A stretch of DNA of 64,000 nt from an uncultured Pelagibacteraceae bacterium (GTDB lineage: Bacteria; Pseudomonadota; Alphaproteobacteria; Pelagibacterales; Pelagibacteraceae), in assembly GCA_902618205.1 (NCBI GenBank), contig CACMZL010000001.1, positions 1 to 64,000 on the forward strand. The letters are read 5' to 3'. This document shows positions 1-64,000 of the stretch, piece by piece; the stretch's first letter is position 1, and each line of letters opens with the position of its first letter. Below the pieces are notes generated by a model. It was given only the letters and a program-made list of their open reading frames with translations, was not told the DNA's origin and made no database searches. A program made the translations under genes and the position numbers.

Positions 1-1487
1 TGCTTATTGCAATATTTTCTTTGTTTATATTTTCATTTGCACTTGAAAAATATTTCGATAAAAAAATAACTACAGCAGTAAATAATTCATACGAAATTGC
101 TAAAAATTATGTTGATGAAAAAAGAAATAAAATTGAATCTGAAATTATTTTAATAGCATATGATTTGAATAAATATCACAATGTATATAAAAATGATCCA
201 AGTAGATTTAATGCTTTTTTAAATACTCAAAACTTAATTAGAGATATAGATCAACTATATTTAATAGACAAAGATGGAAATTTGATAGTTTCAGCAAACA
301 ACTCTAATTATATTAAGATTGAAGAACAGGCTATTAAAATGGTTAGATCTGATGATCGCCCTTTGAAGATTATTAATGCACCTGAAAATAGATCTGCTGC
401 TGTTATAAGATTGCAAAATTTTGATAATACATTTTTATATGTTGTAAAAAAACTAGATAAAAATATATCTAATTACTTAATTGAGTCTGAAGAAGCTGTA
501 AATTTTTATTATACTGTAGAAAATCAAAGTTTAGGTATTAGGATTTCTTTTGCTATTATTTATATTTCACTTGTTACACTACTGTTATTTTTATCTATAT
601 CAATTGCAATAAGATTCTCTTCTAGATTCTTTATATCAATAAATAATTTGATAACTGCCTCTGAAAAAATAGGAAAAGGAAATTTAGATACTAAAGTTCC
701 TGAACTTAAAGCGGATAGAGAAATGGAACTATTAAATAAAAATTTTAACTCAATGATAGATAAATTAAAAAATCAGCAAGATAAATTGTTATCTAATGAA
801 AGACATGAGGCTTGGGAAACAGTTGCAAGAAAAATGGCTCATGAAATAAAAAATCCTTTAACTCCGATACAATTAACTATTGATAATCTTAACTCTAAAT
901 ATTTGCCTGATTTAAATGATAAAAAAAAAATTAAATTTCAAGAAAATTTAAAAACTATTCTGAAACAAATTAATCAAATAGAGAAACTAGTTAACGAATT
1001 TTCTGATTTTGCCAGAATGCCAAAACCTCATATTAAAAAGAATGATTTAATAAAAGTTCTAGACGAAAATATTAATTTGTTAAAAAAAATTGATGAATCT
1101 ATAAATATTAAAATTGACAACAAAATTGCAAAAAAAATTATAATAAATTTTGATTATGAACAATTTAGTAGACTTTTTTTCAACTTAATTAAAAATTCCA
1201 TAGAGAGTATTCAGCAAAATGTTAAAAAAACCAATAAATTATTGAAGAATATTAATATAGAAATAAATCAGAGAAGAGACTATATAACTGTTAACTTAAG
1301 TGATACAGGCGAAGGTTTTAAAGATAAAAAAACAAAAGATATTATTAAACCTTATTATACAACAAAAGAAAAAGGAACTGGTTTAGGCTTATCAATAGTA
1401 GATAAAATTATAAATGACCACAATGGATCAATTAAATTTTTAAATACAAATAATGGAGCTAAAGTTCAGATCATTATACCAAAGTAG
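1..1487 (+). CDS. ntrY: Nitrogen regulation-type sensor histidine kinase NtrY (5' end outside window)
   Basis: Membrane sensor kinase expected to phosphorylate the response regulator encoded 3 bases downstream. The frame is open to the left edge (codons run back to base 3), so the N-terminus lies upstream; a TTG at 21 is only the first start-like codon inside the window. Numbered from that TTG, a membrane segment lies near residues 170-200, followed by a HAMP-like linker and a HisKA domain with the phospho-acceptor His in AHEIKNPLTP (about residue 274). The C-terminal HATPase has N-box (NLIKNS), DTGEGF and GTGLGLSIV motifs. The visible periplasmic part has no recognised ligand motif. Domain order and pairing with an NtrX-type regulator support NtrY over a generic kinase. 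Confidence 0.93.
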   Translation, partial: LIAIFSLFIFSFALEKYFDKKITTAVNNSYEIAKNYVDEKRNKIESEIILIAYDLNKYHNVYKNDPSRFNAFLNTQNLIRDIDQLYLIDKDGNLIVSANNSNYIKIEEQAIKMVRSDDRPLKIINAPENRSAAVIRLQNFDNTFLYVVKKLDKNISNYLIESEEAVNFYYTVENQSLGIRISFAIIYISLVTLLLFLSISIAIRFSSRFFISINNLITASEKIGKGNLDTKVPELKADREMELLNKNFNSMIDKLKNQQDKLLSNERHEAWETVARKMAHEIKNPLTPIQLTIDNLNSKYLPDLNDKKKIKFQENLKTILKQINQIEKLVNEFSDFARMPKPHIKKNDLIKVLDENINLLKKIDESINIKIDNKIAKKIIINFDYEQFSRLFFNLIKNSIESIQQNVKKTNKLLKNINIEINQRRDYITVNLSDTGEGFKDKKTKDIIKPYYTTKEKGTGLGLSIVDKIINDHNGSIKFLNTNNGAKVQIIIPK

Positions 1488-1490
1488 TTC

Positions 1491-2846
1491 ATGGCGACAG
1501 AAATATTAATCATAGATGATAACTCAGATATAAGAAATATTCTTAATGAGTTAATCCAAGATGCTGGATATAGAACACGCTTAGCAGCCAATTTTAATCA
1601 AGGGTTATCTGAAATAGATAAAAAATTACCTGATGTAGCAATTATTGACGTTAAATTAGATAAAGGTGATAATGACGGTATTCAGTTGCTTGAGCATATT
1701 AAAACAAAAAATACTGATATACCAGTTATTATAATTTCTGGTCATGGTAATATTGAAATGGCTATAAATTCATTAAGATCAGGTGCGTTCGAATTTATAC
1801 AAAAGCCTTTTGATAAAGAAAGGTTATTAAACTTTGTAAAAAGAGCCGTTGAAAATCTTAATTTAAAAAAAGAAAATAAATCTTTATCAAGTAAATTATT
1901 TCACTCATTTGAAATAATTGGAAAAAGTGGAAATATTATTTCTATTAAAGATCAAATTCAAAAGCTATCTCAATCAGAAAGTAGAGTTTTCATTAGTGGG
2001 CCCACTGGTTCTGGAAAAGAATTAGTATCAAGAAAAATTTATAAAAACTCAAAAAGATCAAAAGGTCCTTTCATAATAATTAATGGCGCTTTACTAGATT
2101 CAAAAAAATATGAATTAGAATTATTTGGTGAAGAGAAAGAAGATGGCTCAATAATTTATGGAGCATTAGAAAAAGCATCAGGTGGTGTTTTATTAATTGA
2201 TGAAGTAACCGAAATTCCACTAGAGACTCAATCTAAAATATTGAGAGTAGTGATAGATCAAAAATTTAAAAGAATTAATAGCAATCATGATATTAAAGTT
2301 GATGTGAGAATTATCTGTGCATCAAGTAAAAATGTTAATATTGAAATTAAAAATGGTAACTTTAGAGAAGACTTATTTCACAGATTGAATGTCTTTAATA
2401 TTGAGATACAACCTTTAAACAAAAGAATTGAAGATATACCATTACTTGTAGAATATTTTATTGAAAATATTTGTAATACTTACAACTATAAAAAATTTAA
2501 AATTAAAGATGATAATTATCTTTTAAATTATGATTGGCCCGGAAATGTTAGAGAATTGCGTAATCTTATTGAGAGGATTGCTATTCTTTCGCCAGGTAAT
2601 GATGAAGAAAAAATACTAAATATTATTAAGGAATCATTATCTAAATCTGAAAATGAAACTTTTTCTGTTGCTGAAAATTTATCTGTACCATTAAGAGTAG
2701 CCAGAGAAAATTTTGAAAAAGAATATTTAATTTCACAAATAAAAAAATTTGGAGGAAATATTTCTAAAACAGCAAAATTTGTCGGAATGGAAAGATCTGC
2801 ACTTCATAGAAAATTAAAATTATTAGGTGTTAAGGATTTAAATTAA
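1491..2846 (+). CDS. ntrX: NtrX-type response regulator (receiver, AAA+, Fis HTH)
   Basis: Partner of the upstream NtrY. The order is a receiver domain (about 1-120, acidic pocket IIDDNSD and phospho-acceptor IIDVKLD), an AAA+ domain (about 140-370, Walker A GPTGSGKE, Walker B GGVLLIDEV, sensor motif NVRELRNL) and a Fis-type helix-turn-helix at the C-terminus (GGNISKTAKFVGMERSALHRKL). At the place where sigma-54 activators carry GAFTGA, this protein reads EDGSII, so it probably does not remodel sigma-54 holoenzyme; alphaproteobacterial NtrX proteins commonly lack the loop. It likely acts as a sigma-70-dependent regulator of nitrogen or redox/envelope genes; targets cannot be told from the window. 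Starts 3 bases after ntrY and abuts trkA. Confidence 0.93.
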   Translation: MATEILIIDDNSDIRNILNELIQDAGYRTRLAANFNQGLSEIDKKLPDVAIIDVKLDKGDNDGIQLLEHIKTKNTDIPVIIISGHGNIEMAINSLRSGAFEFIQKPFDKERLLNFVKRAVENLNLKKENKSLSSKLFHSFEIIGKSGNIISIKDQIQKLSQSESRVFISGPTGSGKELVSRKIYKNSKRSKGPFIIINGALLDSKKYELELFGEEKEDGSIIYGALEKASGGVLLIDEVTEIPLETQSKILRVVIDQKFKRINSNHDIKVDVRIICASSKNVNIEIKNGNFREDLFHRLNVFNIEIQPLNKRIEDIPLLVEYFIENICNTYNYKKFKIKDDNYLLNYDWPGNVRELRNLIERIAILSPGNDEEKILNIIKESLSKSENETFSVAENLSVPLRVARENFEKEYLISQIKKFGGNISKTAKFVGMERSALHRKLKLLGVKDLN

Positions 2847-4219
2847 TGAATATAATAATTTGTGGAGCTGGTAGAGTAGGTTTTACTATAGCAAAGTTGT
2901 TAACTGAACAAAATCATTCAATTACAGTGATTGATCAATCTAGTGAAGATATTCAAAAAATTAATGAGTCTCTAGATGTGAAAGCTATTGTTGGAAAAGC
3001 TACTTCTCCTGAAATCTTAGATCGAGCAAATACTTCTGAAGCAGATATGTTAATAGCAGTTACAAGAAATGATGAAATAAATATGCTTATTTGTCAAATT
3101 GCCTATTCATTATTTAAAGTACCAAAAAAAATTGCCAGAATAAGATCACAAGAATATTTAGATCCAAAATTTTCAAAGTTATTCAATAAAGAAAATCTAC
3201 CAATAGATTATGTCATTTCTCCTGAATTGGAAATAGCAAAGTCTTTACAGAGGAAATTAGAAGCACCTGGTGCTTTAGATAATGTACCTTTTGCAGAAAA
3301 TAAAATTAGATTATTAGAAATTTTAATTAATGAAAAATGTCCGATACACCAAATAAAATTAAAGGAATTAACAAATAAATTTCCAAATTTAAATGCTTAT
3401 ATATTGGGAGTTATAAGAGAAGAAAGTTTTAAAATTTTAAAAAAAGATGACAAACTTCAACATAATGATAAGGCATATGTAATTGTTAACTCTAATCAAA
3501 TGAAAGAAACTTTAAGAGTTTTTGGTCATAATGAAAAAATTGCAAATAAAATACTCATAATTGGTGGAGGAAATATTGGTTTTAATCTTGCATCAAATAT
3601 AGAAAAAAATTTTGAAGAAGCTAGAGTAAAAATTATTGAGAAAGATAAAATTAGAGCAGAATTTATTGCTAATTATTTAAATGACACAATAGTTATTAAT
3701 GGAAATGGTTTAGATGAAGATGTATTAAATGAAGCTAATTTAGAAGAAGTTGAAACTGTATTGGCCTTAACAAATGATGATGAAGATAATCTTATGGTAA
3801 GTGTCCTTGTAGAAAAATTCTCAAAAAACAAAAGAACTATGGCTCTAGTAAACAAACCGAATTATTCTTTACTTCAATCATCTTTAAAAATTGATGATTT
3901 AATAGATCCCAGAATGAGTACAGTTTCGAGTATATTAAAACACGTACATAAAGGTACGATCGAAAATGCTTATACTATTTTAAATGGTGAGTATGAAGTT
4001 ATTGAGGCTGACATTATAGAAACTTCAGAATTAATTAATAAAGAACTAAAAAATGCCGATTTACCAGATGAAATTCGTGTTGGTGCAGTTTTAAGAGATG
4101 ATAAATTTATACTTCCTTCGTCTAAATATATTTTTCAAAAAGATGACACAGTTGTCCTGTTGGCAAAGAGAGATCAATTACCTCTTGTTGAAAATTTATT
4201 TAGAATTAGCTCAATTTAA
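2846..4219 (+). CDS. trkA: Trk potassium uptake NAD-binding protein TrkA
   Basis: Cytoplasmic gating subunit of the Trk K+ transporter. Two tandem RCK units are visible: the first Rossmann motif GAGRVGFTIAKLL at the N-terminus and the second GGGNIGFNLASNI near residue 236. Each is followed by an RCK_C-like segment (about 130-215 and 370-457). Length, 457 residues, matches full TrkA. The ATG overlaps the TAA of ntrX by one base (TAATG), and trkH follows after 3 bases, so ntrYX-trkAH is read as one unit, an arrangement known in alphaproteobacteria. Confidence 0.95.
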   Translation: MNIIICGAGRVGFTIAKLLTEQNHSITVIDQSSEDIQKINESLDVKAIVGKATSPEILDRANTSEADMLIAVTRNDEINMLICQIAYSLFKVPKKIARIRSQEYLDPKFSKLFNKENLPIDYVISPELEIAKSLQRKLEAPGALDNVPFAENKIRLLEILINEKCPIHQIKLKELTNKFPNLNAYILGVIREESFKILKKDDKLQHNDKAYVIVNSNQMKETLRVFGHNEKIANKILIIGGGNIGFNLASNIEKNFEEARVKIIEKDKIRAEFIANYLNDTIVINGNGLDEDVLNEANLEEVETVLALTNDDEDNLMVSVLVEKFSKNKRTMALVNKPNYSLLQSSLKIDDLIDPRMSTVSSILKHVHKGTIENAYTILNGEYEVIEADIIETSELINKELKNADLPDEIRVGAVLRDDKFILPSSKYIFQKDDTVVLLAKRDQLPLVENLFRISSI

Positions 4220-4222
4220 TAG

Positions 4223-5632
4223 ATGAATATATTTGGTCTAAAATACTTTGGTATTTTTTTTTTAATTATAAGTTTTTTTTCTTTTTTTAATATAATTTAT
4301 TCTTACTATTTTGATCTTTTAAAACACCTTAGTAATTATATTTTCACATTTTCAATTACTCTTATAATTGGGTTATTCCTTATTCTATTTAAAAAATACA
4401 AGTATGAAAAAATTAATTTATTTGAAAGAATTCTAATAGTTTTAATAGGGTATTTAATTTTACCTGTGGTAATATCAATTCCTTATATTCTTGGCCTAGA
4501 TAACATTGGTATGATTAATTGCTATTTCGAGGCTATTTCTGGATTTACTTCTACTGGTTTTACGATATTTAAAGACTTGGAGCAATTAGATCAAACTTTG
4601 ATTTTATGGAGATCAAGCTCTCAATGGATAGGCGGATTATATTTTTTATTTTCAATATTATTACTCATTGACCTTTTTGATGAAAACCTAAAAAGATCTT
4701 TAACTAATTATATCTCTTTAAATTCATCCGAAATATTTAAGCAGGTATTTAAAATAATAATAATTTATTTATCTATGACTGTTCTTATATTTATATTGCT
4801 AAAATTAGTTAACATAAGATCCTATGATGCTTATAACTACTCGCTTACAATAATATCATCTGGAGGTTTTTTGCCAAATGATAATTTTGATATGACTTTT
4901 TCAACAGATATAAGTAAAATTATTCTGTGCATATCAATGCTATTTTCATTTTTTAGCCTTTTTTTTATATTTAATTTAATTTTTTTTAAAAGAAAAAATA
5001 TTAATTATTTGAGTGAAGATATTAATATATTGATTTACCTTTTAATTGTAATTTCTCTATCATTTATATTTTTTAATTATGATAATAATTTTCTAAAAGT
5101 ATTAGTTTCTATCTGTAGCAGTGTATCTAATATAGGAATTTCGCTCGAGAATAATCCTAAAAATCTTGTTTTCTTATTTCTTTTACTTGTAATTTTAGGA
5201 GGATCATTTTTCTCAACTAGTTCTGGTTTGAGGGTTATAAAAGTAATAACATTAATTAAATTTTCTGTTAATAACTTGTTATCCCACTCTAAACCTAATC
5301 AAATCTATTCTAATAAATTATCTTTAAATAAAATAAGTGCCGATATAAGTGATATTAATAAATATTTTTTAATGATTATAATTTTTATAATTTCTCTTTT
5401 TACCATATCTATATTATTGACCATTTCTAATTTAGACTTTGAAACTTCATTTAAATTAGGTATTTTGACAATTATGAATACTGTTAATTCTGAAATGTAT
5501 AATTTAAGTGATCTTAATTTTTATAATTTTAATCTTTATAGTAAAATTTCTTTAATTATTTTTATGATAATAGGTAGAATTGAACTATTATCAGTCATAA
5601 TTTTATTAAAAAAATTTCTTTTCAAAAATTAA
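4223..5632 (+). CDS. trkH: Trk potassium transporter membrane subunit TrkH
   Basis: K+-conducting membrane subunit that works with the adjacent TrkA. The 469-residue protein is almost entirely hydrophobic with about ten or more membrane segments. The P-loop filter sequences of the TrkH/KtrB family are visible, clearest in SGFTSTGFTIF near residue 110; later loops (SSGGFLP, and SNIGISLE) fit the remaining repeats but are less canonical. Start ATG three bases after trkA stop. Very Phe/Ile-rich, as expected for a membrane protein in an AT-rich genome. Confidence 0.93.
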   Translation: MNIFGLKYFGIFFLIISFFSFFNIIYSYYFDLLKHLSNYIFTFSITLIIGLFLILFKKYKYEKINLFERILIVLIGYLILPVVISIPYILGLDNIGMINCYFEAISGFTSTGFTIFKDLEQLDQTLILWRSSSQWIGGLYFLFSILLLIDLFDENLKRSLTNYISLNSSEIFKQVFKIIIIYLSMTVLIFILLKLVNIRSYDAYNYSLTIISSGGFLPNDNFDMTFSTDISKIILCISMLFSFFSLFFIFNLIFFKRKNINYLSEDINILIYLLIVISLSFIFFNYDNNFLKVLVSICSSVSNIGISLENNPKNLVFLFLLLVILGGSFFSTSSGLRVIKVITLIKFSVNNLLSHSKPNQIYSNKLSLNKISADISDINKYFLMIIIFIISLFTISILLTISNLDFETSFKLGILTIMNTVNSEMYNLSDLNFYNFNLYSKISLIIFMIIGRIELLSVIILLKKFLFKN

Positions 5633-5655
5633 TTTAGTATTATAAAGCAGTTGTT

Positions 5656-5732
5656 GCGCTCTTAGCTCAGCTGGATAGAGCAACGGTTTTCTAAACCGTA
5701 GGTCGAAGGTTCGAATCCTTCAGAGCGCGCCA
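5656..5732 (+). tRNA. tRNA-Arg (anticodon TCT)
   Basis: Full cloverleaf: acceptor GCGCTCT paired with AGAGCGC, D arm GCTC/GAGC, anticodon stem ACGGT/ACCGT around loop TTTCTAA (anticodon TCT, reads AGA/AGG), variable AGGTC, T arm GAAGG-TTCGAAT-CCTTC, discriminator G and encoded CCA. Arg AGA is the main arginine codon in this AT-rich genome. Confidence 0.97.
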
Positions 5733-5805
5733 ATATCCAAATAAGGCATAAATTTTGCGATATATTTAATATTGATGCGTTTCTTTGTTTCTGCTTTACT
5801 TGGTA

Positions 5806-5843
5806 AATTCAAAAATTAATTTGAATTATTTGTTAACAAATAA
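5806..5843. promoter_or_regulatory. Two adjoining inverted repeats upstream of aapJ
   Basis: AATTCAAA (5806-5813) is repeated inverted as TTTGAATT (5820-5827), and this runs directly into the perfect 18-base palindrome TTATTTGTTAACAAATAA (5826-5843). Both lie within 60 bases of the aapJ ATG and just before its ribosome binding site (AAGAGGAA near 5850). They could be operators for a dimeric repressor or a leader structure; the regulator is unknown. Confidence 0.45.
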
Positions 5844-5863
5844 ATAAACAAGAGGAATAAATA

Positions 5864-6904
5864 ATGTTTAAATTAGTAAAACGATTGACTTCAGTTGTTG
5901 CTATGTTTGCTGTTCTATTCACTTTTACAACAGAAACTATGGCTGCAAAAAAGTCAAAAACTCTTAAAAACACTCAGAAAAAAGGTTTTGTGAGATGTGG
6001 TGTTTCACAAGGTCTGCCAGGATTTTCTAATGCAGATGCTGCGGGAAACTGGACCGGTGTTGACGTTGATGTATGTAGAGCAGTAGCTGCTGCAGTATTA
6101 GGTGATGCAAGTAAAGTTAAATTTACTCCACTAAGTGCTAAAGAAAGATTCACTGCATTAACATCTAACGAGATAGATATTCTATCTAGAAATACTACTT
6201 GGACTCTTTCAAGGGATGCGGATATCGGGCTTACTTTCGTAGGAGTAAACTTCTATGACGGTCAAGGTTTTATGGTTAGAAAAAATTCAGGTATTTCATC
6301 AGTTAATGATTTTAAAGCTGGTGTTTCTGCATGTACTAACCTTGGAACTACAACGGAGCTTAATATGAGAGATTTCTTTAATTCAAAAGGAATTAAATAT
6401 GAGCCAGTCACTTTTGAAAAAGCTGACGAAGTTGTAGCTGCATATGATGCTGGTAGATGTGATACATATACTACAGATAAATCTGGTTTAGCTGCTCAAA
6501 GAATTAAATTGAGCAACCCAGATGACCACATGGTATTACCTGAAACTATTTCAAAAGAGCCATTAGGCCCAGTTGTTAGACAAGGTGATTCTGTTTGGGA
6601 AGATATCGTAAGATGGTCACTAAACACTATGATTGAAGCTGAAGAGTATGGCGTAACATCAGCAAATGCTGATTCTATGAAAACTTCAGATAATCCAGCT
6701 GTAAAAAGATTAGTTGGTGCTGAAGGTGAATTAGGTGCTGCTCTAGGTTTAGATAATGAGTGGAGCTTAAGAATTATCAAACAAGTTGGTAACTACGGTG
6801 AAAGCTATAAAAGAAACATAGCTGATACTGGAATTCTACCTGATAGAGGTCCAAATGAGTTATGGACAAAAGGTGGAATACTATACGTACCACCAGCAAG
6901 ATAA
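5864..6904 (+). CDS. aapJ: General L-amino acid ABC transporter substrate-binding protein AapJ
   Basis: Periplasmic binding protein that delivers amino acids to the AapQMP permease encoded downstream. The 346 residues begin with a Sec signal peptide (basic MFKLVKR, hydrophobic core, cleavage after ETMAA). They continue with the SBP_bac_3 fold: RCGVSQGLPGFS at the start of lobe 1, VDVDVCRAVAAAVLGD, the ligand-contact region SRNTTWTLSRD, and the hinge DTYTTDKSGLAA. Length and motifs match AapJ/BztA rather than short SBP_bac_3 proteins. The ATG has a good Shine-Dalgarno (AGAGGAA). A terminator follows immediately, which fits high expression of the binding protein with partial read-through to the permease. 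Confidence 0.94.
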   Translation: MFKLVKRLTSVVAMFAVLFTFTTETMAAKKSKTLKNTQKKGFVRCGVSQGLPGFSNADAAGNWTGVDVDVCRAVAAAVLGDASKVKFTPLSAKERFTALTSNEIDILSRNTTWTLSRDADIGLTFVGVNFYDGQGFMVRKNSGISSVNDFKAGVSACTNLGTTTELNMRDFFNSKGIKYEPVTFEKADEVVAAYDAGRCDTYTTDKSGLAAQRIKLSNPDDHMVLPETISKEPLGPVVRQGDSVWEDIVRWSLNTMIEAEEYGVTSANADSMKTSDNPAVKRLVGAEGELGAALGLDNEWSLRIIKQVGNYGESYKRNIADTGILPDRGPNELWTKGGILYVPPAR

Positions 6905-6926
6905 TTCTTTTCAAAAGAATATAAAG

Positions 6927-6955
6927 AGGGCTAGATTTTTCTAGCCCTTTTTTTT
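6927..6955 (+). terminator. Rho-independent terminator/attenuator between aapJ and aapQ
   Basis: Stem AGGGCTAG (6927-6934) pairs with CTAGCCCT (6941-6948) around a 6-base loop and is followed by a T run. It lies between the binding protein and permease genes, a usual place for limiting downstream expression. Confidence 0.85.
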
Positions 6956-6971
6956 ATAAACCATACTAACA

Positions 6972-8117
6972 GTGAATTTTAAGAAAATATTACCCCAGTT
7001 ACTTACTCTAGTTGTTGTCATCCTAGTATTTGGTTTCTTTTCATATAACGCTCAAGTCAATATGGAAAATAGGGGTATCACATTTGGTTATGGATTTTTG
7101 TCTCAAGAGTCTTCATTTGACGTACAGTTTTCTCTTATAGAATATGATGGCTCACATTCTTATTTTAGAGCGTATCTTGTTGGTTTATTAAACACTATTT
7201 TAGTATCAGTTATTGGAATTATTTTTGCGACGATAATAGGAGTTGTTGTTGGTATATCTAGATTATCAAGTAATTATCTTATTGAACGAACTGCAGCAAT
7301 TTATGTGGAATTTTTTAGAAATATTCCATTATTACTACAAATATTTTTTTGGTATTTCGCTGCATTAAGAGCATTACCTTTGCCAGAAAAAGCTGAACCA
7401 ATGTTTGGAGTTTTCTTCTTAACAATAAAAGGTTTTTTTGTTCCAGCATTTGTTTGGAATAATTTAGATATTTTTATTTATTCAGTAATTGCAGCAATAA
7501 TTGCAATTGTTTTTGTTAGAATTTACGCAAGAAAAAAGCAGGAAAATCAAGGTATTCAAACACCAGTTTTATCAATATCTATTGGTCTTTTAATTATTTT
7601 GCCATTGCTAAGTTTTTTTCTAGGCGGTGTAGATGCAACTGTAGAAATACCAGTTATTAAACAATTATCTCAAACGTCATTTACATATGAAGGTGGTCTA
7701 AAATTACCACCTGAATTAATTTCTTTAGCATTAGCTTTATCTTTGTATACAGCAACTTTTATAGCAGAATGTGTAAGAGCTGGAGTTCAAGGTGTTAGCA
7801 AAGGTCAAAAAGAAGCTGCAGCTTCAATTGGTTTAACTCCTAATCAAGTTCTGAAATTAGTTGTTATGCCACAAGCTTTGAGGATCATAATTCCTCCAAC
7901 AACTAATCAATATTTAAATTTAACTAAAAATTCATCACTTGCTGCTGCTATTGCGTATCCAGACCTAGTACTTGTTTTTGCAGGAACAGCTTTAATGCAA
8001 ACAGGAAGAGCAATAGAGATTGTTTCAATTACAATGTTAACTTATTTAACTTTAAGCATAACAATCTCAATATTTATGAATTGGTATAATAAAAAAATAG
8101 CTATTAAAGAAAAATAA
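6972..8117 (+). CDS. aapQ: General L-amino acid ABC transporter permease AapQ
   Basis: First inner-membrane subunit of the Aap importer. Starts at GTG (6972), 17 bases beyond the terminator; no upstream ATG is in frame. 381 residues, with a long family-typical insert between early membrane helices, and the HisM-type permease signature near the C-terminus: the EAA loop is EAAASIGLTPNQVLKLVVMP, preceded by the TATFIAECVRAG helix. It overlaps the ATG of aapM by one base, so the two permease genes are translationally coupled. Close homologue class: AapQ/BztB. Confidence 0.93.
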   Translation: MNFKKILPQLLTLVVVILVFGFFSYNAQVNMENRGITFGYGFLSQESSFDVQFSLIEYDGSHSYFRAYLVGLLNTILVSVIGIIFATIIGVVVGISRLSSNYLIERTAAIYVEFFRNIPLLLQIFFWYFAALRALPLPEKAEPMFGVFFLTIKGFFVPAFVWNNLDIFIYSVIAAIIAIVFVRIYARKKQENQGIQTPVLSISIGLLIILPLLSFFLGGVDATVEIPVIKQLSQTSFTYEGGLKLPPELISLALALSLYTATFIAECVRAGVQGVSKGQKEAAASIGLTPNQVLKLVVMPQALRIIIPPTTNQYLNLTKNSSLAAAIAYPDLVLVFAGTALMQTGRAIEIVSITMLTYLTLSITISIFMNWYNKKIAIKEK

Positions 8118-9559
8118 TGAATAAATTAAATTTTTTATCACCAGACAAAAATAATTTATACGCATATTTGTATTCAGGTATTAGTTTATTTTCTCTTAGT
8201 ATTTTATTAGTATTCTTGAACTCTTTTTTCAGTTTAGATTTAACTAGCTTTTTACCAGGAACAATAAGTTATTTTTTACCTTTAATTATAGGCTTCATTG
8301 GCTTGCATTTAATTAGAATTGAATATTCAGGCATAAAATTTTTAGACATTATTAATAAGAATATTAATACAAATAAATTTAATGCTCTTTTATCATTATT
8401 AATTATATTTGCTGTTATCAAATCGTTACCTCCATTGTTAAGTTGGTTTATAATTGATGCAAATTTTGCTGGTGATTCAAAAGACGCTTGCTCAGGATCT
8501 GGTGCGTGTTGGGCTTACATAAAAACTTGGTTTAATAGATTTATGTATGGCATGTATCCAAATGCAGAACAGTGGAGAATAAATTTATCATTTATCGCTC
8601 TTGCTTTTCTTGGTGGAGTAGGGTTTTTTGCAACAGAAAAGTTCAAAAAATATCTAACATTATATTATGTTGTTGTTTATCCAATCATTGCTTTTTTATT
8701 TATATTCTTTTTTATTTCTGGTGGCCCAATATTTTTTGATTTTTCATATGGAATTATTGCAGCGGTGATCTCTATTATAATAGGTTTCTTTATCCCATCG
8801 AAATTTAAAATGTATTATTTTTTAATAATACCGATCACAATATATATATTATTAAAGTATGTATTTTTTTACGAAGAACTAATTGAATTAGGAAAGATAC
8901 AAGCTTTCGAATGGGTTGAAACTGGAGCCTGGGGTGGATTATCACTAACTTTTATAGTTTCATTTTTCTGTTTAATATTCTGTTTTCCAGTAGGTTTATT
9001 CCTATCTTTAGGAAGAAGATCTGACCTACCAATAATTAAATATATTTCTATAGGATTTATAGAATTTTGGAGAGGAGTGCCTTTAATAACAGTTTTATTT
9101 ATGTCTTCTGTTATGTTTCCAATGTTTCTTCCGGAAGACATGTTTATTGATAAACTTGTAAGAGTTATAATTGCTATATCTTTATTTGAAGCTGCTTATG
9201 TAGCAGAAGTAATAAGAGGAGGTTTACAGGCTTTACCAAGAGGTCAATATGATGCTGCAAAATCTTTAGGAATGGGTTACTGGAAAATGCATATATTTGT
9301 TATTTTACCACAAGCCCTTAAATTAGTAATTCCTGGTATAGCAAATACATTTTTGGCACTTGTAAAAGATACACCATTAATATTTGTTGTTGGTCTCCTA
9401 GAAATTGTAGGAATGCTTAATCTTGCTAAAACAAATCCTGAATGGTTAGGTTTTGCAATGGAAGGCTATGTATTTGCTTCAATAGTATTTTTTATTATTT
9501 GCTATGCAATGAGTAAATATAGTTATAATTTAGAGCAAAAATATAAAACTGAGAGATAA
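8117..9559 (+). CDS. aapM: General L-amino acid ABC transporter permease AapM
   Basis: Second permease subunit, heterodimer partner of AapQ. 480 residues, longer than ordinary HisM permeases because of additional N-terminal membrane helices, as in AapM/BztC. The EAA loop is [21 protein letters not shown] with following [21 protein letters not shown], both characteristic of polar amino acid permeases; [15 protein letters not shown] is the conserved entry helix. One-base overlaps at both ends with aapQ and aapP. Confidence 0.93.
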
Positions 9560-10293
9560 TGTCAGATAAAATAATTCAAATAAAAGAAATGAATAAATGG
9601 TTTGGAGATTTCCAAGTCTTAAAAAACATTAATTTAGACGTAGAGAAGAATAAAAAAATTGTTGTTTGTGGTCCGTCTGGTTCAGGTAAATCTACATTAA
9701 TTAGATGTATTAATAGACTTGAAGAACACCAGGAAGGATCAATTGTTGTTGATGGAACTGAATTAACTGAAGAGACAAAAAATATAGAACAAATAAGAGC
9801 TGAGGTTGGAATGGTATTTCAACAGTTTAATTTATTTCCTCATTTATCAATATTGGATAACTGTACATTGGCACCAATATGGGTAAAAAAAATGCCAAAA
9901 AAAGATGCAGAAGCATTAGCTTTAAAACATTTAGAAAAAGTTCAAATTGCTGATCAAGCATACAAATATCCTGGTCAATTATCTGGTGGTCAACAACAAA
10001 GATGTGCAATAGCGAGAGCGTTGTGTATGGAGCCAAAAATAATGCTTTTTGATGAGCCAACGTCAGCGTTAGATCCCGAAATGATTAAAGAAGTTTTAGA
10101 TGCAATGGTTAATTTAGCTAAGGCTGGTATGACTATGATTGTTGTGACACATGAAATGGGGTTTGCAAAAGAAGTTGCAGATGAAGTTATTTTTATGGAT
10201 GAAGGTATGATTGTAGAACAGGCAGAAACAAAAGAGTTTTTTGCTAACCCAAAAAGCGATAGAACAAAGCTTTTTTTGAGCCAAATATTATAA
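9559..10293 (+). CDS. aapP: General L-amino acid ABC transporter ATP-binding protein AapP
   Basis: Cytoplasmic ATPase driving AapQM. 244 residues with Walker [11 protein letters not shown]-loop [12 protein letters not shown], signature [15 protein letters not shown], Walker [15 protein letters not shown] and switch His in VVTHEMGF. These match the polar amino acid (HisP/GlnQ/AapP) subfamily. Last gene of the aapJQMP unit; no clear terminator follows in the 141-base gap before the XRE gene. Confidence 0.95.
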
Positions 10294-10437
10294 AAATTAT
10301 AACTAAATTGCTAAAAAGTCGCTTGACAGCTTTATAAAATCTTAAAAATTATTATTCTTTTTAAAATTATTTTACTTGAAATAACTTTTTGATTTCTATT
10401 AACTCAACTTATTATTTTAATTAAAGAGGGGTCTTTG

Positions 10438-10809
10438 ATGGAAGAAAATTTCAATAAACATCTAGGTAATAAATTAAAACTTAGACGTTTGGCTTTAGGT
10501 TTAACTCAAACTAAAGTCGCAAAAGCAATAAATGTTACATTTCAACAAATACAAAAATATGAAAAAGGAACAAATGGTGTAAGTTCGATTAGATTACTAC
10601 AACTATCTAACTATCTTAAAGTACCAATAAACTATTTTTTTGAAGATTTTTCAGAATATTTGATAAATTTAGAAAAATCTAAAGAAGGTCATATGAATGT
10701 TAACTATAATTTTTTAGTTAAAGTTTATTCTGAACTTACTCAAGATCAAAAAATTAAGTTTAGTAAAAACATACAGATCAACCAGGTAAATATTTCAAAA
10801 ACAGGATAA
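10438..10809 (+). CDS. XRE-family helix-turn-helix transcriptional regulator
   Basis: Small DNA-binding regulator of about 123 residues. The N-terminal HTH_3 domain (about 8-65) shows LGLTQTKVAKAINVTFQQIQ and YEKGTNGVSSIRLLQLSNYL, the standard Cro/CI arrangement, followed by a short C-terminal tail without recognised ligand domain. ATG at 10438 is preferred over a TTG three bases upstream, given AGAGGGG at 10425-10431. A TTGACA hexamer lies at 10323 in the upstream gap but no convincing -10 was found at the usual distance. Similar short XRE proteins are common in alphaproteobacteria; target genes are unknown. Confidence 0.85.
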   Translation: MEENFNKHLGNKLKLRRLALGLTQTKVAKAINVTFQQIQKYEKGTNGVSSIRLLQLSNYLKVPINYFFEDFSEYLINLEKSKEGHMNVNYNFLVKVYSELTQDQKIKFSKNIQINQVNISKTG

Positions 10810-10821
10810 CAAATTTTAAAT

Positions 10822-10897
10822 TGGCTCCTCGGGCAGGACTCGAACCTGCGACCAATTGATTAACAGTCAACTGCTCTACCAACTGAGCTACCGAGGA
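10822..10897 (-). tRNA. tRNA-Asn (anticodon GTT)
   Basis: On the minus strand: acceptor TCCTCGG/CCGAGGA, D arm GCTC/GAGC, anticodon stem GTTGA/TCAAT around CTGTTAA (anticodon GTT), T arm GCAGG-TTCGAGT-CCTGC, discriminator G and encoded CCA. Lies just after the XRE gene and in tandem with tRNA-Cys. Confidence 0.97.
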
Positions 10898-10949
10898 ATG
10901 TAAAATCACAACTTACTTTTTTTTTATATTATCTCAACAAAATAAATTG

Positions 10950-11023
10950 TGGAGGCAACGCCCGGAATCGAACCGGGATACAAGGATTTGCAATCCTCTG
11001 CGTAACCATTCCGCCACGTTGCC
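10950..11023 (-). tRNA. tRNA-Cys (anticodon GCA)
   Basis: On the minus strand: acceptor GGCAACG/CGTTGCC, anticodon stem GAGGA/TCCTT around loop TTGCAAA (anticodon GCA), T arm CCCGG-TTCGATT-CCGGG, discriminator T and encoded CCA. It is upstream of tRNA-Asn on the same strand, about 50 bases apart, so they may share a transcript. Confidence 0.96.
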
Positions 11024-11138
11024 ATGAATTAAATATTCAATGAGGACATATATAATTAATTTTATAATTTAGTCTATAAATTTAACGGATAATTTCATTG
11101 TTGTTTATTGATATGATTAATTTATAAAATAATTATCC

Positions 11139-13766
11139 ATGAGTTCAGACAAATATATTCACGAAAATGTTGAAAATAAGATTTATTCTTATTGGGAAGA
11201 AAAAAATTTATTTAAACCAAAATCTAACAAAAAACAATTTTCGATAGTTATCCCACCACCGAATGTAACTGGTAGTCTTCATATGGGTCATGCATTAAAT
11301 AATTCTATTCAAGATCTTTTAACTCGATATCATCGAATGAATAATTTTGAGACTTTATGGCAACCTGGAACTGACCATGCAGGTATTGCCACACAAGCAT
11401 TGGTGGAAAAAAAACTTAAATCTGAAGGTATCGATAAAAATGATTTAGGTAGAGAAAAATTCATCAAAAAAGTTTGGGAATGGAAAGGTCAATATGGTGA
11501 TATAATAATTAATCAATTAAAAAAATTAGGTTGTTCTTGTGATTGGTCTAGAAATGCTTTCACTATGGATGAAAATCTATCAAAATCCGTCTTAAAAGTT
11601 TTTGTTGAAATGTATAAAAATGGATTAATTTACAAATCAAAAAAATTGGTAAATTGGGACACTGTTTTAAAAACAGCAATATCAGATTTAGAAGTAGATC
11701 AAAGAGAAGTTAATTCAAAGCTATACCACATCAATTATCCAATAGATGGATCTGATAAATTTATAACTATTGCAACTACTAGACCAGAAACCATGTTAGG
11801 AGATACAGCTGTTGCAGTTAATCCATCAGATGAAAGATATAAATCATTAGTAAATAAAAATGTAATAGTTCCAATAGTTGATAGAAAAATAAAAATTATT
11901 GAAGATGATTATGCAGATCCTGAACAAGGGACTGGAGCTGTTAAAATTACTCCAGCACATGATTTCAATGATTATGAAGTAGGGGAGAGAAACAATTTAG
12001 AAATAATAAATGTTTTTACACCAGATGGTAAAATTAATGAAAATGCTCCTGAAAATTATATCGGACTTGATAGATTTGAAGCTAGAAAAAGAATTTTAAA
12101 AGAACTTTCTGATAAAAACTTATTTGTTAAAGAAGAAAAAATTAAAAATAAAGTTCCTTATGGTGATAGATCTAATTCAATAATTGAACCTTATTTAACG
12201 GAGCAATGGTTTGCAGATGCTAAGAAACTCTCAATAAAAGCTAAAGAAATAGTAAATAATAAAACAACTAATTTTTTTCCTGTTAATTGGACAAAAACAT
12301 ATTTTCAATGGATGGATAATATAGAACCATGGTGTATTTCAAGACAGCTTTGGTGGGGTCATCAAATACCTGCATGGTATGGTCCTGATGGAGAAATATT
12401 TGTAGACGAAACAGAAGAAGGTGCAAATAAATTAGCTAAAGAACATTATAAAAAAGATGTTGAATTAATTAGAGATCCAGATGTTCTTGATACATGGTTT
12501 TCATCTGGTTTATGGCCTTTTGCAACTCTAGGATGGCCAGAAAAAAATGAATATTTAGAGAAATTTTATCCAACTTCAGTATTAGTAACAGGATTTGATA
12601 TCATTTTCTTTTGGGTTGCAAGAATGATTATGTTTGGAATGGAATTTCAAAACAAAGAACCTTTTAAAAATATTTATGTTCATGCATTAGTTAGAGATGA
12701 AAAGGGTCAAAAAATGTCAAAGTCTAAAGGTAATGTTATTGACCCATTAGAGTTAATAGAAAAATATAGTGCTGATGCTTTAAGATTTACACTTTTGTCA
12801 ATGGCATCTCCTGGACGAGATGTAAAGTTATCTGAGGATAGAGTTAAAGGTTATAGAAATTTTTTAAATAAAATATGGAACGCTAACAATTTTCTAATTC
12901 AAAACGATTGTAAATTTGAAAATATAGAAACGCCTAATGATTTAAAACTAAATATCAATAAATGGATATTTGTTGAATTCACTAACACTAATGAAAAGAT
13001 TAAAAAATCAATAGATAGTTATCGATTTGATGAAGCTGCAAGAATTGCATATCAATTTGTATGGCATTCGTTCTGTGATTGGTATTTAGAGTTATCTAAA
13101 ACTGTTTTTTATTCAGAAAATAATGAAAATATTGAAGAAACAAGAAATGTAGCTAGCTTCATATTCACTCAAATTCTAGTTATTTTGCACCCATTCATTC
13201 CATTTTTAACTGAGGAAATATGGTTGAAGAATAAATTGGATAAAGATGGAAACGATTTTCTTATGTTAAAAAACTGGTCTGAAGCCAGTTCCAATAAAGA
13301 TAAAGACTCTGATGAAGTAAATGAAATAATTGAATTTGTCTCATCTATACGGTCTTTTAAAAATGAAATAGAAATAAGCCCCGGGTCATTTGTCAAAATA
13401 TTAGTTAGTAAAATAAATCCAGAAATTAAGAAGTTTATTGAAAATAACTCTAATACATTAAAAAAAATTGGCAGAATTAATGAATTTGTAAATGAAGATA
13501 TTAAAAAACCTTCAGCAAACTTGGTCATTAAAGGTGAAATATTTAAAATTTACTTTGATGAAGATGTAGATTTGTCAAAAATTAAAGAAACACTATTAAA
13601 TAAAAAGAATAAAATTGAGAAAGAAATGGAAAAAATTAATACAAGGCTAAATAATAAAAGTTTTATTGAAAGAGCCCCAAATGATATTGTTGAGCAAGAA
13701 AAGTCTAACTTTATTAATTTAGAAAAAGATGTTAATAAATTAAATTATACTTTAGAAAGTCTATAA
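11139..13766 (+). CDS. valS: Valyl-tRNA synthetase ValS
   Basis: Charges tRNA-Val in the cytoplasm and edits mischarged threonine. 875 residues: class I HIGH motif [16 protein letters not shown] (about 38-53), CP1 editing domain (about 190-340, [36 protein letters not shown]), KMSKS motif [14 protein letters not shown] near residue 530, anticodon-binding domain, and a C-terminal coiled coil. All are expected for ValS. No Shine-Dalgarno is evident. GGATAATT (11087-11094) and its complement AATTATCC (11131-11138) form an inverted repeat that ends exactly at the ATG. The stop overlaps the ilvD ATG by one base. Confidence 0.97.
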
Positions 13767-15484
13767 TGCGGAAATTTAATAAAAAAAAACTACCAAGTAG
13801 ATATACAACTGTAGGACCTGACAGAGCTCCACAAAGATCCTTTTATTATGCAATGGATTTAACCGAAAAAGATGTTGCAAAACCTTTTGTAGGTGTTGTT
13901 TCAACATGGAATGAGGCTGCGCCATGCAACATTAATTTGATGAAACAAGCCCAATTTGTAAAGCAAGGTGTGAATTCATCAGGAGGAACACCTAGAGAAT
14001 TTTGCACAATAACAGTTACTGATGGTATCGCTATGGGTCATGAGGGAATGAAATCTTCATTGATTTCAAGAGATGTAATTGCAGACTCTACTGAATTAAC
14101 TGTAAGAGGACATTGTTATGATGCTTTAGTTGGTTTAGCTGGTTGTGATAAATCTTTACCAGGTCTAATGATGTCTATGGTGAGATTAAATATTCCAAGT
14201 GTATTTATTTATGGAGGTTCAATACTTCCAGGTAGATTTGAAGGTAAGGATGTAACTGTTGTTGATGTTTTTGAAGGTGTTGGAAAATATACATCAAAAA
14301 AAATGACAGCTCATGCTCTTAGAAAGTTAGAATTAAAAGCTTGTCCAAGTGCAGGTGCTTGTGGTGGTCAATTTACTGCAAATACAATGGCATGTGTTTC
14401 AGAAGCAATTGGATTAGCCCTACCATATTCAGCAGGAACACCTGCTCCATATAAAGAAAGACACAAGTACGCTATTAACAGCGGTAAAGCGGTAATGAAA
14501 CTTTTAGAAAAAAATATCAGACCAAGAGATATTGTTACAAGAAAAGCATTAGAAAATGCTGCTACAGTTGTTGCTGCAACTGGAGGATCAACTAATGCAG
14601 GTTTACATTTGCCAGCGATTGCAAATGAAATTGGAATTAAATTTGATTTAATGGATGTTGCAAAAATTTTTAAGAGAACTCCTTATCTTGCTGATTTAAA
14701 ACCTGGTGGAAAATATGTTGCTAAAGATATGTGGGAAGCAGGTGGGGTTCCAATGCTTTTAAAAACTCTTTACGATGGGGGATATATCCATGGAGATTGT
14801 ATGACCGTCACTGGAAAGACAATGGAAGAGAATTTAAAAAATGTGAAATTTAATCCAAAACAAAAAGTAATGAGAAGTTATAAAAATCCAATCACGCCAA
14901 CAGGTGGTGTTGTTGGATTAAGAGGTAATTTAGCTCCAGAAGGTGGAATTGTTAAAATTGCAGGTTTGAAAAAATTACAATTTACTGGAAGAGCAAGATG
15001 TTTTGACTCTGAGGAAAAAGCTTACAAAGCAGTAAAAGAAAGAAAATACAAAGACGGCGATATAATTATAATTAGATATGAAGGTCCAAAAGGTGGTCCA
15101 GGAATGAGAGAAATGTTGCAGACAACAGCTGCAATTTATGGACAAGGAAAAGGGGAGAAAGTAGCCCTTATAACGGACGGTAGGTTCTCTGGGGCTACAA
15201 GAGGCTTTTGTATCGGTCATGTGGGTCCTGAGGCCTCTATAGGCGGTCCAATAGCCCTTTTAAAGAACGGAGATATAATTGATATAGATGCAAAAAAGGG
15301 GACTATTAACGTTAGATTAAGTAAAAAAGAGCTTAGTTTGAGAAAAAAGAAATGGAAACAAAGAAAAATGAACTTTGGAAACGGAACTCTTTGGAAATAT
15401 GCTCAAACAGTAGGTCCAGCTTACTTAGGAGCACCTACGCATCCAGGTGGTAAAAACGAGGTTAAAACTTACGCAGATATTTGA
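13766..15484 (+). CDS. ilvD: Dihydroxy-acid dehydratase IlvD
   Basis: Fe-S dehydratase converting 2,3-dihydroxy-isovalerate and 2,3-dihydroxy-3-methylvalerate to the 2-oxo acids of valine and isoleucine synthesis. 572 residues with cluster-binding cysteines in [13 protein letters not shown] and [16 protein letters not shown], and the C-terminal [19 protein letters not shown] signature. Translationally coupled to valS (TAATG) and to the sugar nucleotidyltransferase (ATGA). The next-door location of valine synthesis and valine charging may be only coincidental. Confidence 0.96.
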
Positions 15485-16686
15485 TGAAAATTAGACCTGT
15501 AATACTTTGTGGTGGTGCAGGAACACGACTTTGGCCCAATTTAAAAAATACTCAAGCAAAACAATTTATTGATTTTGGTGGTTGGACTTTATTACAAAAA
15601 GCTTTTGAAAGAATAAATAATAACTCCTACGATTTTCCAATTATCAGTACAAATCTTAAGTACTTAAAAGATGTAAAGAAAACATTAAAAAAATCTAAAA
15701 TAAAAAAATATAAAATAATATTAGAACCAGCCAAAAAAAATACAGCACCAGCAATTTTAGTGAGTGCTCTAATTAAAGAAATTCCATCTGATCAACCAAT
15801 AATGTTTTTTACTTCAGATCATTTGATTGAAAACCCAAGTATTTTAATAAGATCTTTAAAAACTAATGTTAAAAATTTAAGTGATGAAAATATATTTATA
15901 TTCGGAATTAAACCAACTAGACCATCCAATGAGTACGGATATCTTAAAACAAAAAGTATAAATAGGTTAAACAAAGTTACTAAATTTATTGAAAAACCAA
16001 CAGAGCAAAAAGCCAAAAAGATAATCAAATCCGGAGGCTATTGGAATTCTGGTATGTTTTACTTAAAAAAATCATCAATAATCAATAATTTTAAAAAATA
16101 TCAGACTAGTATCTATAAATCGTGTCTAAAATCTTTAGAAAAATCAAAGATTAGAAATAATACATATTTTTTGAATAAAAAATTCTTTGATAAATGTAAG
16201 GAAATTTCTTTTGATTATGCAATTCTTGAAAAATCAAAAGATATAAACGCGATAAAGCTTAGTATTCAATGGTCAGATCTTGGTAATTGGTTTGAAATAT
16301 CAAAAATATATAAAAAAAATAAAAATAAATACTTTAAGAAGAAAAATGTTTTTCATAGACCATGGGGAAGATATACAAACCTATACGAGGGTAAAAACTT
16401 TTTGGTAAAAGAATTAGTAGTCAATTCTAAGTCTAAATTAAGCTTACAAAAGCATTTTCATCGATCTGAATATTGGACCATTACTGATGGAAAACCTCTA
16501 ATTACATTAAACAAGAAAAATTTCTTTAAAAAACCAGGAGAAAAAATATTTATACCAAGAGAAGCAATTCATCGAATAGAAAATAAATTTAAGAAAAAAG
16601 TAAAAATTATTGAAATACAAACTGGACCTATTTTAAAAGAGACAGATATAGTTAGATATCAAGATATTTACGGTAGAGTGAATTAA
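15484..16686 (+). CDS. Mannose-1-phosphate guanylyltransferase (ManC/AlgA-like, fused cupin)
   Basis: Likely makes GDP-mannose from mannose-1-phosphate and GTP for surface polysaccharide or lipid glycosylation. 400 residues: N-terminal nucleotidyltransferase with CGGAGTRLWPN and the uridylyl/guanylyl lysine region (QAKQF), FTSDH and FIEKPT, and a C-terminal cupin isomerase-like domain (RPWGRYTNLYEG, HFHRSEYW, IPREAIHRIEN). Together these give the type II ManC arrangement, although it is shorter than many homologues. ATG at 15484 overlaps the ilvD TGA and is preferred over a TTG three bases upstream. Isomerase activity of the cupin part is not proven by sequence. Confidence 0.85.
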   Translation: MKIRPVILCGGAGTRLWPNLKNTQAKQFIDFGGWTLLQKAFERINNNSYDFPIISTNLKYLKDVKKTLKKSKIKKYKIILEPAKKNTAPAILVSALIKEIPSDQPIMFFTSDHLIENPSILIRSLKTNVKNLSDENIFIFGIKPTRPSNEYGYLKTKSINRLNKVTKFIEKPTEQKAKKIIKSGGYWNSGMFYLKKSSIINNFKKYQTSIYKSCLKSLEKSKIRNNTYFLNKKFFDKCKEISFDYAILEKSKDINAIKLSIQWSDLGNWFEISKIYKKNKNKYFKKKNVFHRPWGRYTNLYEGKNFLVKELVVNSKSKLSLQKHFHRSEYWTITDGKPLITLNKKNFFKKPGEKIFIPREAIHRIENKFKKKVKIIEIQTGPILKETDIVRYQDIYGRVN

Positions 16687-16694
16687 TACTCTTT

Positions 16695-17534
16695 ATGGAT
16701 ACATTAGTATTTTCTGTCGTTTTATTGGCAGCACTACTTCATGCCACTTGGAATGGCATGGTCAAAAAGCACTCGGATAAAGCAGTTGCTCTAGCAGGTA
16801 TAATTTTAGGTCATATACCTTTTTCAATTGTTGCAATAATCTTATTACCAGCACCCTCAATAGAAAGTATTCCTTATATCTTTGCAAGCATTGTTGTTCA
16901 CATCGGTTATCAATGGTTCTTACTTAAATCATATGAAATAGGAGATTTGACAAAAGTCTACCCTATAGCAAGAGGCACAGGCCCCTTATTTGTAACTGTA
17001 GTCTCAATTTTATTTTTAGGCGTTGTTTTAAATAAGTTTATTTTGATCTCTATTTTCTTAATATGTTTTGGTATTTTTTTTCTTGGTATTTCCGATTATA
17101 AAAACAGTAGCTTAAATGTAATTAAATTTTCTTTTACAACAGGTTTGTTTATTGGCTCATACTCACTCGTAGATGGATATGGAGCAAGAGTGAGTAATTC
17201 TGCAATATCTTTTGTCAGCTGGTCTTTCATATTAAACGCTATGATTTTCCCATTTATTCTTAGTTTAAGAGGTCAAAAGGATATTATTAAAAGGGTTTAT
17301 AGAGAGGGTAAAATGATATTTTTTTACGGTGTAACATTATCTTATGCTAGTTATGCCTTGGCTGTATGGGCATTTACAAAAGCTCCAATACCTGTTGTTA
17401 CATCCTTAAGAGAAACAAGTATTTTATTATCAATATTTATTGGATATTTTTTATTAAAAGAAAGTATCAATTTAAAAAAAATCATATCAATTTTATTTAT
17501 TTTAATAGGTGTGATTGGGATTAAATTATTTTAA
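16695..17534 (+). CDS. EamA/DMT-family transporter
   Basis: Inner-membrane drug/metabolite superfamily protein of 279 residues with about ten membrane helices in two EamA halves (about 3-135 and 145-278). Visible family cues are HATWNGMVKKHSDK after helix 1, the helix-3/4 segment YPIARGTGPLF, and TSLRETSILLSIFIGYFLLKE in the second half. Substrate is not predictable; relatives export amino acids, nucleosides or other metabolites. Starts 8 bases after the guanylyltransferase gene. Confidence 0.85.
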   Translation: MDTLVFSVVLLAALLHATWNGMVKKHSDKAVALAGIILGHIPFSIVAIILLPAPSIESIPYIFASIVVHIGYQWFLLKSYEIGDLTKVYPIARGTGPLFVTVVSILFLGVVLNKFILISIFLICFGIFFLGISDYKNSSLNVIKFSFTTGLFIGSYSLVDGYGARVSNSAISFVSWSFILNAMIFPFILSLRGQKDIIKRVYREGKMIFFYGVTLSYASYALAVWAFTKAPIPVVTSLRETSILLSIFIGYFLLKESINLKKIISILFILIGVIGIKLF

Positions 17535-17654
17535 TTAAATTGTAACAATCTATAAATATTTTTGTCATTAAAGTTTATTAAAAATAATTAACAAAAATTT
17601 TAAATAATAAAACATCTTCATTTCCTCTTTGTTTAAAATTTTGTTGATTAACTA

Positions 17655-17686
17655 CCTTCCCCTTTTTGTTATAAAAAAGGGGAGGG
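17655..17686. terminator. Strong bidirectional terminator hairpin
   Basis: CCTTCCCCTTTTT (17655-17667) pairs with AAAAAGGGGAGGG (17674-17686) with one G-T pair and a short AT-rich loop. The T/A tracts are in the stem, so it can end transcription from the EamA gene on the plus strand and from the small Lys-rich gene on the minus strand. The rest of the 166-base gap shows no feature. Confidence 0.75.
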
Positions 17687-17700
17687 ACAATTTTTATACA

Positions 17701-17910
17701 TTAATTATTTACAGACGCAGGACTCTCACTGGTTTTCTTTTTAGCTAATTTTTTTGCTTTTTTTTCGGCAACTTTTTTTTCAATACCTGCAATTTTTATA
17801 TTAATTTTAGCTAGTTTTTTTTCCTTTAAATTAATCTTATTTTTAAGTTTATCTATTGATTTGATAAACTTTTTTTTTCTTCTTTCATTTTTCTTTAACA
17901 TCTTACCCAT
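17701..17910 (-). CDS. Small lysine-rich protein of unknown function
   Basis: A 69-residue minus-strand protein, very rich in Lys with Arg near the N-terminus (KKNERRKKKFIKSIDKLK) and heptad-like Leu/Ile spacing through the middle (KINLKEKKLAKINIKIAGIEKKVAEKK), ending in a Pro/Ser/Ala tail. It is predicted to be a basic helical or coiled-coil protein and might bind nucleic acid. It has a very strong Shine-Dalgarno, AGGAGG at 17916-17921; the ATG at 17910 gives the best spacing, with GTG and ATG in frame just upstream. It lies between two hairpin/gap regions and is probably a single-gene transcript. Function not recognised. Confidence 0.7.
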   Translation of the reverse strand: MGKMLKKNERRKKKFIKSIDKLKNKINLKEKKLAKINIKIAGIEKKVAEKKAKKLAKKKTSESPASVNN

Positions 17911-17994
17911 CATCACCTCCTATGAAAATTTAAATTATTATATTTAATTTAAATTTCTAAGTAAAATAATTTGTCTAAAATTTTGTTATTAAAA

Positions 17995-18879
17995 TTATAG
18001 TAAAAAATTTACTTTTTTTTGTGAAAATTCAATATCAATCTTATTGTGACATCCAAAATTATCTCCATCAACCTGAACGGGAATTTCAAAATTATTGCAA
18101 TTAATTTGGATACTTTTTGAATAGGTGGTTATAACAGATTTGTTTCTTGATAAATCTCCATAAATAATTATCAAAATAATATAATATATTAATTTTAGCC
18201 TACTTAAATCTTTAAAAACATAAGTTATTAATCTATCATCAAAAATGTTTGACTTATTTATCTTATGATGACCAGCATAATATTTGGTATTAGAACTTAA
18301 TACCCAATCAGCTTGATATTTTTGACCATCAAAGAAAATATCAAGTTTATTATTTTTCATAAATAAAAAATGCTGAAACCCTTTTAAACCAAATATTATC
18401 TTACCAAGTATTTTTTTTATACGTGTATCAATAGAGTGAACAATTTTAGCATCCCAACCAATACCAGCCATTAAAAAAAAATAATTTTTATTTATTTTTA
18501 TAAGATTAGATTGTTTATAATTATTTGATGTTAAAATATTACAAATATCGTCTACTTTTTTATTTATCGATAATTCTGCTTGAAGTAAATTGGCTGTTCC
18601 AGCCGGTATGTACCCAATTGCAAATTTATCATTAAAATCAAAGTCATTTTTTATCAATTCATTGATAGCAAATGATACTGATCCATCTCCACCAGCAACT
18701 ATCAATCTATCATAATTTTTATTTTTAAATTCCAAAAATATTTCTTTCGCCTCTTTTTCAGATTTGGTTTTGAAATAATCTACAGAGTTGTTAATTTTTA
18801 ATTTTTCATAAATCTTATTTACAAATTTTATTTTTTTCCCTGTTGAAGAATTAAGGTTATAAATCAAACAATAATGCAT
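17995..18879 (-). CDS. Diacylglycerol/lipid kinase family protein (DagK catalytic domain)
   Basis: Probable lipid kinase that phosphorylates diacylglycerol or a related lipid. 294 residues; the N-terminal DAGK catalytic domain shows the nucleotide-binding GGDGSVSFAINEL (about 82-95) and GYIPAGTANLL (about 109-120), and the C-terminal beta-rich half has GIGWDAKIVH and a final VQVDGDNFGC strand, as in YegS/DgkB-type kinases. It is transcribed divergently from plcP, with two Pho-box-like repeats in the shared 99-base region. Context suggests it acts on the diacylglycerol released by PlcP, either returning it to phosphatidate or preparing another lipid. A sphingosine-kinase-like role is a sequence-level alternative, but less likely here. 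Confidence 0.85.
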   Translation of the reverse strand: MHYCLIYNLNSSTGKKIKFVNKIYEKLKINNSVDYFKTKSEKEAKEIFLEFKNKNYDRLIVAGGDGSVSFAINELIKNDFDFNDKFAIGYIPAGTANLLQAELSINKKVDDICNILTSNNYKQSNLIKINKNYFFLMAGIGWDAKIVHSIDTRIKKILGKIIFGLKGFQHFLFMKNNKLDIFFDGQKYQADWVLSSNTKYYAGHHKINKSNIFDDRLITYVFKDLSRLKLIYYIILIIIYGDLSRNKSVITTYSKSIQINCNNFEIPVQVDGDNFGCHNKIDIEFSQKKVNFLL

Positions 18880-18910
18880 AATTTTTTCGTAACTAATTTT
18901 TAATAAATCT

Positions 18911-18928
18911 TTAACATTTCAATGACAT
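18911..18928 (-). promoter_or_regulatory. Candidate Pho box upstream of lipid kinase
   Basis: On the minus strand ATGTCAT-TGAA-ATGTTAA: two 7-base direct repeats with a 4-base spacer, as in PhoB sites (consensus half CTGTCAT). The first half fits well, the second weakly. A TATTAA about 10 bases beyond could be the -10 element. The box starts about 32 bases upstream of the kinase ATG. Confidence 0.5.
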
Positions 18929-18946
18929 AAGAATTAAATGATTCGA

Positions 18947-18964
18947 GTTACAGTTGTGTTACAA
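18947..18964 (-). promoter_or_regulatory. Candidate Pho box in the lipid kinase/plcP divergent region
   Basis: On the minus strand TTGTAAC-ACAA-CTGTAAC: 7+4+7 direct repeat with 6 of 7 bases identical between halves, similar to the pstS site (CTGTAAT repeats). Its orientation points toward the lipid kinase, and it ends 14 bases before the plcP ATG, so binding could affect both promoters. Confidence 0.55.
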
Positions 18965-18978
18965 AATAGGTTTTTTTA

Positions 18979-19785
18979 ATGCCCCCGTTATTAAAATATA
19001 AGAGTATATTTATATCTGATGTGCATCTTGGCACCAAAGGTTGTCAGGCTAACAAGCTTTTAGAATTTTTTAAGAATTCAAGATCCGAGAACCTTTATTT
19101 AGTTGGAGATATAATCGATGTTTGGGCAATGCAAAAGAGTTTCTATTGGCCTCAAAAGCATAATGATGTCATACAAAAAATATTGAGAAAAGCGAGGCAC
19201 GGGACAAAAGTATTTTACATAATTGGAAATCATGATGAGGTATTTAGAAAATTTATTCCAATGCATTTAGGTGATATTAAAATAGTAAATAGAGTTATTC
19301 ATGAAACGCAGTTAGGAAAAAAATATTTAGTTGTTCATGGTGATGCTTGGGACGGAGTAATGAAATATGCTAAATGGCTTTCTAAATTAGGAGCTATTGC
19401 CTATGAATTATTACTTAAAATTAATGTTATTATAAATTTTTTTAGAAAATTGATAGGTAAAGACTATTGGTCATTGGCAAAATTTTTAAAATATAAGGTA
19501 AAAAATGCTGTAAAATTTATAGGTGAATATGAAAACACACTTTCTTCATATGCAAAAAGGAAAAAATTTGATGGAATAATTTGTGGACACATACATCATG
19601 CTGAAAATTTAAGTCTTGATGGTGTTAATTATTTAAATTGTGGCGATTGGGTTGAGTCATGTACAGCCTTGGCAGAAAAATATGATGGAACTTTTGAGAT
19701 AATTTATTGGGATAAAAAAAGAAACGAATATATTTCAGAAAATATTGATAATAACAGGATCGGTTCATTCAAAAAAGCATCTTAA
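18979..19785 (+). CDS. plcP: PlcP-like metallophosphoesterase (phospholipase C; LpxH-related)
   Basis: Calcineurin-like phosphoesterase of 268 residues with the full metal-ligand set: SDVHLGTKG (about 13), GDIIDVW (about 42), GNHDE (about 77), VHGDAW (about 112) and CGHIHHAE (about 200). The fold is shared by UDP-2,3-diacylglucosamine diphosphatases and by PlcP, which removes the phosphorylated head group from membrane phospholipids under phosphate limitation. PlcP is preferred because the next gene, 3 bases downstream, is an Agt-like glycosyltransferase, phoR follows, and the pst/pho genes lie beyond. This pairing is known from marine alphaproteobacteria that remodel lipids. Biochemical specificity cannot be read from sequence alone. 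Confidence 0.8.
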   Translation: MPPLLKYKSIFISDVHLGTKGCQANKLLEFFKNSRSENLYLVGDIIDVWAMQKSFYWPQKHNDVIQKILRKARHGTKVFYIIGNHDEVFRKFIPMHLGDIKIVNRVIHETQLGKKYLVVHGDAWDGVMKYAKWLSKLGAIAYELLLKINVIINFFRKLIGKDYWSLAKFLKYKVKNAVKFIGEYENTLSSYAKRKKFDGIICGHIHHAENLSLDGVNYLNCGDWVESCTALAEKYDGTFEIIYWDKKRNEYISENIDNNRIGSFKKAS

Positions 19786-19788
19786 AGA

Positions 19789-20796
19789 ATGAAAATATTA
19801 ATTGTTACCGATGCTTATTACCCTCAAGTTAATGGTGTTGTAAGAACTCTCCACGAAACTGGTGAAATTCTTAAATCACAAGGTCAAACTATTGAATATA
19901 TTACTCCTCAACAATTTCTTACCGTGCCCATGCCAAAATATAATGAAATTAGATTGTCCTTAAATGTTTGGCCCCGTGTAAGTAACTTAATTAATTCAAT
20001 TAAACCTGATGCAATACATATTGCAACAGAAGGACCCTTAGGGTTTATGGCACGAAGACATTGCATTAAAAATGGCTTAAAATTTACCACAAGTTTTCAC
20101 ACAAGATTTGATAAATACATGAAACTTTATATGCCTATCATTCCAGCTAAATGGTCAGAAAAATTTTTATGCAATTTTCATAATAAAGCTGAAAGAATTT
20201 TAGTAACAACAGAATCTATGCGTGAAGAATTAATTTCTTTAGGTATTGATAACAATAAAATGGTTACATGGACCAGAGGAGGTAATCATGGTGCATTTAA
20301 AAACCCCATTAAGAAAGACTTACCTTATAAAAGACCTATATGGATATATGTTGGAAGAGTTGCTGTTGAAAAAAATATCAAAGCATTTTTAGATTTAGAT
20401 CTTGAAGGTACTAAAATTATAATTGGTAAAGGTCCTGATTTAAACAATTTAAAAAAAAAGTTTCCAAAAGACATTTTTTTAGGTGAGAAAACAAATGGAG
20501 AATTAGCTTCTCATTTTGCATCATCTGATGTTTTTGTATTTCCAAGTAAAACAGATACGTTTGGTATAGTTGTCTTAGAGTCTTTAAATTGTGGCACACC
20601 AGTCGCAGCTTACCCTGTACCGGGACCTAAAGATATATTAGGGGGTACTAATATTGATACTTTAGATAATGATTTGAAAACCTCTGCTTTAAAAGCTTTG
20701 AAGGTAAGTCGTCAAGATTGTCTTGATTTTGCAAAAAAATATTCTTGGGAGGAAACGGCAAAAATATTTTTTGAAAATATTTCACCTAATAATTAA
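19789..20796 (+). CDS. agt: Agt-like GT4 glycosyltransferase for glycolipid synthesis
   Basis: Predicted to add glucose or glucuronate to the diacylglycerol made by PlcP, giving non-phosphorus glycolipids. 335 residues with GT-B architecture: N-terminal DAYYPQVNGVVRTLHETG, TTSFHTRFDKYM, and the C-terminal donor-binding half with YVGRVAVEKNIKAFLDL and the E-x7-E-type segment PSKTDTFGIVVLESLNCGTPV. These are typical of GT4 family (mannosyltransferase/diglycosyl-DAG and Agt-like) enzymes. The 3-base gap to plcP indicates one transcript. Sugar donor unknown. Confidence 0.82.
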   Translation: MKILIVTDAYYPQVNGVVRTLHETGEILKSQGQTIEYITPQQFLTVPMPKYNEIRLSLNVWPRVSNLINSIKPDAIHIATEGPLGFMARRHCIKNGLKFTTSFHTRFDKYMKLYMPIIPAKWSEKFLCNFHNKAERILVTTESMREELISLGIDNNKMVTWTRGGNHGAFKNPIKKDLPYKRPIWIYVGRVAVEKNIKAFLDLDLEGTKIIIGKGPDLNNLKKKFPKDIFLGEKTNGELASHFASSDVFVFPSKTDTFGIVVLESLNCGTPVAAYPVPGPKDILGGTNIDTLDNDLKTSALKALKVSRQDCLDFAKKYSWEETAKIFFENISPNN

Positions 20797-20830
20797 AGAC
20801 AATATACATTACATTTGTTAAAACATATCC

Positions 20831-21979
20831 ATGTTTTGGGCAGAGTTGATACTTATAGTTATAATAATCATTTTATTATATTTTTTATTTAAAAAAAATA
20901 TTAAGCCAGAAAACACAGCACCAGTTGTAAACAAGACTAATAAGGATGATTTAGGAAAAAGAGTAATTATTGAAGAATTAGAAGATCAATTCTTTGCTTT
21001 AGATAAATATAATTTAATCAAATATCTAAACAAAAGTGCAAAACAACGTTTTGGAGAAAACCTAATTGATAAAAATATTTCAAGTGTAATTAGAGATACA
21101 AAATTATTAGAAACGATTGAAGAGGCTATCAAAGATCAAACTACAAAAAATGTCAATGTAGAAATAAATTTACCATCTTATCAACTTTACAAAATCTATG
21201 TTATTCCTGGTCCGACCCATTTGTTTCCAGAAATAAACTCTGTCGTATTGTTTCTAAAAGATTTTACAGAAATAACAAAAGCACAAAAACTAAAAACTGA
21301 TTTTGTTGCAAATGTGAGTCATGAATTAAGAACACCTTTAGTTTCGATTAAAGGTTCGTTAGAAACTATTCTTGGACCAGCTTCAAAAGACCAAGAGGCG
21401 CAAAAAAAATTTATGTCTATCATGTCTGATCAAGTATTAAGAATGGAAAACCTAATCAATGATTTATTGATTTTAAGTAGAATAGAATTGGAAGAACATA
21501 TCAAGCCTAATAAAATTGTGAGCTTAAATGATCTTTTTACAAATATTAAAAGTAACTTTGAATTAATTCTTAAAAAAAAGAAAATCAATTTACATATTGA
21601 ACTTATGGAACCAACCTTAGTTTTTGGTGATAATGATAAATTGTTAACTGTATTTTCAAATTTAATTGATAATTCAATTAAATATTCACAAGATGGAAAA
21701 AATATATACGTAAAAAGTCAAATCAGTGAAGGTAAATTAATTGATAAAAATATTGCCATTATCATTAAAGATGAAGGTGTTGGAATACCTCACCAGCTAA
21801 TTCCAAGAATAACTGAAAGATTTTTTAGAGTAGATACAGAAAAAAGTAAAAAGGTTGGTGGTACAGGTTTAGGTTTAGCTATAATGAAACATATTATATC
21901 TCAACACAGAGGTGACTATGAGATTCTCAGTAAAGTTAATGAAGGTACTGAAATTAAGATATATCTTCCAACAAAATAA
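20831..21979 (+). CDS. phoR: Phosphate regulon sensor histidine kinase PhoR
   Basis: Senses phosphate status through PstSCAB/PhoU and phosphorylates PhoB. 382 residues: one N-terminal membrane helix (about 4-20), a PAS-like region (about 45-145), HisKA with NVSHELRTPLVSIKGSLE (His near 164), and HATPase motifs NLIDNSIKYS, DEGVGIP and GTGLGLAIMKHI. This single-helix design is typical of PhoR. It follows agt by 34 bases, so it may share the plcP-agt transcript, although phoB lies 6 kb downstream beyond pst. A weak hairpin follows. Confidence 0.92.
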   Translation: MFWAELILIVIIIILLYFLFKKNIKPENTAPVVNKTNKDDLGKRVIIEELEDQFFALDKYNLIKYLNKSAKQRFGENLIDKNISSVIRDTKLLETIEEAIKDQTTKNVNVEINLPSYQLYKIYVIPGPTHLFPEINSVVLFLKDFTEITKAQKLKTDFVANVSHELRTPLVSIKGSLETILGPASKDQEAQKKFMSIMSDQVLRMENLINDLLILSRIELEEHIKPNKIVSLNDLFTNIKSNFELILKKKKINLHIELMEPTLVFGDNDKLLTVFSNLIDNSIKYSQDGKNIYVKSQISEGKLIDKNIAIIIKDEGVGIPHQLIPRITERFFRVDTEKSKKVGGTGLGLAIMKHIISQHRGDYEILSKVNEGTEIKIYLPTK

Positions 21980-22019
21980 TTAATTTAAAAAATTGTTTAA
22001 AATTAACTCTTATTCAACC

Positions 22020-22040
22020 AAGATTTAACAAATCTTTTGT
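22020..22040 (+). terminator. Possible weak terminator after phoR
   Basis: Perfect 7-bp stem AAGATTT/AAATCTT with a 3-base loop (22020-22036), followed by a short T-rich stretch interrupted by G. It is weak, and could equally be a leader structure of the following gene. Confidence 0.35.
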
Positions 22041-22073
22041 TGATTCGTATCTTAGTTTATTTAAAATTAATTT

Positions 22074-22682
22074 ATGATTAAGATATTACATAGTATTTTA
22101 ATTATTATTTTTTTTTTAATGTCGATCATTACTAAAAGTAATGCATCAGATATTTCTACAATTTTAAGAAACCAGCAATTAACTGTTTTTGATATTGGTA
22201 TATTTAGATTACAGGAAGACTTAAAAAGTTCATATCCTGAAATAAAAAAACATAAAGATGTACCGTATGAAGATATATATATAGATGTTCTCAGTTCCTA
22301 TTGGAGAAATACAGTAGATTTAATTGTTTCAATTCCAGTAAATGAAAATTTAAAAAAAGAGAACTACATGTCAGATTCATTGAGATGTCGAAACATATTT
22401 AATTCTGTTAGAGATCATTTACTGAGAAATGAAAATATGAGTAATTATAGGTTTACTATGGCGACAAGCTATTTAACATCTATTTTTTCTACTCCTACTA
22501 GTTGGCCAAAATGGCGTTATGACCAAAGTATTCTTGAGGAATTAGTTAATTTGGTAAAACTGGAAGTTGTCTTAAGACCAACCCCAGATCTTGCTTTTAA
22601 GGATAACGTAAATCCAGTTTCATGCAAAGGTGGTCTAGAAACTGAAAATAGTGAGATTATTGTCTCAATGAAATACAACTAA
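22074..22682 (+). CDS. Secreted/periplasmic protein of unknown function in the pho island
   Basis: 202-residue protein not recognised by family. The first 25 residues form a Sec signal peptide (IKILHSILIIIFF core, cleavage near KSNAS), so the mature protein is about 177 residues in the periplasm or outside. Two cysteines in the mature part (LRCRNIF near 109 and VSCKGG near 183) could form a disulfide. The rest is mixed helix/strand with a SYWRNTVDL segment and no lipobox or membrane anchor. It sits alone between phoR and the pstS Pho box; no Pho box was seen directly before it. Function cannot be assigned. Confidence 0.75.
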   Translation: MIKILHSILIIIFFLMSIITKSNASDISTILRNQQLTVFDIGIFRLQEDLKSSYPEIKKHKDVPYEDIYIDVLSSYWRNTVDLIVSIPVNENLKKENYMSDSLRCRNIFNSVRDHLLRNENMSNYRFTMATSYLTSIFSTPTSWPKWRYDQSILEELVNLVKLEVVLRPTPDLAFKDNVNPVSCKGGLETENSEIIVSMKYN

Positions 22683-22703
22683 AAAGTTAGGTTTTTAACA
22701 AAA

Positions 22704-22721
22704 CTGTAATAATTCTGTAAT
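22704..22721 (+). promoter_or_regulatory. Pho box upstream of pstS
   Basis: CTGTAAT-AATT-CTGTAAT: a perfect 7+4+7 direct repeat, with the PhoB-site spacing (11-base period) and a good match to the CTGTCAT consensus half. It ends 70 bases before the pstS ATG, with AT-rich -10-like sequence (TAAATT) about 12 bases beyond. Position and orientation fit PhoB activation of pstSCAB-phoUB. Confidence 0.8.
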
Positions 22722-22791
22722 ATTAAAGATTCAATAAATTTATACGAGTCAGGCATCTTTTAATTAATAAATAACGAAAGGATTAAAGATA

Positions 22792-23823
22792 ATGAAAAAA
22801 CTAACTATAGTGATTGCTTCTTTAGTTGCTCTATCAATAGCAACTGTTGCTCAAGCAAGAGATCAAATTAAGATAGTTGGTTCGTCTACAGTATTCCCTT
22901 ACGCGACTGTTGTTGCTGAAAGATTTGGTGGTTCAGGATTCAAAACTCCTGTAATCGAGTCGACTGGTACTGGTGGAGGAGCTAAACTATTCTGTGCTGG
23001 TGTTGGTGAGCAACATCCAGATATTACAAATGCATCAAGAGCTATGAAAGACAAAGAGAAAGCCCTATGTAAGAAAAATGGTGTAAATGATATTGTTGAG
23101 ATCGTAATTGGTAACGATGGTATTACATTAGCTTACAGCAAAGATGCAAAACCAGTAAACTTTACTAAAGAACAATTATATTTAGCATTAGCTGCTCATA
23201 CAGTAGTTGATGGTAAGTTAGTTCCAAATATTTATAAAACTTGGGACCAAATTGACCCTAGCTTACCAAAACAAAAAATTTCAGTAATGATCCCACCAGG
23301 AACATCAGGAACTAGAGATGCTTGGAATTCTTTAGTAATGAAAAAAGGCATGACTAAAGAAGCTAAAGCTCTTTATAAAGCAGGTTTTGAAGCTGGAAAT
23401 AAAAAATACAAAAAACCACAAAAACTTTACAGAGAAGATGGAGCTGCTATTGAAGTAGGAGAAAACGATAGTTTAATAATCCAAAAGTTAACTCAAGATA
23501 AAGATATGTTTGGTTTCTTTGGTTTCAGCTATTTCTTAGCTGCTAAAGATAAATTACAAGCTGCTAGCATTGATGGTGGACAACCATCATTAGCGTCTAT
23601 TCAAGATTATAGTTATGCTGTTGCTAGACCTTTATTCTTCTATGTGAAAAAAGCTCACGTTGGAGTAATTCCAGGATTACATGAGTTTGTGAAAGAATTC
23701 ACAACTAAGAAAGCTATTGGAAAAGGTGGTTACTTAGCAGATATTGGTTTAGTTCCATTAGACTCTAAGTTGTATAAAACAACTAGAACTAATGCTACGA
23801 AGCTAGTTGCTATGGGTAATTAA
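22792..23823 (+). CDS. pstS: Phosphate ABC transporter substrate-binding protein PstS
   Basis: Periplasmic phosphate receptor. 343 residues: signal peptide MKKLTIVIASLVALSIATVAQA cut before RDQ, then the phosphate-binding motifs IVGSSTVFPY, ESTGTGGG and PPGTSGTRDAW, with residues contacting phosphate in each. Length and motif order fit the PstS/PstS-like group of alphaproteobacteria. Strong Shine-Dalgarno (GAAAGGATTAAAG region) and the perfect Pho box upstream suggest strong induction at low phosphate. A terminator after the gene limits read-through to pstC. Its ligand class also includes arsenate, although PstS usually discriminates against it. Confidence 0.95.
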   Translation: MKKLTIVIASLVALSIATVAQARDQIKIVGSSTVFPYATVVAERFGGSGFKTPVIESTGTGGGAKLFCAGVGEQHPDITNASRAMKDKEKALCKKNGVNDIVEIVIGNDGITLAYSKDAKPVNFTKEQLYLALAAHTVVDGKLVPNIYKTWDQIDPSLPKQKISVMIPPGTSGTRDAWNSLVMKKGMTKEAKALYKAGFEAGNKKYKKPQKLYREDGAAIEVGENDSLIIQKLTQDKDMFGFFGFSYFLAAKDKLQAASIDGGQPSLASIQDYSYAVARPLFFYVKKAHVGVIPGLHEFVKEFTTKKAIGKGGYLADIGLVPLDSKLYKTTRTNATKLVAMGN

Positions 23824-23851
23824 TTATTACTCTGTTAACAAATAATTAAAA

Positions 23852-23880
23852 AGGGGGTCTTTTTAGACCCCTTTTTTTTG
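23852..23880 (+). terminator. Rho-independent terminator/attenuator between pstS and pstC
   Basis: GGGGTCT (23854-23860) pairs with AGACCCC (23865-23871) around TTTT, extended by A-T and G-T pairs and followed by a T run. As with aapJ, the binding protein gene is separated from the permease genes. Confidence 0.85.
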
Positions 23881-23914
23881 AAATAAGAGTAAAGTCCTCA
23901 ATAAAGGAGATTCT

Positions 23915-25300
23915 TTGAACTTAATATTGTTTATATTTATTGTTCTTCTGGGTTTCACAAGTTATTATTTTGGACGTAGAAAAGCATATACAATTCAATC
24001 TACAAATAAAAGATTAACTGCATTACCACAATTTTATGGTTATTATCTTGCAATTTGGTGTGCAATACCAGCTTTTATAATTTTTTCTTTATGGGCAATT
24101 TTTGAGCCCACAATTGTAAAACTATTAATCTTAAGTGATTATTCAAATCAAGGTTATCTTGATGATGAATTAAATTTAATTTACGAAAAAACAAAAGCAT
24201 TGTCTCGAGGACAATTTACCGGAGAAATTACACCTTTTATTGAGGCTTCAGCTGAAAAATATTTAAGTCTTCGATCAATAGCTCAAAGTTCAAAAGCTGT
24301 TATAGTATTATCTATAATTATTGCCTCTGTTGCTTACGCTTATAAAAAAATTTCATCTAATTCTAGAACAAGAGAACCAGTTGAAAAATTTTTGAAAGCA
24401 GTTTTATTTACAGCTTCTTTAGCTGCAATATTAACTACTGTTGGAATAGTATTTTCACTTATATTTCAAACTATAGATTTTTTTAAAGTAATTCCATTAT
24501 TTGATTTTGTCTTTGGAACTCATTGGTATCCTGCAAAAGCTTTTGTTAGAGATTCTTCAGAGGCTTTAGATCCAACAATGTACTCCGATACTTTTGGAGC
24601 AGTCCCTATTTTTGCTGGTACTTTTTTTATTGCTTTCATAGCTATGTGTGTTGCTATTCCTATTGGACTAATGAGTGGAATTTATTTGGCTGAGTATGCA
24701 TCAGTTAAAGTTAGACAATACGCAAAACCTTTAATTGAAATTTTAGCTGGTATACCAACAGTTGTTTATGGATTTTTTGCTGCTCTAACAGTTGGACCTT
24801 TTTTAAAGGAAATAGGTAATAGCATGGGTTTAGACGTTTCAGCTGAAAGTGCTTTAGCGGCAGGCGGAGTAATGGGCATTATGATTATACCATTCATTTC
24901 AAGTTTAAGTGACGATGTGATTACAAGTGTACCTCAAAGTTTAAGAGATGGAAGTTACGCTATGGGAGCAACTAAATCAGAAACGATAAAAAAAGTTATT
25001 TTTCCTGCAGCATTACCAGGTATTGTTGGTTCTATTTTATTAGGTGTTTCAAGAGCAATTGGAGAAACAATGATAGTTGTTATGGCCTCTGGTTTGGCTG
25101 CTAATTTAACTTTAAATCCATTAGAATCTACTTCAACAATTACAGCGCAAATTGTTGTAATATTAATTGGAGATCAAGCTTTTGGCGACCCAAAAACGCA
25201 AGCTGCATTTGCTTTAGGTATGTCATTATTTTTAGTAACGCTCTGTTTGAATATTGTGGCCTTAAGAGTAGTTAAAAAATATAGAGAAAAATATGAATAA
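23915..25300 (+). CDS. pstC: Phosphate ABC transporter permease PstC
   Basis: Inner-membrane subunit of the Pst importer. 461 residues, longer than enterobacterial PstC owing to an N-terminal extension with two extra membrane segments, as is usual in alphaproteobacteria. The permease domain shows EILAGIPTVVYGFFA and the EAA loop region RDGSYAMGATKSETIKKVIFPAALPGIVG. Start TTG at 23915, supported by a Shine-Dalgarno AAGGAG at 23904 with 5-base spacing; no better ATG nearby. It overlaps pstA by 8 bases. Confidence 0.95.
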   Translation: MNLILFIFIVLLGFTSYYFGRRKAYTIQSTNKRLTALPQFYGYYLAIWCAIPAFIIFSLWAIFEPTIVKLLILSDYSNQGYLDDELNLIYEKTKALSRGQFTGEITPFIEASAEKYLSLRSIAQSSKAVIVLSIIIASVAYAYKKISSNSRTREPVEKFLKAVLFTASLAAILTTVGIVFSLIFQTIDFFKVIPLFDFVFGTHWYPAKAFVRDSSEALDPTMYSDTFGAVPIFAGTFFIAFIAMCVAIPIGLMSGIYLAEYASVKVRQYAKPLIEILAGIPTVVYGFFAALTVGPFLKEIGNSMGLDVSAESALAAGGVMGIMIIPFISSLSDDVITSVPQSLRDGSYAMGATKSETIKKVIFPAALPGIVGSILLGVSRAIGETMIVVMASGLAANLTLNPLESTSTITAQIVVILIGDQAFGDPKTQAAFALGMSLFLVTLCLNIVALRVVKKYREKYE

Positions 25301-26561
25301 AAATAAAGAACAATTATTAAATAAAAGATATAAAGCTGAAAAGAGATTTCGATTATACGGTCAAGGTGCAATTTTTATGGCACTTTTATTTTTAACAATC
25401 TTTATTTTTAAAATTTTTTCGACAGGCTATTCAGCCTTTCAAAAAACTTGGCTTATTGTTCCAGTTACTTTTGATGCTGAATTAATGATGTTAGAGCAAA
25501 ATCCTTCTAAAGAGGATTTAAAAGATGCTGATTATTACGATATAGCATTAAAATCAATGGCTGATTTGGATCCAAATGCTAATGAGGATCAAAAAAATGA
25601 GCTGAAGAGAATGGTCTCTTACTTTTTCGAAAGAGAGATTAAAAGGGAACTTTTAAACGACCCCTCATTAATTGGAAAAACTAAAGATGTTTATTTAACT
25701 GCCTCAGATGATTTAGATCAAGTATTTAAAGGCAATTATCCAAGAGATTTACCTGAAGATCAAAGAAGAGTTACGGATTATCAATTAAAGATTTTTGATC
25801 AACTTGTAGAACTAGGAAAAGTTGAAAGTAAATTCAATTTAAGTTTTTTTACATATCCTGATTCAAGAGAAGCTGAATTAGCTGGTATAGCAAGCTCATT
25901 TATGGGATCAATTTTTTCTATACTTGTTTGTTTAATGATAGCTTTTCCTGTAGCAGTTCTAGCGGCAATTTATTTAGAGGAATTTGCTCCTAAAAACAGA
26001 TTCACTGATTTTATTGAGGTAAATATAAATAATTTAGCAGCAGTACCTTCAATTGTTTTTGGTCTTTTGGGACTGGGTATTTTACTGGCTGTATTTCAAT
26101 TACCTAGGTCAACACCTCTAGTCGGTGGAATAACTTTATCGTTGATGACTTTACCAACAATTATTATTGCTTGTAGAGCATCTTTAAAAGCAGTTCCTCC
26201 AAGTATAAGAGAGGCAGCACTTGCAATGGGTGCTAGTAAAATGCAAACTACAATGCATCATACAGTTCCGTTATCTATGCCAGGGACTTTATCCGGTACA
26301 ATAATTGGTTTGGCCCAAGCTTTAGGTGAGACCGCACCTTTGATATTGATTGGCATGGTGGCTTTTGTAAATACAATACCAGGATCTCCTTTAGATCCAG
26401 CTGCAAGTTTGCCAGTGCAAATTTATATTTGGGCAGAGAGCGCTGAAAGAGGTTTTGTCGAGAAAGTTTCTGCCTGTATTATGGTTCTATTAGGATTTTT
26501 AATTATAATGAACTTATTTGCACAAATAATTAGACATAAATTTGAAAAAAAATGGAGTTAA
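25293..26561 (+). CDS. pstA: Phosphate ABC transporter permease PstA
   Basis: Second Pst permease subunit. 422 residues with an N-terminal helix, a large periplasmic insert (about 55-195, acidic, with DPNANEDQ and DLPEDQRR segments), and the C-terminal permease core with [17 protein letters not shown] and the EAA loop [26 protein letters not shown]. The long periplasmic loop is characteristic of the alphaproteobacterial PstA subtype. Overlaps pstC by 8 bases and is followed one base later by pstB. Confidence 0.95.
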
Positions 26562-26562
26562 G

Positions 26563-27318
26563 ATGATAAAGATAAATTCAAAAAATGTAGATGTTTACTA
26601 TGGAAAAAAACAAGCTCTATTCAATATAAATTTAGATATTGAAGAAAATCAAGTTACAGCACTGATTGGGCCTTCAGGTTGTGGTAAATCTACTTTTTTA
26701 AGATGTCTAAACCGAATGAATGACGTAATTGATATATGTAGAGTAAAAGGGCAAATTATAATTAATGATTTTGATATCAATGATAAAAGTTGTGATGTTG
26801 TTAGATTAAGAGAAAAAATTGGTATGGTTTTTCAAAAACCAAATCCTTTTCCTAAAACTATTTATGAAAATATTTCTTATGGTCCAACAATTCATGGTAT
26901 GGCTCAATCAAAGAATGAAATGGATGAAATAGTTGAAACTAGCTTAAAAAAGGCAGCATTATGGGAAGAGGTGAAAGATAGACTTCATGAACCAGGTACT
27001 GGTTTGTCTGGTGGACAACAACAAAGATTATGTATAGCAAGGGCAATTTCAGTTAAACCTGAAGTTATTCTAATGGACGAGCCTTGTTCTGCTTTAGATC
27101 CTATTGCTACAGCTCAAATAGAAGAACTAATTGATGAGTTAAAAAAAGACCATACTATTATAATAGTCACTCACTCAATGGCACAAGCTGCAAGAGTTTC
27201 TCAAAATACAGGTTTTTTTCACCTTGGAGAATTGATAGAACATGGTTCTACTGATAAAATATTTAAGAATCCAGAAAACAAAAAAACTCAGGATTATATC
27301 ACAGGGAGGTTTGGATAA
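26563..27318 (+). CDS. pstB: Phosphate ABC transporter ATP-binding protein PstB
   Basis: ATPase of the Pst system, also part of the PhoR signalling complex. 251 residues from ATG at 26563: Walker [11 protein letters not shown]-loop [18 protein letters not shown], signature [15 protein letters not shown], Walker [14 protein letters not shown], switch region [12 protein letters not shown]. All are diagnostic of PstB. This ATG has GGAG about 5 bases upstream; a longer TTG start inside pstA is possible but unlikely. One-base overlap with phoU. Confidence 0.96.
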
Positions 27319-28025
27319 TGACCGAAGCACCACATACAGTAAAGTCTTACGAAGAAGAACTTAAAAATTTAAATAGCAATATAATTAAAATGGGTGGATT
27401 TTGTGAAGAAGCTTTGGGTAAAGCTATTCAAGCAATTACTACAAGAAATAGTGATAATGCTGAGGCAGTAATTAAAGATGATGAAAAAATTGATAAATTT
27501 GAGACTTTAATTGAACAGCAAGTAGTAAATTTAATTGCTTTAAGACAACCTATGGCCATAGATCTTAGAGAAACAGTCACTGCTTTAAAGATATCTTCTG
27601 ACCTTGAGAGAATAGGTGATTTAGCAAAAAATATTTCTAAAAGAACTCTTTTGTTAAATGAAAATTTACCAAAAAATTTAGTAGATGCTATTATAAGAGT
27701 ATCTTCGGATGTTCAAAAACAATTGAAATCAATATTAGATGCATATTTAGAAAGATCTTCGAGTATGGCAATTAATGTATGGGAAAGCGACGAACAAATT
27801 GATGATTTAACAAATTTATGCATGCAAGAAGTGATTAGATATTTAAAAGATAACGAAAATAACTTAAGTGATGGAACCCACTTATTATTTGTAACTAAAA
27901 ATATAGAGAGAATAGGTGATCATACAACCAACATTGCTGAGCAAGTATATTATTTAGTTAAGGGAGAATATCTAGAGGGTGATCGACCAAAAGGCACAGA
28001 ACCTATTGTTACTGGAGAAAAGTAA
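27318..28025 (+). CDS. phoU: Phosphate signalling protein PhoU
   Basis: Cytoplasmic adaptor that couples PstSCAB to PhoR and keeps the Pho response off at high phosphate. 235 residues of two PhoU three-helix bundles (about 20-108 and 122-210), each with a family motif: DLERIGDLAKNI and NIERIGDHTTNIAE, whose acidic residues bind metal clusters. Translationally coupled to pstB and 3 bases before phoB. Confidence 0.95.
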   Translation: MTEAPHTVKSYEEELKNLNSNIIKMGGFCEEALGKAIQAITTRNSDNAEAVIKDDEKIDKFETLIEQQVVNLIALRQPMAIDLRETVTALKISSDLERIGDLAKNISKRTLLLNENLPKNLVDAIIRVSSDVQKQLKSILDAYLERSSSMAINVWESDEQIDDLTNLCMQEVIRYLKDNENNLSDGTHLLFVTKNIERIGDHTTNIAEQVYYLVKGEYLEGDRPKGTEPIVTGEK

Positions 28026-28028
28026 AAT

Positions 28029-28712
28029 ATGTCGGCTCATATTTTTATAGCTGAGGACGAGGCTGCTATAATAACTCTACTAAAGTATAACCTTGAAAAA
28101 GAAGGTTACAAAGTAAGTTTCTGTGAAAATGGTGAAGATGCGCTTAAACAAATTAAAGATAAGCTTCCTGACTTAATATTAATGGATTGGATGTTGCCCG
28201 ATTTGTCAGGCGTTGAAATATGTAAAAATTTAAAAAAAGACAAAAAGCATAATGACATACCAGTAATAATGTTAACAGCAAAAGGCGAGGAGGAGGACAA
28301 ATTAAGAGCTTTTGATACAGGTGCAGATGATTATGTAACAAAACCATTTAGTCAAAAAGAACTTAATGCAAGAATTAAATCATTACTCAGAAGATCAAAA
28401 CCACAATCCACCGTTGATGTTGTTGAGTTTACAGATCTAAAAATAGATAGAATAACAAAAAGAGTTTATAGAAATAACATTGAAATATCTCTAGGACCTA
28501 CAGAATTTAAATTATTAGATTTTTTTATCAAAAATCCAAAAAGGGTATATTCAAGAGAACAACTCTTAAACAATGTTTGGGGAGAAAATATTTACGTTGA
28601 AACTAGAACTGTCGATGTGCATATCAGAAGATTAAGACAGGCTATTAATATAGATAATACTAAGCCTTTAATTAGAACTGTAAGATCAGCAGGTTATTCT
28701 TTAGAATCTTGA
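28029..28712 (+). CDS. phoB: Phosphate regulon response regulator PhoB
   Basis: OmpR-type transcription factor, the likely ligand of the Pho boxes in this window. 227 residues: receiver (about 4-120) with EDEAAI, phospho-acceptor DWMLPD, conserved TAKGEE and the Lys of YVTKPF; C-terminal winged helix (about 130-225) with ETRTVDVHIRRLRQAI and the final RTVRSAGYSL. Its stop overlaps the convergent sixA by 19 bases. Placement after phoU and distant from phoR is common in alphaproteobacteria. Confidence 0.96.
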   Translation: MSAHIFIAEDEAAIITLLKYNLEKEGYKVSFCENGEDALKQIKDKLPDLILMDWMLPDLSGVEICKNLKKDKKHNDIPVIMLTAKGEEEDKLRAFDTGADDYVTKPFSQKELNARIKSLLRRSKPQSTVDVVEFTDLKIDRITKRVYRNNIEISLGPTEFKLLDFFIKNPKRVYSREQLLNNVWGENIYVETRTVDVHIRRLRQAINIDNTKPLIRTVRSAGYSLES

Positions 28713-29218
28713 AGGTCTTTAGGTCTAGTAAATTCTTTAATTAAACCATTTCCATCTAATTTATTCCATTCATTAAAATCAAAATAAATTTTTGCAAATG
28801 CCGATGTCGGAAATTTGTAGTTTAATAATTTAAAATGGTTGTTGTTGTGATTTTTTGTCAGTGATCGTATTAGATTTCTAACAGTAGGTTCATGGTTAAT
28901 TAAAAGCACTGATTTATATTTTTTTGGTATTTTTTTTATTATATCTATAATTTTATCTTCACTTGATAAGTATAATTTTTTTGAAGAAATAATTTTTTTT
29001 GGTTTATCTATTTTTTTTAATAAAATTTTTAAGGTTTTCTTTGTTCTTTTTGATGATGAAAGTAATATGTAATCAAACTTATAATTTTTTTTAACAAAAA
29101 ATTCACAAATCTTTTTTGCATTTTTCTCGCCACGCTTACTTAATGGTCTTTCATGATCATCAAGATTTGGGTGGTCCCAGCTAGATTTTGCATGACGCAT
29201 AACGTATAATTTAAGCAT
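28694..29218 (-). CDS. sixA: SixA-like histidine phosphatase
   Basis: Histidine phosphatase superfamily protein that may remove phosphate from phosphohistidine domains. From ATG at 29216-29218 it has 174 residues and begins MLKLYVMRHAKSSWDHP with the RHG-like catalytic RHA motif, followed by RPLSKRGEKNA, SSSKRTKKTL and the second catalytic His in LLINHEPTVRNLI. An ORF start further upstream (29311) would overlap ppk and has no support. It is convergent with phoB (19-base overlap) and divergent from ppk, only 13 bases between starts. Substrate is not known; an inorganic or nucleotide phosphatase is also possible. Confidence 0.85.
   Translation of the reverse strand: MLKLYVMRHAKSSWDHPNLDDHERPLSKRGEKNAKKICEFFVKKNYKFDYILLSSSKRTKKTLKILLKKIDKPKKIISSKKLYLSSEDKIIDIIKKIPKKYKSVLLINHEPTVRNLIRSLTKNHNNNHFKLLNYKFPTSAFAKIYFDFNEWNKLDGNGLIKEFTRPKDLQDSKE
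29205..29210 (+). promoter_or_regulatory. Candidate -10 element for ppk inside sixA
   Basis: A perfect TATAAT lies 22 bases before the ppk ATG, within the first codons of the divergent sixA gene. A poor -35 (TAGATT) sits at the 17-base distance, so the promoter may be weak or regulator-dependent. Confidence 0.4.
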
Positions 29219-29231
29219 AAATTTTAAATAT

Positions 29232-31382
29232 ATGACTGCATTAAAAAAACAAGATAAAGAAACACTAAAATCTAAATACATAAATAGAGAGCTGTCTTGG
29301 CTAAAATTCAACGACAGAGTTCTTCTTGAGGCCCAAAATTTTGAAAATCCTCTTTATGAAAGAATTAAATTTTTATCTATAGCTGGATCAAATTTAGATG
29401 AATTTTTCATGGTTCGTGTTGCAGGTTTATATAGTCAAATCAAACAAGATGTAGATTCACTTAGTTCTGATGGTCTTACTCCTGATGAACAAATGAGTGA
29501 AGTTATTTTGGAAACAAATAATCTTCTTAATAAACAAAATAAAATATATAGAGATTTAATTCTTCAATTAAAAAAAGCAAATATAAGTATAGTTAAACCT
29601 GAAAATTTAAGTAAACCTGAACAAAAAAGATTATTTAAAATTTTTAATGAAGAAATTTACCCTCTGCTAACCCCATCAGCAATAGACCCAGCTCATCCCT
29701 TTCCATTTATTGCAAATCAAGGAAGAGCATTAGTTATGAGATTAAATAAGAAAAATAAAAAAAGGACTTTAAATACAATAATAGTAATTCCAAAAGCTTT
29801 ATCAAGATTTATTGAAATAGATGGAAATAAAAGTTTTAAAAAATTTTTAATTATAGATGATGTTATAAGTTTTTTTGCCTCTGAAATATTTCCTGATCAT
29901 GATTTAGATAAAAAAATGTTATTTAGAGTTATAAGAGATAGTGATGTAGAAATTCAAGAGGAGGCCGAAGATTTAGTAAGATCTTTTGAATTGGCTTTAA
30001 AAAGAAGAAGAACAGGTGACATAGTACGTTTAGAAATTTTAAAAAATAGTAATAATGACTTAATTAAGTTTATAACCAATAAGTTAAACGTAAAATCTGA
30101 ATACATCTATGAAATTGAAGGCATTGTTGGAATTCAAGATATAGACCAAGTTTGTAAAATTAAAAATTCTAAATTAAGATTTAAAAATTTTAATCCCAGG
30201 GAGGTTGAGAGATTAAAGGAGTTTAATAATAATTTTTTTGATACTATAAAAAAAAAAGATTTAATAGTTCATCACCCTTTTGAAACATTTGATGCTGTCG
30301 TTGAGTTTTTAAATCAAGCTGCATATGATAAAAAAGTTATAGCAATTAAACAAACTCTATACAGAACAACGCTAGATTCTCCAATTGTTAAAGCCTTAAT
30401 AACAGCAGCTGAAAATGGAAAGACAGTAACCGCTTTAATAGAGATCAAAGCAAGATTTGATGAAGAAGCAAACATTCAACTTTCAAGAAGTTTAGAAAAG
30501 GCAGGAATTCAAATAGTTTATGGTTTTGCAAAATATAAAACACATGCAAAATCATCTTTAATATTAAGAAAAGAGCAGGGAAAAATTCAAACTTATATAC
30601 ATCTGGGAACTGGCAATTATCACCCAGTTAATGCAAAAATTTATACTGACTTATCTTTATTTAGTTCTGATAAAAAATTAGCAACTGATGTGGAAAAATT
30701 TTTTAATTATGTAACTGGTTATTCAAAACCACGAAATCTTAGTAAAATATCTATATCACCAATTAATCTTAGGGAAACTTTGAACAAATGTATTGCTAAC
30801 GAGATTACAAATGTCAAAAAAGGTAAAAAAGGTGAAATATGGGCCAAAATGAATTCCTTAGTAGATCCAGCGATAATTGATAAATTTTACGAAGCTTCAA
30901 ATGCTGGAGTAAAGATATTTTTATTTGTAAGAGGTGTTTGTTGTTTAAGACCTGGAGTTAAAGATAAATCTGAAAATATAATAGTTAAAAGCATGATTGG
31001 AAGATTTTTGGAACACTCAAGAATTTATTGTTTTGCAAATGGAAAAACAATGCCTAGTAGAGATGCAAAAGTTTTTATTTCATCAGCAGATTTAATGCCA
31101 AGAAATTTAAATCGAAGAGTAGAACTTCTAGTTCCAATTGAAAACCAAACAGTCCACGAACAAGTTCTTGATCAAATTATGTTAGCTAATTATTTAGATA
31201 AAAACCAAAGTTGGGAACTTGATGCTAGTGGAAATTATAAAAAAATTAAATATAGTGAAAATGATTCTTTTTCAGCCCATGATTATTTTATGAATAATCC
31301 TAGTTTATCTGGAAGAGGTAAAGCTAAATTAAAAATGAAACCAAAAAAATTAAATTTAAGATTAATTAAAAGTGGAAATTAA
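29232..31382 (+). CDS. ppk: Polyphosphate kinase Ppk1
   Basis: Reversibly transfers the terminal phosphate of ATP to inorganic polyphosphate. 716 residues with the four-domain Ppk1 layout: N-terminal YINRELSWLKFNDRVLLEA, head domain, and the two phospholipase-D-like C domains. Catalytic histidines are in YKTHAKSSLIL and HLGTGNYHPVN, and Mg/ATP-binding basic residues in KQTLYRTT and RVEL. ppx follows with an 11-base overlap, so synthesis and breakdown enzymes are made together. Confidence 0.96.
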   Translation: MTALKKQDKETLKSKYINRELSWLKFNDRVLLEAQNFENPLYERIKFLSIAGSNLDEFFMVRVAGLYSQIKQDVDSLSSDGLTPDEQMSEVILETNNLLNKQNKIYRDLILQLKKANISIVKPENLSKPEQKRLFKIFNEEIYPLLTPSAIDPAHPFPFIANQGRALVMRLNKKNKKRTLNTIIVIPKALSRFIEIDGNKSFKKFLIIDDVISFFASEIFPDHDLDKKMLFRVIRDSDVEIQEEAEDLVRSFELALKRRRTGDIVRLEILKNSNNDLIKFITNKLNVKSEYIYEIEGIVGIQDIDQVCKIKNSKLRFKNFNPREVERLKEFNNNFFDTIKKKDLIVHHPFETFDAVVEFLNQAAYDKKVIAIKQTLYRTTLDSPIVKALITAAENGKTVTALIEIKARFDEEANIQLSRSLEKAGIQIVYGFAKYKTHAKSSLILRKEQGKIQTYIHLGTGNYHPVNAKIYTDLSLFSSDKKLATDVEKFFNYVTGYSKPRNLSKISISPINLRETLNKCIANEITNVKKGKKGEIWAKMNSLVDPAIIDKFYEASNAGVKIFLFVRGVCCLRPGVKDKSENIIVKSMIGRFLEHSRIYCFANGKTMPSRDAKVFISSADLMPRNLNRRVELLVPIENQTVHEQVLDQIMLANYLDKNQSWELDASGNYKKIKYSENDSFSAHDYFMNNPSLSGRGKAKLKMKPKKLNLRLIKSGN

Positions 31383-32883
31383 AGTTTTAAAAAATAATCA
31401 AAATCTGAAATTAAAACCTGCTAAATTAGCAGTAATTGATATAGGTTCCAATTCTATCAGGATGTTAATATATGAAGATTTTAACTCATCTCGTGTGCCT
31501 TTTTTCAATGAAAAAGCCGTTTGTGAACTTGGTAAAAATTTAGATAAGTCAAGAAAACTTCATAAATCTGGTGTGGATTATGCCCAAAAAGTATTGAAGA
31601 GATTTTCAGAAATTTTAAATGTTTCCAAAATTGTTAATTTAAAAATAATAGCAACTGCTGTTTTAAGAGAAGCAACAGATTCAAAACCCTTTGTTGAATA
31701 CGTAGAAAACCTTTTTAAAAAAAAAATAGAAATCTTAAGTGGTGACGAAGAAGCAATTTGTTCAGCTGAAGGTGTTAAAATTGGATTTGATAATGTAGAT
31801 GGGTTAGTTGCTGATCTTGGTGGAGGAAGTTTAGAATTGGCTAGAGTTGAAAATGGTTTGATTACTAATAAAACATCTTTTCCTTTAGGTGTTTTAAGAC
31901 TACTTAATAATCCAATTGTAAAAAAGAGAAACCTTTCTAAATATATAAAACAACTTTTGAGAGAAGAGAAATGGTTATCTAAAAAAAAATTTCAAAATTT
32001 GTATTTAGTTGGAGGAACATGGAGAGCTTTATTTAAACTTCATCTGTTTCAAAATAAACATCCTGTCCATATAATTCATCAGTATTCAGTAAATTATGAA
32101 ACTATATCATCATTTGTAGAAAAAATAGCATCGTTTAATAAAGCAAAACTAAAAACAGTTGAATATATATCTAAATCTAGAACACCTTATCTACCATATA
32201 GCTCTATTATTTTAGATGAGATTATGAAATTCACAAATCCAAAAAACATAATTTGTTCTATAAGCGGTATTAGGGAGGGATCTTTGACGAAAGATTACTT
32301 TAAAAATATTGATAACTCTCAGGTTTTTGAAAAATCATTAGAATATATTTCTAAGAAAAGAGGTGATTTGGGATTAACTTACAAAAAGTATTATGAATTT
32401 ATCAAACCTGTATTTGATGGTAATGAACATTTTAATGAAAAATTACTTAACTTAGCTTGTGTTTTAAGTCATATGGATTGGGGACTAGGTGCTTTTCAAA
32501 AGGCAGAATTAGTTTTTCAAGAAACATTAAATACCCCTTTATTGAGACTTTCACATAAAGAAAGAATTCAAATAGCTCTTTCATGTTATTGGAGGTACTG
32601 CAGTATTAAATACAATCCAAAAATAGAATATTTGACTTTTTTAAATAATAATGAAATTTTTTCTAGCAAACAAGTTGGTGCAGCCTTAAGATTTGCTCAC
32701 TCACTAACATCTATTTCAACTATCTTTTTAGAGGAATTTAAATTGTATAAAAGAGGCAACTCTGTATTTTTAAAAATTCCAGCACAACATCAAGAAATAA
32801 TTTCTAAACAAGCCACAAAAAGATTTAAAGCTCTGGCGAGAGAATTATTTTTAGAACCAAGAGTAATTTATTCAAATAATTAA
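31372..32883 (+). CDS. ppx: Exopolyphosphatase (Ppx/GppA family)
   Basis: Releases phosphate from polyphosphate ends (or converts pppGpp to ppGpp, a related activity). 503 residues: N-terminal ASKHA-fold domain with AVIDIGSNSIRMLIYE, TAVLREA, the catalytic Glu region SGDEEAICSAEGV, and DLGGGSLELARV, then a helical C-terminal domain. The start is GTG at 31372 inside the end of ppk, with no ATG near it; the N-terminus is short of other start options. Coupling to ppk favours Ppx over GppA. Confidence 0.92.
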   Translation: MEIKVLKNNQNLKLKPAKLAVIDIGSNSIRMLIYEDFNSSRVPFFNEKAVCELGKNLDKSRKLHKSGVDYAQKVLKRFSEILNVSKIVNLKIIATAVLREATDSKPFVEYVENLFKKKIEILSGDEEAICSAEGVKIGFDNVDGLVADLGGGSLELARVENGLITNKTSFPLGVLRLLNNPIVKKRNLSKYIKQLLREEKWLSKKKFQNLYLVGGTWRALFKLHLFQNKHPVHIIHQYSVNYETISSFVEKIASFNKAKLKTVEYISKSRTPYLPYSSIILDEIMKFTNPKNIICSISGIREGSLTKDYFKNIDNSQVFEKSLEYISKKRGDLGLTYKKYYEFIKPVFDGNEHFNEKLLNLACVLSHMDWGLGAFQKAELVFQETLNTPLLRLSHKERIQIALSCYWRYCSIKYNPKIEYLTFLNNNEIFSSKQVGAALRFAHSLTSISTIFLEEFKLYKRGNSVFLKIPAQHQEIISKQATKRFKALARELFLEPRVIYSNN

Positions 32884-33015
32884 TATATAATTTAATTTAT
32901 TACAACTTACAGGTTAGTGATTTTTCTTCTTTAATATATTTTTAATTTTATTGAAACATATCTTTAATCCAAATGTAATATTCTTCTGTGATTAAATTGT
33001 AAACATTAAACCCCT

Positions 33016-33049
33016 GAAATACGCTCGGTATTATTATTGAGCGTATTTC
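33016..33049. terminator. Bidirectional terminator between ppx and the minus-strand cluster
   Basis: An 11-bp perfect stem GAAATACGCTC/GAGCGTATTTC encloses a 12-base loop and is followed by T-rich sequence on the plus strand. The stop codon of the minus-strand NUDIX gene lies in the loop. The 130 bases between ppx and the hairpin show no other feature. Confidence 0.7.
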
Positions 33050-33522
33050 TTTTTATAAAACAAATACATTCCTATATGAGATGCATTGTTAAATTTACCA
33101 TTCTCAATTAATTTAATTATTTGATGATCTGAAACTATGTGGATTTTAATTCCTTTTTCAGGCTTTAAAATTTTAATAAGATTATTACAAAAAAAACCAG
33201 TAATTTTAGTGGTGAGTCGACCTGGTTCAGAATAAAATGAAGTAATTTTTCTCAATTTATTTCTTGATTTATATCCTGTTTCCTCAATTAATTCTTTTTT
33301 AGCAGAAATTAAAGCTGTTTCATGTTTTTCAATTATACCAGATGGAAACTCAAAATTAATTTGATTTATAGGAATTCTTTTTTGTGAAACCAAAATATAC
33401 TTGTTCTTAATTTTGGGTATTACTATTGAAAGGTTTGAGGTTTTTAAAAAATGATAAAATTCTTTTTTTTTAAATTTTTTATTAATTAATTTAATATTGT
33501 TTGTTAGTTTTAAATTTTTCAA
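33034..33522 (-). CDS. NUDIX hydrolase
   Basis: Predicted to hydrolyse a nucleoside-diphosphate-linked compound such as ADP-ribose. About 162 residues with the NUDIX box GIIEKHETALISAKKELIEETGY, which fits GX5EX7REUXEEXGU except Lys for Arg, and the preceding FEFPSG typical of ADP-ribose pyrophosphatases. An open frame extends further upstream inside the aquaporin gene but has poor coding character; TTG at 33522, overlapping the aquaporin TGA, is the likely start. Last gene of the minus-strand run; relation to arsenic genes may be only positional. Confidence 0.78.
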   Translation of the reverse strand: MKNLKLTNNIKLINKKFKKKEFYHFLKTSNLSIVIPKIKNKYILVSQKRIPINQINFEFPSGIIEKHETALISAKKELIEETGYKSRNKLRKITSFYSEPGRLTTKITGFFCNNLIKILKPEKGIKIHIVSDHQIIKLIENGKFNNASHIGMYLFYKKKYAQ

Positions 33523-34178
33523 TCTTTTTTTAAGAATAATTTTTTTGCGATATAAACAGCAATTAACATACCAATTAATTCTGCAATTATATAAAAAGGA
33601 GTGTTTAAATAACTTATACCAGTAAACGACTCTGTGAATGTTCTTGCTATTGTTACAGCAGGATTTGCAAAAGAAGTTGAAGAGGTAAACCAATAACCAG
33701 CAGTGATATATAAACCTACTGATCCAGCAACAGCTATTTTACCTGATCTCATTGAACCAAAAATTATTAAAATAAGACCCAACGTAGCAACTATTTCAGA
33801 AGTAAAAATATAAATCCCACTCCTTGACTTTGTTGATAATTCAAAAACCTGATGTTCAAAAAAGAAATTAGCTAATGCTACACCTAGCAAACATCCAAGT
33901 ATCTGAGCAGAAATATAAAAGGGTAGAAGGTTTTTTTTTAACTTTCCTGTAATTGTCATAGCAATACTTACAAATGGATTGAAATGAGCCCCAGATACAT
34001 CAGCAAATACTGTTATTAGCACAAACAATCCAGCTCCGGTTGCCAATGTGTTTGCTATTAGCATTACTGCTATATCATTAGTTAGATTTTCTGCCATTAA
34101 ACCTGATCCAACTATGATCATGACCAGAAAGCAACTTCCAATGAGCTCTGAAAGAAAATATCTATTTTTATTTTTCAT
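33519..34178 (-). CDS. aqpS: Aquaporin-family channel, AqpS-like (arsenite efflux)
   Basis: Six-helix MIP channel of 219 residues with the two half-helix motifs: first HFNPFVSIAMT (NPF in place of NPA, about residue 66) and second FANPAVTIART (canonical NPA, about residue 172). Overlap by 11 bases with arsC makes the AqpS role likely: in Sinorhizobium an aquaglyceroporin replaces ArsB and lets arsenite out down its gradient after ArsC reduction. No arsB, acr3 or arsR is seen in the window. Glycerol or water transport is the alternative function. Confidence 0.82.
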   Translation of the reverse strand: MKNKNRYFLSELIGSCFLVMIIVGSGLMAENLTNDIAVMLIANTLATGAGLFVLITVFADVSGAHFNPFVSIAMTITGKLKKNLLPFYISAQILGCLLGVALANFFFEHQVFELSTKSRSGIYIFTSEIVATLGLILIIFGSMRSGKIAVAGSVGLYITAGYWFTSSTSFANPAVTIARTFTESFTGISYLNTPFYIIAELIGMLIAVYIAKKLFLKKD

Positions 34179-34599
34179 CTATCCAATCTTTAATTTTATT
34201 ACTTATAATATTGAAAGTTTTTCTAATGATTATTTGCTTTTCTTCGTCATTTGCATTTTGAAGTTTAGCTACCGGATCTTCTATATCCCAATGTATAATT
34301 TGGTTTTTATCAGGCCAAATAGGACATACCTCATTATTTGCGTTGTTGCATACTGTTATTACATGATCCAATTTTAATTCTTTATTGATAAATTCTTCAA
34401 AGTTTTTAGAACTATAATTAGTTAGATCATAACTTTTATTTTTTTCTAAAAAACTTTTAACATCTTCATTGATTTTTCCAGATGGATTACTACCAGCACT
34501 AAAAGCATTAAATTTATTTGAGTATTCGTTATTAATAATACTCTCAGCGATAATGCTTCTCGCTGAATTTCCTGTGCATACAAATAAAATATTTTTCAT
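34168..34599 (-). CDS. arsC: Arsenate reductase ArsC (low-MW phosphatase type)
   Basis: Reduces arsenate to arsenite with thiol reductant. 143 residues with the N-terminal P-loop VCTGNSARSIIAE (Cys 8, Ser at loop end) and the resolving cysteine pair in TVCNNANNEVCP near residues 82 and 89. This is the thioredoxin-coupled LMW-PTP-like ArsC arrangement, not the glutaredoxin type. The ATG shares a base with the stop of the small membrane protein gene (TAATG) and the 3' end overlaps the channel gene. Confidence 0.9.
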   Translation of the reverse strand: MKNILFVCTGNSARSIIAESIINNEYSNKFNAFSAGSNPSGKINEDVKSFLEKNKSYDLTNYSSKNFEEFINKELKLDHVITVCNNANNEVCPIWPDKNQIIHWDIEDPVAKLQNANDEEKQIIIRKTFNIISNKIKDWIDEK

Positions 34600-34820
34600 T
34601 AAAAAATAATTTTATAAATACCAATTACAAACAAAGGAATTTGTAATCCAAAATTTGTTAAAATTGCCTTATCTTTTGAGATGAAACCTGCAATCGTCCA
34701 ACCGACTACACCAAGACCATGAAAATATATATTAATTGGATATATATTTAAATTTGTAAGCAATATTCCTGTTAAGACTAAAAATGTGCTTATCCATTTA
34801 AGATATTTTTTTAAAAACAT
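34599..34820 (-). CDS. Small membrane protein at the head of the arsenic cassette
   Basis: 73-residue, mostly hydrophobic protein with three predicted membrane segments (about 9-26, 30-46, 54-72) and charged ends, beginning MFLKKYLKWIST. Not recognised with confidence. Good Shine-Dalgarno (AAAGGAG) before the ATG and a candidate Pho box 22-39 bases upstream. Translational coupling to arsC suggests participation in the arsenic or phosphate response; it might be only an assembly or leader gene. Confidence 0.75.
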   Translation of the reverse strand: MFLKKYLKWISTFLVLTGILLTNLNIYPINIYFHGLGVVGWTIAGFISKDKAILTNFGLQIPLFVIGIYKIIF

Positions 34821-34841
34821 AAAACTCCTTTCTTCATACTT

Positions 34842-34859
34842 ATGACAGTTATGTTAAAG
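34842..34859 (-). promoter_or_regulatory. Candidate Pho box upstream of the arsenic cassette
   Basis: On the minus strand CTTTAAC-ATAA-CTGTCAT: 7+4+7 spacing, the second half an exact consensus CTGTCAT and the first half one base from CTGTAAC, a half-site seen upstream of the lipid genes. Oriented toward the small membrane protein-arsC-channel genes, 22 bases from the first ATG. Confidence 0.6.
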
Positions 34860-34878
34860 ATTTATTAAAATTATTATT

Positions 34879-35217
34879 TTATATTAAATTGATTATGTAT
34901 CTATGGATAAAATATCCTCCGATTAGCAATATTAAACCTGCAATATAAATTATGAAAAAATTCATATTCAATGATTTTGCAAAAAAGAAGGGTACAAAAA
35001 ATAAATAACTTGCTGGTACTGCAATAAATATACTTTTTGTAAACATTACTGTTTTCTCTGTATCATTATGCTCATAATACGAAAACAGTATCGCTATTAG
35101 TGATACCAAAGGTAAAGCAATAATAAATCCAGCCAACTTAGGATTTTGACCAGCCAACCAACTTGAAAAAGCAACAATTAAACCCGCTACTACAACTTTA
35201 AAAATAAAAAATAACAT
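34879..35217 (-). CDS. DUF3147-like small membrane protein
   Basis: About 112-residue inner-membrane protein with four predicted helices; visible are VAGLIVAFSSWLA, GFIIALPLVSLIAILFSYYE and a final LILLIGGYFIHRYII segment. It resembles the DUF3147 family, which has no defined function. ATG at 35217, 7 bases past the redoxin stop, is chosen over a TTG at 35256 inside the redoxin gene. It ends the zur-redoxin run; the ars Pho box begins after it. Confidence 0.72.
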   Translation of the reverse strand: MLFFIFKVVVAGLIVAFSSWLAGQNPKLAGFIIALPLVSLIAILFSYYEHNDTEKTVMFTKSIFIAVPASYLFFVPFFFAKSLNMNFFIIYIAGLILLIGGYFIHRYIINLI

Positions 35218-35224
35218 CTGCTTT

Positions 35225-35764
35225 CTAGCTTGTTGTAAATTCTTTAATTTTTTCAAAACTGAAGTGATCGGCTATATCTTTCTTTGCGTAGTATACGTCA
35301 TCAACTGTTCCTTGTTCGTTTATTAAAACATCTGTAACAGCTATATCAAAATGACCTTTGATTTTTAAAGGAATATATCCCTTTAAAATTGCAGGTATTA
35401 TTTTATGAGATTTAAATAGCATTGCAGATAATGTTTTAATCATTGATCTTTCAATTTCATATTTTTGAAAATATTTAAAATCTTCATCAGCTAATACAGT
35501 AAAAGGTAAATTTTTATGTTTTTTCATGTAAGACCTTAAATTATCAACTGGTGAATGAAATATTGCGACATGTGTAAAATTACTTCCCAGCTCGTTAAAT
35601 CTTTTATTAATTTCGTTTAATCTAAGATTGCAAAAACTACACCCAGCTATTCTATAAAAAGTTAAAAGAACTTTCTTTCCATGTGTTTCTGATAAATTAA
35701 ATGTAGACCCGTCATCTCTTGGAAGTGTAATTTCCTCTAATTTATCTCCTTTAGAAATCTTCAT
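35225..35764 (-). CDS. Peroxiredoxin-like (AhpC/TSA) thioredoxin-fold protein
   Basis: 179-residue thioredoxin-fold protein with RDDGSTFNLSETHGKKVLLTF and the redox site RIAGCSFCNLRLNEI (CxxC, about residues 38-41). Close in style to peroxiredoxin-like proteins of the AhpC/TSA family; the CxxC rather than a lone TxxC cysteine favours a disulfide reductase or a Prx-like2 enzyme over a classical peroxidase. Its ATG overlaps the zur stop (ATGA), so it is co-translated with zur; a link between zinc and thiol stress is plausible but inferred. Confidence 0.78.
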   Translation of the reverse strand: MKISKGDKLEEITLPRDDGSTFNLSETHGKKVLLTFYRIAGCSFCNLRLNEINKRFNELGSNFTHVAIFHSPVDNLRSYMKKHKNLPFTVLADEDFKYFQKYEIERSMIKTLSAMLFKSHKIIPAILKGYIPLKIKGHFDIAVTDVLINEQGTVDDVYYAKKDIADHFSFEKIKEFTTS

Positions 35765-36156
35765 TTAATAGAGCATTTTTTACAAAGTCCGAAAAATTCA
35801 AGGTTATATTTATTAAATTTCATTCCAGCTTTCTCTTGAAAAGTTTTCAAATATTTTGATAATTTGTGATCACTTATTTCACTTACTTCTTCACAACTTT
35901 CACATATAGAAAATGCTGTAGCCTTCGATATTTGGCAATTAGAATTTTTGCATGCAACAAAAGCATTTTTACTTTCAATTTTATGAATTTTACCAATTTC
36001 AACTAATTTATCCAACGCTCTATAAACCTGAGGTGGGGCTTTAATACCTTTTTTTTGAACGTTATGAAGAATTGAATAAGCTTTAATCGGTTCATTTACT
36101 TTTTCTATATAATCGAGAATAATTTTTTGGTTTTTTGAAAGTGTTTCTTTTTGCAT
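35761..36156 (-). CDS. zur: Zinc uptake regulator Zur (Fur family)
   Basis: Zinc-responsive repressor of the adjacent znu genes. 131 residues: N-terminal winged helix (about 1-80, PPQVYRALDKLVEIGKIHKIES) and C-terminal dimer domain with paired cysteines CESC near 94-97 and CKKC near 126-129, the structural zinc site. No strong Fe-Fur iron signature; znuB lies 23 bases upstream and a palindrome of Zur-box type is in the znu control region, so Zur is preferred over Fur. Confidence 0.9.
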   Translation of the reverse strand: MQKETLSKNQKIILDYIEKVNEPIKAYSILHNVQKKGIKAPPQVYRALDKLVEIGKIHKIESKNAFVACKNSNCQISKATAFSICESCEEVSEISDHKLSKYLKTFQEKAGMKFNKYNLEFFGLCKKCSIK

Positions 36157-36179
36157 TATTTTATTTTATCAATTTAGCA

Positions 36180-36983
36180 TTAATTTTTCAATTGAATGGT
36201 CTGTTTTATTTTAAATAAAGAAATTATAAATAAGAACAAAGCCGCTGCAATTATCGATGGACCTGAAGATGTATTAAATTCTAATGATGAAAACAGACCT
36301 ATAAAAACTGATAACAATCCTCCAATTATTGAAAAAACAACCATTTTTTTTGGATTATCTGAAAGATTTCTAGCCATAGCTGTTGGAATTATCAACATCC
36401 CTGTAATCAATAAAACTCCAACTAGTTTTATAGAAATTGCTATTAGTGCAGCTAATAGGATTGTAAATATTGCTTTTGCTCTATCAGGGTTTAAACCTTC
36501 AGCTTCAGCTAGCTCATAATTTACTGTGGATGCAAATAATGGTTTCCAAATTAGTTTTAATACAATGAGAATTATTGCACCACCTCCCCATATGATTATC
36601 AAATCATCAATATTGACAGCCAATATGTCTCCAAATAGTAATCCCATAACATCAAATCTTATAAATGATAGAAAACCAACTACGACTAAACCAACTGCTA
36701 AAGAAGAATGAGCTAAAAGCCCAAGTAAAGCATCTCCAGGTAAATTAGTATTTTTTTCAAGCTTAACTAATATGATAGCTATTACAGATGAAATAATAAA
36801 TATCGAAATTGCTATATTAATTTCAAAAGCCAATGCCATTGTAACCCCAAGCAAAGCCGAATGAGCTAATGTATCACCAAAATAAGACAATCTTCTCCAA
36901 ACCACAAAGCAACCAAGTGGACCAGTTACAAAAGCAACTCCTATTCCTGCCACCAATGCTCTTATGAAAAAATCATCAAACAT
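36180..36983 (-). CDS. znuB: Zinc ABC transporter permease ZnuB
   Basis: Inner-membrane subunit of the Znu importer. 267 residues, about eight membrane helices, with ABC-3 family cues: FVTGPLGCFVVWRRLSYFGDTLAHSALLG at the N-terminus and KLVGVLLITGMLIIPTAMARNLS in the second half. Follows znuC by one base and precedes zur, an order seen in many alphaproteobacteria. Confidence 0.94.
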   Translation of the reverse strand: MFDDFFIRALVAGIGVAFVTGPLGCFVVWRRLSYFGDTLAHSALLGVTMALAFEINIAISIFIISSVIAIILVKLEKNTNLPGDALLGLLAHSSLAVGLVVVGFLSFIRFDVMGLLFGDILAVNIDDLIIIWGGGAIILIVLKLIWKPLFASTVNYELAEAEGLNPDRAKAIFTILLAALIAISIKLVGVLLITGMLIIPTAMARNLSDNPKKMVVFSIIGGLLSVFIGLFSSLEFNTSSGPSIIAAALFLFIISLFKIKQTIQLKN

Positions 36984-36984
36984 A

Positions 36985-37731
36985 TTAATTTTTTTTTATT
37001 TCTCCATCATCAGAATGTGTGTGGTCGTGTTTGTGTTCGTATATTGAAAGAGTTTGTGATGCTTGCTCTCCAAATAAAACTTTATACTCGTTACTCATCG
37101 CAACATCTTTTGGAGTTCCTGAACAACAAACGTGTCCATTTAAACATAAAACAAAATCAGTAGCACTCATTACAGTATGCAAATCATGAGAAATTAATAA
37201 AATACCACAATTTAGCTTCTCTGATATTTCTTTTATCAATTTATAGAGCGCAATCTCTCCTGTAAAATCTACACCTTGAACAGGCTCGTCTAATACTAAT
37301 AATTCAGGTTTTTTTGAAACAGCTCTTGCAAGCAAAACTCTTTGAAATTCACCACCTGACAAATTTCCTAAATTTTTATTCTTAAGATGATCTACTCCAG
37401 TTAATGTTAATGCTTCATCTATCAATTTGTCATTTAAATCATCTGTTAATAACATAAAATCTTTCACTCTTAGAGGAAGAGTCCAATCAATAGAAATTTT
37501 CTGTGGGACATATCCAATTTTATTTGTGAGTTTTTGAACTTCACCTTCGATATTTTTATGTAAGCCTAGTGCAATTTTAGCGGTAGTGCTTTTACCAGAT
37601 CCATTTGGTCCGATTAATGTAATAATCTTGCTTTTTTCAACTACAAGTGAAACACCTTTGACAAGCCATTTATCATTTCGCTTTAGTCCAACATCTTTCA
37701 ATTTTACTAAAATATTATTTTCTATACCCAT
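36985..37731 (-). CDS. znuC: Zinc ABC transporter ATP-binding protein ZnuC
   Basis: ATPase of the Znu importer. 248 residues: Walker A GPNGSGKST, Q-loop GYVPQK, signature LSGGEFQRVLLARAV, Walker B LLVLDEPVQGVD, His switch LISHDLH. The C-terminal tail EHKHDHTHSDDGE is His/Asp-rich and may bind zinc, as in other ZnuC proteins. First gene of znuCB-zur, divergent from znuA. Confidence 0.95.
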   Translation of the reverse strand: MGIENNILVKLKDVGLKRNDKWLVKGVSLVVEKSKIITLIGPNGSGKSTTAKIALGLHKNIEGEVQKLTNKIGYVPQKISIDWTLPLRVKDFMLLTDDLNDKLIDEALTLTGVDHLKNKNLGNLSGGEFQRVLLARAVSKKPELLVLDEPVQGVDFTGEIALYKLIKEISEKLNCGILLISHDLHTVMSATDFVLCLNGHVCCSGTPKDVAMSNEYKVLFGEQASQTLSIYEHKHDHTHSDDGEIKKN

Positions 37732-37769
37732 TTATTCACTTGACTAAAATAAGTTTTATTATTATTTAA

Positions 37770-37784
37770 TGTTATATTATAACA
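37770..37784. promoter_or_regulatory. Zur box between znuC and znuA
   Basis: TGTTATATTATAACA is a perfect 7-1-7 inverted repeat and matches the core of known Zur operators (TGTTATANTATAACA). It lies in the short divergent region and overlaps the first in-frame ATG of the znuA frame, which argues for the downstream start at 37805. One box can control both znuCB-zur and znuA. Confidence 0.85.
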
Positions 37785-37804
37785 ATTATCAAAAACCAAT
37801 TATT

Positions 37805-38899
37805 ATGAAAAATTTAAAAAAAACATCTATAACGCTTACTATACTATCATTTTTAACTTTATTTACACCAGCAAATGCTGACATTAAAGTTGTTACATCG
37901 ATTAAACCAATACACTCTTTAGCTAGCTATTTAATGGATGGTGTTGCTAAACCTGATTTAATAGTTGATGGATATGCTTCTCCACATGGCTTTCCAATGA
38001 AACCTTCACATGCAAAAATGTTACAAAATGCAGATATTGTATTTTGGGTAGGTGAAGACTTAGAAAATTTTTTAGAAAAACCTTTAGACTCAATTGCTGC
38101 AAAAGCAGAAAAAATTGAGCTTATGGAAATAAAAGGTTTAGTTAAATTAAAATTTAGAGAAAGAAATATTTTTGATGATCATGACGATCATGGACACAAG
38201 AAAAAAGATGATCATGATGACCACGACCATGACGATCATGCAAAAAAAGAAGATGGGCATAAAGAGGATGATCATGACGATCATGGACACAAGAAAAAAG
38301 ATGATCATGATGACCACGACCATGACGATCATGCAAAGAAAAAGGATGGACATGATGATCACGACGATCATGATGGACATGAAGGTCATCACCATGGTGA
38401 ATTTGACCCGCACATTTGGTTAGATCCAATTAATGCAAAAGTTATTTTATTTGAAATGTCTAAGCACTTAATTGAAAATGATCCATCCAATGAATCGGCT
38501 TACAGAGCTAATTTAAGTAAGGCTTACAAAGATATTGATAAATTAACAAGTGATGTAACAGCTGAGCTTAACGAAAGTACAGCCTCTATTGTTTTTCATG
38601 ATGCTTACCAATATTTTGAAGAAAGATTTAAAGTTAATATATTAGGCGCTTTTACTGTAAATACAGATGTATTACCTGGAGCAGAACAATTAGCTGAAAT
38701 AAGAGAGGTAATTGAACATGATAAAGTTGCTTGTGTGTTTTCAGAACCTCAATTTAATCCTAATATCATTAAAGCTGTTGCAAAAGATATGAATATTAAA
38801 ACTGGTGTTGTTGATCCATTAGGTGCAACATTAAGTCCCGGAAAAGGTTTATATTTTGATTTAATAAAAAATATGTCAAAATCCTTTAAAGGGTGTTAA
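37805..38899 (+). CDS. znuA: Zinc ABC transporter substrate-binding protein ZnuA
   Basis: Periplasmic zinc receptor. 364 residues from ATG 37805: signal peptide MKNLKKTSITLTILSFLTLF with cleavage after ANA, then IKPIHSL and first zinc-site His in SPHGFPMKPSH, a very long His/Asp/Lys-rich loop (about residues 125-195), GEFDPHIWLDP (second His), VFHDAYQYF (third His) and the final DPLGA region. These define ZnuA of cluster A-I proteins. The ATG at 37769 used by a longer frame overlaps the Zur box and would spoil the signal peptide. The loop is a near-exact internal tandem repeat. Confidence 0.95.
   Translation: MKNLKKTSITLTILSFLTLFTPANADIKVVTSIKPIHSLASYLMDGVAKPDLIVDGYASPHGFPMKPSHAKMLQNADIVFWVGEDLENFLEKPLDSIAAKAEKIELMEIKGLVKLKFRERNIFDDHDDHGHKKKDDHDDHDHDDHAKKEDGHKEDDHDDHGHKKKDDHDDHDHDDHAKKKDGHDDHDDHDGHEGHHHGEFDPHIWLDPINAKVILFEMSKHLIENDPSNESAYRANLSKAYKDIDKLTSDVTAELNESTASIVFHDAYQYFEERFKVNILGAFTVNTDVLPGAEQLAEIREVIEHDKVACVFSEPQFNPNIIKAVAKDMNIKTGVVDPLGATLSPGKGLYFDLIKNMSKSFKGC
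38174..38353 (+). repeat. 93-base tandem repeat encoding ZnuA metal loop
   Basis: Two copies of a 93-base (31-codon) unit, 38174-38266 and 38267-38353 (second slightly short). They are identical over most of their length, differing mainly in the Lys/Glu-coding end, and are followed by more His/Asp codons. The unit encodes DDHDDHGHKKKDDHDDHDHD-type sequence. Near identity suggests a recent duplication. Confidence 0.9.
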
Positions 38900-38907
38900 T
38901 TTAATTA

Positions 38908-39882
38908 ATGGGAGAAACTAACAAACAAGTTCCAGTTACTGTTTTAACTGGCTTTTTAGGCGCTGGAAAAACTACTCTTTTAAATAGAATATTAACTGAG
39001 CAGCATGGAAAAAAATATGCTGTGATAGTTAATGAGTTTGGTGAGCAGGGCATTGATAACGATTTAGTTGTCGATGCTGATGAAGAAGTATTTGAGATGA
39101 ACAACGGTTGCATATGTTGCACTGTAAGAGGTGATCTAATCCGTATTCTAAGTGGCCTCATGAAGCGTGCAGATAAACTTGATGCAATCATAGTAGAAAC
39201 TACTGGATTAGCTGATCCAGCTCCTGTTGCACAAACATTTTTTGTTGATCAAGATGTTGCGGATCGTACAAAATTAGATGCAATTGTTACTGTTGCTGAT
39301 GCTGTTCACTTGAGTACACAATTATCAGATCATCATGAAGCAGAAGAACAAATTGCATTTGCTGATGTTGTATTATTAAACAAAATAGATCTTGTTGATG
39401 AAAGTGGATTAGAAGTTGTTAAAGAGAGAATAAAAAAAATTAATCCATTTGCAAAAATTATTCATACCACTAAATGTGGAGTATCTTTAAGTGAGATTTT
39501 AAATCTTGATGCTTTTAATTTAAAACGTATTTTAGATACTGAGCCTGATTTTTTAACATCAGACCACGATCATGAACATGATGATGATGTAACTAGCTTA
39601 TCATTTGTTTCAGATACTCCTTTAGATATGGAAAAGTTTCAGGATTGGTTTAGCAAGCTTTTACAAACAAAGGGACAAGATATATTAAGAACCAAAGGGA
39701 TTCTCGATTTTACTGGAGAAAATGATAGATATGTTTTTCAAGGTGTGCATATGCTTATGGATGCCTCGCCAATGGGTAAATGGCCAGAAGGCAAAGAACG
39801 AAACTCTCGACTAGTTTTTATTGGTCGAAATCTTGAGAGTATGAATTTGAAAGAAGGATTTGAAAATTGCAAATCGGCATGA
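38908..39882 (+). CDS. COG0523-family GTPase (CobW-like zinc metallochaperone)
   Basis: G3E-class GTPase thought to deliver zinc to client proteins when zinc is scarce. 324 residues: P-loop GFLGAGKTTLLN (about 14-25), the CxCC metal motif NGCICCTVRGDL (about 67-78), switch GLADPAPV, NKID base motif, and a His/Asp-rich linker SDHDHEHDDD (about 222-231) before the CobW C-terminal domain. ATG 8 bases after znuA, so probably co-transcribed under the Zur box. Cobalamin-type CobW is less likely because no cobalamin genes are near. Confidence 0.88.
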   Translation: MGETNKQVPVTVLTGFLGAGKTTLLNRILTEQHGKKYAVIVNEFGEQGIDNDLVVDADEEVFEMNNGCICCTVRGDLIRILSGLMKRADKLDAIIVETTGLADPAPVAQTFFVDQDVADRTKLDAIVTVADAVHLSTQLSDHHEAEEQIAFADVVLLNKIDLVDESGLEVVKERIKKINPFAKIIHTTKCGVSLSEILNLDAFNLKRILDTEPDFLTSDHDHEHDDDVTSLSFVSDTPLDMEKFQDWFSKLLQTKGQDILRTKGILDFTGENDRYVFQGVHMLMDASPMGKWPEGKERNSRLVFIGRNLESMNLKEGFENCKSA

Positions 39883-40922
39883 AAGCTGATTCAAATAAGT
39901 TTCCAGAGTTAAATAAAACCAAATTTGAAAATAGAGGAAAGGAGTTTAAGCTTGGAATTCCTGTTACTAATGCTATTACGATTGGGAATTCTGTAGCTGT
40001 TGGATTTGGAGATGGAACTGTAAGAATATTTCGCTCAGGACAAATTTCAGAGGTAATAAAAGCACATAGCGGTGTTGTTCTTAGTATTTCAAAAGATGGT
40101 GAAGATATTTTAACTGGTGGCGATGATGGTAGATTTTTAAAAATTTCACTTGATGGAGAAATAAACGAAATTGCAAACTTTGGTTCTCGATGGGTAGATC
40201 ATGTTACTGCATATAATGGTAGTTTGGTATGTACATCTGGAAATATTGTTTATCTCTGGATGCCAAATAAAAAAGAACCAAAATTATTAGAACACGAGAG
40301 TACCATCGGTGGTGTAGCATTTGATTCAAAGGGAAGAAGACTAGCAGTGTCTCGTTATGGTGGAGTTACTCTTTGGAAAAAAGATTATAGTAATAAGTGG
40401 AGCTCATCCAATTTAATTTGGAAAGGCTCGCACAATAAAGTCATTTTTAGCACTGATGATCGATTTTTGGTTACATCTATGCAAGAAAACCAACTTCATT
40501 TTTGGCGCTTAAAAGATAAAACAGATTCCTTCATGTCTGGCTATGGAGCAAAAGTCAAAAGTTTTGCTTTTGTTTATGATTCAAAATTTTTAGTAACATC
40601 CGGTTCAAATGAAGCAATCTGTTGGCCGTTTGATGGAAATGGACCAGAAGGTCGTAAACCAATTTGTCTTCCTTACGTTGGAAATAAACTAGTAACTTTT
40701 GTTGAGCCATTCCCAAACGAAAATGCGATTTTCACTGGTTTAAGTGATGGTTCAGTTTTTTTATCAGAAATTGAAAAATCAACCAATACGATCATCATCC
40801 GTAGCTTCACTGAGTCCGAGGTAACAACAATTGCAGTGACCGAAGATTGTTCAAGTATATTAATTGGTGATATCGGAGGAAATATTTTATGGACATCAAT
40901 ATGGGATGAAGAGGAAAAATAA
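39879..40922 (+). CDS. WD40-repeat protein of the zinc operon
   Basis: 347-residue protein with WD40-like repeats that would form a beta-propeller; typical strands include VAVGFGDGTVRIFRSG, ILTGGDDGRFLKISLDG, NEAICWPFDGNG and IFTGLSDGSVFLSEIE, each with the GD/WD turn spacing. No signal peptide, so cytoplasmic and perhaps a docking platform. ATG (39879) overlaps the GTPase stop by 4 bases. An upstream TTG start (39867) is less likely. No enzyme motif seen; function not established. Confidence 0.75.
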   Translation: MKADSNKFPELNKTKFENRGKEFKLGIPVTNAITIGNSVAVGFGDGTVRIFRSGQISEVIKAHSGVVLSISKDGEDILTGGDDGRFLKISLDGEINEIANFGSRWVDHVTAYNGSLVCTSGNIVYLWMPNKKEPKLLEHESTIGGVAFDSKGRRLAVSRYGGVTLWKKDYSNKWSSSNLIWKGSHNKVIFSTDDRFLVTSMQENQLHFWRLKDKTDSFMSGYGAKVKSFAFVYDSKFLVTSGSNEAICWPFDGNGPEGRKPICLPYVGNKLVTFVEPFPNENAIFTGLSDGSVFLSEIEKSTNTIIIRSFTESEVTTIAVTEDCSSILIGDIGGNILWTSIWDEEEK

Positions 40923-40924
40923 AT

Positions 40925-41188
40925 ATGTTCAATAAAAAAAAACCAAATGTAGAAAAAATAAGAAATTTAAAAAAAATATTTTTAAAAGAAAAAGATATTC
41001 CCGAAACATCAATTTTAAGCATTGCAGAATTAAGCTGCCATGAACCTAATTGTCCTCCTATTGAGACGATCATAACTGAAAGAAAAATCGATGGAAAAAT
41101 AAGAAATTGGCGTATTGGAAAACCAATTAATGATATTTTAGAAATAGATATTGTTCAATTGAGTAACTCTCATAACCACTCTCATTAA
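40925..41188 (+). CDS. Small Cys/His protein of the zinc operon, unknown function
   Basis: 87 residues, basic N-terminus (MFNKKKPNVEKIRNLKKIFLK), a central ELSCHEPNCPPIET with two Cys and a His spaced C-H-x3-N-C, and a His-rich end (SHNHSH). The Cys/His set suggests metal binding. Starts 2 bases after the WD40 gene and ends just before a convergent gene, so it is the last member of znuA-GTPase-WD40-small protein. Not recognised by family. Confidence 0.7.
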   Translation: MFNKKKPNVEKIRNLKKIFLKEKDIPETSILSIAELSCHEPNCPPIETIITERKIDGKIRNWRIGKPINDILEIDIVQLSNSHNHSH

Positions 41189-41193
41189 AATAC

Positions 41194-41787
41194 TTATTTT
41201 TTTAATGCTTCCTCAAGATAGTCTAATCTATCTTGCCCCCAAAAAATTTCATTATTGAGGACATATGAAGGTGCACCAAATACGTCATTTTTAATCGCAT
41301 CCTCTGAATTTTGTTGATATTCTTTTTTGATCTCATCATTTAGTGCCATTTTCTTTATCTCTTCAAAATTTAAACTCAATTTTTCACAAATTTCCTCAAG
41401 AATATTAAAATCTGAAATATCTTTTTCTAATGACCATAAATATTTTAAACATTCATTTCCAAAACTAAGTTTACTTCCCATTTTATTCGAAGCAATTACA
41501 AATTTTGCTGGTAAATGAGGGTCTTTAGGCGGAAAAAATTTTGGCTGTTTATTAATTGGCAAATTTAGTTTTTTTGCAATTCTTGTAAGCTCTAAAAGTC
41601 TATATTTTTGTCGTGCAGGATGTCTTTTTGGAACTGGCAATCCTCCTGTGTTTGGAAATATATCCCCAACTAAATCAAATGGTTTTTCTATAACTTCAAT
41701 ATTGTAATCGTTTATTATTTTAGCAAATCTATCTTTACCTAAGTAAGTAAATGGAGACAATACACTGAAATAATATTCAATTTTCAT
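41194..41787 (-). CDS. 2-hydroxychromene-2-carboxylate isomerase-like DsbA-family protein
   Basis: 197-residue thioredoxin/DsbA-fold protein of the HCCA isomerase/kappa-GST type: YYFSVLSPFTYLGKDRF at the active-site start (Ser in place of the redox Cys) and the C-terminal FGAPSYVLNNEIFWGQDRLDYLEEAL signature. It may isomerise aromatic catabolic intermediates with glutathione or do a general GST reaction; no aromatic catabolism genes are near. Ends 5 bases from the convergent small zinc-operon gene. Confidence 0.82.
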   Translation of the reverse strand: MKIEYYFSVLSPFTYLGKDRFAKIINDYNIEVIEKPFDLVGDIFPNTGGLPVPKRHPARQKYRLLELTRIAKKLNLPINKQPKFFPPKDPHLPAKFVIASNKMGSKLSFGNECLKYLWSLEKDISDFNILEEICEKLSLNFEEIKKMALNDEIKKEYQQNSEDAIKNDVFGAPSYVLNNEIFWGQDRLDYLEEALKK

Positions 41788-41910
41788 ATAATTTAATTTT
41801 TTTATTATAGTAAAACTTTATCTTAATCATATATAAAAATAATAAGTAATAAACATTTCTAATAGTTTAAGTAATTGCTTTTTTTCATTAAATAAGTTCT
41901 AATAATATTG

Positions 41911-42909
41911 ATGACAACTGTTTCTCTGACTTTAGATGAAGTTTTTGAATTAGCTAATAAAACTTTACTTGCAAATGGATGCGATGAAGAAACAGCAGAT
42001 ACTTTATCTACTTTAATCAAAAATGCTGAAAGAGACGGATCATTATCACATGGTCTATTTAGATTGCCCGCTTATGTATCTGGTTTAAAAAGCGGAAAGA
42101 TTAATGGTAAGGCTAGACCAGTGATTTCAAAATTAACCCCTAGTGTTGTTAAAGCAGATGGGAAAAATAGTCTTGCCCCAATGGTTTTAAAATATGGATT
42201 ACCAGAACTTGTTAAAGCTGCAAAAGAAAATGGAATAGCGGTTTTAGCAATTACTAATTCTCATCATATGGCTGCTATGTGGCCTGAGACTGAAGCAATA
42301 GCAGAGCAAGGACTTGTTGCTTTCGCTTGTACATCATACAAGCCAGCAGTTGCACCAGCAGGAGCAATTAAACCTTTATTTGGAACAAACCCAATTTCAT
42401 TTGCTTGGCCAAGAAAAAATAAACCACCTGTAGTTTATGATATGGCTACTGCATCGATGGCTATGGGAGAGGTTCAAGTTGCAAAAAGAGAAGGGCACAA
42501 GGTCCCAATAGGAACTGGTTTAACTAAGGATGGAAAAGAAACAACAGATCCTGGTGAAATAGCAGATGGCGGAGTTTTGTTGCCATTTGGCGGCTATAAA
42601 GGCTCAGGAATAGCAATGATGGTTGAATTGCTTGCTGGAGCCTTAGTTGGAGATAATTTTAGTTATGAGACGGCTGAGAAGGATACAGATGATAGTGGAC
42701 CACCAAGTGGTGGAGAGTTTATTTTGGCAATATCTCCTGACAAGTTAACAAATTCTGATTGGGATAGTCATTCAAATAAATTCTTTGAGAAAATGAAATC
42801 AATGGGAGAGGTTAGATTACCAGGTGAAAGACGTCACAAAAACAGATTAGACACCGGACCAAGAAATATTAATGAGGAACTTGTTAATAAAATAAAATCT
42901 TTAAGTTAA
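41911..42909 (+). CDS. Ldh2-family (malate/L-lactate dehydrogenase-type) NAD(P)-dependent oxidoreductase
   Basis: 332-residue enzyme of the Ldh_2 fold, which reduces 2-oxo acids or cyclic imino acids rather than being a Rossmann MDH. Visible are the catalytic His region LSHGLFRLPAYVSGL (about 48-62), ITNSHHMAAMWP, FGTNPISFAWP, and PFGGYKGSGIAMMVELLAGALVG. Length is typical. The members closest in feel are delta1-piperideine/pyrroline-2-carboxylate reductases; malate, lactate or ureidoglycolate dehydrogenase are alternatives. ATG 41911 is chosen over TTG 41908. Monocistronic, overlapping the convergent xthA by 9 bases. Confidence 0.8.
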   Translation: MTTVSLTLDEVFELANKTLLANGCDEETADTLSTLIKNAERDGSLSHGLFRLPAYVSGLKSGKINGKARPVISKLTPSVVKADGKNSLAPMVLKYGLPELVKAAKENGIAVLAITNSHHMAAMWPETEAIAEQGLVAFACTSYKPAVAPAGAIKPLFGTNPISFAWPRKNKPPVVYDMATASMAMGEVQVAKREGHKVPIGTGLTKDGKETTDPGEIADGGVLLPFGGYKGSGIAMMVELLAGALVGDNFSYETAEKDTDDSGPPSGGEFILAISPDKLTNSDWDSHSNKFFEKMKSMGEVRLPGERRHKNRLDTGPRNINEELVNKIKSLS

Positions 42910-43677
42910 TTCAATTTCAATTGGTGTGTGATCCGAAGGTTTTTGTCTTCGACGAGGAAATTTATTAATCTTTACATCTTTCACAAGATTTATAATTGAA
43001 TTTGAAACTAAGAAATGATCAATTCTCATACCATTATTTTTTTGCCATGCACCGCTTGTATAATCCCAAAAAGTATATCCTTCTTTATCAGGATGAATAT
43101 ATCTATATGCATCATGAAAACCTAAACTTAACAATTCTCTTAATTTTTTTCTTATCTCTAGTCTAAACAATGCATCATTTTCATATCCTTTAGGATTATG
43201 AACATCTTCTGCTGATGGAATTATATTAAAATCACCACCAATAATTATATTCTCTTTTTTTTTTAAATAAGCTTTTAATTTATTAATTAAACTTTCTAGC
43301 CAATATAATTTGTAAGTATATTTTTCTGTATCAACTGGATTTCCATTGGGTGTGTATATATTTATTAATTTAATAGTTTTTGATTTATGTTTTAGATCTG
43401 CAGTAATAATTCTAGATTGTTTATTTTTGTCTTTAAAAATATCTTTTTCAATTTTATCTAATTTTTTTTTAGAAATTATCGCAACTCCATTATAAGATTT
43501 TTGACCAAATACATAATTCTGGTAATTTGATTTTTCAAAGTCTTCGTAAGGATAGTTTTCATCTTGAGCTTTGATCTCTTGCATCATTAAAATATCTGGT
43601 GAATATTTTTTTAAATACTCTTTAATATTTTCAATTCTTGCTCTTACAGAGTTAACATTCCAGGAACTAATTATCAT
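42901..43677 (-). CDS. xthA: Exodeoxyribonuclease III (AP endonuclease)
   Basis: Base-excision repair nuclease. 258 residues from ATG at 43677: MIISSWNVNSVRARIENI, catalytic Glu in LMMQEIKAQDEN, GVAIISKK, GDFNIIP metal/catalytic residues, and the C-terminal RIDHFLVS and SDHTPIEIEL with the catalytic Asp-His pair. Family length matches. The longer frame start (43707) would lie in the scaffold gene; the TAATG overlap supports the shorter one. Confidence 0.94.
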   Translation of the reverse strand: MIISSWNVNSVRARIENIKEYLKKYSPDILMMQEIKAQDENYPYEDFEKSNYQNYVFGQKSYNGVAIISKKKLDKIEKDIFKDKNKQSRIITADLKHKSKTIKLINIYTPNGNPVDTEKYTYKLYWLESLINKLKAYLKKKENIIIGGDFNIIPSAEDVHNPKGYENDALFRLEIRKKLRELLSLGFHDAYRYIHPDKEGYTFWDYTSGAWQKNNGMRIDHFLVSNSIINLVKDVKINKFPRRRQKPSDHTPIEIELT

Positions 43678-43994
43678 TAAAGCGAGAAAGATACGCCACA
43701 ACCACAAGAAGATTTGCTTTGCGGGTTGTTTATTTTAAAAGAATCTCCGATTAATTCTTTTACAAAATCAACTTCAGATCCTTTTAGTAAATCTGCCGAT
43801 GTTTTGTCGATAAGGATATTATCTTGTTGTAGATCATCATCTTTAGCAGAGTTATCAAATGAGAAATCATATTGAAATCCAGAGCATCCACCACCTTTAA
43901 TAGCGATTCTAAAAAATGACCCTTTATCTTTTGATGAAAGAAGATGGTTTATCTGCTTTATAGCATTATCTGTAAATTTAATTTCTTTAATCAT
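43677..43994 (-). CDS. A-type iron-sulfur carrier (ErpA/IscA family)
   Basis: 105-residue Fe-S carrier that delivers clusters to apoproteins. HesB/IscA fold with the three cluster cysteines: GGGCSGFQYDF (about 33) and the C-terminal SSCGCGVSF pair (about 97-99). Start ATG at 43994 replaces a longer frame start (44081) that has hydrophobic, non-coding-like sequence and overlaps dgt. Co-translated with xthA. ErpA and IscA cannot be told apart with certainty; no isc genes are nearby. Confidence 0.9.
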   Translation of the reverse strand: MIKEIKFTDNAIKQINHLLSSKDKGSFFRIAIKGGGCSGFQYDFSFDNSAKDDDLQQDNILIDKTSADLLKGSEVDFVKELIGDSFKINNPQSKSSCGCGVSFSL

Positions 43995-44044
43995 AATTAA
44001 ACATTGATAAAAACAATATAATAATATTTTGCCATTTTTAAAGA

Positions 44045-45163
44045 ATGAAAAATTACTCAAAATTAGGAACATTTGCATCAAAAGGTAGACTGTTCAAAGA
44101 AGCGAGCAATCCTTTCAGATCACCTTTTCAAAGAGATAGAGATAGAATAATTCATTCTACCTCATTTAGAAGATTGAAGCACAAAACCCAGGTATTTGTG
44201 AATACTGAAGGAGATCATTATAGAACCAGAATCACACATTCCATTGAAGTATCACAAATTGCTAGAACAATTGCTAAATACTTAGGTTTAAATGATGATT
44301 TAGCTGAAACATTAAGCTTAGCTCATGATTTAGGTCATACACCTTTTGGTCATGCGGGAGAAGAGTCCCTAAATGAATGTATGTATGAATATGGTGGATT
44401 TGACCACAATCTTCAAACACTTAGGATAGTAATGTTCATTGAAAATAAATATTTTAAATTTCAAGGTCTTAATTTAACATTAGAAACATTAGATGGTCTT
44501 ATTAAACATAATGGTCCGGTAACAAAGCTAGTCAAAATAAATAATTTAATTGGTTTGAAAAATTTAAAAAATAAAATTAATTTTTCAAAAAACTCCTCAC
44601 TGGAGGCTCAAATTGCATCTATATCTGATGACGTTGCATACAATAACCATGACATTCAAGATGGAATAAAAGCTAAATTATTTACTTTAAACGATCTTAA
44701 ACAAATCTCTTTTTTTGATGAAATTTTAAACTCATATAAAAACAAATTAAAAAGTGAAAATAATGATATTCTTGTATATCAAACTATAAGAGACTCTATA
44801 AATTTAATGGTTCAAGACTTAATAACAACAACAACAAGAAATATTTTAATGAACAAAATATCTACAAAAAAAGATGTATCAAATAAAAAAAATCAAATTG
44901 TTGATTTTTCCAACAAATTAAAAATAACTATAAATGAGATTAGAGATTTCCTTAGAATAACTATGTATAATAATAAAGATGTATTAAAAAAAAATAACGA
45001 AGGAAAAAAGATAATTAAAAAGCTTTTTAGTGTAATTAACAAAAATCCAAAAAAGTATATTAAAACTAAATATTTAAAAACTAACAAAGAAAGAGCTATA
45101 TCTGATTATATTTCTGGTATGACTGATAGGTACGCCATACAATTATATAGAGCATCAAAATGA
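44045..45163 (+). CDS. dgt: dGTP triphosphohydrolase-like HD protein
   Basis: Removes triphosphate from deoxynucleotides. 372 residues with HD-domain metal ligands: RITHSIEVSQIARTIA (first His), LAHDLGHTPFGHAGEESL (His-Asp and following His), GFDHNLQTLR, and DDVAYNNHDIQDG (final Asp). These are hallmarks of the Dgt/dNTPase family; the N-terminal RDRDRIIHSTSFRRLKHKTQVF is also characteristic. Its stop overlaps argS (ATGA). Divergent from the Fe-S carrier across a 50-base gap. Confidence 0.92.
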   Translation: MKNYSKLGTFASKGRLFKEASNPFRSPFQRDRDRIIHSTSFRRLKHKTQVFVNTEGDHYRTRITHSIEVSQIARTIAKYLGLNDDLAETLSLAHDLGHTPFGHAGEESLNECMYEYGGFDHNLQTLRIVMFIENKYFKFQGLNLTLETLDGLIKHNGPVTKLVKINNLIGLKNLKNKINFSKNSSLEAQIASISDDVAYNNHDIQDGIKAKLFTLNDLKQISFFDEILNSYKNKLKSENNDILVYQTIRDSINLMVQDLITTTTRNILMNKISTKKDVSNKKNQIVDFSNKLKITINEIRDFLRITMYNNKDVLKKNNEGKKIIKKLFSVINKNPKKYIKTKYLKTNKERAISDYISGMTDRYAIQLYRASK

Positions 45164-46890
45164 ATATATTTGAGGAATACTTAAATAAAATTTTAAATAA
45201 AATTAAATTAGCAAGTGAAGAAAAGCTAATTTTATTACCTGAAAGTTTATCTGGTATAAACGTAGACATACCTCCTAAAAAATTTAAGTGTGATCTGTCA
45301 ACTAATGTTGCAATGGTTTTATCTAAAACAAATAATGAACCACCAATTAAAATTGCCGAAAAATTGAAAGATATTATTTTTAAAGACGATAATAATATTG
45401 AGAAGATAGAAATAGCAAAGCCTGGATTTATAAATATTATTTTAAAAAAAGAGTTTTGGACTTCATTTCTTTTAAATATAAATAATCTTAATAATTTTGG
45501 CGCAGCACTTAAGGGCTCTAAAAAGAAACATTTAATTGAATTTGTGTCTGCAAATCCCACTGGACCATTACACGTTGGTCATTGTAGAGGTGCTATTCTA
45601 GGTGATGTTATCTCTAATTTACTAAAATTTAACAATCAAGAAGTTGTAAAAGAATATTATGTAAATGATCATGGTAATCAAATTTTACATTTTACTAGAT
45701 CTGTATATTTGAGAATAAAAGAAAAATTAGATAATCAAACTTTTCCACTAAATGAAGATGATTTATATCCAGGAGAATACATCAAGGATATAGCGCAACA
45801 TATTATAGATAATAATAAAGATTTACAATTTGATGATTATGAAAAAATTAAGTTAACACTTACTAAACTAGCAATTACAGAGTCACTTAAACTCATTAAG
45901 ACTAATTTAAATAATTTGGGAATTATTCATGATAATTTTGCGAGTGAGACTGAAATAGTTGAAAATAAAGAGGTTGATAAGGTTATTGAGAAACTTAAAA
46001 AAGATAAATTTGTATTTATAGGAAAAATCAAAGCTCCCGAAGGAGAAGACACAACTAATTGGGTAGAAAGAGATCAATTACTTTTTAGATCAACAGATTT
46101 TGGGGATGATAAAGATAGGGCATTACAAAAATCTGACAACACATGGACTTATTTTGCTGGAGATGTTGCGTATCATAATACAAAACTAAACAGAAAATTT
46201 GATAAATTAATAAATATTTTAGGAGCGGATCATGCGGGTTATATAAAAAGAATTACATCTGTTGTTGAAGCTTTATCTGGAGAAAAAAATAAATTAATTT
46301 GTAAAGTAAGCCAACTTGTTAAGCTAATAAAAGATGGCAAACCTTTTAAAATGTCTAAAAGAAAAGGTGATTACATTACCGTTGAAGATTTAATTTCTGA
46401 AGTTGGAAAAGATGCAACGAGATTTATTATGCTAAGTAGAAGCAATGATGCTGAATTAGATTTTGATTTTACTAAAGTAAAAGAAAAATCTAAAGACAAT
46501 CCGCTTTATTATGTTCAATATTGTTATGCTAGAATTTCATCGGTTTTTAGAAATATAAATAAAAATATTGATGACAAGATTGATAATGAAAATAATAATA
46601 TGCAATTTAATAATGAAGAAATTGAAATTTTTAAAAAAATATCTGAATGGCCTAAATGTGTAGAAATTTCCACTAAAAAACTAGAACCTCATAGGATCCC
46701 TGTATATTTATATGAGTTATCATCTCAGTTTCATTCCTATTGGAATATGGGAAAAGATGATGTTGAAAAAAGATTTATCAATGATGATAAAACAATAAAT
46801 ATAGAAAAACTAATATTTTTAAAATCTATTGCCAAAACAATTAAAACTGGAATGGATATTATAGGTGTTGATACACCTGAAAAAATGTAA
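45160..46890 (+). CDS. argS: Arginyl-tRNA synthetase ArgS
   Basis: Charges tRNA-Arg. 576 residues: N-terminal tRNA-recognition domain (about 1-100), HIGH motif SANPTGPLHVGHCRGAILG (about 130-148), NYVND-like EYYVNDHGNQI, the KMSKS region KMSKRKGDYITVEDLI near residue 403, and C-terminal DALR domain ending with DTPEKM. Sits between dgt and nagZ region as in alphaproteobacteria. Confidence 0.97.
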   Translation: MNIFEEYLNKILNKIKLASEEKLILLPESLSGINVDIPPKKFKCDLSTNVAMVLSKTNNEPPIKIAEKLKDIIFKDDNNIEKIEIAKPGFINIILKKEFWTSFLLNINNLNNFGAALKGSKKKHLIEFVSANPTGPLHVGHCRGAILGDVISNLLKFNNQEVVKEYYVNDHGNQILHFTRSVYLRIKEKLDNQTFPLNEDDLYPGEYIKDIAQHIIDNNKDLQFDDYEKIKLTLTKLAITESLKLIKTNLNNLGIIHDNFASETEIVENKEVDKVIEKLKKDKFVFIGKIKAPEGEDTTNWVERDQLLFRSTDFGDDKDRALQKSDNTWTYFAGDVAYHNTKLNRKFDKLINILGADHAGYIKRITSVVEALSGEKNKLICKVSQLVKLIKDGKPFKMSKRKGDYITVEDLISEVGKDATRFIMLSRSNDAELDFDFTKVKEKSKDNPLYYVQYCYARISSVFRNINKNIDDKIDNENNNMQFNNEEIEIFKKISEWPKCVEISTKKLEPHRIPVYLYELSSQFHSYWNMGKDDVEKRFINDDKTINIEKLIFLKSIAKTIKTGMDIIGVDTPEKM

Positions 46891-47147
46891 TGCTAAAAGA
46901 GCTCAAATATTTATTTTATTTAATAATTATATTTTTCTTTCTATTTTTTACTCTAAGATATTATTTTTCGGACGATAATTACAAGAAATCATATAGAGCA
47001 GTTTCAAGTATTGATGAAAAAATATCATCTAACGAAAATAATCTATTTATTCTTAAAAATGACACGGACAACATTATTGAATATGTAGAATACAAAAATA
47101 AAAATACAAAAAAATATTCTTTTTGGGAATTGTTATATAATGATTAA
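46890..47147 (+). CDS. Small single-pass membrane protein (SPOR-gene position)
   Basis: 85 residues: N-terminal membrane helix (about 5-26, YLFYLIIIFFFLFFTLRYYF) followed by about 58 polar residues, rich in Asn/Lys/Ser, without cysteines. In other alphaproteobacteria this place between argS and nagZ holds a SPOR-domain cell-division protein; this one has the helix but no SPOR fold that I can recognise. It may be a shortened relic or a replacement. Overlaps argS by 1 base (TAATG) and nagZ by 8. Confidence 0.7.
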   Translation: MLKELKYLFYLIIIFFFLFFTLRYYFSDDNYKKSYRAVSSIDEKISSNENNLFILKNDTDNIIEYVEYKNKNTKKYSFWELLYND

Positions 47148-48090
47148 AAAAACTAGAGCTTTTATATGTGGCATTAGTGGACATAATTTAAAAAAAAGTG
47201 AAGTAAGTTTTTTAAAAAAATATAAGCCATGGGGAATAATCCTTTTTTCAAGAAATATAAAATCAATCAATCAAGTTCAAAAATTAACTATTTCGATTAA
47301 AAAAATATTTAAAAACTCTAATTATCCAATTCTAATTGATGAAGAAGGTGGAAGAGTAAGTAGATTAAGAAAATTCATAGATAATTCCATTTTTAGTGCA
47401 AAATATTTTGGTGATTTATATTTAAAAGATAGAAAAAAATTTGATATTTATTTCAATGTTTATGTTAAGCAAATATCCTATTTGTTAAGACTTATTGGTA
47501 TTAATATTAATACAGTTCCCGTATTGGATTTAAGACGAAATAAGTCTCATAAAATTATAGGTGATCGATCCTATTCAAATGATAAAAAAACTCTGTCTAA
47601 AATTGGCGATATATCTATCGAAAAATTTCACGAAAATAGGGTTGGTACAGTAATTAAACATCTTCCAGGTCATGGTTTAGCTAAAGTTGATAGTCACCAT
47701 AAATTACCAGTTATAGACAAAGATCTAAAGTATCTTAAAAAATATGATTTTTTTCCATTTACCACAAAAAAATCTGTTTTAGGTATGACCGGTCACTTGT
47801 TGTTTAAGAAACTTGATCCGATAAATAACGTTTCACATTCTAAAAAAATCATAAAAATGATTAGAAGAGAAATATCATTCAAGGGAATATTAATGTCAGA
47901 TGATATTTCAATGGGTGCTCTTAAAGGTAATTTAAAAAATAACGTTATTAAATCTTTTCGTGCAGGTTGTAATTTGGTGCTTCATTGCAATGGAAAAATG
48001 AGAGAAATGAATGTGGTAGGTCAAAATTCACCTTATATCGATGATTTTATTGTGAAAAAAACTTCTAAATTAATTCAAATAATAAGTTAA
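47140..48090 (+). CDS. nagZ: Beta-N-acetylhexosaminidase NagZ
   Basis: Cell-wall recycling glycosidase (GH3) removing N-acetylglucosamine from muropeptides. 316 residues with ILIDEEGGRVSRLR, the GH3 nucleophile/acid segment KHLPGHGLAKVDSHHKLP, and MSDDISMGAL with the catalytic Asp. Family length is matched. Cytoplasmic, no signal. Part of the argS-nagZ-scpAB run. Confidence 0.92.
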   Translation: MIKKTRAFICGISGHNLKKSEVSFLKKYKPWGIILFSRNIKSINQVQKLTISIKKIFKNSNYPILIDEEGGRVSRLRKFIDNSIFSAKYFGDLYLKDRKKFDIYFNVYVKQISYLLRLIGININTVPVLDLRRNKSHKIIGDRSYSNDKKTLSKIGDISIEKFHENRVGTVIKHLPGHGLAKVDSHHKLPVIDKDLKYLKKYDFFPFTTKKSVLGMTGHLLFKKLDPINNVSHSKKIIKMIRREISFKGILMSDDISMGALKGNLKNNVIKSFRAGCNLVLHCNGKMREMNVVGQNSPYIDDFIVKKTSKLIQIIS

Positions 48091-48100
48091 ATTTAAATCC

Positions 48101-48832
48101 ATGAGTGATTCTTTAGAATTTAATGTTGATCTTAGTAATTACTCTGGATCATTAGAAATACTTTTAGATTTGGCAAAATCACAAAAAGTTGATTTGGAAA
48201 ATATATCAATCACCAAATTAGCAGATCAATTTCATGATTTTATAACAAAAACTGAAAATTTAAATTTAGAATTAGCCTCAGAATATTTGCTAATGGCTAC
48301 TTGGTTAACTTATCTTAAATCTAAACTACTATTACCAGAAACAGAAGAAGAAGAATTTAAAGCTCTTGAAGTAGCAGAGAAATTAAAGCTCCAACTTAAA
48401 AAACTAGAATTAATAAGATTATTGTCTTCTCAGATGTTGAGCAGAAAAAGATTAGGCAAAGATATTTTTATGAGAGGTTCAAAAAGTGGAATGAGATCAA
48501 TTTATAATTCTCAATATTCATTAACATTGTTTGAATTATTAAAAACGTATTCAAATATCGTAATGACAAAAGATTTTCAGAGAATGAATATTCCAAAACT
48601 ACCAGTATTTACTACTGAAGAGGGTATTAAAGTCATAAAAGAGTTTTACAATAATTTAAATGATTGGAAAAATATGACTGATCTAATACCAAAAAATTTT
48701 AGAAATTCTAAAACTTTAAGTAAGACAGGTAATGCTGGAATTTTTGCTGGATCTTTAGAACTTGCAAAAGAAGGCAATATATCTATTAAACAAGATAATT
48801 TATTTGAGGACATATATATTAAAAAAATCTAA
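48101..48832 (+). CDS. scpA: Segregation and condensation protein A (ScpA)
   Basis: Kleisin subunit of the Smc-ScpA-ScpB chromosome-organising complex. 243 residues; the ScpA N-terminal helix NYSGSLEILLDLAKSQKVDLENISI is clear, followed by LASEYLLMATWLTYLKSKLLLP, and a C-terminal winged-helix segment. Overlap with scpB by one base (TAATG). Confidence 0.92.
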   Translation: MSDSLEFNVDLSNYSGSLEILLDLAKSQKVDLENISITKLADQFHDFITKTENLNLELASEYLLMATWLTYLKSKLLLPETEEEEFKALEVAEKLKLQLKKLELIRLLSSQMLSRKRLGKDIFMRGSKSGMRSIYNSQYSLTLFELLKTYSNIVMTKDFQRMNIPKLPVFTTEEGIKVIKEFYNNLNDWKNMTDLIPKNFRNSKTLSKTGNAGIFAGSLELAKEGNISIKQDNLFEDIYIKKI

Positions 48833-49524
48833 TGAATAAATTAAAAAAAAATAATGTTGTATCATTTCCATCTAAATTAAGTGATGTTGATAAAGAAATA
48901 GAAGCTATTGTTTTTGCAGCAGCAGAGCCTTTAAATATTGAAACTATTGAAAATAAAATTTCAAAAAAGACAGATGTTGAAAAATCTTTACTAAAACTTC
49001 AGAATTTTTATTCTGATCGTGGAATAAATTTAGTCTGTATATCCAATAAGTGGTCTTTTAGAACTTCACCAAATTTATCCTCATTAATGTCTCAACAAAA
49101 AACTGTTGAAAAAAAATTATCAAAGGCTGCGATAGAAACACTTGCAATTATTGTTTATCATCAACCAGTCACTAGAGCTGAAATAGAAGAAATTCGTGGA
49201 GTTGCGTTTGGAAATAATACACTTGAGATATTGATGGAATTGAACTGGGTTAGACCTCAAGGTCGAAAAGATGCTCCTGGCAAACCTATTCAATATGGAA
49301 CAACAGATGACTTTTTAAGTCATTTCAATCTCCAAAAATTGTCAGATCTTCCAACCGTTGATGAATTAGGAACCGCAGGTCTTATTGATACATCTAGTGT
49401 AGATGCGTCTATATTTGGAACAGGCAAATTCTATAAAGAAAAACAAGAGGATAAAAAGGAAAATATATACTCTGATATAGATGAGATGCTTAATAGCACT
49501 CTTAATACCGATAACGATAAATAA
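48832..49524 (+). CDS. scpB: Segregation and condensation protein B (ScpB)
   Basis: Partner of ScpA in condensin. 230 residues: two winged-helix repeats with IEAIVFAAAEPLNIETIENKI and the conserved LSKAAIETLAIIVYHQPVTRAEIEEIRGV and LNWVRPQGRKDAPGKPIQYGTT. The last 60 residues are polar and probably flexible. Coupled to scpA; tatA follows after 42 bases. Confidence 0.93.
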   Translation: MNKLKKNNVVSFPSKLSDVDKEIEAIVFAAAEPLNIETIENKISKKTDVEKSLLKLQNFYSDRGINLVCISNKWSFRTSPNLSSLMSQQKTVEKKLSKAAIETLAIIVYHQPVTRAEIEEIRGVAFGNNTLEILMELNWVRPQGRKDAPGKPIQYGTTDDFLSHFNLQKLSDLPTVDELGTAGLIDTSSVDASIFGTGKFYKEKQEDKKENIYSDIDEMLNSTLNTDNDK

Positions 49525-49566
49525 AAAAATAGTTTTAAAACTAAAATTATAAGGTTATAAGTAATT

Positions 49567-49764
49567 ATGAGTATAGGATTTTGGCAAATTGCAATTGTAG
49601 TAATTTTAGTAGTATTACTTTTTGGTAGAGGTAAAATCTCTAGTCTAATGGGTGATGTTGCTAAAGGAATTAAAAGTTTTAAAAAAGGTATGGCTACAGA
49701 TGCTACAGAAGATAGCCAACCAAAAAATATATCTGAAAATCAAGACTCAGACAAAAAAGAGTAA
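49567..49764 (+). CDS. tatA: Sec-independent protein translocase TatA
   Basis: Pore-forming subunit of twin-arginine translocation. 65 residues: N-terminal helix [26 protein letters not shown] with the FGRGK hinge, amphipathic helix [13 protein letters not shown], polar tail. Typical size for TatA. Followed by tatB after 3 bases. Confidence 0.93.
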
Positions 49765-49767
49765 TCA

Positions 49768-50004
49768 ATGCCACAGATCGGCTGGTTTGAAATATTAATA
49801 ATAGTATCTATTGCAATAATAGTTGTAGGACCAAAAGACTTTCCTGTAATGTTAAAAAAAGTTGGATCATGGATAGGTTCAGCCAAAAGATATTTTTCAG
49901 ATGTTCAAAATCAAGTTACAGAAATAACTGATGTTTCAATTAAAGAAGAATTAAAAAAAAACACTGAAATCATGAAAGAGGATAAACCTAAAGATGACAG
50001 CTAA
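49768..50004 (+). CDS. tatB: Sec-independent protein translocase TatB
   Basis: Receptor-complex subunit. 78 residues, short for TatB, which is often over 100; the membrane helix is IGWFEILIIVSIAIIVVGPKD with the VVGPKDFP hinge that separates TatB from TatA, followed by an amphipathic helix (GSWIGSAKRYFSDVQNQ). The shortened C-terminal tail fits general streamlining. Overlaps tatC by 11 bases. Confidence 0.92.
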   Translation: MPQIGWFEILIIVSIAIIVVGPKDFPVMLKKVGSWIGSAKRYFSDVQNQVTEITDVSIKEELKKNTEIMKEDKPKDDS

Positions 50005-50767
50005 AAAAAAAGAAACAGGTTTTATAAGTCATCTTACTGAATTAAGACAAAGACTAATAAATTCATTTATCTTCTTAGCAGTATTATTTGTAGTTTGTTA
50101 CTATTTTTCTGAATACATATATGGATTTTTAGTTGAACCTTACGCTAATGCTGTAAAGGATGATAATGTCGATAGAAGATTAATCTTTACCGCTCTTCAA
50201 GAAACATTTTTAACATATCTTAAAGTTTCTTTTTTTGCTGCTTTCTTTGTGACCAGTCCATATATCCTTATTCAAATTTGGAAATTTATTGCACCAGGAT
50301 TATACACCCATGAAAAGAAAGCAATTATGCCTTACTTAGTAATTACACCAGTACTTTTTTTACTAGGAGGTATGCTTGTTTATTATCTAATTATGCCACT
50401 AGCATTTAAATTCTTTTTATCATTTGAAAGTGCGGGACTTGGAACTAGCTTACCGATTCAATTAGAAGCTAAAGTAAATGAATACTTATCTCTTGTGATG
50501 AAGTTAATTTTTGCATTTGGATTAAGTTTTCAGCTACCAGTTGTATTAAGTTTGCTTGCAAGAATAGGAGTCGTAAATTCAACTTATTTAAGAGAAAGAA
50601 GAAAATATTTTGTTGTAATAATATTTGCTGCTGCAGCAATATTAACTCCACCAGATCCAATTACACAAATAGGTTTAGCAATACCTTTGTTAATTTTATA
50701 TGAATTATCAATTTTTTCTGTAAATATTATCGAAAAGAAAGCTCAAGAGAGAAATGCACAATATTAA
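49994..50767 (+). CDS. tatC: Sec-independent protein translocase TatC
   Basis: Signal-recognition subunit of Tat. 257 residues, six membrane helices; signatures FISHLTELRQRLINS at the N-terminus, FFAAFFVTSPYILIQIWKFIAPGLY, and AAAILTPPDPITQIGLAIPLL. Overlaps serS by 14 bases. Confidence 0.96.
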   Translation: MTAKKKETGFISHLTELRQRLINSFIFLAVLFVVCYYFSEYIYGFLVEPYANAVKDDNVDRRLIFTALQETFLTYLKVSFFAAFFVTSPYILIQIWKFIAPGLYTHEKKAIMPYLVITPVLFLLGGMLVYYLIMPLAFKFFLSFESAGLGTSLPIQLEAKVNEYLSLVMKLIFAFGLSFQLPVVLSLLARIGVVNSTYLRERRKYFVVIIFAAAAILTPPDPITQIGLAIPLLILYELSIFSVNIIEKKAQERNAQY

Positions 50768-52013
50768 GGATATTAGAAAAGATATCGATAATTTTAAAAA
50801 TACAATTAAAAATCGAAATGTTGATGTAGACTTTGACCAAATATTAAATCTTGATGAAGAAAATAGAAAATTAATTCAAGAAAAAGAAAAATTAGAAATG
50901 GAAAAAAAATCTATTTCTAAATCTAAAGATGAAACCCTTTTTGAAAAGTCAAAAGAAATTTCAAATAAAATAGATGATTTAAGTAAAAATCAAAAAAATG
51001 TTAAAGACCAACTTGATCAGATATTAGGTAATATTCCTAATTTACCATTGAATGATGTTCCCGTAGGTAAGGATGAAAACAGCAATAAAGAGGTTGTAAA
51101 ATCTGGTGAAATTAAAGAAATGAGTTTTAAACCAAAATCTCATTATGAAATTGGTGAAAAACTAAATATGTTAGATTTTGATTTAGCAACAAAAACAACT
51201 GGATCAAGATTTGTTTTTGTTAAAGACAAATTAGCATCATTAGAAAGAGCAATTTCTAATTTTATGATTGATACGCATGTCAATAATAATGGTTACACTG
51301 AAATCTCTCCACCTTTAATGGCGACAGACAACACTATGTTTGGAACTGGCCAATTGCCCAAATTTGAAAATGACCAATTCGAAATTAAGTTTGATGATAA
51401 AAATGATAGAAAGTTTTTAATCCCTACTGCTGAAGTAATATTAACTAATATGGTTAAAAATCAGATATTAAATCTAAAATCCTTGCCAATGAGATTAGTT
51501 GCATCAACACCTTGTTTTAGAAAAGAAGCAGGAAGTTATGGTAAAGATACAAAGGGCATGATTAGACAACATCAATTTTATAAAGTTGAGTTAGTCAGTA
51601 TTGTAGAAAATAATAAATGCATTGAAGAACTAGAGAGAATGACTAATTGTGCAACTAAAATTTTAGATGATTTACAATTACCTTACAGAAAAATTATTTT
51701 AAGCACTGGTGATATGGGTTTTAGTGCAGAAAAAACTTATGACATAGAGGTTTGGCTTCCATCTGAAAATAAATATAGAGAAATATCAAGCTGTTCTTCA
51801 TGTGGAACATTTCAGGCTAAAAGAATGAAAGCTAGATATAAAAATAATAATAACGAAAATGAATTTGTTGGTACTTTAAATGGGAGTGGACTTGCCGTTG
51901 GAAGAACTTTAATTGCGATATTAGAAAATTATCAAACTGAGGATGGTTCAATAACTATTCCTGAAAAACTAAGACCATATATGAACAATATGGAGAAAAT
52001 AGGTATCAATTAA
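50754..52013 (+). CDS. serS: Seryl-tRNA synthetase SerS
   Basis: Charges tRNA-Ser. 419 residues: N-terminal coiled-coil arm (about 1-105, rich in Lys/Glu heptads), then class II motif 2 FRKEAGSYGKDTKGMIRQHQFYKVELV (about 260-285) and motif 3 GSGLAVGRTLIAILENYQ (about 380-396). Motif 1 is within SRFVFVKDKLASLERA. In many alphaproteobacteria surE and pcm follow serS; here yajC follows directly. Confidence 0.97.
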   Translation: MHNIKDIRKDIDNFKNTIKNRNVDVDFDQILNLDEENRKLIQEKEKLEMEKKSISKSKDETLFEKSKEISNKIDDLSKNQKNVKDQLDQILGNIPNLPLNDVPVGKDENSNKEVVKSGEIKEMSFKPKSHYEIGEKLNMLDFDLATKTTGSRFVFVKDKLASLERAISNFMIDTHVNNNGYTEISPPLMATDNTMFGTGQLPKFENDQFEIKFDDKNDRKFLIPTAEVILTNMVKNQILNLKSLPMRLVASTPCFRKEAGSYGKDTKGMIRQHQFYKVELVSIVENNKCIEELERMTNCATKILDDLQLPYRKIILSTGDMGFSAEKTYDIEVWLPSENKYREISSCSSCGTFQAKRMKARYKNNNNENEFVGTLNGSGLAVGRTLIAILENYQTEDGSITIPEKLRPYMNNMEKIGIN

Positions 52014-52070
52014 GAGTTGTCTTCTAAAAGTATATAGTATAAATAATCGTTAACTTTTTAAGGACTTAAC

Positions 52071-52355
52071 ATGGACGCAGGAATTGGACAATTTATACCC
52101 CTAATTTTAATATTCGTAATATTTTACTTTTTCTTAATTAGACCCCAGCAAAAGAAAGTTAAAGAACATAAGGCTATGGTTGAAGCTTTAAAGCGTGGAG
52201 ATAAAGTTATTACTTCTGGTGGTATTGTTGGCACTGTAGAGCGAGTTATCGATAATGAAAAAGTGGAAGTTATGATAGCTGATAATGTTAAAGTTGAAAT
52301 TGTTCGAGCTACAGGAATTCAAGGACTAGTTACTAAAGCTGAACCAAAAAAATAA
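52071..52355 (+). CDS. yajC: Preprotein translocase subunit YajC
   Basis: Accessory subunit associated with SecDF-YidC. 94 residues: membrane helix PLILIFVIFYFFLIRPQQKK, and the conserved ALKRGDKVITSGGIVGTVERV beta-region. The 57 bases upstream contain TTGTCT and TATAAA-like elements at 15-base spacing, a possible but unproven promoter. secD follows after 12 bases. Confidence 0.94.
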   Translation: MDAGIGQFIPLILIFVIFYFFLIRPQQKKVKEHKAMVEALKRGDKVITSGGIVGTVERVIDNEKVEVMIADNVKVEIVRATGIQGLVTKAEPKK

Positions 52356-52367
52356 TAACTTCTTAAA

Positions 52368-53921
52368 GTGTTATATTTTTCTAAATTAAGAGTTTTTAGT
52401 GTTTTAATTTTTACACTTATTATTTCATATTTTACCATTTCCAATTTTACAAAAGTTGATGATGAATTTTTCTCTAAAAATATAAAATTAGGATTAGATC
52501 TTCAAGGTGGTTCTTATTTATTATTAGAAATAGATAACGAACCAGTCATTATTCAAAGATTACAAAGTAAAGTATTAGAGTTAAAAAAATTTTTTAAAGA
52601 TAAAGATATCAAAGTTAGAAATTTTGTAATTGAAGATAAGTCAATTATATTTGATGTTGAAAATTCTAAGATTGAGGATGTTAAATCTCTTTTAGATGAT
52701 GATAAAAGTGAGATAAATCCATATTTTCAGCAATATAAATCTCATCAATTTAAATTTGAAAACATGGATACATCATTCAAGTTAGAATTTTCTGACTATG
52801 GATTGGTATTGTTAAAAAATTCTTCATTAGATCAAGCAATTGAAATTGTAAGAAGAAGAGTTGATGAAGTAGGAACTAATGAGCCAAATATTTTAAAAAG
52901 AGGTAATGATAGAATTCTTGTTGAGTTACCAGGACTGGATGATCCTGGTAGAATAAAATCTTTATTGGGTAAAACAGCAAACCTAACATTCCAATTTATA
53001 TCCATTAGTTCAGAAGGCTCTTTTGGAACAGAAAAACTTAAATTTGAGGATGGCTCTGGTGAGGCTGTAGTTAGTAAACGAATTGTTTTAAGTGGTGACA
53101 ATCTTATGGATGCTAAGCCTACCATGAATAATCAGACTAATGAAACAGTTGTTTCATTTAGTTTGGATAGGGTAGGAGCAAAAAAGTTTGGTAAGGCGAC
53201 TTCAAATGGTGTTGGAAAAAGGTTGGCAATTGTCTTGGATGGAAAAATTATTAGTGCCCCTGAAGTCAGAGAACCAATTATTGGAGGAAATGGACAGATA
53301 TCTGGTAATTTCACATTTCAATCTGCAACAGATTTAGCTTTACTTTTAAGATCAGGTGCTTTGCCGGCTCCACTTAATATTATTGAAGAAAGAACTGTAG
53401 GTCCCGACCTTGGAAAAGATTCAATTAATGCAGGAATTATGTCATTGATAATAGGATTTATCTTAGTCGTTGCCTTTATGTTTTATAAATATAGATTTTT
53501 CGGTTTAATTGCTAACTTAGCCTTAATTTCTAATTTATTTTTATTAGTCGGAATTTTAACATTATTTGAAGCAACTCTTACACTCCCTGGAATTGCAGGT
53601 ATTATTTTAACAGTAGGTATGGCCGTTGATGCAAATGTTTTAATTTTTGAGAGAATTAAAGAAGAATTAAAAAATGAAAATAATTCAATTGTAGCTTTTG
53701 ATTCTGGTTATACAAAATCACGAACAACAATTTTAGATGCCAATATTACAACTTTAATCGCTGCAGTAATCCTATTTTTCATGGGCTCAGGTCCAATTAA
53801 AGGATTTTCTATAACACTTGGAGTTGGAATACTTACAACACTGTTTTCAGTATATTTCATTGCCCGTTTGATTACTGCTTACTATGTTATCAAAAATAAA
53901 CATAAGGAAAAACTTATATAA
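52368..53921 (+). CDS. secD: Protein translocase subunit SecD
   Basis: Proton-driven partner that pulls secreted proteins across the membrane. 517 residues starting at GTG: first helix, then LGLDLQGGSYLLLEID (motif D1), ILVELPGLDDPGRIKSLLG, APEVREPIIGGNGQISG, and D4-type helix sequence GIILTVGMAVDANVLIFERIKEEL with conserved Asp. Coupled to secF by TAATG overlap. Confidence 0.95.
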   Translation: MLYFSKLRVFSVLIFTLIISYFTISNFTKVDDEFFSKNIKLGLDLQGGSYLLLEIDNEPVIIQRLQSKVLELKKFFKDKDIKVRNFVIEDKSIIFDVENSKIEDVKSLLDDDKSEINPYFQQYKSHQFKFENMDTSFKLEFSDYGLVLLKNSSLDQAIEIVRRRVDEVGTNEPNILKRGNDRILVELPGLDDPGRIKSLLGKTANLTFQFISISSEGSFGTEKLKFEDGSGEAVVSKRIVLSGDNLMDAKPTMNNQTNETVVSFSLDRVGAKKFGKATSNGVGKRLAIVLDGKIISAPEVREPIIGGNGQISGNFTFQSATDLALLLRSGALPAPLNIIEERTVGPDLGKDSINAGIMSLIIGFILVVAFMFYKYRFFGLIANLALISNLFLLVGILTLFEATLTLPGIAGIILTVGMAVDANVLIFERIKEELKNENNSIVAFDSGYTKSRTTILDANITTLIAAVILFFMGSGPIKGFSITLGVGILTTLFSVYFIARLITAYYVIKNKHKEKLI

Positions 53922-54814
53922 TGAAAACAATCTATTTTAATAAGTTTTATAAAAGTTTTAATATACTTTCAGGTATATTAATCATAGCTTCCTTAGTTTT
54001 CTTAGTTTTTAAAGGATTGAATTTTGGTGTTGATTTTAAAGGGGGTACTCTAATAGAGCTAAGGACTGACAAATCTTCTGCTAATATAACAAAAATAAGA
54101 GATAGTTTTAATCAAATGAATCTTGGTGATGTTTCAGTGAAAAATTTTGGTAATGAAACAGATTTTGTAGTTAAATTTGAAAAACAAAATTCAAATGACT
54201 CTCAATTTATAGAGGAGATAAAAACTAAGCTATCAAATTCTATAGGTACGGTTGATTTTAGAAGAGTAGAAAATGTTGGGCCAAAGGTTAGTGCAGAACT
54301 TTTAAGGTCAGGTGTAATAGCGATAGCTTTATCTTTGGCGGCTATGCTTTTATATATTTGGATCAGATTTGAGTGGCAATTTAGTCTTGGAGCTATTTTA
54401 GCTTTATTTCATGACGTTATAATTACATTAGGAGTATTTTCTGTATTTTCATTAGAAATCAATCTTTCAATTGTTGCAGCTGTTTTAACAATAGTTGGAT
54501 ATTCAATGAATGATACAGTTGTAATATTTGATAGAGTTAGAGAAAATTTGCGTAAATATTCAGATATTAAAATATTTGAACTAACAAATATCTCAATAAA
54601 TGAAACTTTATCCCGAACAATAATAACTTCAGTTACTACATTGTTGGCACTTTTATCTATATTTATTTTTGGTGGAGAAATATTAAAAGGATTTTCGTTG
54701 GCAATGATATTAGGAGTAATTTTTGGAACTTATTCATCTATTTATATTGCAAACCCAGTGTTGGTTTCTTTAAAAGTTAGCCAAAGAACGATTGTTAAGG
54801 AAGAAAAAGAATAA
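53921..54814 (+). CDS. secF: Protein translocase subunit SecF
   Basis: Partner of SecD. 297 residues: GLNFGVDFKGGTLIELRT (motif F1-like), IRFEWQFSLGAILALFHDVIITLG with the conserved Asp-containing helix, and TIVGYSMNDTVVIFDRVRENL, all diagnostic. The stop is immediately adjacent to the stop of the convergent PuuD-like gene with no gap. Confidence 0.95.
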   Translation: MKTIYFNKFYKSFNILSGILIIASLVFLVFKGLNFGVDFKGGTLIELRTDKSSANITKIRDSFNQMNLGDVSVKNFGNETDFVVKFEKQNSNDSQFIEEIKTKLSNSIGTVDFRRVENVGPKVSAELLRSGVIAIALSLAAMLLYIWIRFEWQFSLGAILALFHDVIITLGVFSVFSLEINLSIVAAVLTIVGYSMNDTVVIFDRVRENLRKYSDIKIFELTNISINETLSRTIITSVTTLLALLSIFIFGGEILKGFSLAMILGVIFGTYSSIYIANPVLVSLKVSQRTIVKEEKE

Positions 54815-55417
54815 TTAATAAAGGTTTTGTGCTGCTACCATTGTTAACAACATTGGTAAGGATAAAAGTGTATTTGTTCTAGAAAATAGCATTGCAGTCT
54901 TTGCTGATTTAGCTTTAACTTCTGATTCACACTCAACCATACCTAAAGCTCTTTTTTGATTTGGCCATATAACAAACCAAACATTGAATGCCATTATTAA
55001 CCCTAACCACATTCCAATTCCTATTGCAGTATTTTTTCCGCCACCTGATCCAATTCCTAATGTCATTGCTTGATGAACGTATCCATTAAAATAGGCTAAT
55101 AATAATCCTGATATGATTGTAAATAGCGCTGCCCATCTAAACCAAAATAATGCTGCAGGAGCTATAACTTTGCCTATCGCTGGTTTTTGTTCGTCTGGAA
55201 TTTTAGCCATGTTAGGAATTTGAACAAAATTGAAATACCAAAGTAAACCAATCCACATAATACTTACAGTTACATGTACATATCTTAATAACCAGCTCCA
55301 AAATAAAACATCAAAATCAAATCCACCATTACCGATGTAAAGACCAATGAATAGTAATATTGCAATAGCTAATGATAAATGAACAGTTTTTGATAATGAT
55401 TGTAATATGGAAGTCAT
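54815..55417 (-). CDS. PuuD-like (urate hydroxylase membrane domain) protein
   Basis: 200-residue membrane protein with about five or six predicted helices. Several features resemble the urate hydroxylase PuuD membrane domain: RYVHVTVSIMWIGLLWYFNFVQIP near the N-terminus and GLIMAFNVWFVIWPNQKRALG. It is much shorter than complete PuuD and has no CxxCH cytochrome c motif, so it may be a paralogue with another quinone- or heme-linked role. Two His in the first helices could bind heme. Function in urate oxidation is therefore uncertain. Confidence 0.6.
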   Translation of the reverse strand: MTSILQSLSKTVHLSLAIAILLFIGLYIGNGGFDFDVLFWSWLLRYVHVTVSIMWIGLLWYFNFVQIPNMAKIPDEQKPAIGKVIAPAALFWFRWAALFTIISGLLLAYFNGYVHQAMTLGIGSGGGKNTAIGIGMWLGLIMAFNVWFVIWPNQKRALGMVECESEVKAKSAKTAMLFSRTNTLLSLPMLLTMVAAQNLY

Positions 55418-55452
55418 CTGTGAAATGATTTTATATTATTTTTCTATAAAGA

Positions 55453-58329
55453 TTAAGCGGTTTTTTTAAATTTTGTATCTAATAAAGGCTTTAAAAATTT
55501 ACCTGTATAGCTATCTTTCACTTTTGCAACTTCCTCGGGTTTGCCTTCGGCAATAATATTTCCGCCTTTAACACCACCCTCGGGTCCCATATCTACAATA
55601 TAATCGGCAGTTTTAATAACATCTAAATTATGCTCAATAACTACAACTGAATTACCTGTTGCAACAAAGGTGTGCAATATTTCCAAAAGTTTTTTTATAT
55701 CATGTTGATGTAATCCAGTAGTTGGTTCATCTAATATATACATGGTTCTTCCTGTAGACCTTTTAGATAATTCTTTAGCAAGCTTAATTCGTTGGGCTTC
55801 TCCACCTGATAGAGTTGTTGCTTGTTGACCAATTTTTATGTAGCCAAGACCAACTTTTTTTAATGTTAAAAGTTTAGTTTTGATATTTGAAATATTTTCA
55901 AAATACTCACATCCTTCATCAACTGTCATATTTAAAACATCCGCAATACTCTTATCTTTGAATTTAATCTCTAGTGTTTCTCTGTTGTATCTAGTGCCTT
56001 TGCACTCATCGCAAGTTATATAAACATCAGGAAGAAAGTGCATTTCGTAAGTAATTACACCATCTCCTTCACATGCTTCACATCTTCCACCCTTTACATT
56101 GAAAGAAAATCTTCCAGGTTTATAGCCTCTACTTTTTGCTTCAGGTAAATTGGTAAACCAGTCTCTGATAGGACCAAAAGCTCCAGTATATGTAGCAGGA
56201 TTTGATCTAGGAGTTCTACCAATAGGTGATTGATCAATATCTATAACTTTATCAATTAATTCTATTCCTTTAAATCCTCTAAATGGCTGAGGAATTTTTC
56301 TAGACTTATTATTATTCAAAGTAAGATTTAATGCATTGTATAAAGTTTGAAGTATCAAAGTAGATTTACCACTTCCTGATACACCTGTAACACAAGTGAA
56401 ACTACCCAAAGGTATTTTTAAATTTACGTTATTTAAATTATTTCCTGATGCACCATTGATTTCTAAAAATCTACCATTTTTTGCAAGTCTTCTATTTTTT
56501 GGAATAGGTATGAAACTCTTATTTGATAAATATCTTCCAGTAATACTTTTATCATTTTTTAAAATTTGCTCATATGTGCCTGCAGCAACAATTTCTCCAC
56601 CTTTATTTCCAGCTTCAGGTCCTAAATCTATTATATGATCTGCATTCTCCATTGTTTCTGTATCGTGTTCAACAACAATAACAGTATTACCTAAGTCTCT
56701 TAATCGTTTTAATGCATCTATTAGTTTAACATTATCTTTTTGATGCAAACCAATTGATGGTTCATCTAAAACGTAAAGTACTCCAGTTAAACCTGATCCA
56801 ATTTGTGATGCTAGTCTAATCCTTTGTGCTTCGCCACCAGATAATGTTCCAGACTCTCTAGATAAAGTTAAATAATCAAGACCAACATTTAAAAGAAAAT
56901 CTAAACGTTCATTAATTTCTTTTAATATATGTTGAGCAATTTTAATTTGTCTTTTGTCTAATTTAACCTCTAAAGATCTAAACCATTCTTTAGCATCAAA
57001 AATCGATTTTTCTGTAACTTGACTTATGTTTAATTCATTTATTTTAACACACAGAGCTTCATCTTTTAATCGATAACCATTGCATCTTTCACATTTTGTA
57101 TCAGATTGATACTGAGCAATTTCCTCTCTTTTCCAATCACTATCTGTTTCTAAATATCTTCTCTCTAAATTATTGACAACACCTTCAAAAGTTTTTTTGT
57201 GCGAATATTTTTCATAACCATCATCATAAGTAAATTTTATTTCCTCATCGTCAGAACCATATAAAATTACATCCTTAATTTTTTTTGATAGTTTTGACCA
57301 TTTATCATCTAATGAAAAACCATAATGTTTAGATAAAGATGCCAATGTTTGGGCGTAATACATTGATGTAGATTTAGCCCAAGGTTCTATAGCTCCATCT
57401 GCGATAGATTTTTTTTCATTTGGAACAACTAAATTTGGATCAACATTTAATTTCATTCCAATACCTTCACATTCTTCACAAGCTCCATACGGACTGTTGA
57501 ATGAGAAAAGTCTTGGTTCAATCTCTTCAATAGTAAAACCACTTTCAGGACAAGCAAATTTGGTTGAGAAAATTAATTTTTCAATTTTTCTGTATTTCTT
57601 TGGAAGTGTTTCATTTTCATATTCAACAAAAAGTAATCCATTTGCTAAATTAACAGCTGTTTCAACACTTTCGGCTAATCTATTTCCTAATGATGAATTT
57701 ATTACAATTCTATCAACTAAGATTGAAATATCGTGTTTAAGTTTTTTATTTAATTCTGGAACACTTTCAATATCATACAATTGGTCATCAACTTTGATTT
57801 TTCTAAATCCTCTTTTTTTGTATCCTAATATATCTTTTTTGTATTCACCTTTACGTCCTCGCACGACTGGAGCATATAAATATATGGTAGATTTTTTTGG
57901 TAATTCTTTAATCTTATCAACAATCTGACTAATTGTTTGAGAAGTAATTGGTTTACCAGTAAATGGAGAGTAGGGTATTCCTGCTCTTGCATAAAGTACT
58001 CTCATGTAGTCATATATCTCGGTAACAGTTGCAACTGTTGATCTTGGATTTTTAGATGTATTTTTTTGCTCTATAGATATTGCAGGACTCAAACCTTCGA
58101 TTAAATCTACATTTGGTTTTTTCATTTTATCTAAAAACTGTCTTGCGTATGCAGATAAACTTTCAACATATCTTCTTTGACCCTCTGCATAGACAGTATC
58201 AAATGCTAATGATGATTTTCCTGACCCAGATAGACCTGTTATTACAACAAATTTGTCTTTAGGAATCTCTAGTGAAATATTCTTTAAATTGTGCTCTTTT
58301 GCGCCCTTAATAAGTATCTTTTTAAGCAT
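55453..58329 (-). CDS. uvrA: Excinuclease ABC subunit A (UvrA)
   Basis: Damage-recognition ATPase of nucleotide excision repair. 958 residues: first Walker [13 protein letters not shown] (about 32-43), signature/insertion domain with [20 protein letters not shown], second signature [12 protein letters not shown] twice, second Walker [12 protein letters not shown] (about 645), zinc finger [21 protein letters not shown] with CDECKG, and closing Walker [13 protein letters not shown]. The first finger has CPxS where E. coli has CPxC, as is usual in alphaproteobacteria. Divergent from ssb. Confidence 0.97.
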
Positions 58330-58374
58330 AATTTTAGTTGCTTTAGATTAATAAAATTAATATTCAAGCCTATT

Positions 58375-58392
58375 AATGTTATAAATAACATT
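58375..58392. promoter_or_regulatory. Inverted repeat in the ssb/uvrA divergent region
   Basis: AATGTTAT-AA-ATAACATT, perfect 8-base arms with a 2-base centre, 17 bases before the ssb ATG. No typical alphaproteobacterial LexA site (spaced GAAC/GTTC halves) was seen. It resembles the Zur palindrome core but with a different centre, so it is not assigned. Confidence 0.4.
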
Positions 58393-58409
58393 TCAAATAT
58401 ATAAATATT

Positions 58410-58856
58410 ATGGCAGGAAGCTTAAATAAAGTACTTTTAATCGGTCGATTAGGCGCAGATCCAGAAATTAAACAGATGGTTAACGGCAAAAGTGTAGCAA
58501 GATTAAGCCTAGCTACTAGTCAATCATGGAAAGATAAAAATACTGGTGAAAAAAAGGAAAAAACTGAATGGCACAGAGTAGTTGTTTTTAATGAAGGATT
58601 AGTAAATGTAGTTCAACAATATTTAAAAAAAGGAGCACAAGTATACGTTGAAGGACAACTGACTACTAGAAAATGGAAAGATGAACAATCAGGTCAGGAT
58701 AAATATTCTACTGAAATTTTAATTCAAGGATACAATTCATCATTAACAATGTTAGGTGGGGGAAATCAAAATTCAATTCCATCTCAAGATAACAAACAAA
58801 GCTTTGATGATAGTTCAATGGCTCAAAATGAGTTAGATGATGATATTCCTTTCTAA
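58410..58856 (+). CDS. ssb: Single-stranded DNA-binding protein Ssb
   Basis: Binds ssDNA in replication and repair. 148 residues: OB-fold (about 4-110) with [32 protein letters not shown] and [16 protein letters not shown], a short polar linker, and the conserved acidic C-tip DDDIPF that recruits partner proteins. gyrA follows after 4 bases. Confidence 0.96.
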
Positions 58857-58860
58857 ATAA

Positions 58861-61434
58861 ATGCAAAAAAACGAATTAACTAAAGATTTAAATATCAAAC
58901 CAATTTCAATGTATGATGAAATGAGTTCATCATATTTATCTTACGCCATGAGCGTAATAATTAGTAGGGCATTACCTGACATAAGAGATGGACTTAAACC
59001 TGTTCACAGAAGAATTTTATATGCAATGCACAAAGGTGGTTTTGATTGGTCAAAACAATTTAGAAAATCTGCAAGAATTGTTGGAGATGTAATTGGTAAG
59101 TATCATCCGCATGGTGATCAAGCTGTGTATGATGCCTTGGTTAGAATGGTTCAAGATTTTTCAATGAGTGTTCCTTTAATTGATGGTCAGGGCAATTTTG
59201 GTTCAATCGATGGTGATCCACCTGCAGCAATGAGGTATACAGAAACAAAACTTGCAAAAATATCTCAATTTTTGATTGATGATATTGAAAAAAATACTGT
59301 CTCATTTAAAAGTAACTACGACGAAACTGAACAAGAGCCTACAGTATTGCCAGCTCAATATCCTAATCTTTTAGTAAATGGAGCCGGAGGTATCGCTGTT
59401 GGTATGGCAACTAGTATACCACCACATAATCTTGGTGAAATAATTGATGGAACTTTAGCTCTTATTAAAAATAAAGATATTAAAGTTAAAGAGTTAATGA
59501 AGCATATACCTGGCCCTGATTTTCCAACTGGTGGAGTTATTATCGGTAAAGATATTATTCGAGAAGGATATAAAACAGGCAGAGGTTCTTTTAAAATTAG
59601 GGGTGAAATAAACGTAGAAAATCTTAAAAATGGTAAAGATAGATTAGTAATTACTTCAATACCTTATCAAGTAAATAAATCTAACTTAAATGAAAAAATT
59701 GCAGAATTAGTTAGAGACAAAAAAATAGAAGGTATAAGTGACATTAGAGATGAATCTAATAGAGAAGGTATAAGAGTTGCTATCGATCTAAGAAGAAGCG
59801 TTGAGCCCGAGACAATAAAAAGACAACTTTATAAATATACATCCATTGAAACTTCATTTGGATTTAATTCATTAGCAATTGTTGATAACAAACCTAAAAC
59901 ATGTTCATTAAAAGATTTTTTAGAGAACTTTTTAAAATTTAGAGAAGATGTAGTTATTAAAAAAACTAAATATGATTTAAAAAAAGCTGAAGATCGTGTT
60001 CATATTTTACTTGGTTTATCTGTTAGTGTAGAAAACATTGATAAAGTAATAAAAATTATTAGATCTTCAAAAAATCCGGAAGAAGCAAAAAATACTCTTA
60101 TAAAAACTAAATGGAAAATAACAAAATCTGCAAAATTAATTAAATTAGTTGATAGTAAAAATTATAAAGGATCTTACAACTTATCTGAAACTCAGGTTAC
60201 ATCAATATTAGAACTTAGATTACAAAAATTAACAGCTCTTGGAATTAACGAAATTGAAGAAGAAATAAAAAAATTATCTGAATTGATTACAAAGTATAAA
60301 AAAATAATAAATTCTAAAAGTGAACTATTAAAAGTAATTAGTAATGAGTTATCTCAAATTAAAGAGAAATTTTCATCTCCGAGAAGAACACAGATTATAG
60401 ATGCAGTTTTAAACTATAATATTGAAGAAACTATTCAAAAAGAGTCTGTAATAATTACAATTACTTTACAAGGATACATTAAAAGAGGTGCCTTAAGCAA
60501 TGTTAAACAACAGAAAAGAGGTGGAAAGGGTAAAACAGGGATAAAGACAAGAGACGAAGATTCTGTAGTACAAACATTATCAGTAAATACACACACATCT
60601 GTTCTATTTTTCTCTACTGAAGGATTAGCATACAAAGTTAAAGCTTGGAAAATTCCAGAGGGATCAGCTGCATCCAAAGGAAAGTCTTTATTTAATATTC
60701 TTCCTCTAAAAAACCATCAATCAATTAGTTCAATTATGCCATTTCCAGATAGTGATGTTGATACAAAAGACATGCATATCATTTTTGCAACAAGTGAAGG
60801 AAAAATTAGAAAGAATAATCTTGAAGATTTTACCTCAATTAATGCTTCAGGTAAAATTGCAATGAAGCTTGATGGCAACGATAAAATTATTGGTGTTAAA
60901 ATTTGTAGAGATGATCAGGATATAATTTTAAGTACTAAATTAGGAAAATGTATAAGGTTTGAGTCTAAAAAACTTAGAGTCTTTAAAGGCAGATCATCAA
61001 AAGGTATAAGAGGTATAAATTTAGCAGAAAATGATACTATCGTATCTCTGTCTATTATTGATCATGACTCAAATAAGAAAGCAAAAACTAAAGACCAAAA
61101 ATCTGAAATTAAAGCTAAAGAAAAATTCATACTGTCAATCACAGAAAATGGTTACGGTAAGAGAACATCTCATTATGATTATAGAGTTACAAATAGAGGA
61201 GGAAAGGGAATTATTGGTATTGTTAATTCACAAAGAAACGGTAATGTTTCCTCATCTTTTCCTGTTTTTGAAGGAGATCAAATATTAATTTCTACAAATA
61301 AAGGTAGAGTAATAAGAACAGCTGTTAAAGAAATAAGAATAGCTGGTCGTAATACTCAAGGTGTCAGAATTATTAAACTGACTGGTGATGAAAAAGTAGT
61401 TTCTGCTATTAAATTAGATGATAATCTCATTTAA
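58861..61434 (+). CDS. gyrA: DNA gyrase subunit A
   Basis: Breakage-reunion subunit of gyrase. 857 residues: N-terminal [22 protein letters not shown], active-site region [11 protein letters not shown] (catalytic Tyr), and the C-terminal beta-pinwheel with a GyrA box in [15 protein letters not shown], which marks gyrase rather than topoisomerase IV. The quinolone-pocket helix reads [13 protein letters not shown], with Gln 87 at the Ser 83 position of E. coli. A Lys-rich insertion (near 735-755) lies in the pinwheel. Overlap with coaD by one base. Confidence 0.96.
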
Positions 61435-61928
61435 TGAAAAATATAGCTATCTATCCAGGAACTTTTGATCCAATTACTTTTGGCCATATAGATGTAATTA
61501 AAAAATCACTTAAGATAGTAGATAAAGTAATTGTAGGTATTTCAGATGGAAATCAGAAAAACTTCCTATTTACATTAGATGAAAGAATAGAAATTGTTAA
61601 AAGAGCTCTTTATAAAGATCTGAAATTTAAAAAGAATAAGGTTGATGTTATAAAATTTAATACTTTGACAACAGACCTTTGTAAAAAATATAAATCAAAT
61701 ATAATCTTAAGAGGCTTAAGAGCAGTTTCTGATTTTGAGTACGAATTCCAACTTGCTGGAATGAATAGAAAACTTAATAATCAAGTTGAGACAATTTTTT
61801 TAATGTCAGATGTTGAAAATCAAATAATATCATCTAGATTTGTTAAAGAAATCGCTCAACATAATGGTGATTTGAAAAAATTTACTACCAAAAGTACAAT
61901 TAAATCATTGAAAGAGGTTTATGAATAA
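61434..61928 (+). CDS. coaD: Phosphopantetheine adenylyltransferase CoaD
   Basis: Penultimate step of coenzyme A synthesis. 164 residues: AIYPGTFDPITFGHIDVIKKS (nucleotide-binding HxGH-type TFGHI), KNFLFTLDERIEIV, LRGLRAVSDFEYEFQLAGMNRKL, and the closing SSRFVKEIA. Typical length. The ATG overlaps the gyrA stop (TAATG); the 3' end overlaps the cyclophilin by 8 bases. Confidence 0.96.
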   Translation: MKNIAIYPGTFDPITFGHIDVIKKSLKIVDKVIVGISDGNQKNFLFTLDERIEIVKRALYKDLKFKKNKVDVIKFNTLTTDLCKKYKSNIILRGLRAVSDFEYEFQLAGMNRKLNNQVETIFLMSDVENQIISSRFVKEIAQHNGDLKKFTTKSTIKSLKEVYE

Positions 61929-62478
61929 ATTTTTAAATATTTTAATTATTTTTTTTATTTTTTTATCAACAAATTTAATAGCAAAGGAGAATATAATGAT
62001 TTTAAAATTAAAAGACGGTGTTGTAAAAATTGAAATGTATCCTGATGTTGCACCAAATCACGTTAAAAGAATTCAAGAGTTAGCAGACTCAGGACAATAT
62101 GATAATGTTGTTTTCCATAGAGTAATTGATGGGTTTATGGCACAAACAGGTGATGTAAAATTTGGAAATTCATCCTCTAAAGATTTTGATTTAAGAAGAG
62201 CAGGTATTGGTGGATCTGATTTACCAGATTTAAATCAAGAATTTAATAATCTACCTCATGAAAGAGGAACTGTATCTATGGCAAGATCTTCAGATCCTAA
62301 TAGTGCTAATAGTCAGTTTTTTATTTGTTTTAAACCTGCACCTTTTTTAGATAGGCAATATACTGTTTTTGGAAAAGTAATCGAAGGTATGGAATTTGTT
62401 GATATGATTGCAAAAGGTGATGGTGACAACGGAGCAGTTTCAAATCCTGATAAAATTATTAGTTTTAAAACTCAATAA
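61921..62478 (+). CDS. Cyclophilin-type peptidyl-prolyl isomerase
   Basis: Protein-folding enzyme. 185 residues; the cyclophilin core has VVFHRVIDGFMAQTGDV (catalytic Arg), FNNLPHERGTVSMARSSDPNSANSQFFICFKPAPFLDRQYTVFGKVIEGM and a family-typical closing. The first 25 residues form a signal peptide (FLNILIIFFIFLSTNLIA), cut before KEN, giving a periplasmic form. An internal ATG at 61996, preceded by a strong Shine-Dalgarno, would give a cytoplasmic form beginning MILKLKDGVV. Both might be made. Confidence 0.9.
   Translation: MNKFLNILIIFFIFLSTNLIAKENIMILKLKDGVVKIEMYPDVAPNHVKRIQELADSGQYDNVVFHRVIDGFMAQTGDVKFGNSSSKDFDLRRAGIGGSDLPDLNQEFNNLPHERGTVSMARSSDPNSANSQFFICFKPAPFLDRQYTVFGKVIEGMEFVDMIAKGDGDNGAVSNPDKIISFKTQ
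61984..61998 (+). promoter_or_regulatory. Internal Shine-Dalgarno and ATG within the cyclophilin signal sequence
   Basis: AAGGAG at 61984-61989 is followed 6 bases later by an in-frame ATG at 61996-61998, codon 26 of the long form. It is stronger than the start context of the long form and would yield the mature-like protein without the signal peptide. Confidence 0.55.
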
Positions 62479-62489
62479 TTAAATAATGA

Positions 62490-63602
62490 ATGTCATTAAA
62501 AGATTTCAATTTTAATGTCCATCATACTCAAAATTATGCAAGAGTAGGAGTTATAGAGACCCATAGAGGTAATATTAATACTCCTGCATTTATGCCTGTG
62601 GGTACACAAGCAACTGTTAAAGGTGTTTTTTTAGATGATATAAAAAAAACAGGTAGCGAAATCATCTTATCAAATACGTATCATCTAATGATAAGACCTG
62701 GTGTTGAAAGAATTGAAAGTGTTGGAGGACTTCATGAATTCATGAATTGTGATCTACCAATTTTGACTGACTCAGGTGGTTTTCAAGTAATGTCTCTGTC
62801 GAAATTAAATAAAATCGATAGAGATAAAGGCGCAATTTTTCAATCACATATTGATGGTAAAACTTTTATTTTAAGTCCAGAAGAAAGTATAAGAATTCAA
62901 AAAGGTTTGAACTCTGACATAGTCATGGTTATGGATGAATGCCCAAAAAATACAAAAGACTATGATAAAATTAAAAAATCAATGGAATTATCATCCGATT
63001 GGGCAAAAAGATCAAAAGATGCATTTGGAATAAATGAACACAAAGGTTTATTTGGAATAGTACAAGGTGGTTTATTTAACGATCTAAGAAAAAAATCCCT
63101 AAACAACCTCATTGACATTGGTTTTAATGGATATGCTCTTGGAGGATTAGCTGTTGGGGAAACACAAGATGAAATGTTTGACGTTCTTGATGGAATAAAA
63201 GATCATATGCCTAAAGATAAACCAAGATATTTAATGGGTGTTGGCACACCATCTGATATACTTGGAGCCGTAAAGAGGGGTGTTGATATGTTTGACTGTG
63301 TAATGCCCACAAGATCTGGCAGAACTGGTTTAGCTTTTACATGGGATGGTCAAATACAAATTAGAAATTCAAAATATAAAAATGATAATACTCCACTGGA
63401 CAAAAATGTCACAAAATTCAATTTAAACAAATATTCTAAAAATTATCTAAATCACTTGTTTAATACAAATGAAATGCTTGCTTCAATGATTCTAACCCTT
63501 AACAATATCAATTTTTATCAAAATTTAATGAGTAATATTAGAGATAATATAAAACAAGGAACTTTTGATGAATTTCACAACAAGTACATCAATAAATTGT
63601 AA
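62490..63602 (+). CDS. tgt: Queuine tRNA-ribosyltransferase Tgt (zinc ligands replaced)
   Basis: Exchanges guanine 34 of GUN-anticodon tRNAs for the queuosine precursor base. 370 residues with MPVGTQATVKGVF, SNTYHLMIRPG, the catalytic Asp region LTDSGGFQVMSL, GIVQGG, ALGGLAVGE and the second Asp in VDMFDCVMPTRSGRTG, so the enzyme identity is firm. At the C-terminal zinc site (CxCxxC plus a distant His in the bacterial family), this protein has Val 307, Lys 309, Leu 312 and Asn 338, none a ligand. Structural zinc is probably absent. queA is not in the window. Confidence 0.93.
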   Translation: MSLKDFNFNVHHTQNYARVGVIETHRGNINTPAFMPVGTQATVKGVFLDDIKKTGSEIILSNTYHLMIRPGVERIESVGGLHEFMNCDLPILTDSGGFQVMSLSKLNKIDRDKGAIFQSHIDGKTFILSPEESIRIQKGLNSDIVMVMDECPKNTKDYDKIKKSMELSSDWAKRSKDAFGINEHKGLFGIVQGGLFNDLRKKSLNNLIDIGFNGYALGGLAVGETQDEMFDVLDGIKDHMPKDKPRYLMGVGTPSDILGAVKRGVDMFDCVMPTRSGRTGLAFTWDGQIQIRNSKYKNDNTPLDKNVTKFNLNKYSKNYLNHLFNTNEMLASMILTLNNINFYQNLMSNIRDNIKQGTFDEFHNKYINKL

Positions 63603-63652
63603 ATTTTTAACATTGATTAATAAAAAAAAATCAATATAAAAACGCTTCTTGG

Positions 63653-63728
<76 letters not shown>

Positions 63729-63798
63729 TTAATCAATAAAACCGTCCTTAATATTCAGTGTGTAAAAACTTTTTTATTAAAAATATTGATTTTATTCG

Positions 63799-63816
63799 TG
63801 CACATTCTTTGCACAT
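63799..63816 (+). promoter_or_regulatory. TGCACAT direct repeat upstream of the last gene
   Basis: TGCACAT-TCTT-TGCACAT: perfect 7-base direct repeat with 4-base spacer, the 11-base period used by OmpR/PhoB-type regulators but a different half-site from the Pho boxes. It lies 84 bases before the partial secreted-protein gene. Confidence 0.4.
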
Positions 63817-63900
63817 TTATTGAAATATAATTTGATGTGAAATAGCTAATTTTTATTAAAGTTAATTATAAATAATTTTTGTATGTTTAATATATATTTT

Positions 63901-64000
63901 ATGAAAAAGTTATTAAATGTGCTCTTAATTTTTTTTCTTCTCACAAGCAATGTTTATGCTGACATAAAAGGTGTAGGAAGATGTATTGGTTATCTTGTAA
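63901..64000 (+). CDS. Secreted protein, N-terminal fragment (cut by window edge)
   Basis: Open frame from ATG at 63901 to the right edge, 33 codons. It begins with a clear signal peptide (MKKLLNVLLIFFLLTSNVYA) and continues DIKGVGRCIGYLV, with one Cys. The upstream DNA is AT-rich, with no clear Shine-Dalgarno. The remainder is outside the window, so no family can be assigned. Confidence 0.6.
   Translation, partial: MKKLLNVLLIFFLLTSNVYADIKGVGRCIGYLV

What the first reader, a model, noticed from the sequence alone, without database searches (positions are those of the whole stretch)
62490..63602. tRNA-guanine transglycosylase lacking all four structural zinc ligands
The family zinc site (E. 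coli Cys302, Cys304, Cys307, His333) aligns to Val307, Lys309, Leu312 and Asn338 with flanking sequence conserved (YSKNYLNHLF, NINFYQNLM). Catalytic residues stay intact. A zinc-free Tgt would save metal in zinc-poor ocean water and fits the strong zinc theme of this window. The alignment is by eye from known homologues.
Basis: partly seen in the sequence, partly recalled or inferred. Interest (0 to 1): 0.7.

Follow-up and report, generated by a model that had tools for sequence, protein, structure and literature searches.

The report
SAR11 tRNA-modifying enzyme without zinc site
An enzyme that swaps a base in transfer RNA has, in this ocean bacterium, lost all four amino acids that hold its usual zinc atom while keeping the residues needed for catalysis, and the same site is eroded in relatives from soil- and animal-associated groups, so it is probably a real zinc-free version but not a special adaptation to zinc-poor seawater.

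Summary
The 370-aa ORF at 62490-63602 is the genome's only tRNA-guanine transglycosylase (bTGT) match; E. coli Cys302, Cys304, Cys307, His333 align to Val307, Lys309, Leu312, Asn338. No new Cys/His cluster replaces them. Catalytic and preQ1-pocket residues are intact; dN/dS against close relatives is 0.025-0.087.

None of 104 Pelagibacterales sequences read (window included) keeps more than two ligands. The site is also eroded in other Alphaproteobacteria (Bradyrhizobium, Mesorhizobium, Microvirga; 39 of 39 full-length enzymes read from a Bartonella genus). A DNA pattern for the motif is missing from 48 of 88 alphaproteobacterial genomes but 2 of 161 other Pseudomonadota (pattern counts). The gene tree needs at least 13 state changes. 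Erosion of a dispensable structural site fits better than saving zinc in seawater.

The genome has Tgt and a queuosine-precursor transporter, but no QueA or QueG match, and its QueF- and QueC-profile hits are FolE and MnmA. The likely product is preQ1-tRNA. That salvage state was proposed for Pelagibacter and Bartonella in 2024 (PMC11570991), where the B. henselae enzyme partly complemented E. coli; its main text does not mention zinc. Metal content and activity of SAR11 Tgt are unmeasured.

The parts
62490..63602 (+). tgt, tRNA-guanine transglycosylase (bTGT), 370 aa, without the zinc site
   Evidence: only PF01702 match in the genome (477.7 bits), TIGR00430 463.8 bits (cut-off 306.75), best PDB match Z. 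mobilis TGT, E 2.6e-125.
63408..63425 (+). codons of V307, K309 and L312, the places of zinc ligands Cys302, Cys304 and Cys307 (E. coli numbering)
   Evidence: codon positions worked out from the ORF start and the sequence.
63501..63503 (+). codon of N338, the place of zinc ligand His333 (E. coli) / His349 (Z. mobilis)
62769..62771 (+). codon of D94 (Z. mobilis D102), active-site aspartate (role recalled)
   Evidence: D in all sequences of that alignment.
62934..62942 (+). codons of D149 (Z. mobilis D156) to C151 (C158), base recognition (role recalled)
   Evidence: D149 and C151 in all sequences of that alignment.
63153..63155 (+). codon of V222 (Z. mobilis V233) in GGLAVG, the preQ1-type pocket
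   Evidence: V in all SAR11 sequences read; passages of PMC6165067 and section 15 of PMC11570991 explain Val versus Gly.
63294..63296 (+). codon of D269 (Z. mobilis D280), catalytic aspartate (role recalled)
   Evidence: D in all sequences of that alignment.
10822..10897 (-). tRNA-Asn (GUU), one of the four expected substrates, with U33-G34-U35 in the anticodon loop

Best explanation
This is a working bacterial tRNA-guanine transglycosylase that folds and dimerises without the structural zinc. The four ligands eroded step by step (in this family Cys307 first, then Cys302/Cys304, His333 mostly last) and were replaced by ordinary side chains (V, K, L, N) that pack or face solvent. The alphaproteobacterial subdomain evidently tolerates metal loss, and the loss recurred several times in unrelated lineages. 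In this organism the enzyme most likely takes preQ1 imported by a YhhQ/QPTR-type transporter and exchanges it for guanine 34 in tRNA-Asp, -Asn, -His and -Tyr; the pathway ends there because QueA and QueG are missing. Shown by sequence: ligand loss, intact active site, selection, gene inventory, recurrence. Inferred: absence of bound zinc, order of loss, dimer formation, activity, preQ1 as substrate and end product.
For: Ligands: 0 of 4 in the window. Of 70 sequences of its family 10 keep none, 8 one, 52 two, none three or four; all 34 of the second family keep two. Catalytic and pocket residues are invariant in the SAR11 sequences read; of the positions recalled as dimer contacts Y319 and H322 are fixed, F84 is Phe in all but two, and Trp326 of Z. 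mobilis is Tyr. dN/dS 0.025-0.036 against five relatives, 0.087 against two more distant ones. AlphaFold2 model from 28 sequences, none with the full site: mean pLDDT 91.5, residues 301-370 at 89-98 per block of ten; superposes on Z. mobilis TGT at 1.3-1.4 A over about 367 residues. Recurrence: 13 state changes among 130 Tgts, against a mean of 43.4 (minimum 35) in 100 label shuffles. Pattern absent in 48 of 88 alpha genomes and 2 of 161 other Pseudomonadota. 39 of 39 full-length Tgts read from the Bartonella-containing genus keep one ligand, and B. henselae bTGT partly complemented an E. coli tgt mutant given preQ1 (PMC11570991 section 16). Gene inventory: QueA absent from the seven genera of this family (all 41 hits of 297 genomes are in the sister family); QueG in 1 of 18 genomes, the sister family's; the QueF hit of the window's genome and of G103 are FolE; the QueC hits of the window's genome and of G001 are MnmA; QPTR present. 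tRNA-Asn with U33-G34-U35 lies in the window.
Against: No metal analysis or activity exists for any SAR11 Tgt that I know of. TGT is stated to need zinc for activity (PMC9508795 passage, citing Chong 1995, not read), so loss could impair it. The B. henselae sequence was not identified by name; its ligand state is inferred from its genus, and complementation was partial. The model inherits the family fold and cannot see metal. preQ1 in B. henselae tRNA was only at trace level. Habitats of other lineages come from names only. PMC11570991 also says that all organisms analysed except Bartonella had tgt, queA and queG (section 18), which disagrees with its section 15 on Pelagibacter and. No co-varying residue that would explain the tolerance was found.
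Confidence: 0.72

Rival explanations
1. Zinc-saving adaptation: selection in zinc-poor seawater removed the zinc from an expendable site to lower the cell's zinc quota.
For: All 104 Pelagibacterales sequences read have lost at least two ligands. The window carries zur, znuABC-type genes and a COG0523 gene. SAR11 is reported to have minimised metal uptake with high-affinity zinc uptake as the exception, and most surface-water isolates have znuA (PMC4771312 passages). UvrA in the window has also lost one Cys of its first zinc site.
Against: Same site eroded in Bradyrhizobium, Mesorhizobium, Microvirga, a Bartonella genus and other alphas. znuA in only 50% of the surveyed SAR11 genomes while the Tgt erosion was in all read. 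Type I FolE and the second UvrA zinc site are kept.
Confidence: 0.13
2. Zinc or another metal is still bound, through fewer or different ligands or across the dimer.
For: Most relatives keep two ligands, and H322 is fixed close to the subdomain. L222, an unrelated alpha Tgt, has His at two ligand places in a His-rich stretch, so replacement sites may exist elsewhere.
Against: The window protein keeps none of the four, and in its family no other Cys/His column of the region is fixed except H322, which zinc-bearing homologues have too.
Confidence: 0.07
3. The enzyme inserts queuine directly, as in Chlamydia and eukaryotes, so the tRNA carries queuosine made elsewhere.
For: Tgt plus transporter without QueA/QueG is the gene pattern of queuine salvage. 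B. henselae proteins with the same pocket motif used queuine above 500 nM.
Against: Pocket has C151 and V222, the preQ1 type, in all SAR11 sequences read. PMC11570991 argues for preQ1 on the same ground.
Confidence: 0.15
4. The protein has lost transglycosylase activity and is kept for another role.
For: The other queuosine genes searched are gone and the metal site is degraded.
Against: Catalytic residues are fixed, dN/dS is about 0.03 among close relatives, and the gene is found in 141 of 150 genomes of the order that are at least 90% complete.
Confidence: 0.04

Closest known systems
Zymomonas mobilis TGT (PDB 1pud, 1ozm and others), a bTGT with zinc
   Same: Fold (1.3-1.4 A over about 367 residues, 53-54% identity), active site and preQ1 pocket.
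   Different: Z. mobilis has all four zinc ligands; the window protein has none.
Escherichia coli Tgt
   Same: GGLAVGE pocket and overall alignment.
   Different: E. coli keeps C302, C304, C307 and H333 and sits in a full queuosine pathway (genes seen).
Bartonella henselae bTGT (PMC11570991)
   Same: tgt and QPTR without queA/queG, GGLAVG pocket; the 39 full-length enzymes read from that genus have lost three of four ligands.
   Different: The genus keeps the Cys at position 304 and has lost the others in its own way (S-C-A/T-N). Activity is shown for B. henselae, not for SAR11.
Second Pelagibacterales family in this sample (f2)
   Same: Also lacks the full zinc site.
   Different: Pattern S-N-C-H in all 34 read; QueA beside tgt and QueG in the one f2 genome tested.
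Chlamydia trachomatis TGT / eukaryotic QTRT1
   Same: Work without the other queuosine enzymes in the cell.
   Different: A glycine at or beside the place of Val233 lets them take queuine (passages); the window protein keeps valine.

Membership tests
bacterial tRNA-guanine(34) transglycosylase (TIGR00430 / PF01702) | Profile score above the curated cut-off | tested here: met
   463.8 bits vs 306.75; 477.8 vs 26.3.
bacterial tRNA-guanine(34) transglycosylase (TIGR00430 / PF01702) | Catalytic aspartates and base-recognition residues | tested here: met
   D94, D149, D269, Q192, G219 and S95 aligned to Z. mobilis D102, D156, D280, Q203, G230 and S103.
bacterial tRNA-guanine(34) transglycosylase (TIGR00430 / PF01702) | TIM-barrel fold with C-terminal subdomain | tested here: met
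   AF2 model pLDDT 91.5; VIA Z about 55 to Z. mobilis TGT, model residues 2-370 spanned.
zinc-bearing TGT (zinc domain called a hallmark of TGTs in PMC6165067) | C-x-C-x2-C ... H structural zinc site | tested here: not met
   V-x-K-x2-L ... N. It is a bTGT by homology and active site but not a zinc-site TGT.
bacterial tRNA-guanine(34) transglycosylase (TIGR00430 / PF01702) | Transglycosylase activity on tRNA with G34 | not testable with these tools
   A substrate tRNA-Asn with U33-G34-U35 is present; no assay.
queuine-inserting TGT (Chlamydia / eukaryote type) | GG[LS][AS]G pocket (PMC11570991 section 15), Gly in place of Val233 | tested here: not met
   GGLAVG in the window; V at this place in all SAR11 sequences read.
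complete queuosine pathway | QueA, QueG, QueF, QueC in the genome | tested here: not met
   QueA and QueG no match. QueF profile hit of 23.6 bits (cut-off 27.3) is FolE. QueC profile hit of 22.6 bits, just over the cut-off of 22, is MnmA, 412.4 bits to its model. QueH, QueD and QueE were not searched.
QPTR (YhhQ, COG1738) salvage partner | TIGR00697 above cut-off | tested here: met
   99.6 bits vs 50.95 for the protein at G000:C2; the narrower NF008406 model is not reached, 125.4 vs 252.

The most novel reading that the evidence does not exclude
In Alphaproteobacteria the structural zinc of Tgt is a dispensable relic that has been exchanged for ordinary side-chain packing several times. The extreme, zero-ligand form sits in SAR11 ocean bacteria whose tRNA ends at preQ1, so preQ1 taken from seawater would be an unrecognised exchanged vitamin, handled by a metal-free enzyme.
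Probability: 0.4. Interest if true: 0.62.

Novelty: new variant of a known kind. Interest (0 to 1): 0.5.

Why it matters
TGT is described as a zinc metalloenzyme and its zinc domain as a hallmark of the family. Repeated loss of the site in one bacterial class, including a genus with an enzyme known to work, suggests that the metal is not needed for the reaction, and gives natural sequences for a clean test of what it is needed for (stability, dimer). It also warns against transferring zinc annotations, and ties a very abundant ocean group to preQ1 salvage.

Tried and rejected
Zinc-poor-ocean explanation: set back by losses in lineages of other habitats. Chance or sequencing error: set aside because nine named genome records carry the same or near-identical letters and dN/dS is low. 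Link between zinc loss and loss of the queuosine pathway: set aside, because the second Pelagibacterales family has QueA and, in the one genome tested, QueG, and still lacks the site; most Alphaproteobacteria are reported as queuosine prototrophs (PMC11570991 section 18). A compensating residue: the 22 column-residue pairs most associated with site loss were tested on independent pairs (output cut; repeated in full). Only Cys307 and Cys302 themselves reach a median p of 0.016; no other column comes near. There are only 8 well-supported independent pairs, so power is low. preQ1 riboswitch: no Rfam match above gathering score in window 50000-64000 except a tRNA, and none in four stretches round the transporter gene. 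A solved zinc-less TGT: a PDB search with the Bartonella-type enzyme gave Z. mobilis TGT first; entries 10fa, 10fb and 10fc were not looked into. Print on zinc-site loss in TGT: none seen, which cover open-licence PMC papers only.

In the class scan 155 of 385 genomes lacked the motif pattern, which overstates loss: of 79 genomes picked by hand, one per family, among those outside SAR11, 56 had a Tgt, 50 were read, and 16 of the 50 have all four ligands. Six were not read (three fragments, three full-length). Some of these families also have members with the pattern. One search was not followed up by reading, except G742; its 48 of 88 and 2 of 161 are pattern counts, several families supply many of the 88, a genome without Tgt counts as lacking the pattern, and at least one non-alpha match (G697) looks like chance. 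L138 ends before the His position (contig end). The tree is a quick one: 50 of 127 inner branches have support under 80.

Full report
What is there. The window ORF at 62490-63602 encodes a 370-aa protein. It is the only TGT-family match in the genome and passes the curated cut-off of the Tgt equivalog by a wide margin. Z. mobilis TGT is the best match among solved structures.

Is the rest intact? Residues aligned to Z. mobilis D102, S103, D156, C158, Q203, G230, V233 and D280 are identical in the window and in all SAR11 sequences read. Of positions recalled as dimer contacts, those of Tyr330 and His333 are fixed, that of Phe92 is Phe in all but two SAR11 sequences (Tyr), and Trp326 is Tyr. Between the window gene and five close relatives dN/dS is 0.025-0.036; against two more distant ones it is 0.087. 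In the window's family no Cys/His column of residues 286-370 is fixed other than H322; in the second family His321, His322 and the ligand places Cys307 and His333 are. A model predicted from 28 sequences, none with the full site, has mean pLDDT 91.5 and superposes on Z. mobilis TGT over the whole length, zinc subdomain included. The model cannot tell whether metal is bound.

How far does it go in SAR11? PF01702 is found in 259 of 297 genomes of the order, and in 141 of 150 that are at least 90% complete. I read 91 of these 259 and 13 named records. Of the 70 from the window's family, 10 keep no ligand, 8 one and 52 two; all 34 of the other family keep two, always Cys307 and His333. In the window's family Cys307 is gone in all 70 (S or L), Cys302 or Cys304 may remain, and His333 remains in 55 of 70. 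If lost ligands are not regained, the two families lost the site separately (inference).

How far beyond SAR11? Of 67 named non-SAR11 relatives 50 keep all four ligands and 17 do not; the 17 include Bradyrhizobium, Mesorhizobium, Microvirga, Alsobacter, Hyphomicrobium and an uncultured Bartonella. In a scan of 385 genomes of the class, 230 carry a DNA pattern for the motif. Among the genomes without it outside SAR11 I picked 79 by hand, one per family: 56 have a Tgt, 50 were read, 34 lack at least one ligand and 16 have all four, having escaped the pattern. Twenty of twenty pattern-positive controls have all four. In a phylum scan of 249 genomes the pattern is absent from 48 of 88 alphaproteobacteria, the window's genome included, and from 2 of 161 others (rows counted by hand, sequences not read apart from G742). 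On a tree of 130 Tgts (62 intact, 68 not) built without the zinc columns the state changes at least 13 times, against a mean of 43.4 and a minimum of 35 for 100 shuffles. The gamma and delta outgroups in it are intact, so most changes are likely losses (inference). Only 4 of the 241 sequences tabulated have three of four ligands, as expected if a site that has lost one ligand soon decays.

Does a zinc-site-less Tgt work? The genus of G742 contains two enzymes 99% identical to the named uncultured Bartonella locus L135, and one member, G910, has a tgt broken by stops, as reported for B. quintana. All 39 full-length Tgts read from it have a single ligand left (34 S-C-A-N, 5 S-C-T-N). B. henselae bTGT partly complemented an E. 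coli queDF tgt deletion mutant with preQ1 down to 10 nM (PMC11570991, section 16). The main text of that paper has no occurrence of zinc or cysteine. I did not identify the B. henselae sequence by name, so the link is through the genus. It is still the strongest evidence that activity survives loss of the site.

What does the SAR11 enzyme do? QueA is absent from the window's genome and from all seven genera of its family in the sample; the 41 hits among 297 genomes are all in the sister family, where queA lies beside tgt. QueG is found in 1 of 18 genomes, again the sister family. The QueF profile gives weak hits in 17 of 18 genomes, one of them (G103, 28.0 bits) over the cut-off of 27.3; the two that I checked, the window's genome and G103, are FolE. 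The QueC profile gives hits over its cut-off of 22 bits in 18 of 18 genomes, at 25-32 bits at best; the two that I checked, the window's genome and G001, are MnmA. The others were not checked. A YhhQ/QPTR transporter is present in 20 of 21 genomes examined, the window's own scoring 99.6 bits to TIGR00697. It was also found in four of the five examined genomes without a Tgt match. The pocket is of the preQ1 type. So the likely route is import of preQ1, base exchange at G34, and no further step. Quaiyum and colleagues proposed this for Bartonella and Pelagibacter in 2024 (PMC11570991, section 15); elsewhere in the same paper they state that all organisms analysed except Bartonella had tgt, queA and queG (section 18), which the present counts do not bear out for this family.

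Why was zinc lost? But the loss is shared with alphas of other habitats (recalled from their names), is found in all SAR11 sequences read though znuA was in only half of the genomes in that survey, and zinc enzymes such as FolE are kept. I favour permissive erosion of a structural site that this class can do without. What made the class tolerant is not known; the search for a co-varying residue found none but had little power.

Papers: PMC11570991 abstract, passages and sections 15, 16 and 18 read; PMC6165067, PMC9508795, PMC4771312 and PMC11130926 passages only; PMC13416341 searched for zinc terms, none found. The roles of single catalytic and dimer residues are recalled; the zinc mutagenesis paper (Chong 1995) was seen only as a citation.

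Noticed in passing
55453-58329 (-), UvrA residues 260-287: First zinc site of UvrA reads CPES...CEEC where E. coli has CPIC...CPTC: one Cys is Ser. The second site (CEAC...CDEC) is intact. Another eroded zinc site in the same window.
   Followed up: partly
35761-39882: Zinc cluster: Fur-family/Zur-like regulator, ZnuB-like permease, ABC ATPase, divergently placed ZnuA with a His run, COG0523/CobW GTPase.
   Followed up: partly
39867-40922 (+): WD40/beta-propeller protein overlapping the end of the COG0523 gene; a possible zinc-linked partner of unknown role.
   Followed up: no
L222 (G601), zinc region: Divergent alphaproteobacterial Tgt with His at two Cys places in the stretch PGHHHEHTSH: possibly a His-based replacement metal site rather than a lost one.
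   Followed up: no
G351:C2:34354-35484 and G542:C1:54807-55982: Tgt matches that run through one in-frame TGA each; these genomes may decode TGA as an amino acid.
   Followed up: no
G097, G103, G111, G147: QPTR transporter found in four SAR11 genomes where no Tgt was found; the missing Tgt may be an assembly gap or the transporter may have another use.
   Followed up: no
G795 and G798: The only two non-alpha Pseudomonadota genomes of 161 without the zinc pattern; sequences not read.
   Followed up: no
63653-63728 (+): tRNA-Lys (UUU) just downstream of tgt; its anticodon is not of the GUN type that Tgt acts on.
   Followed up: no
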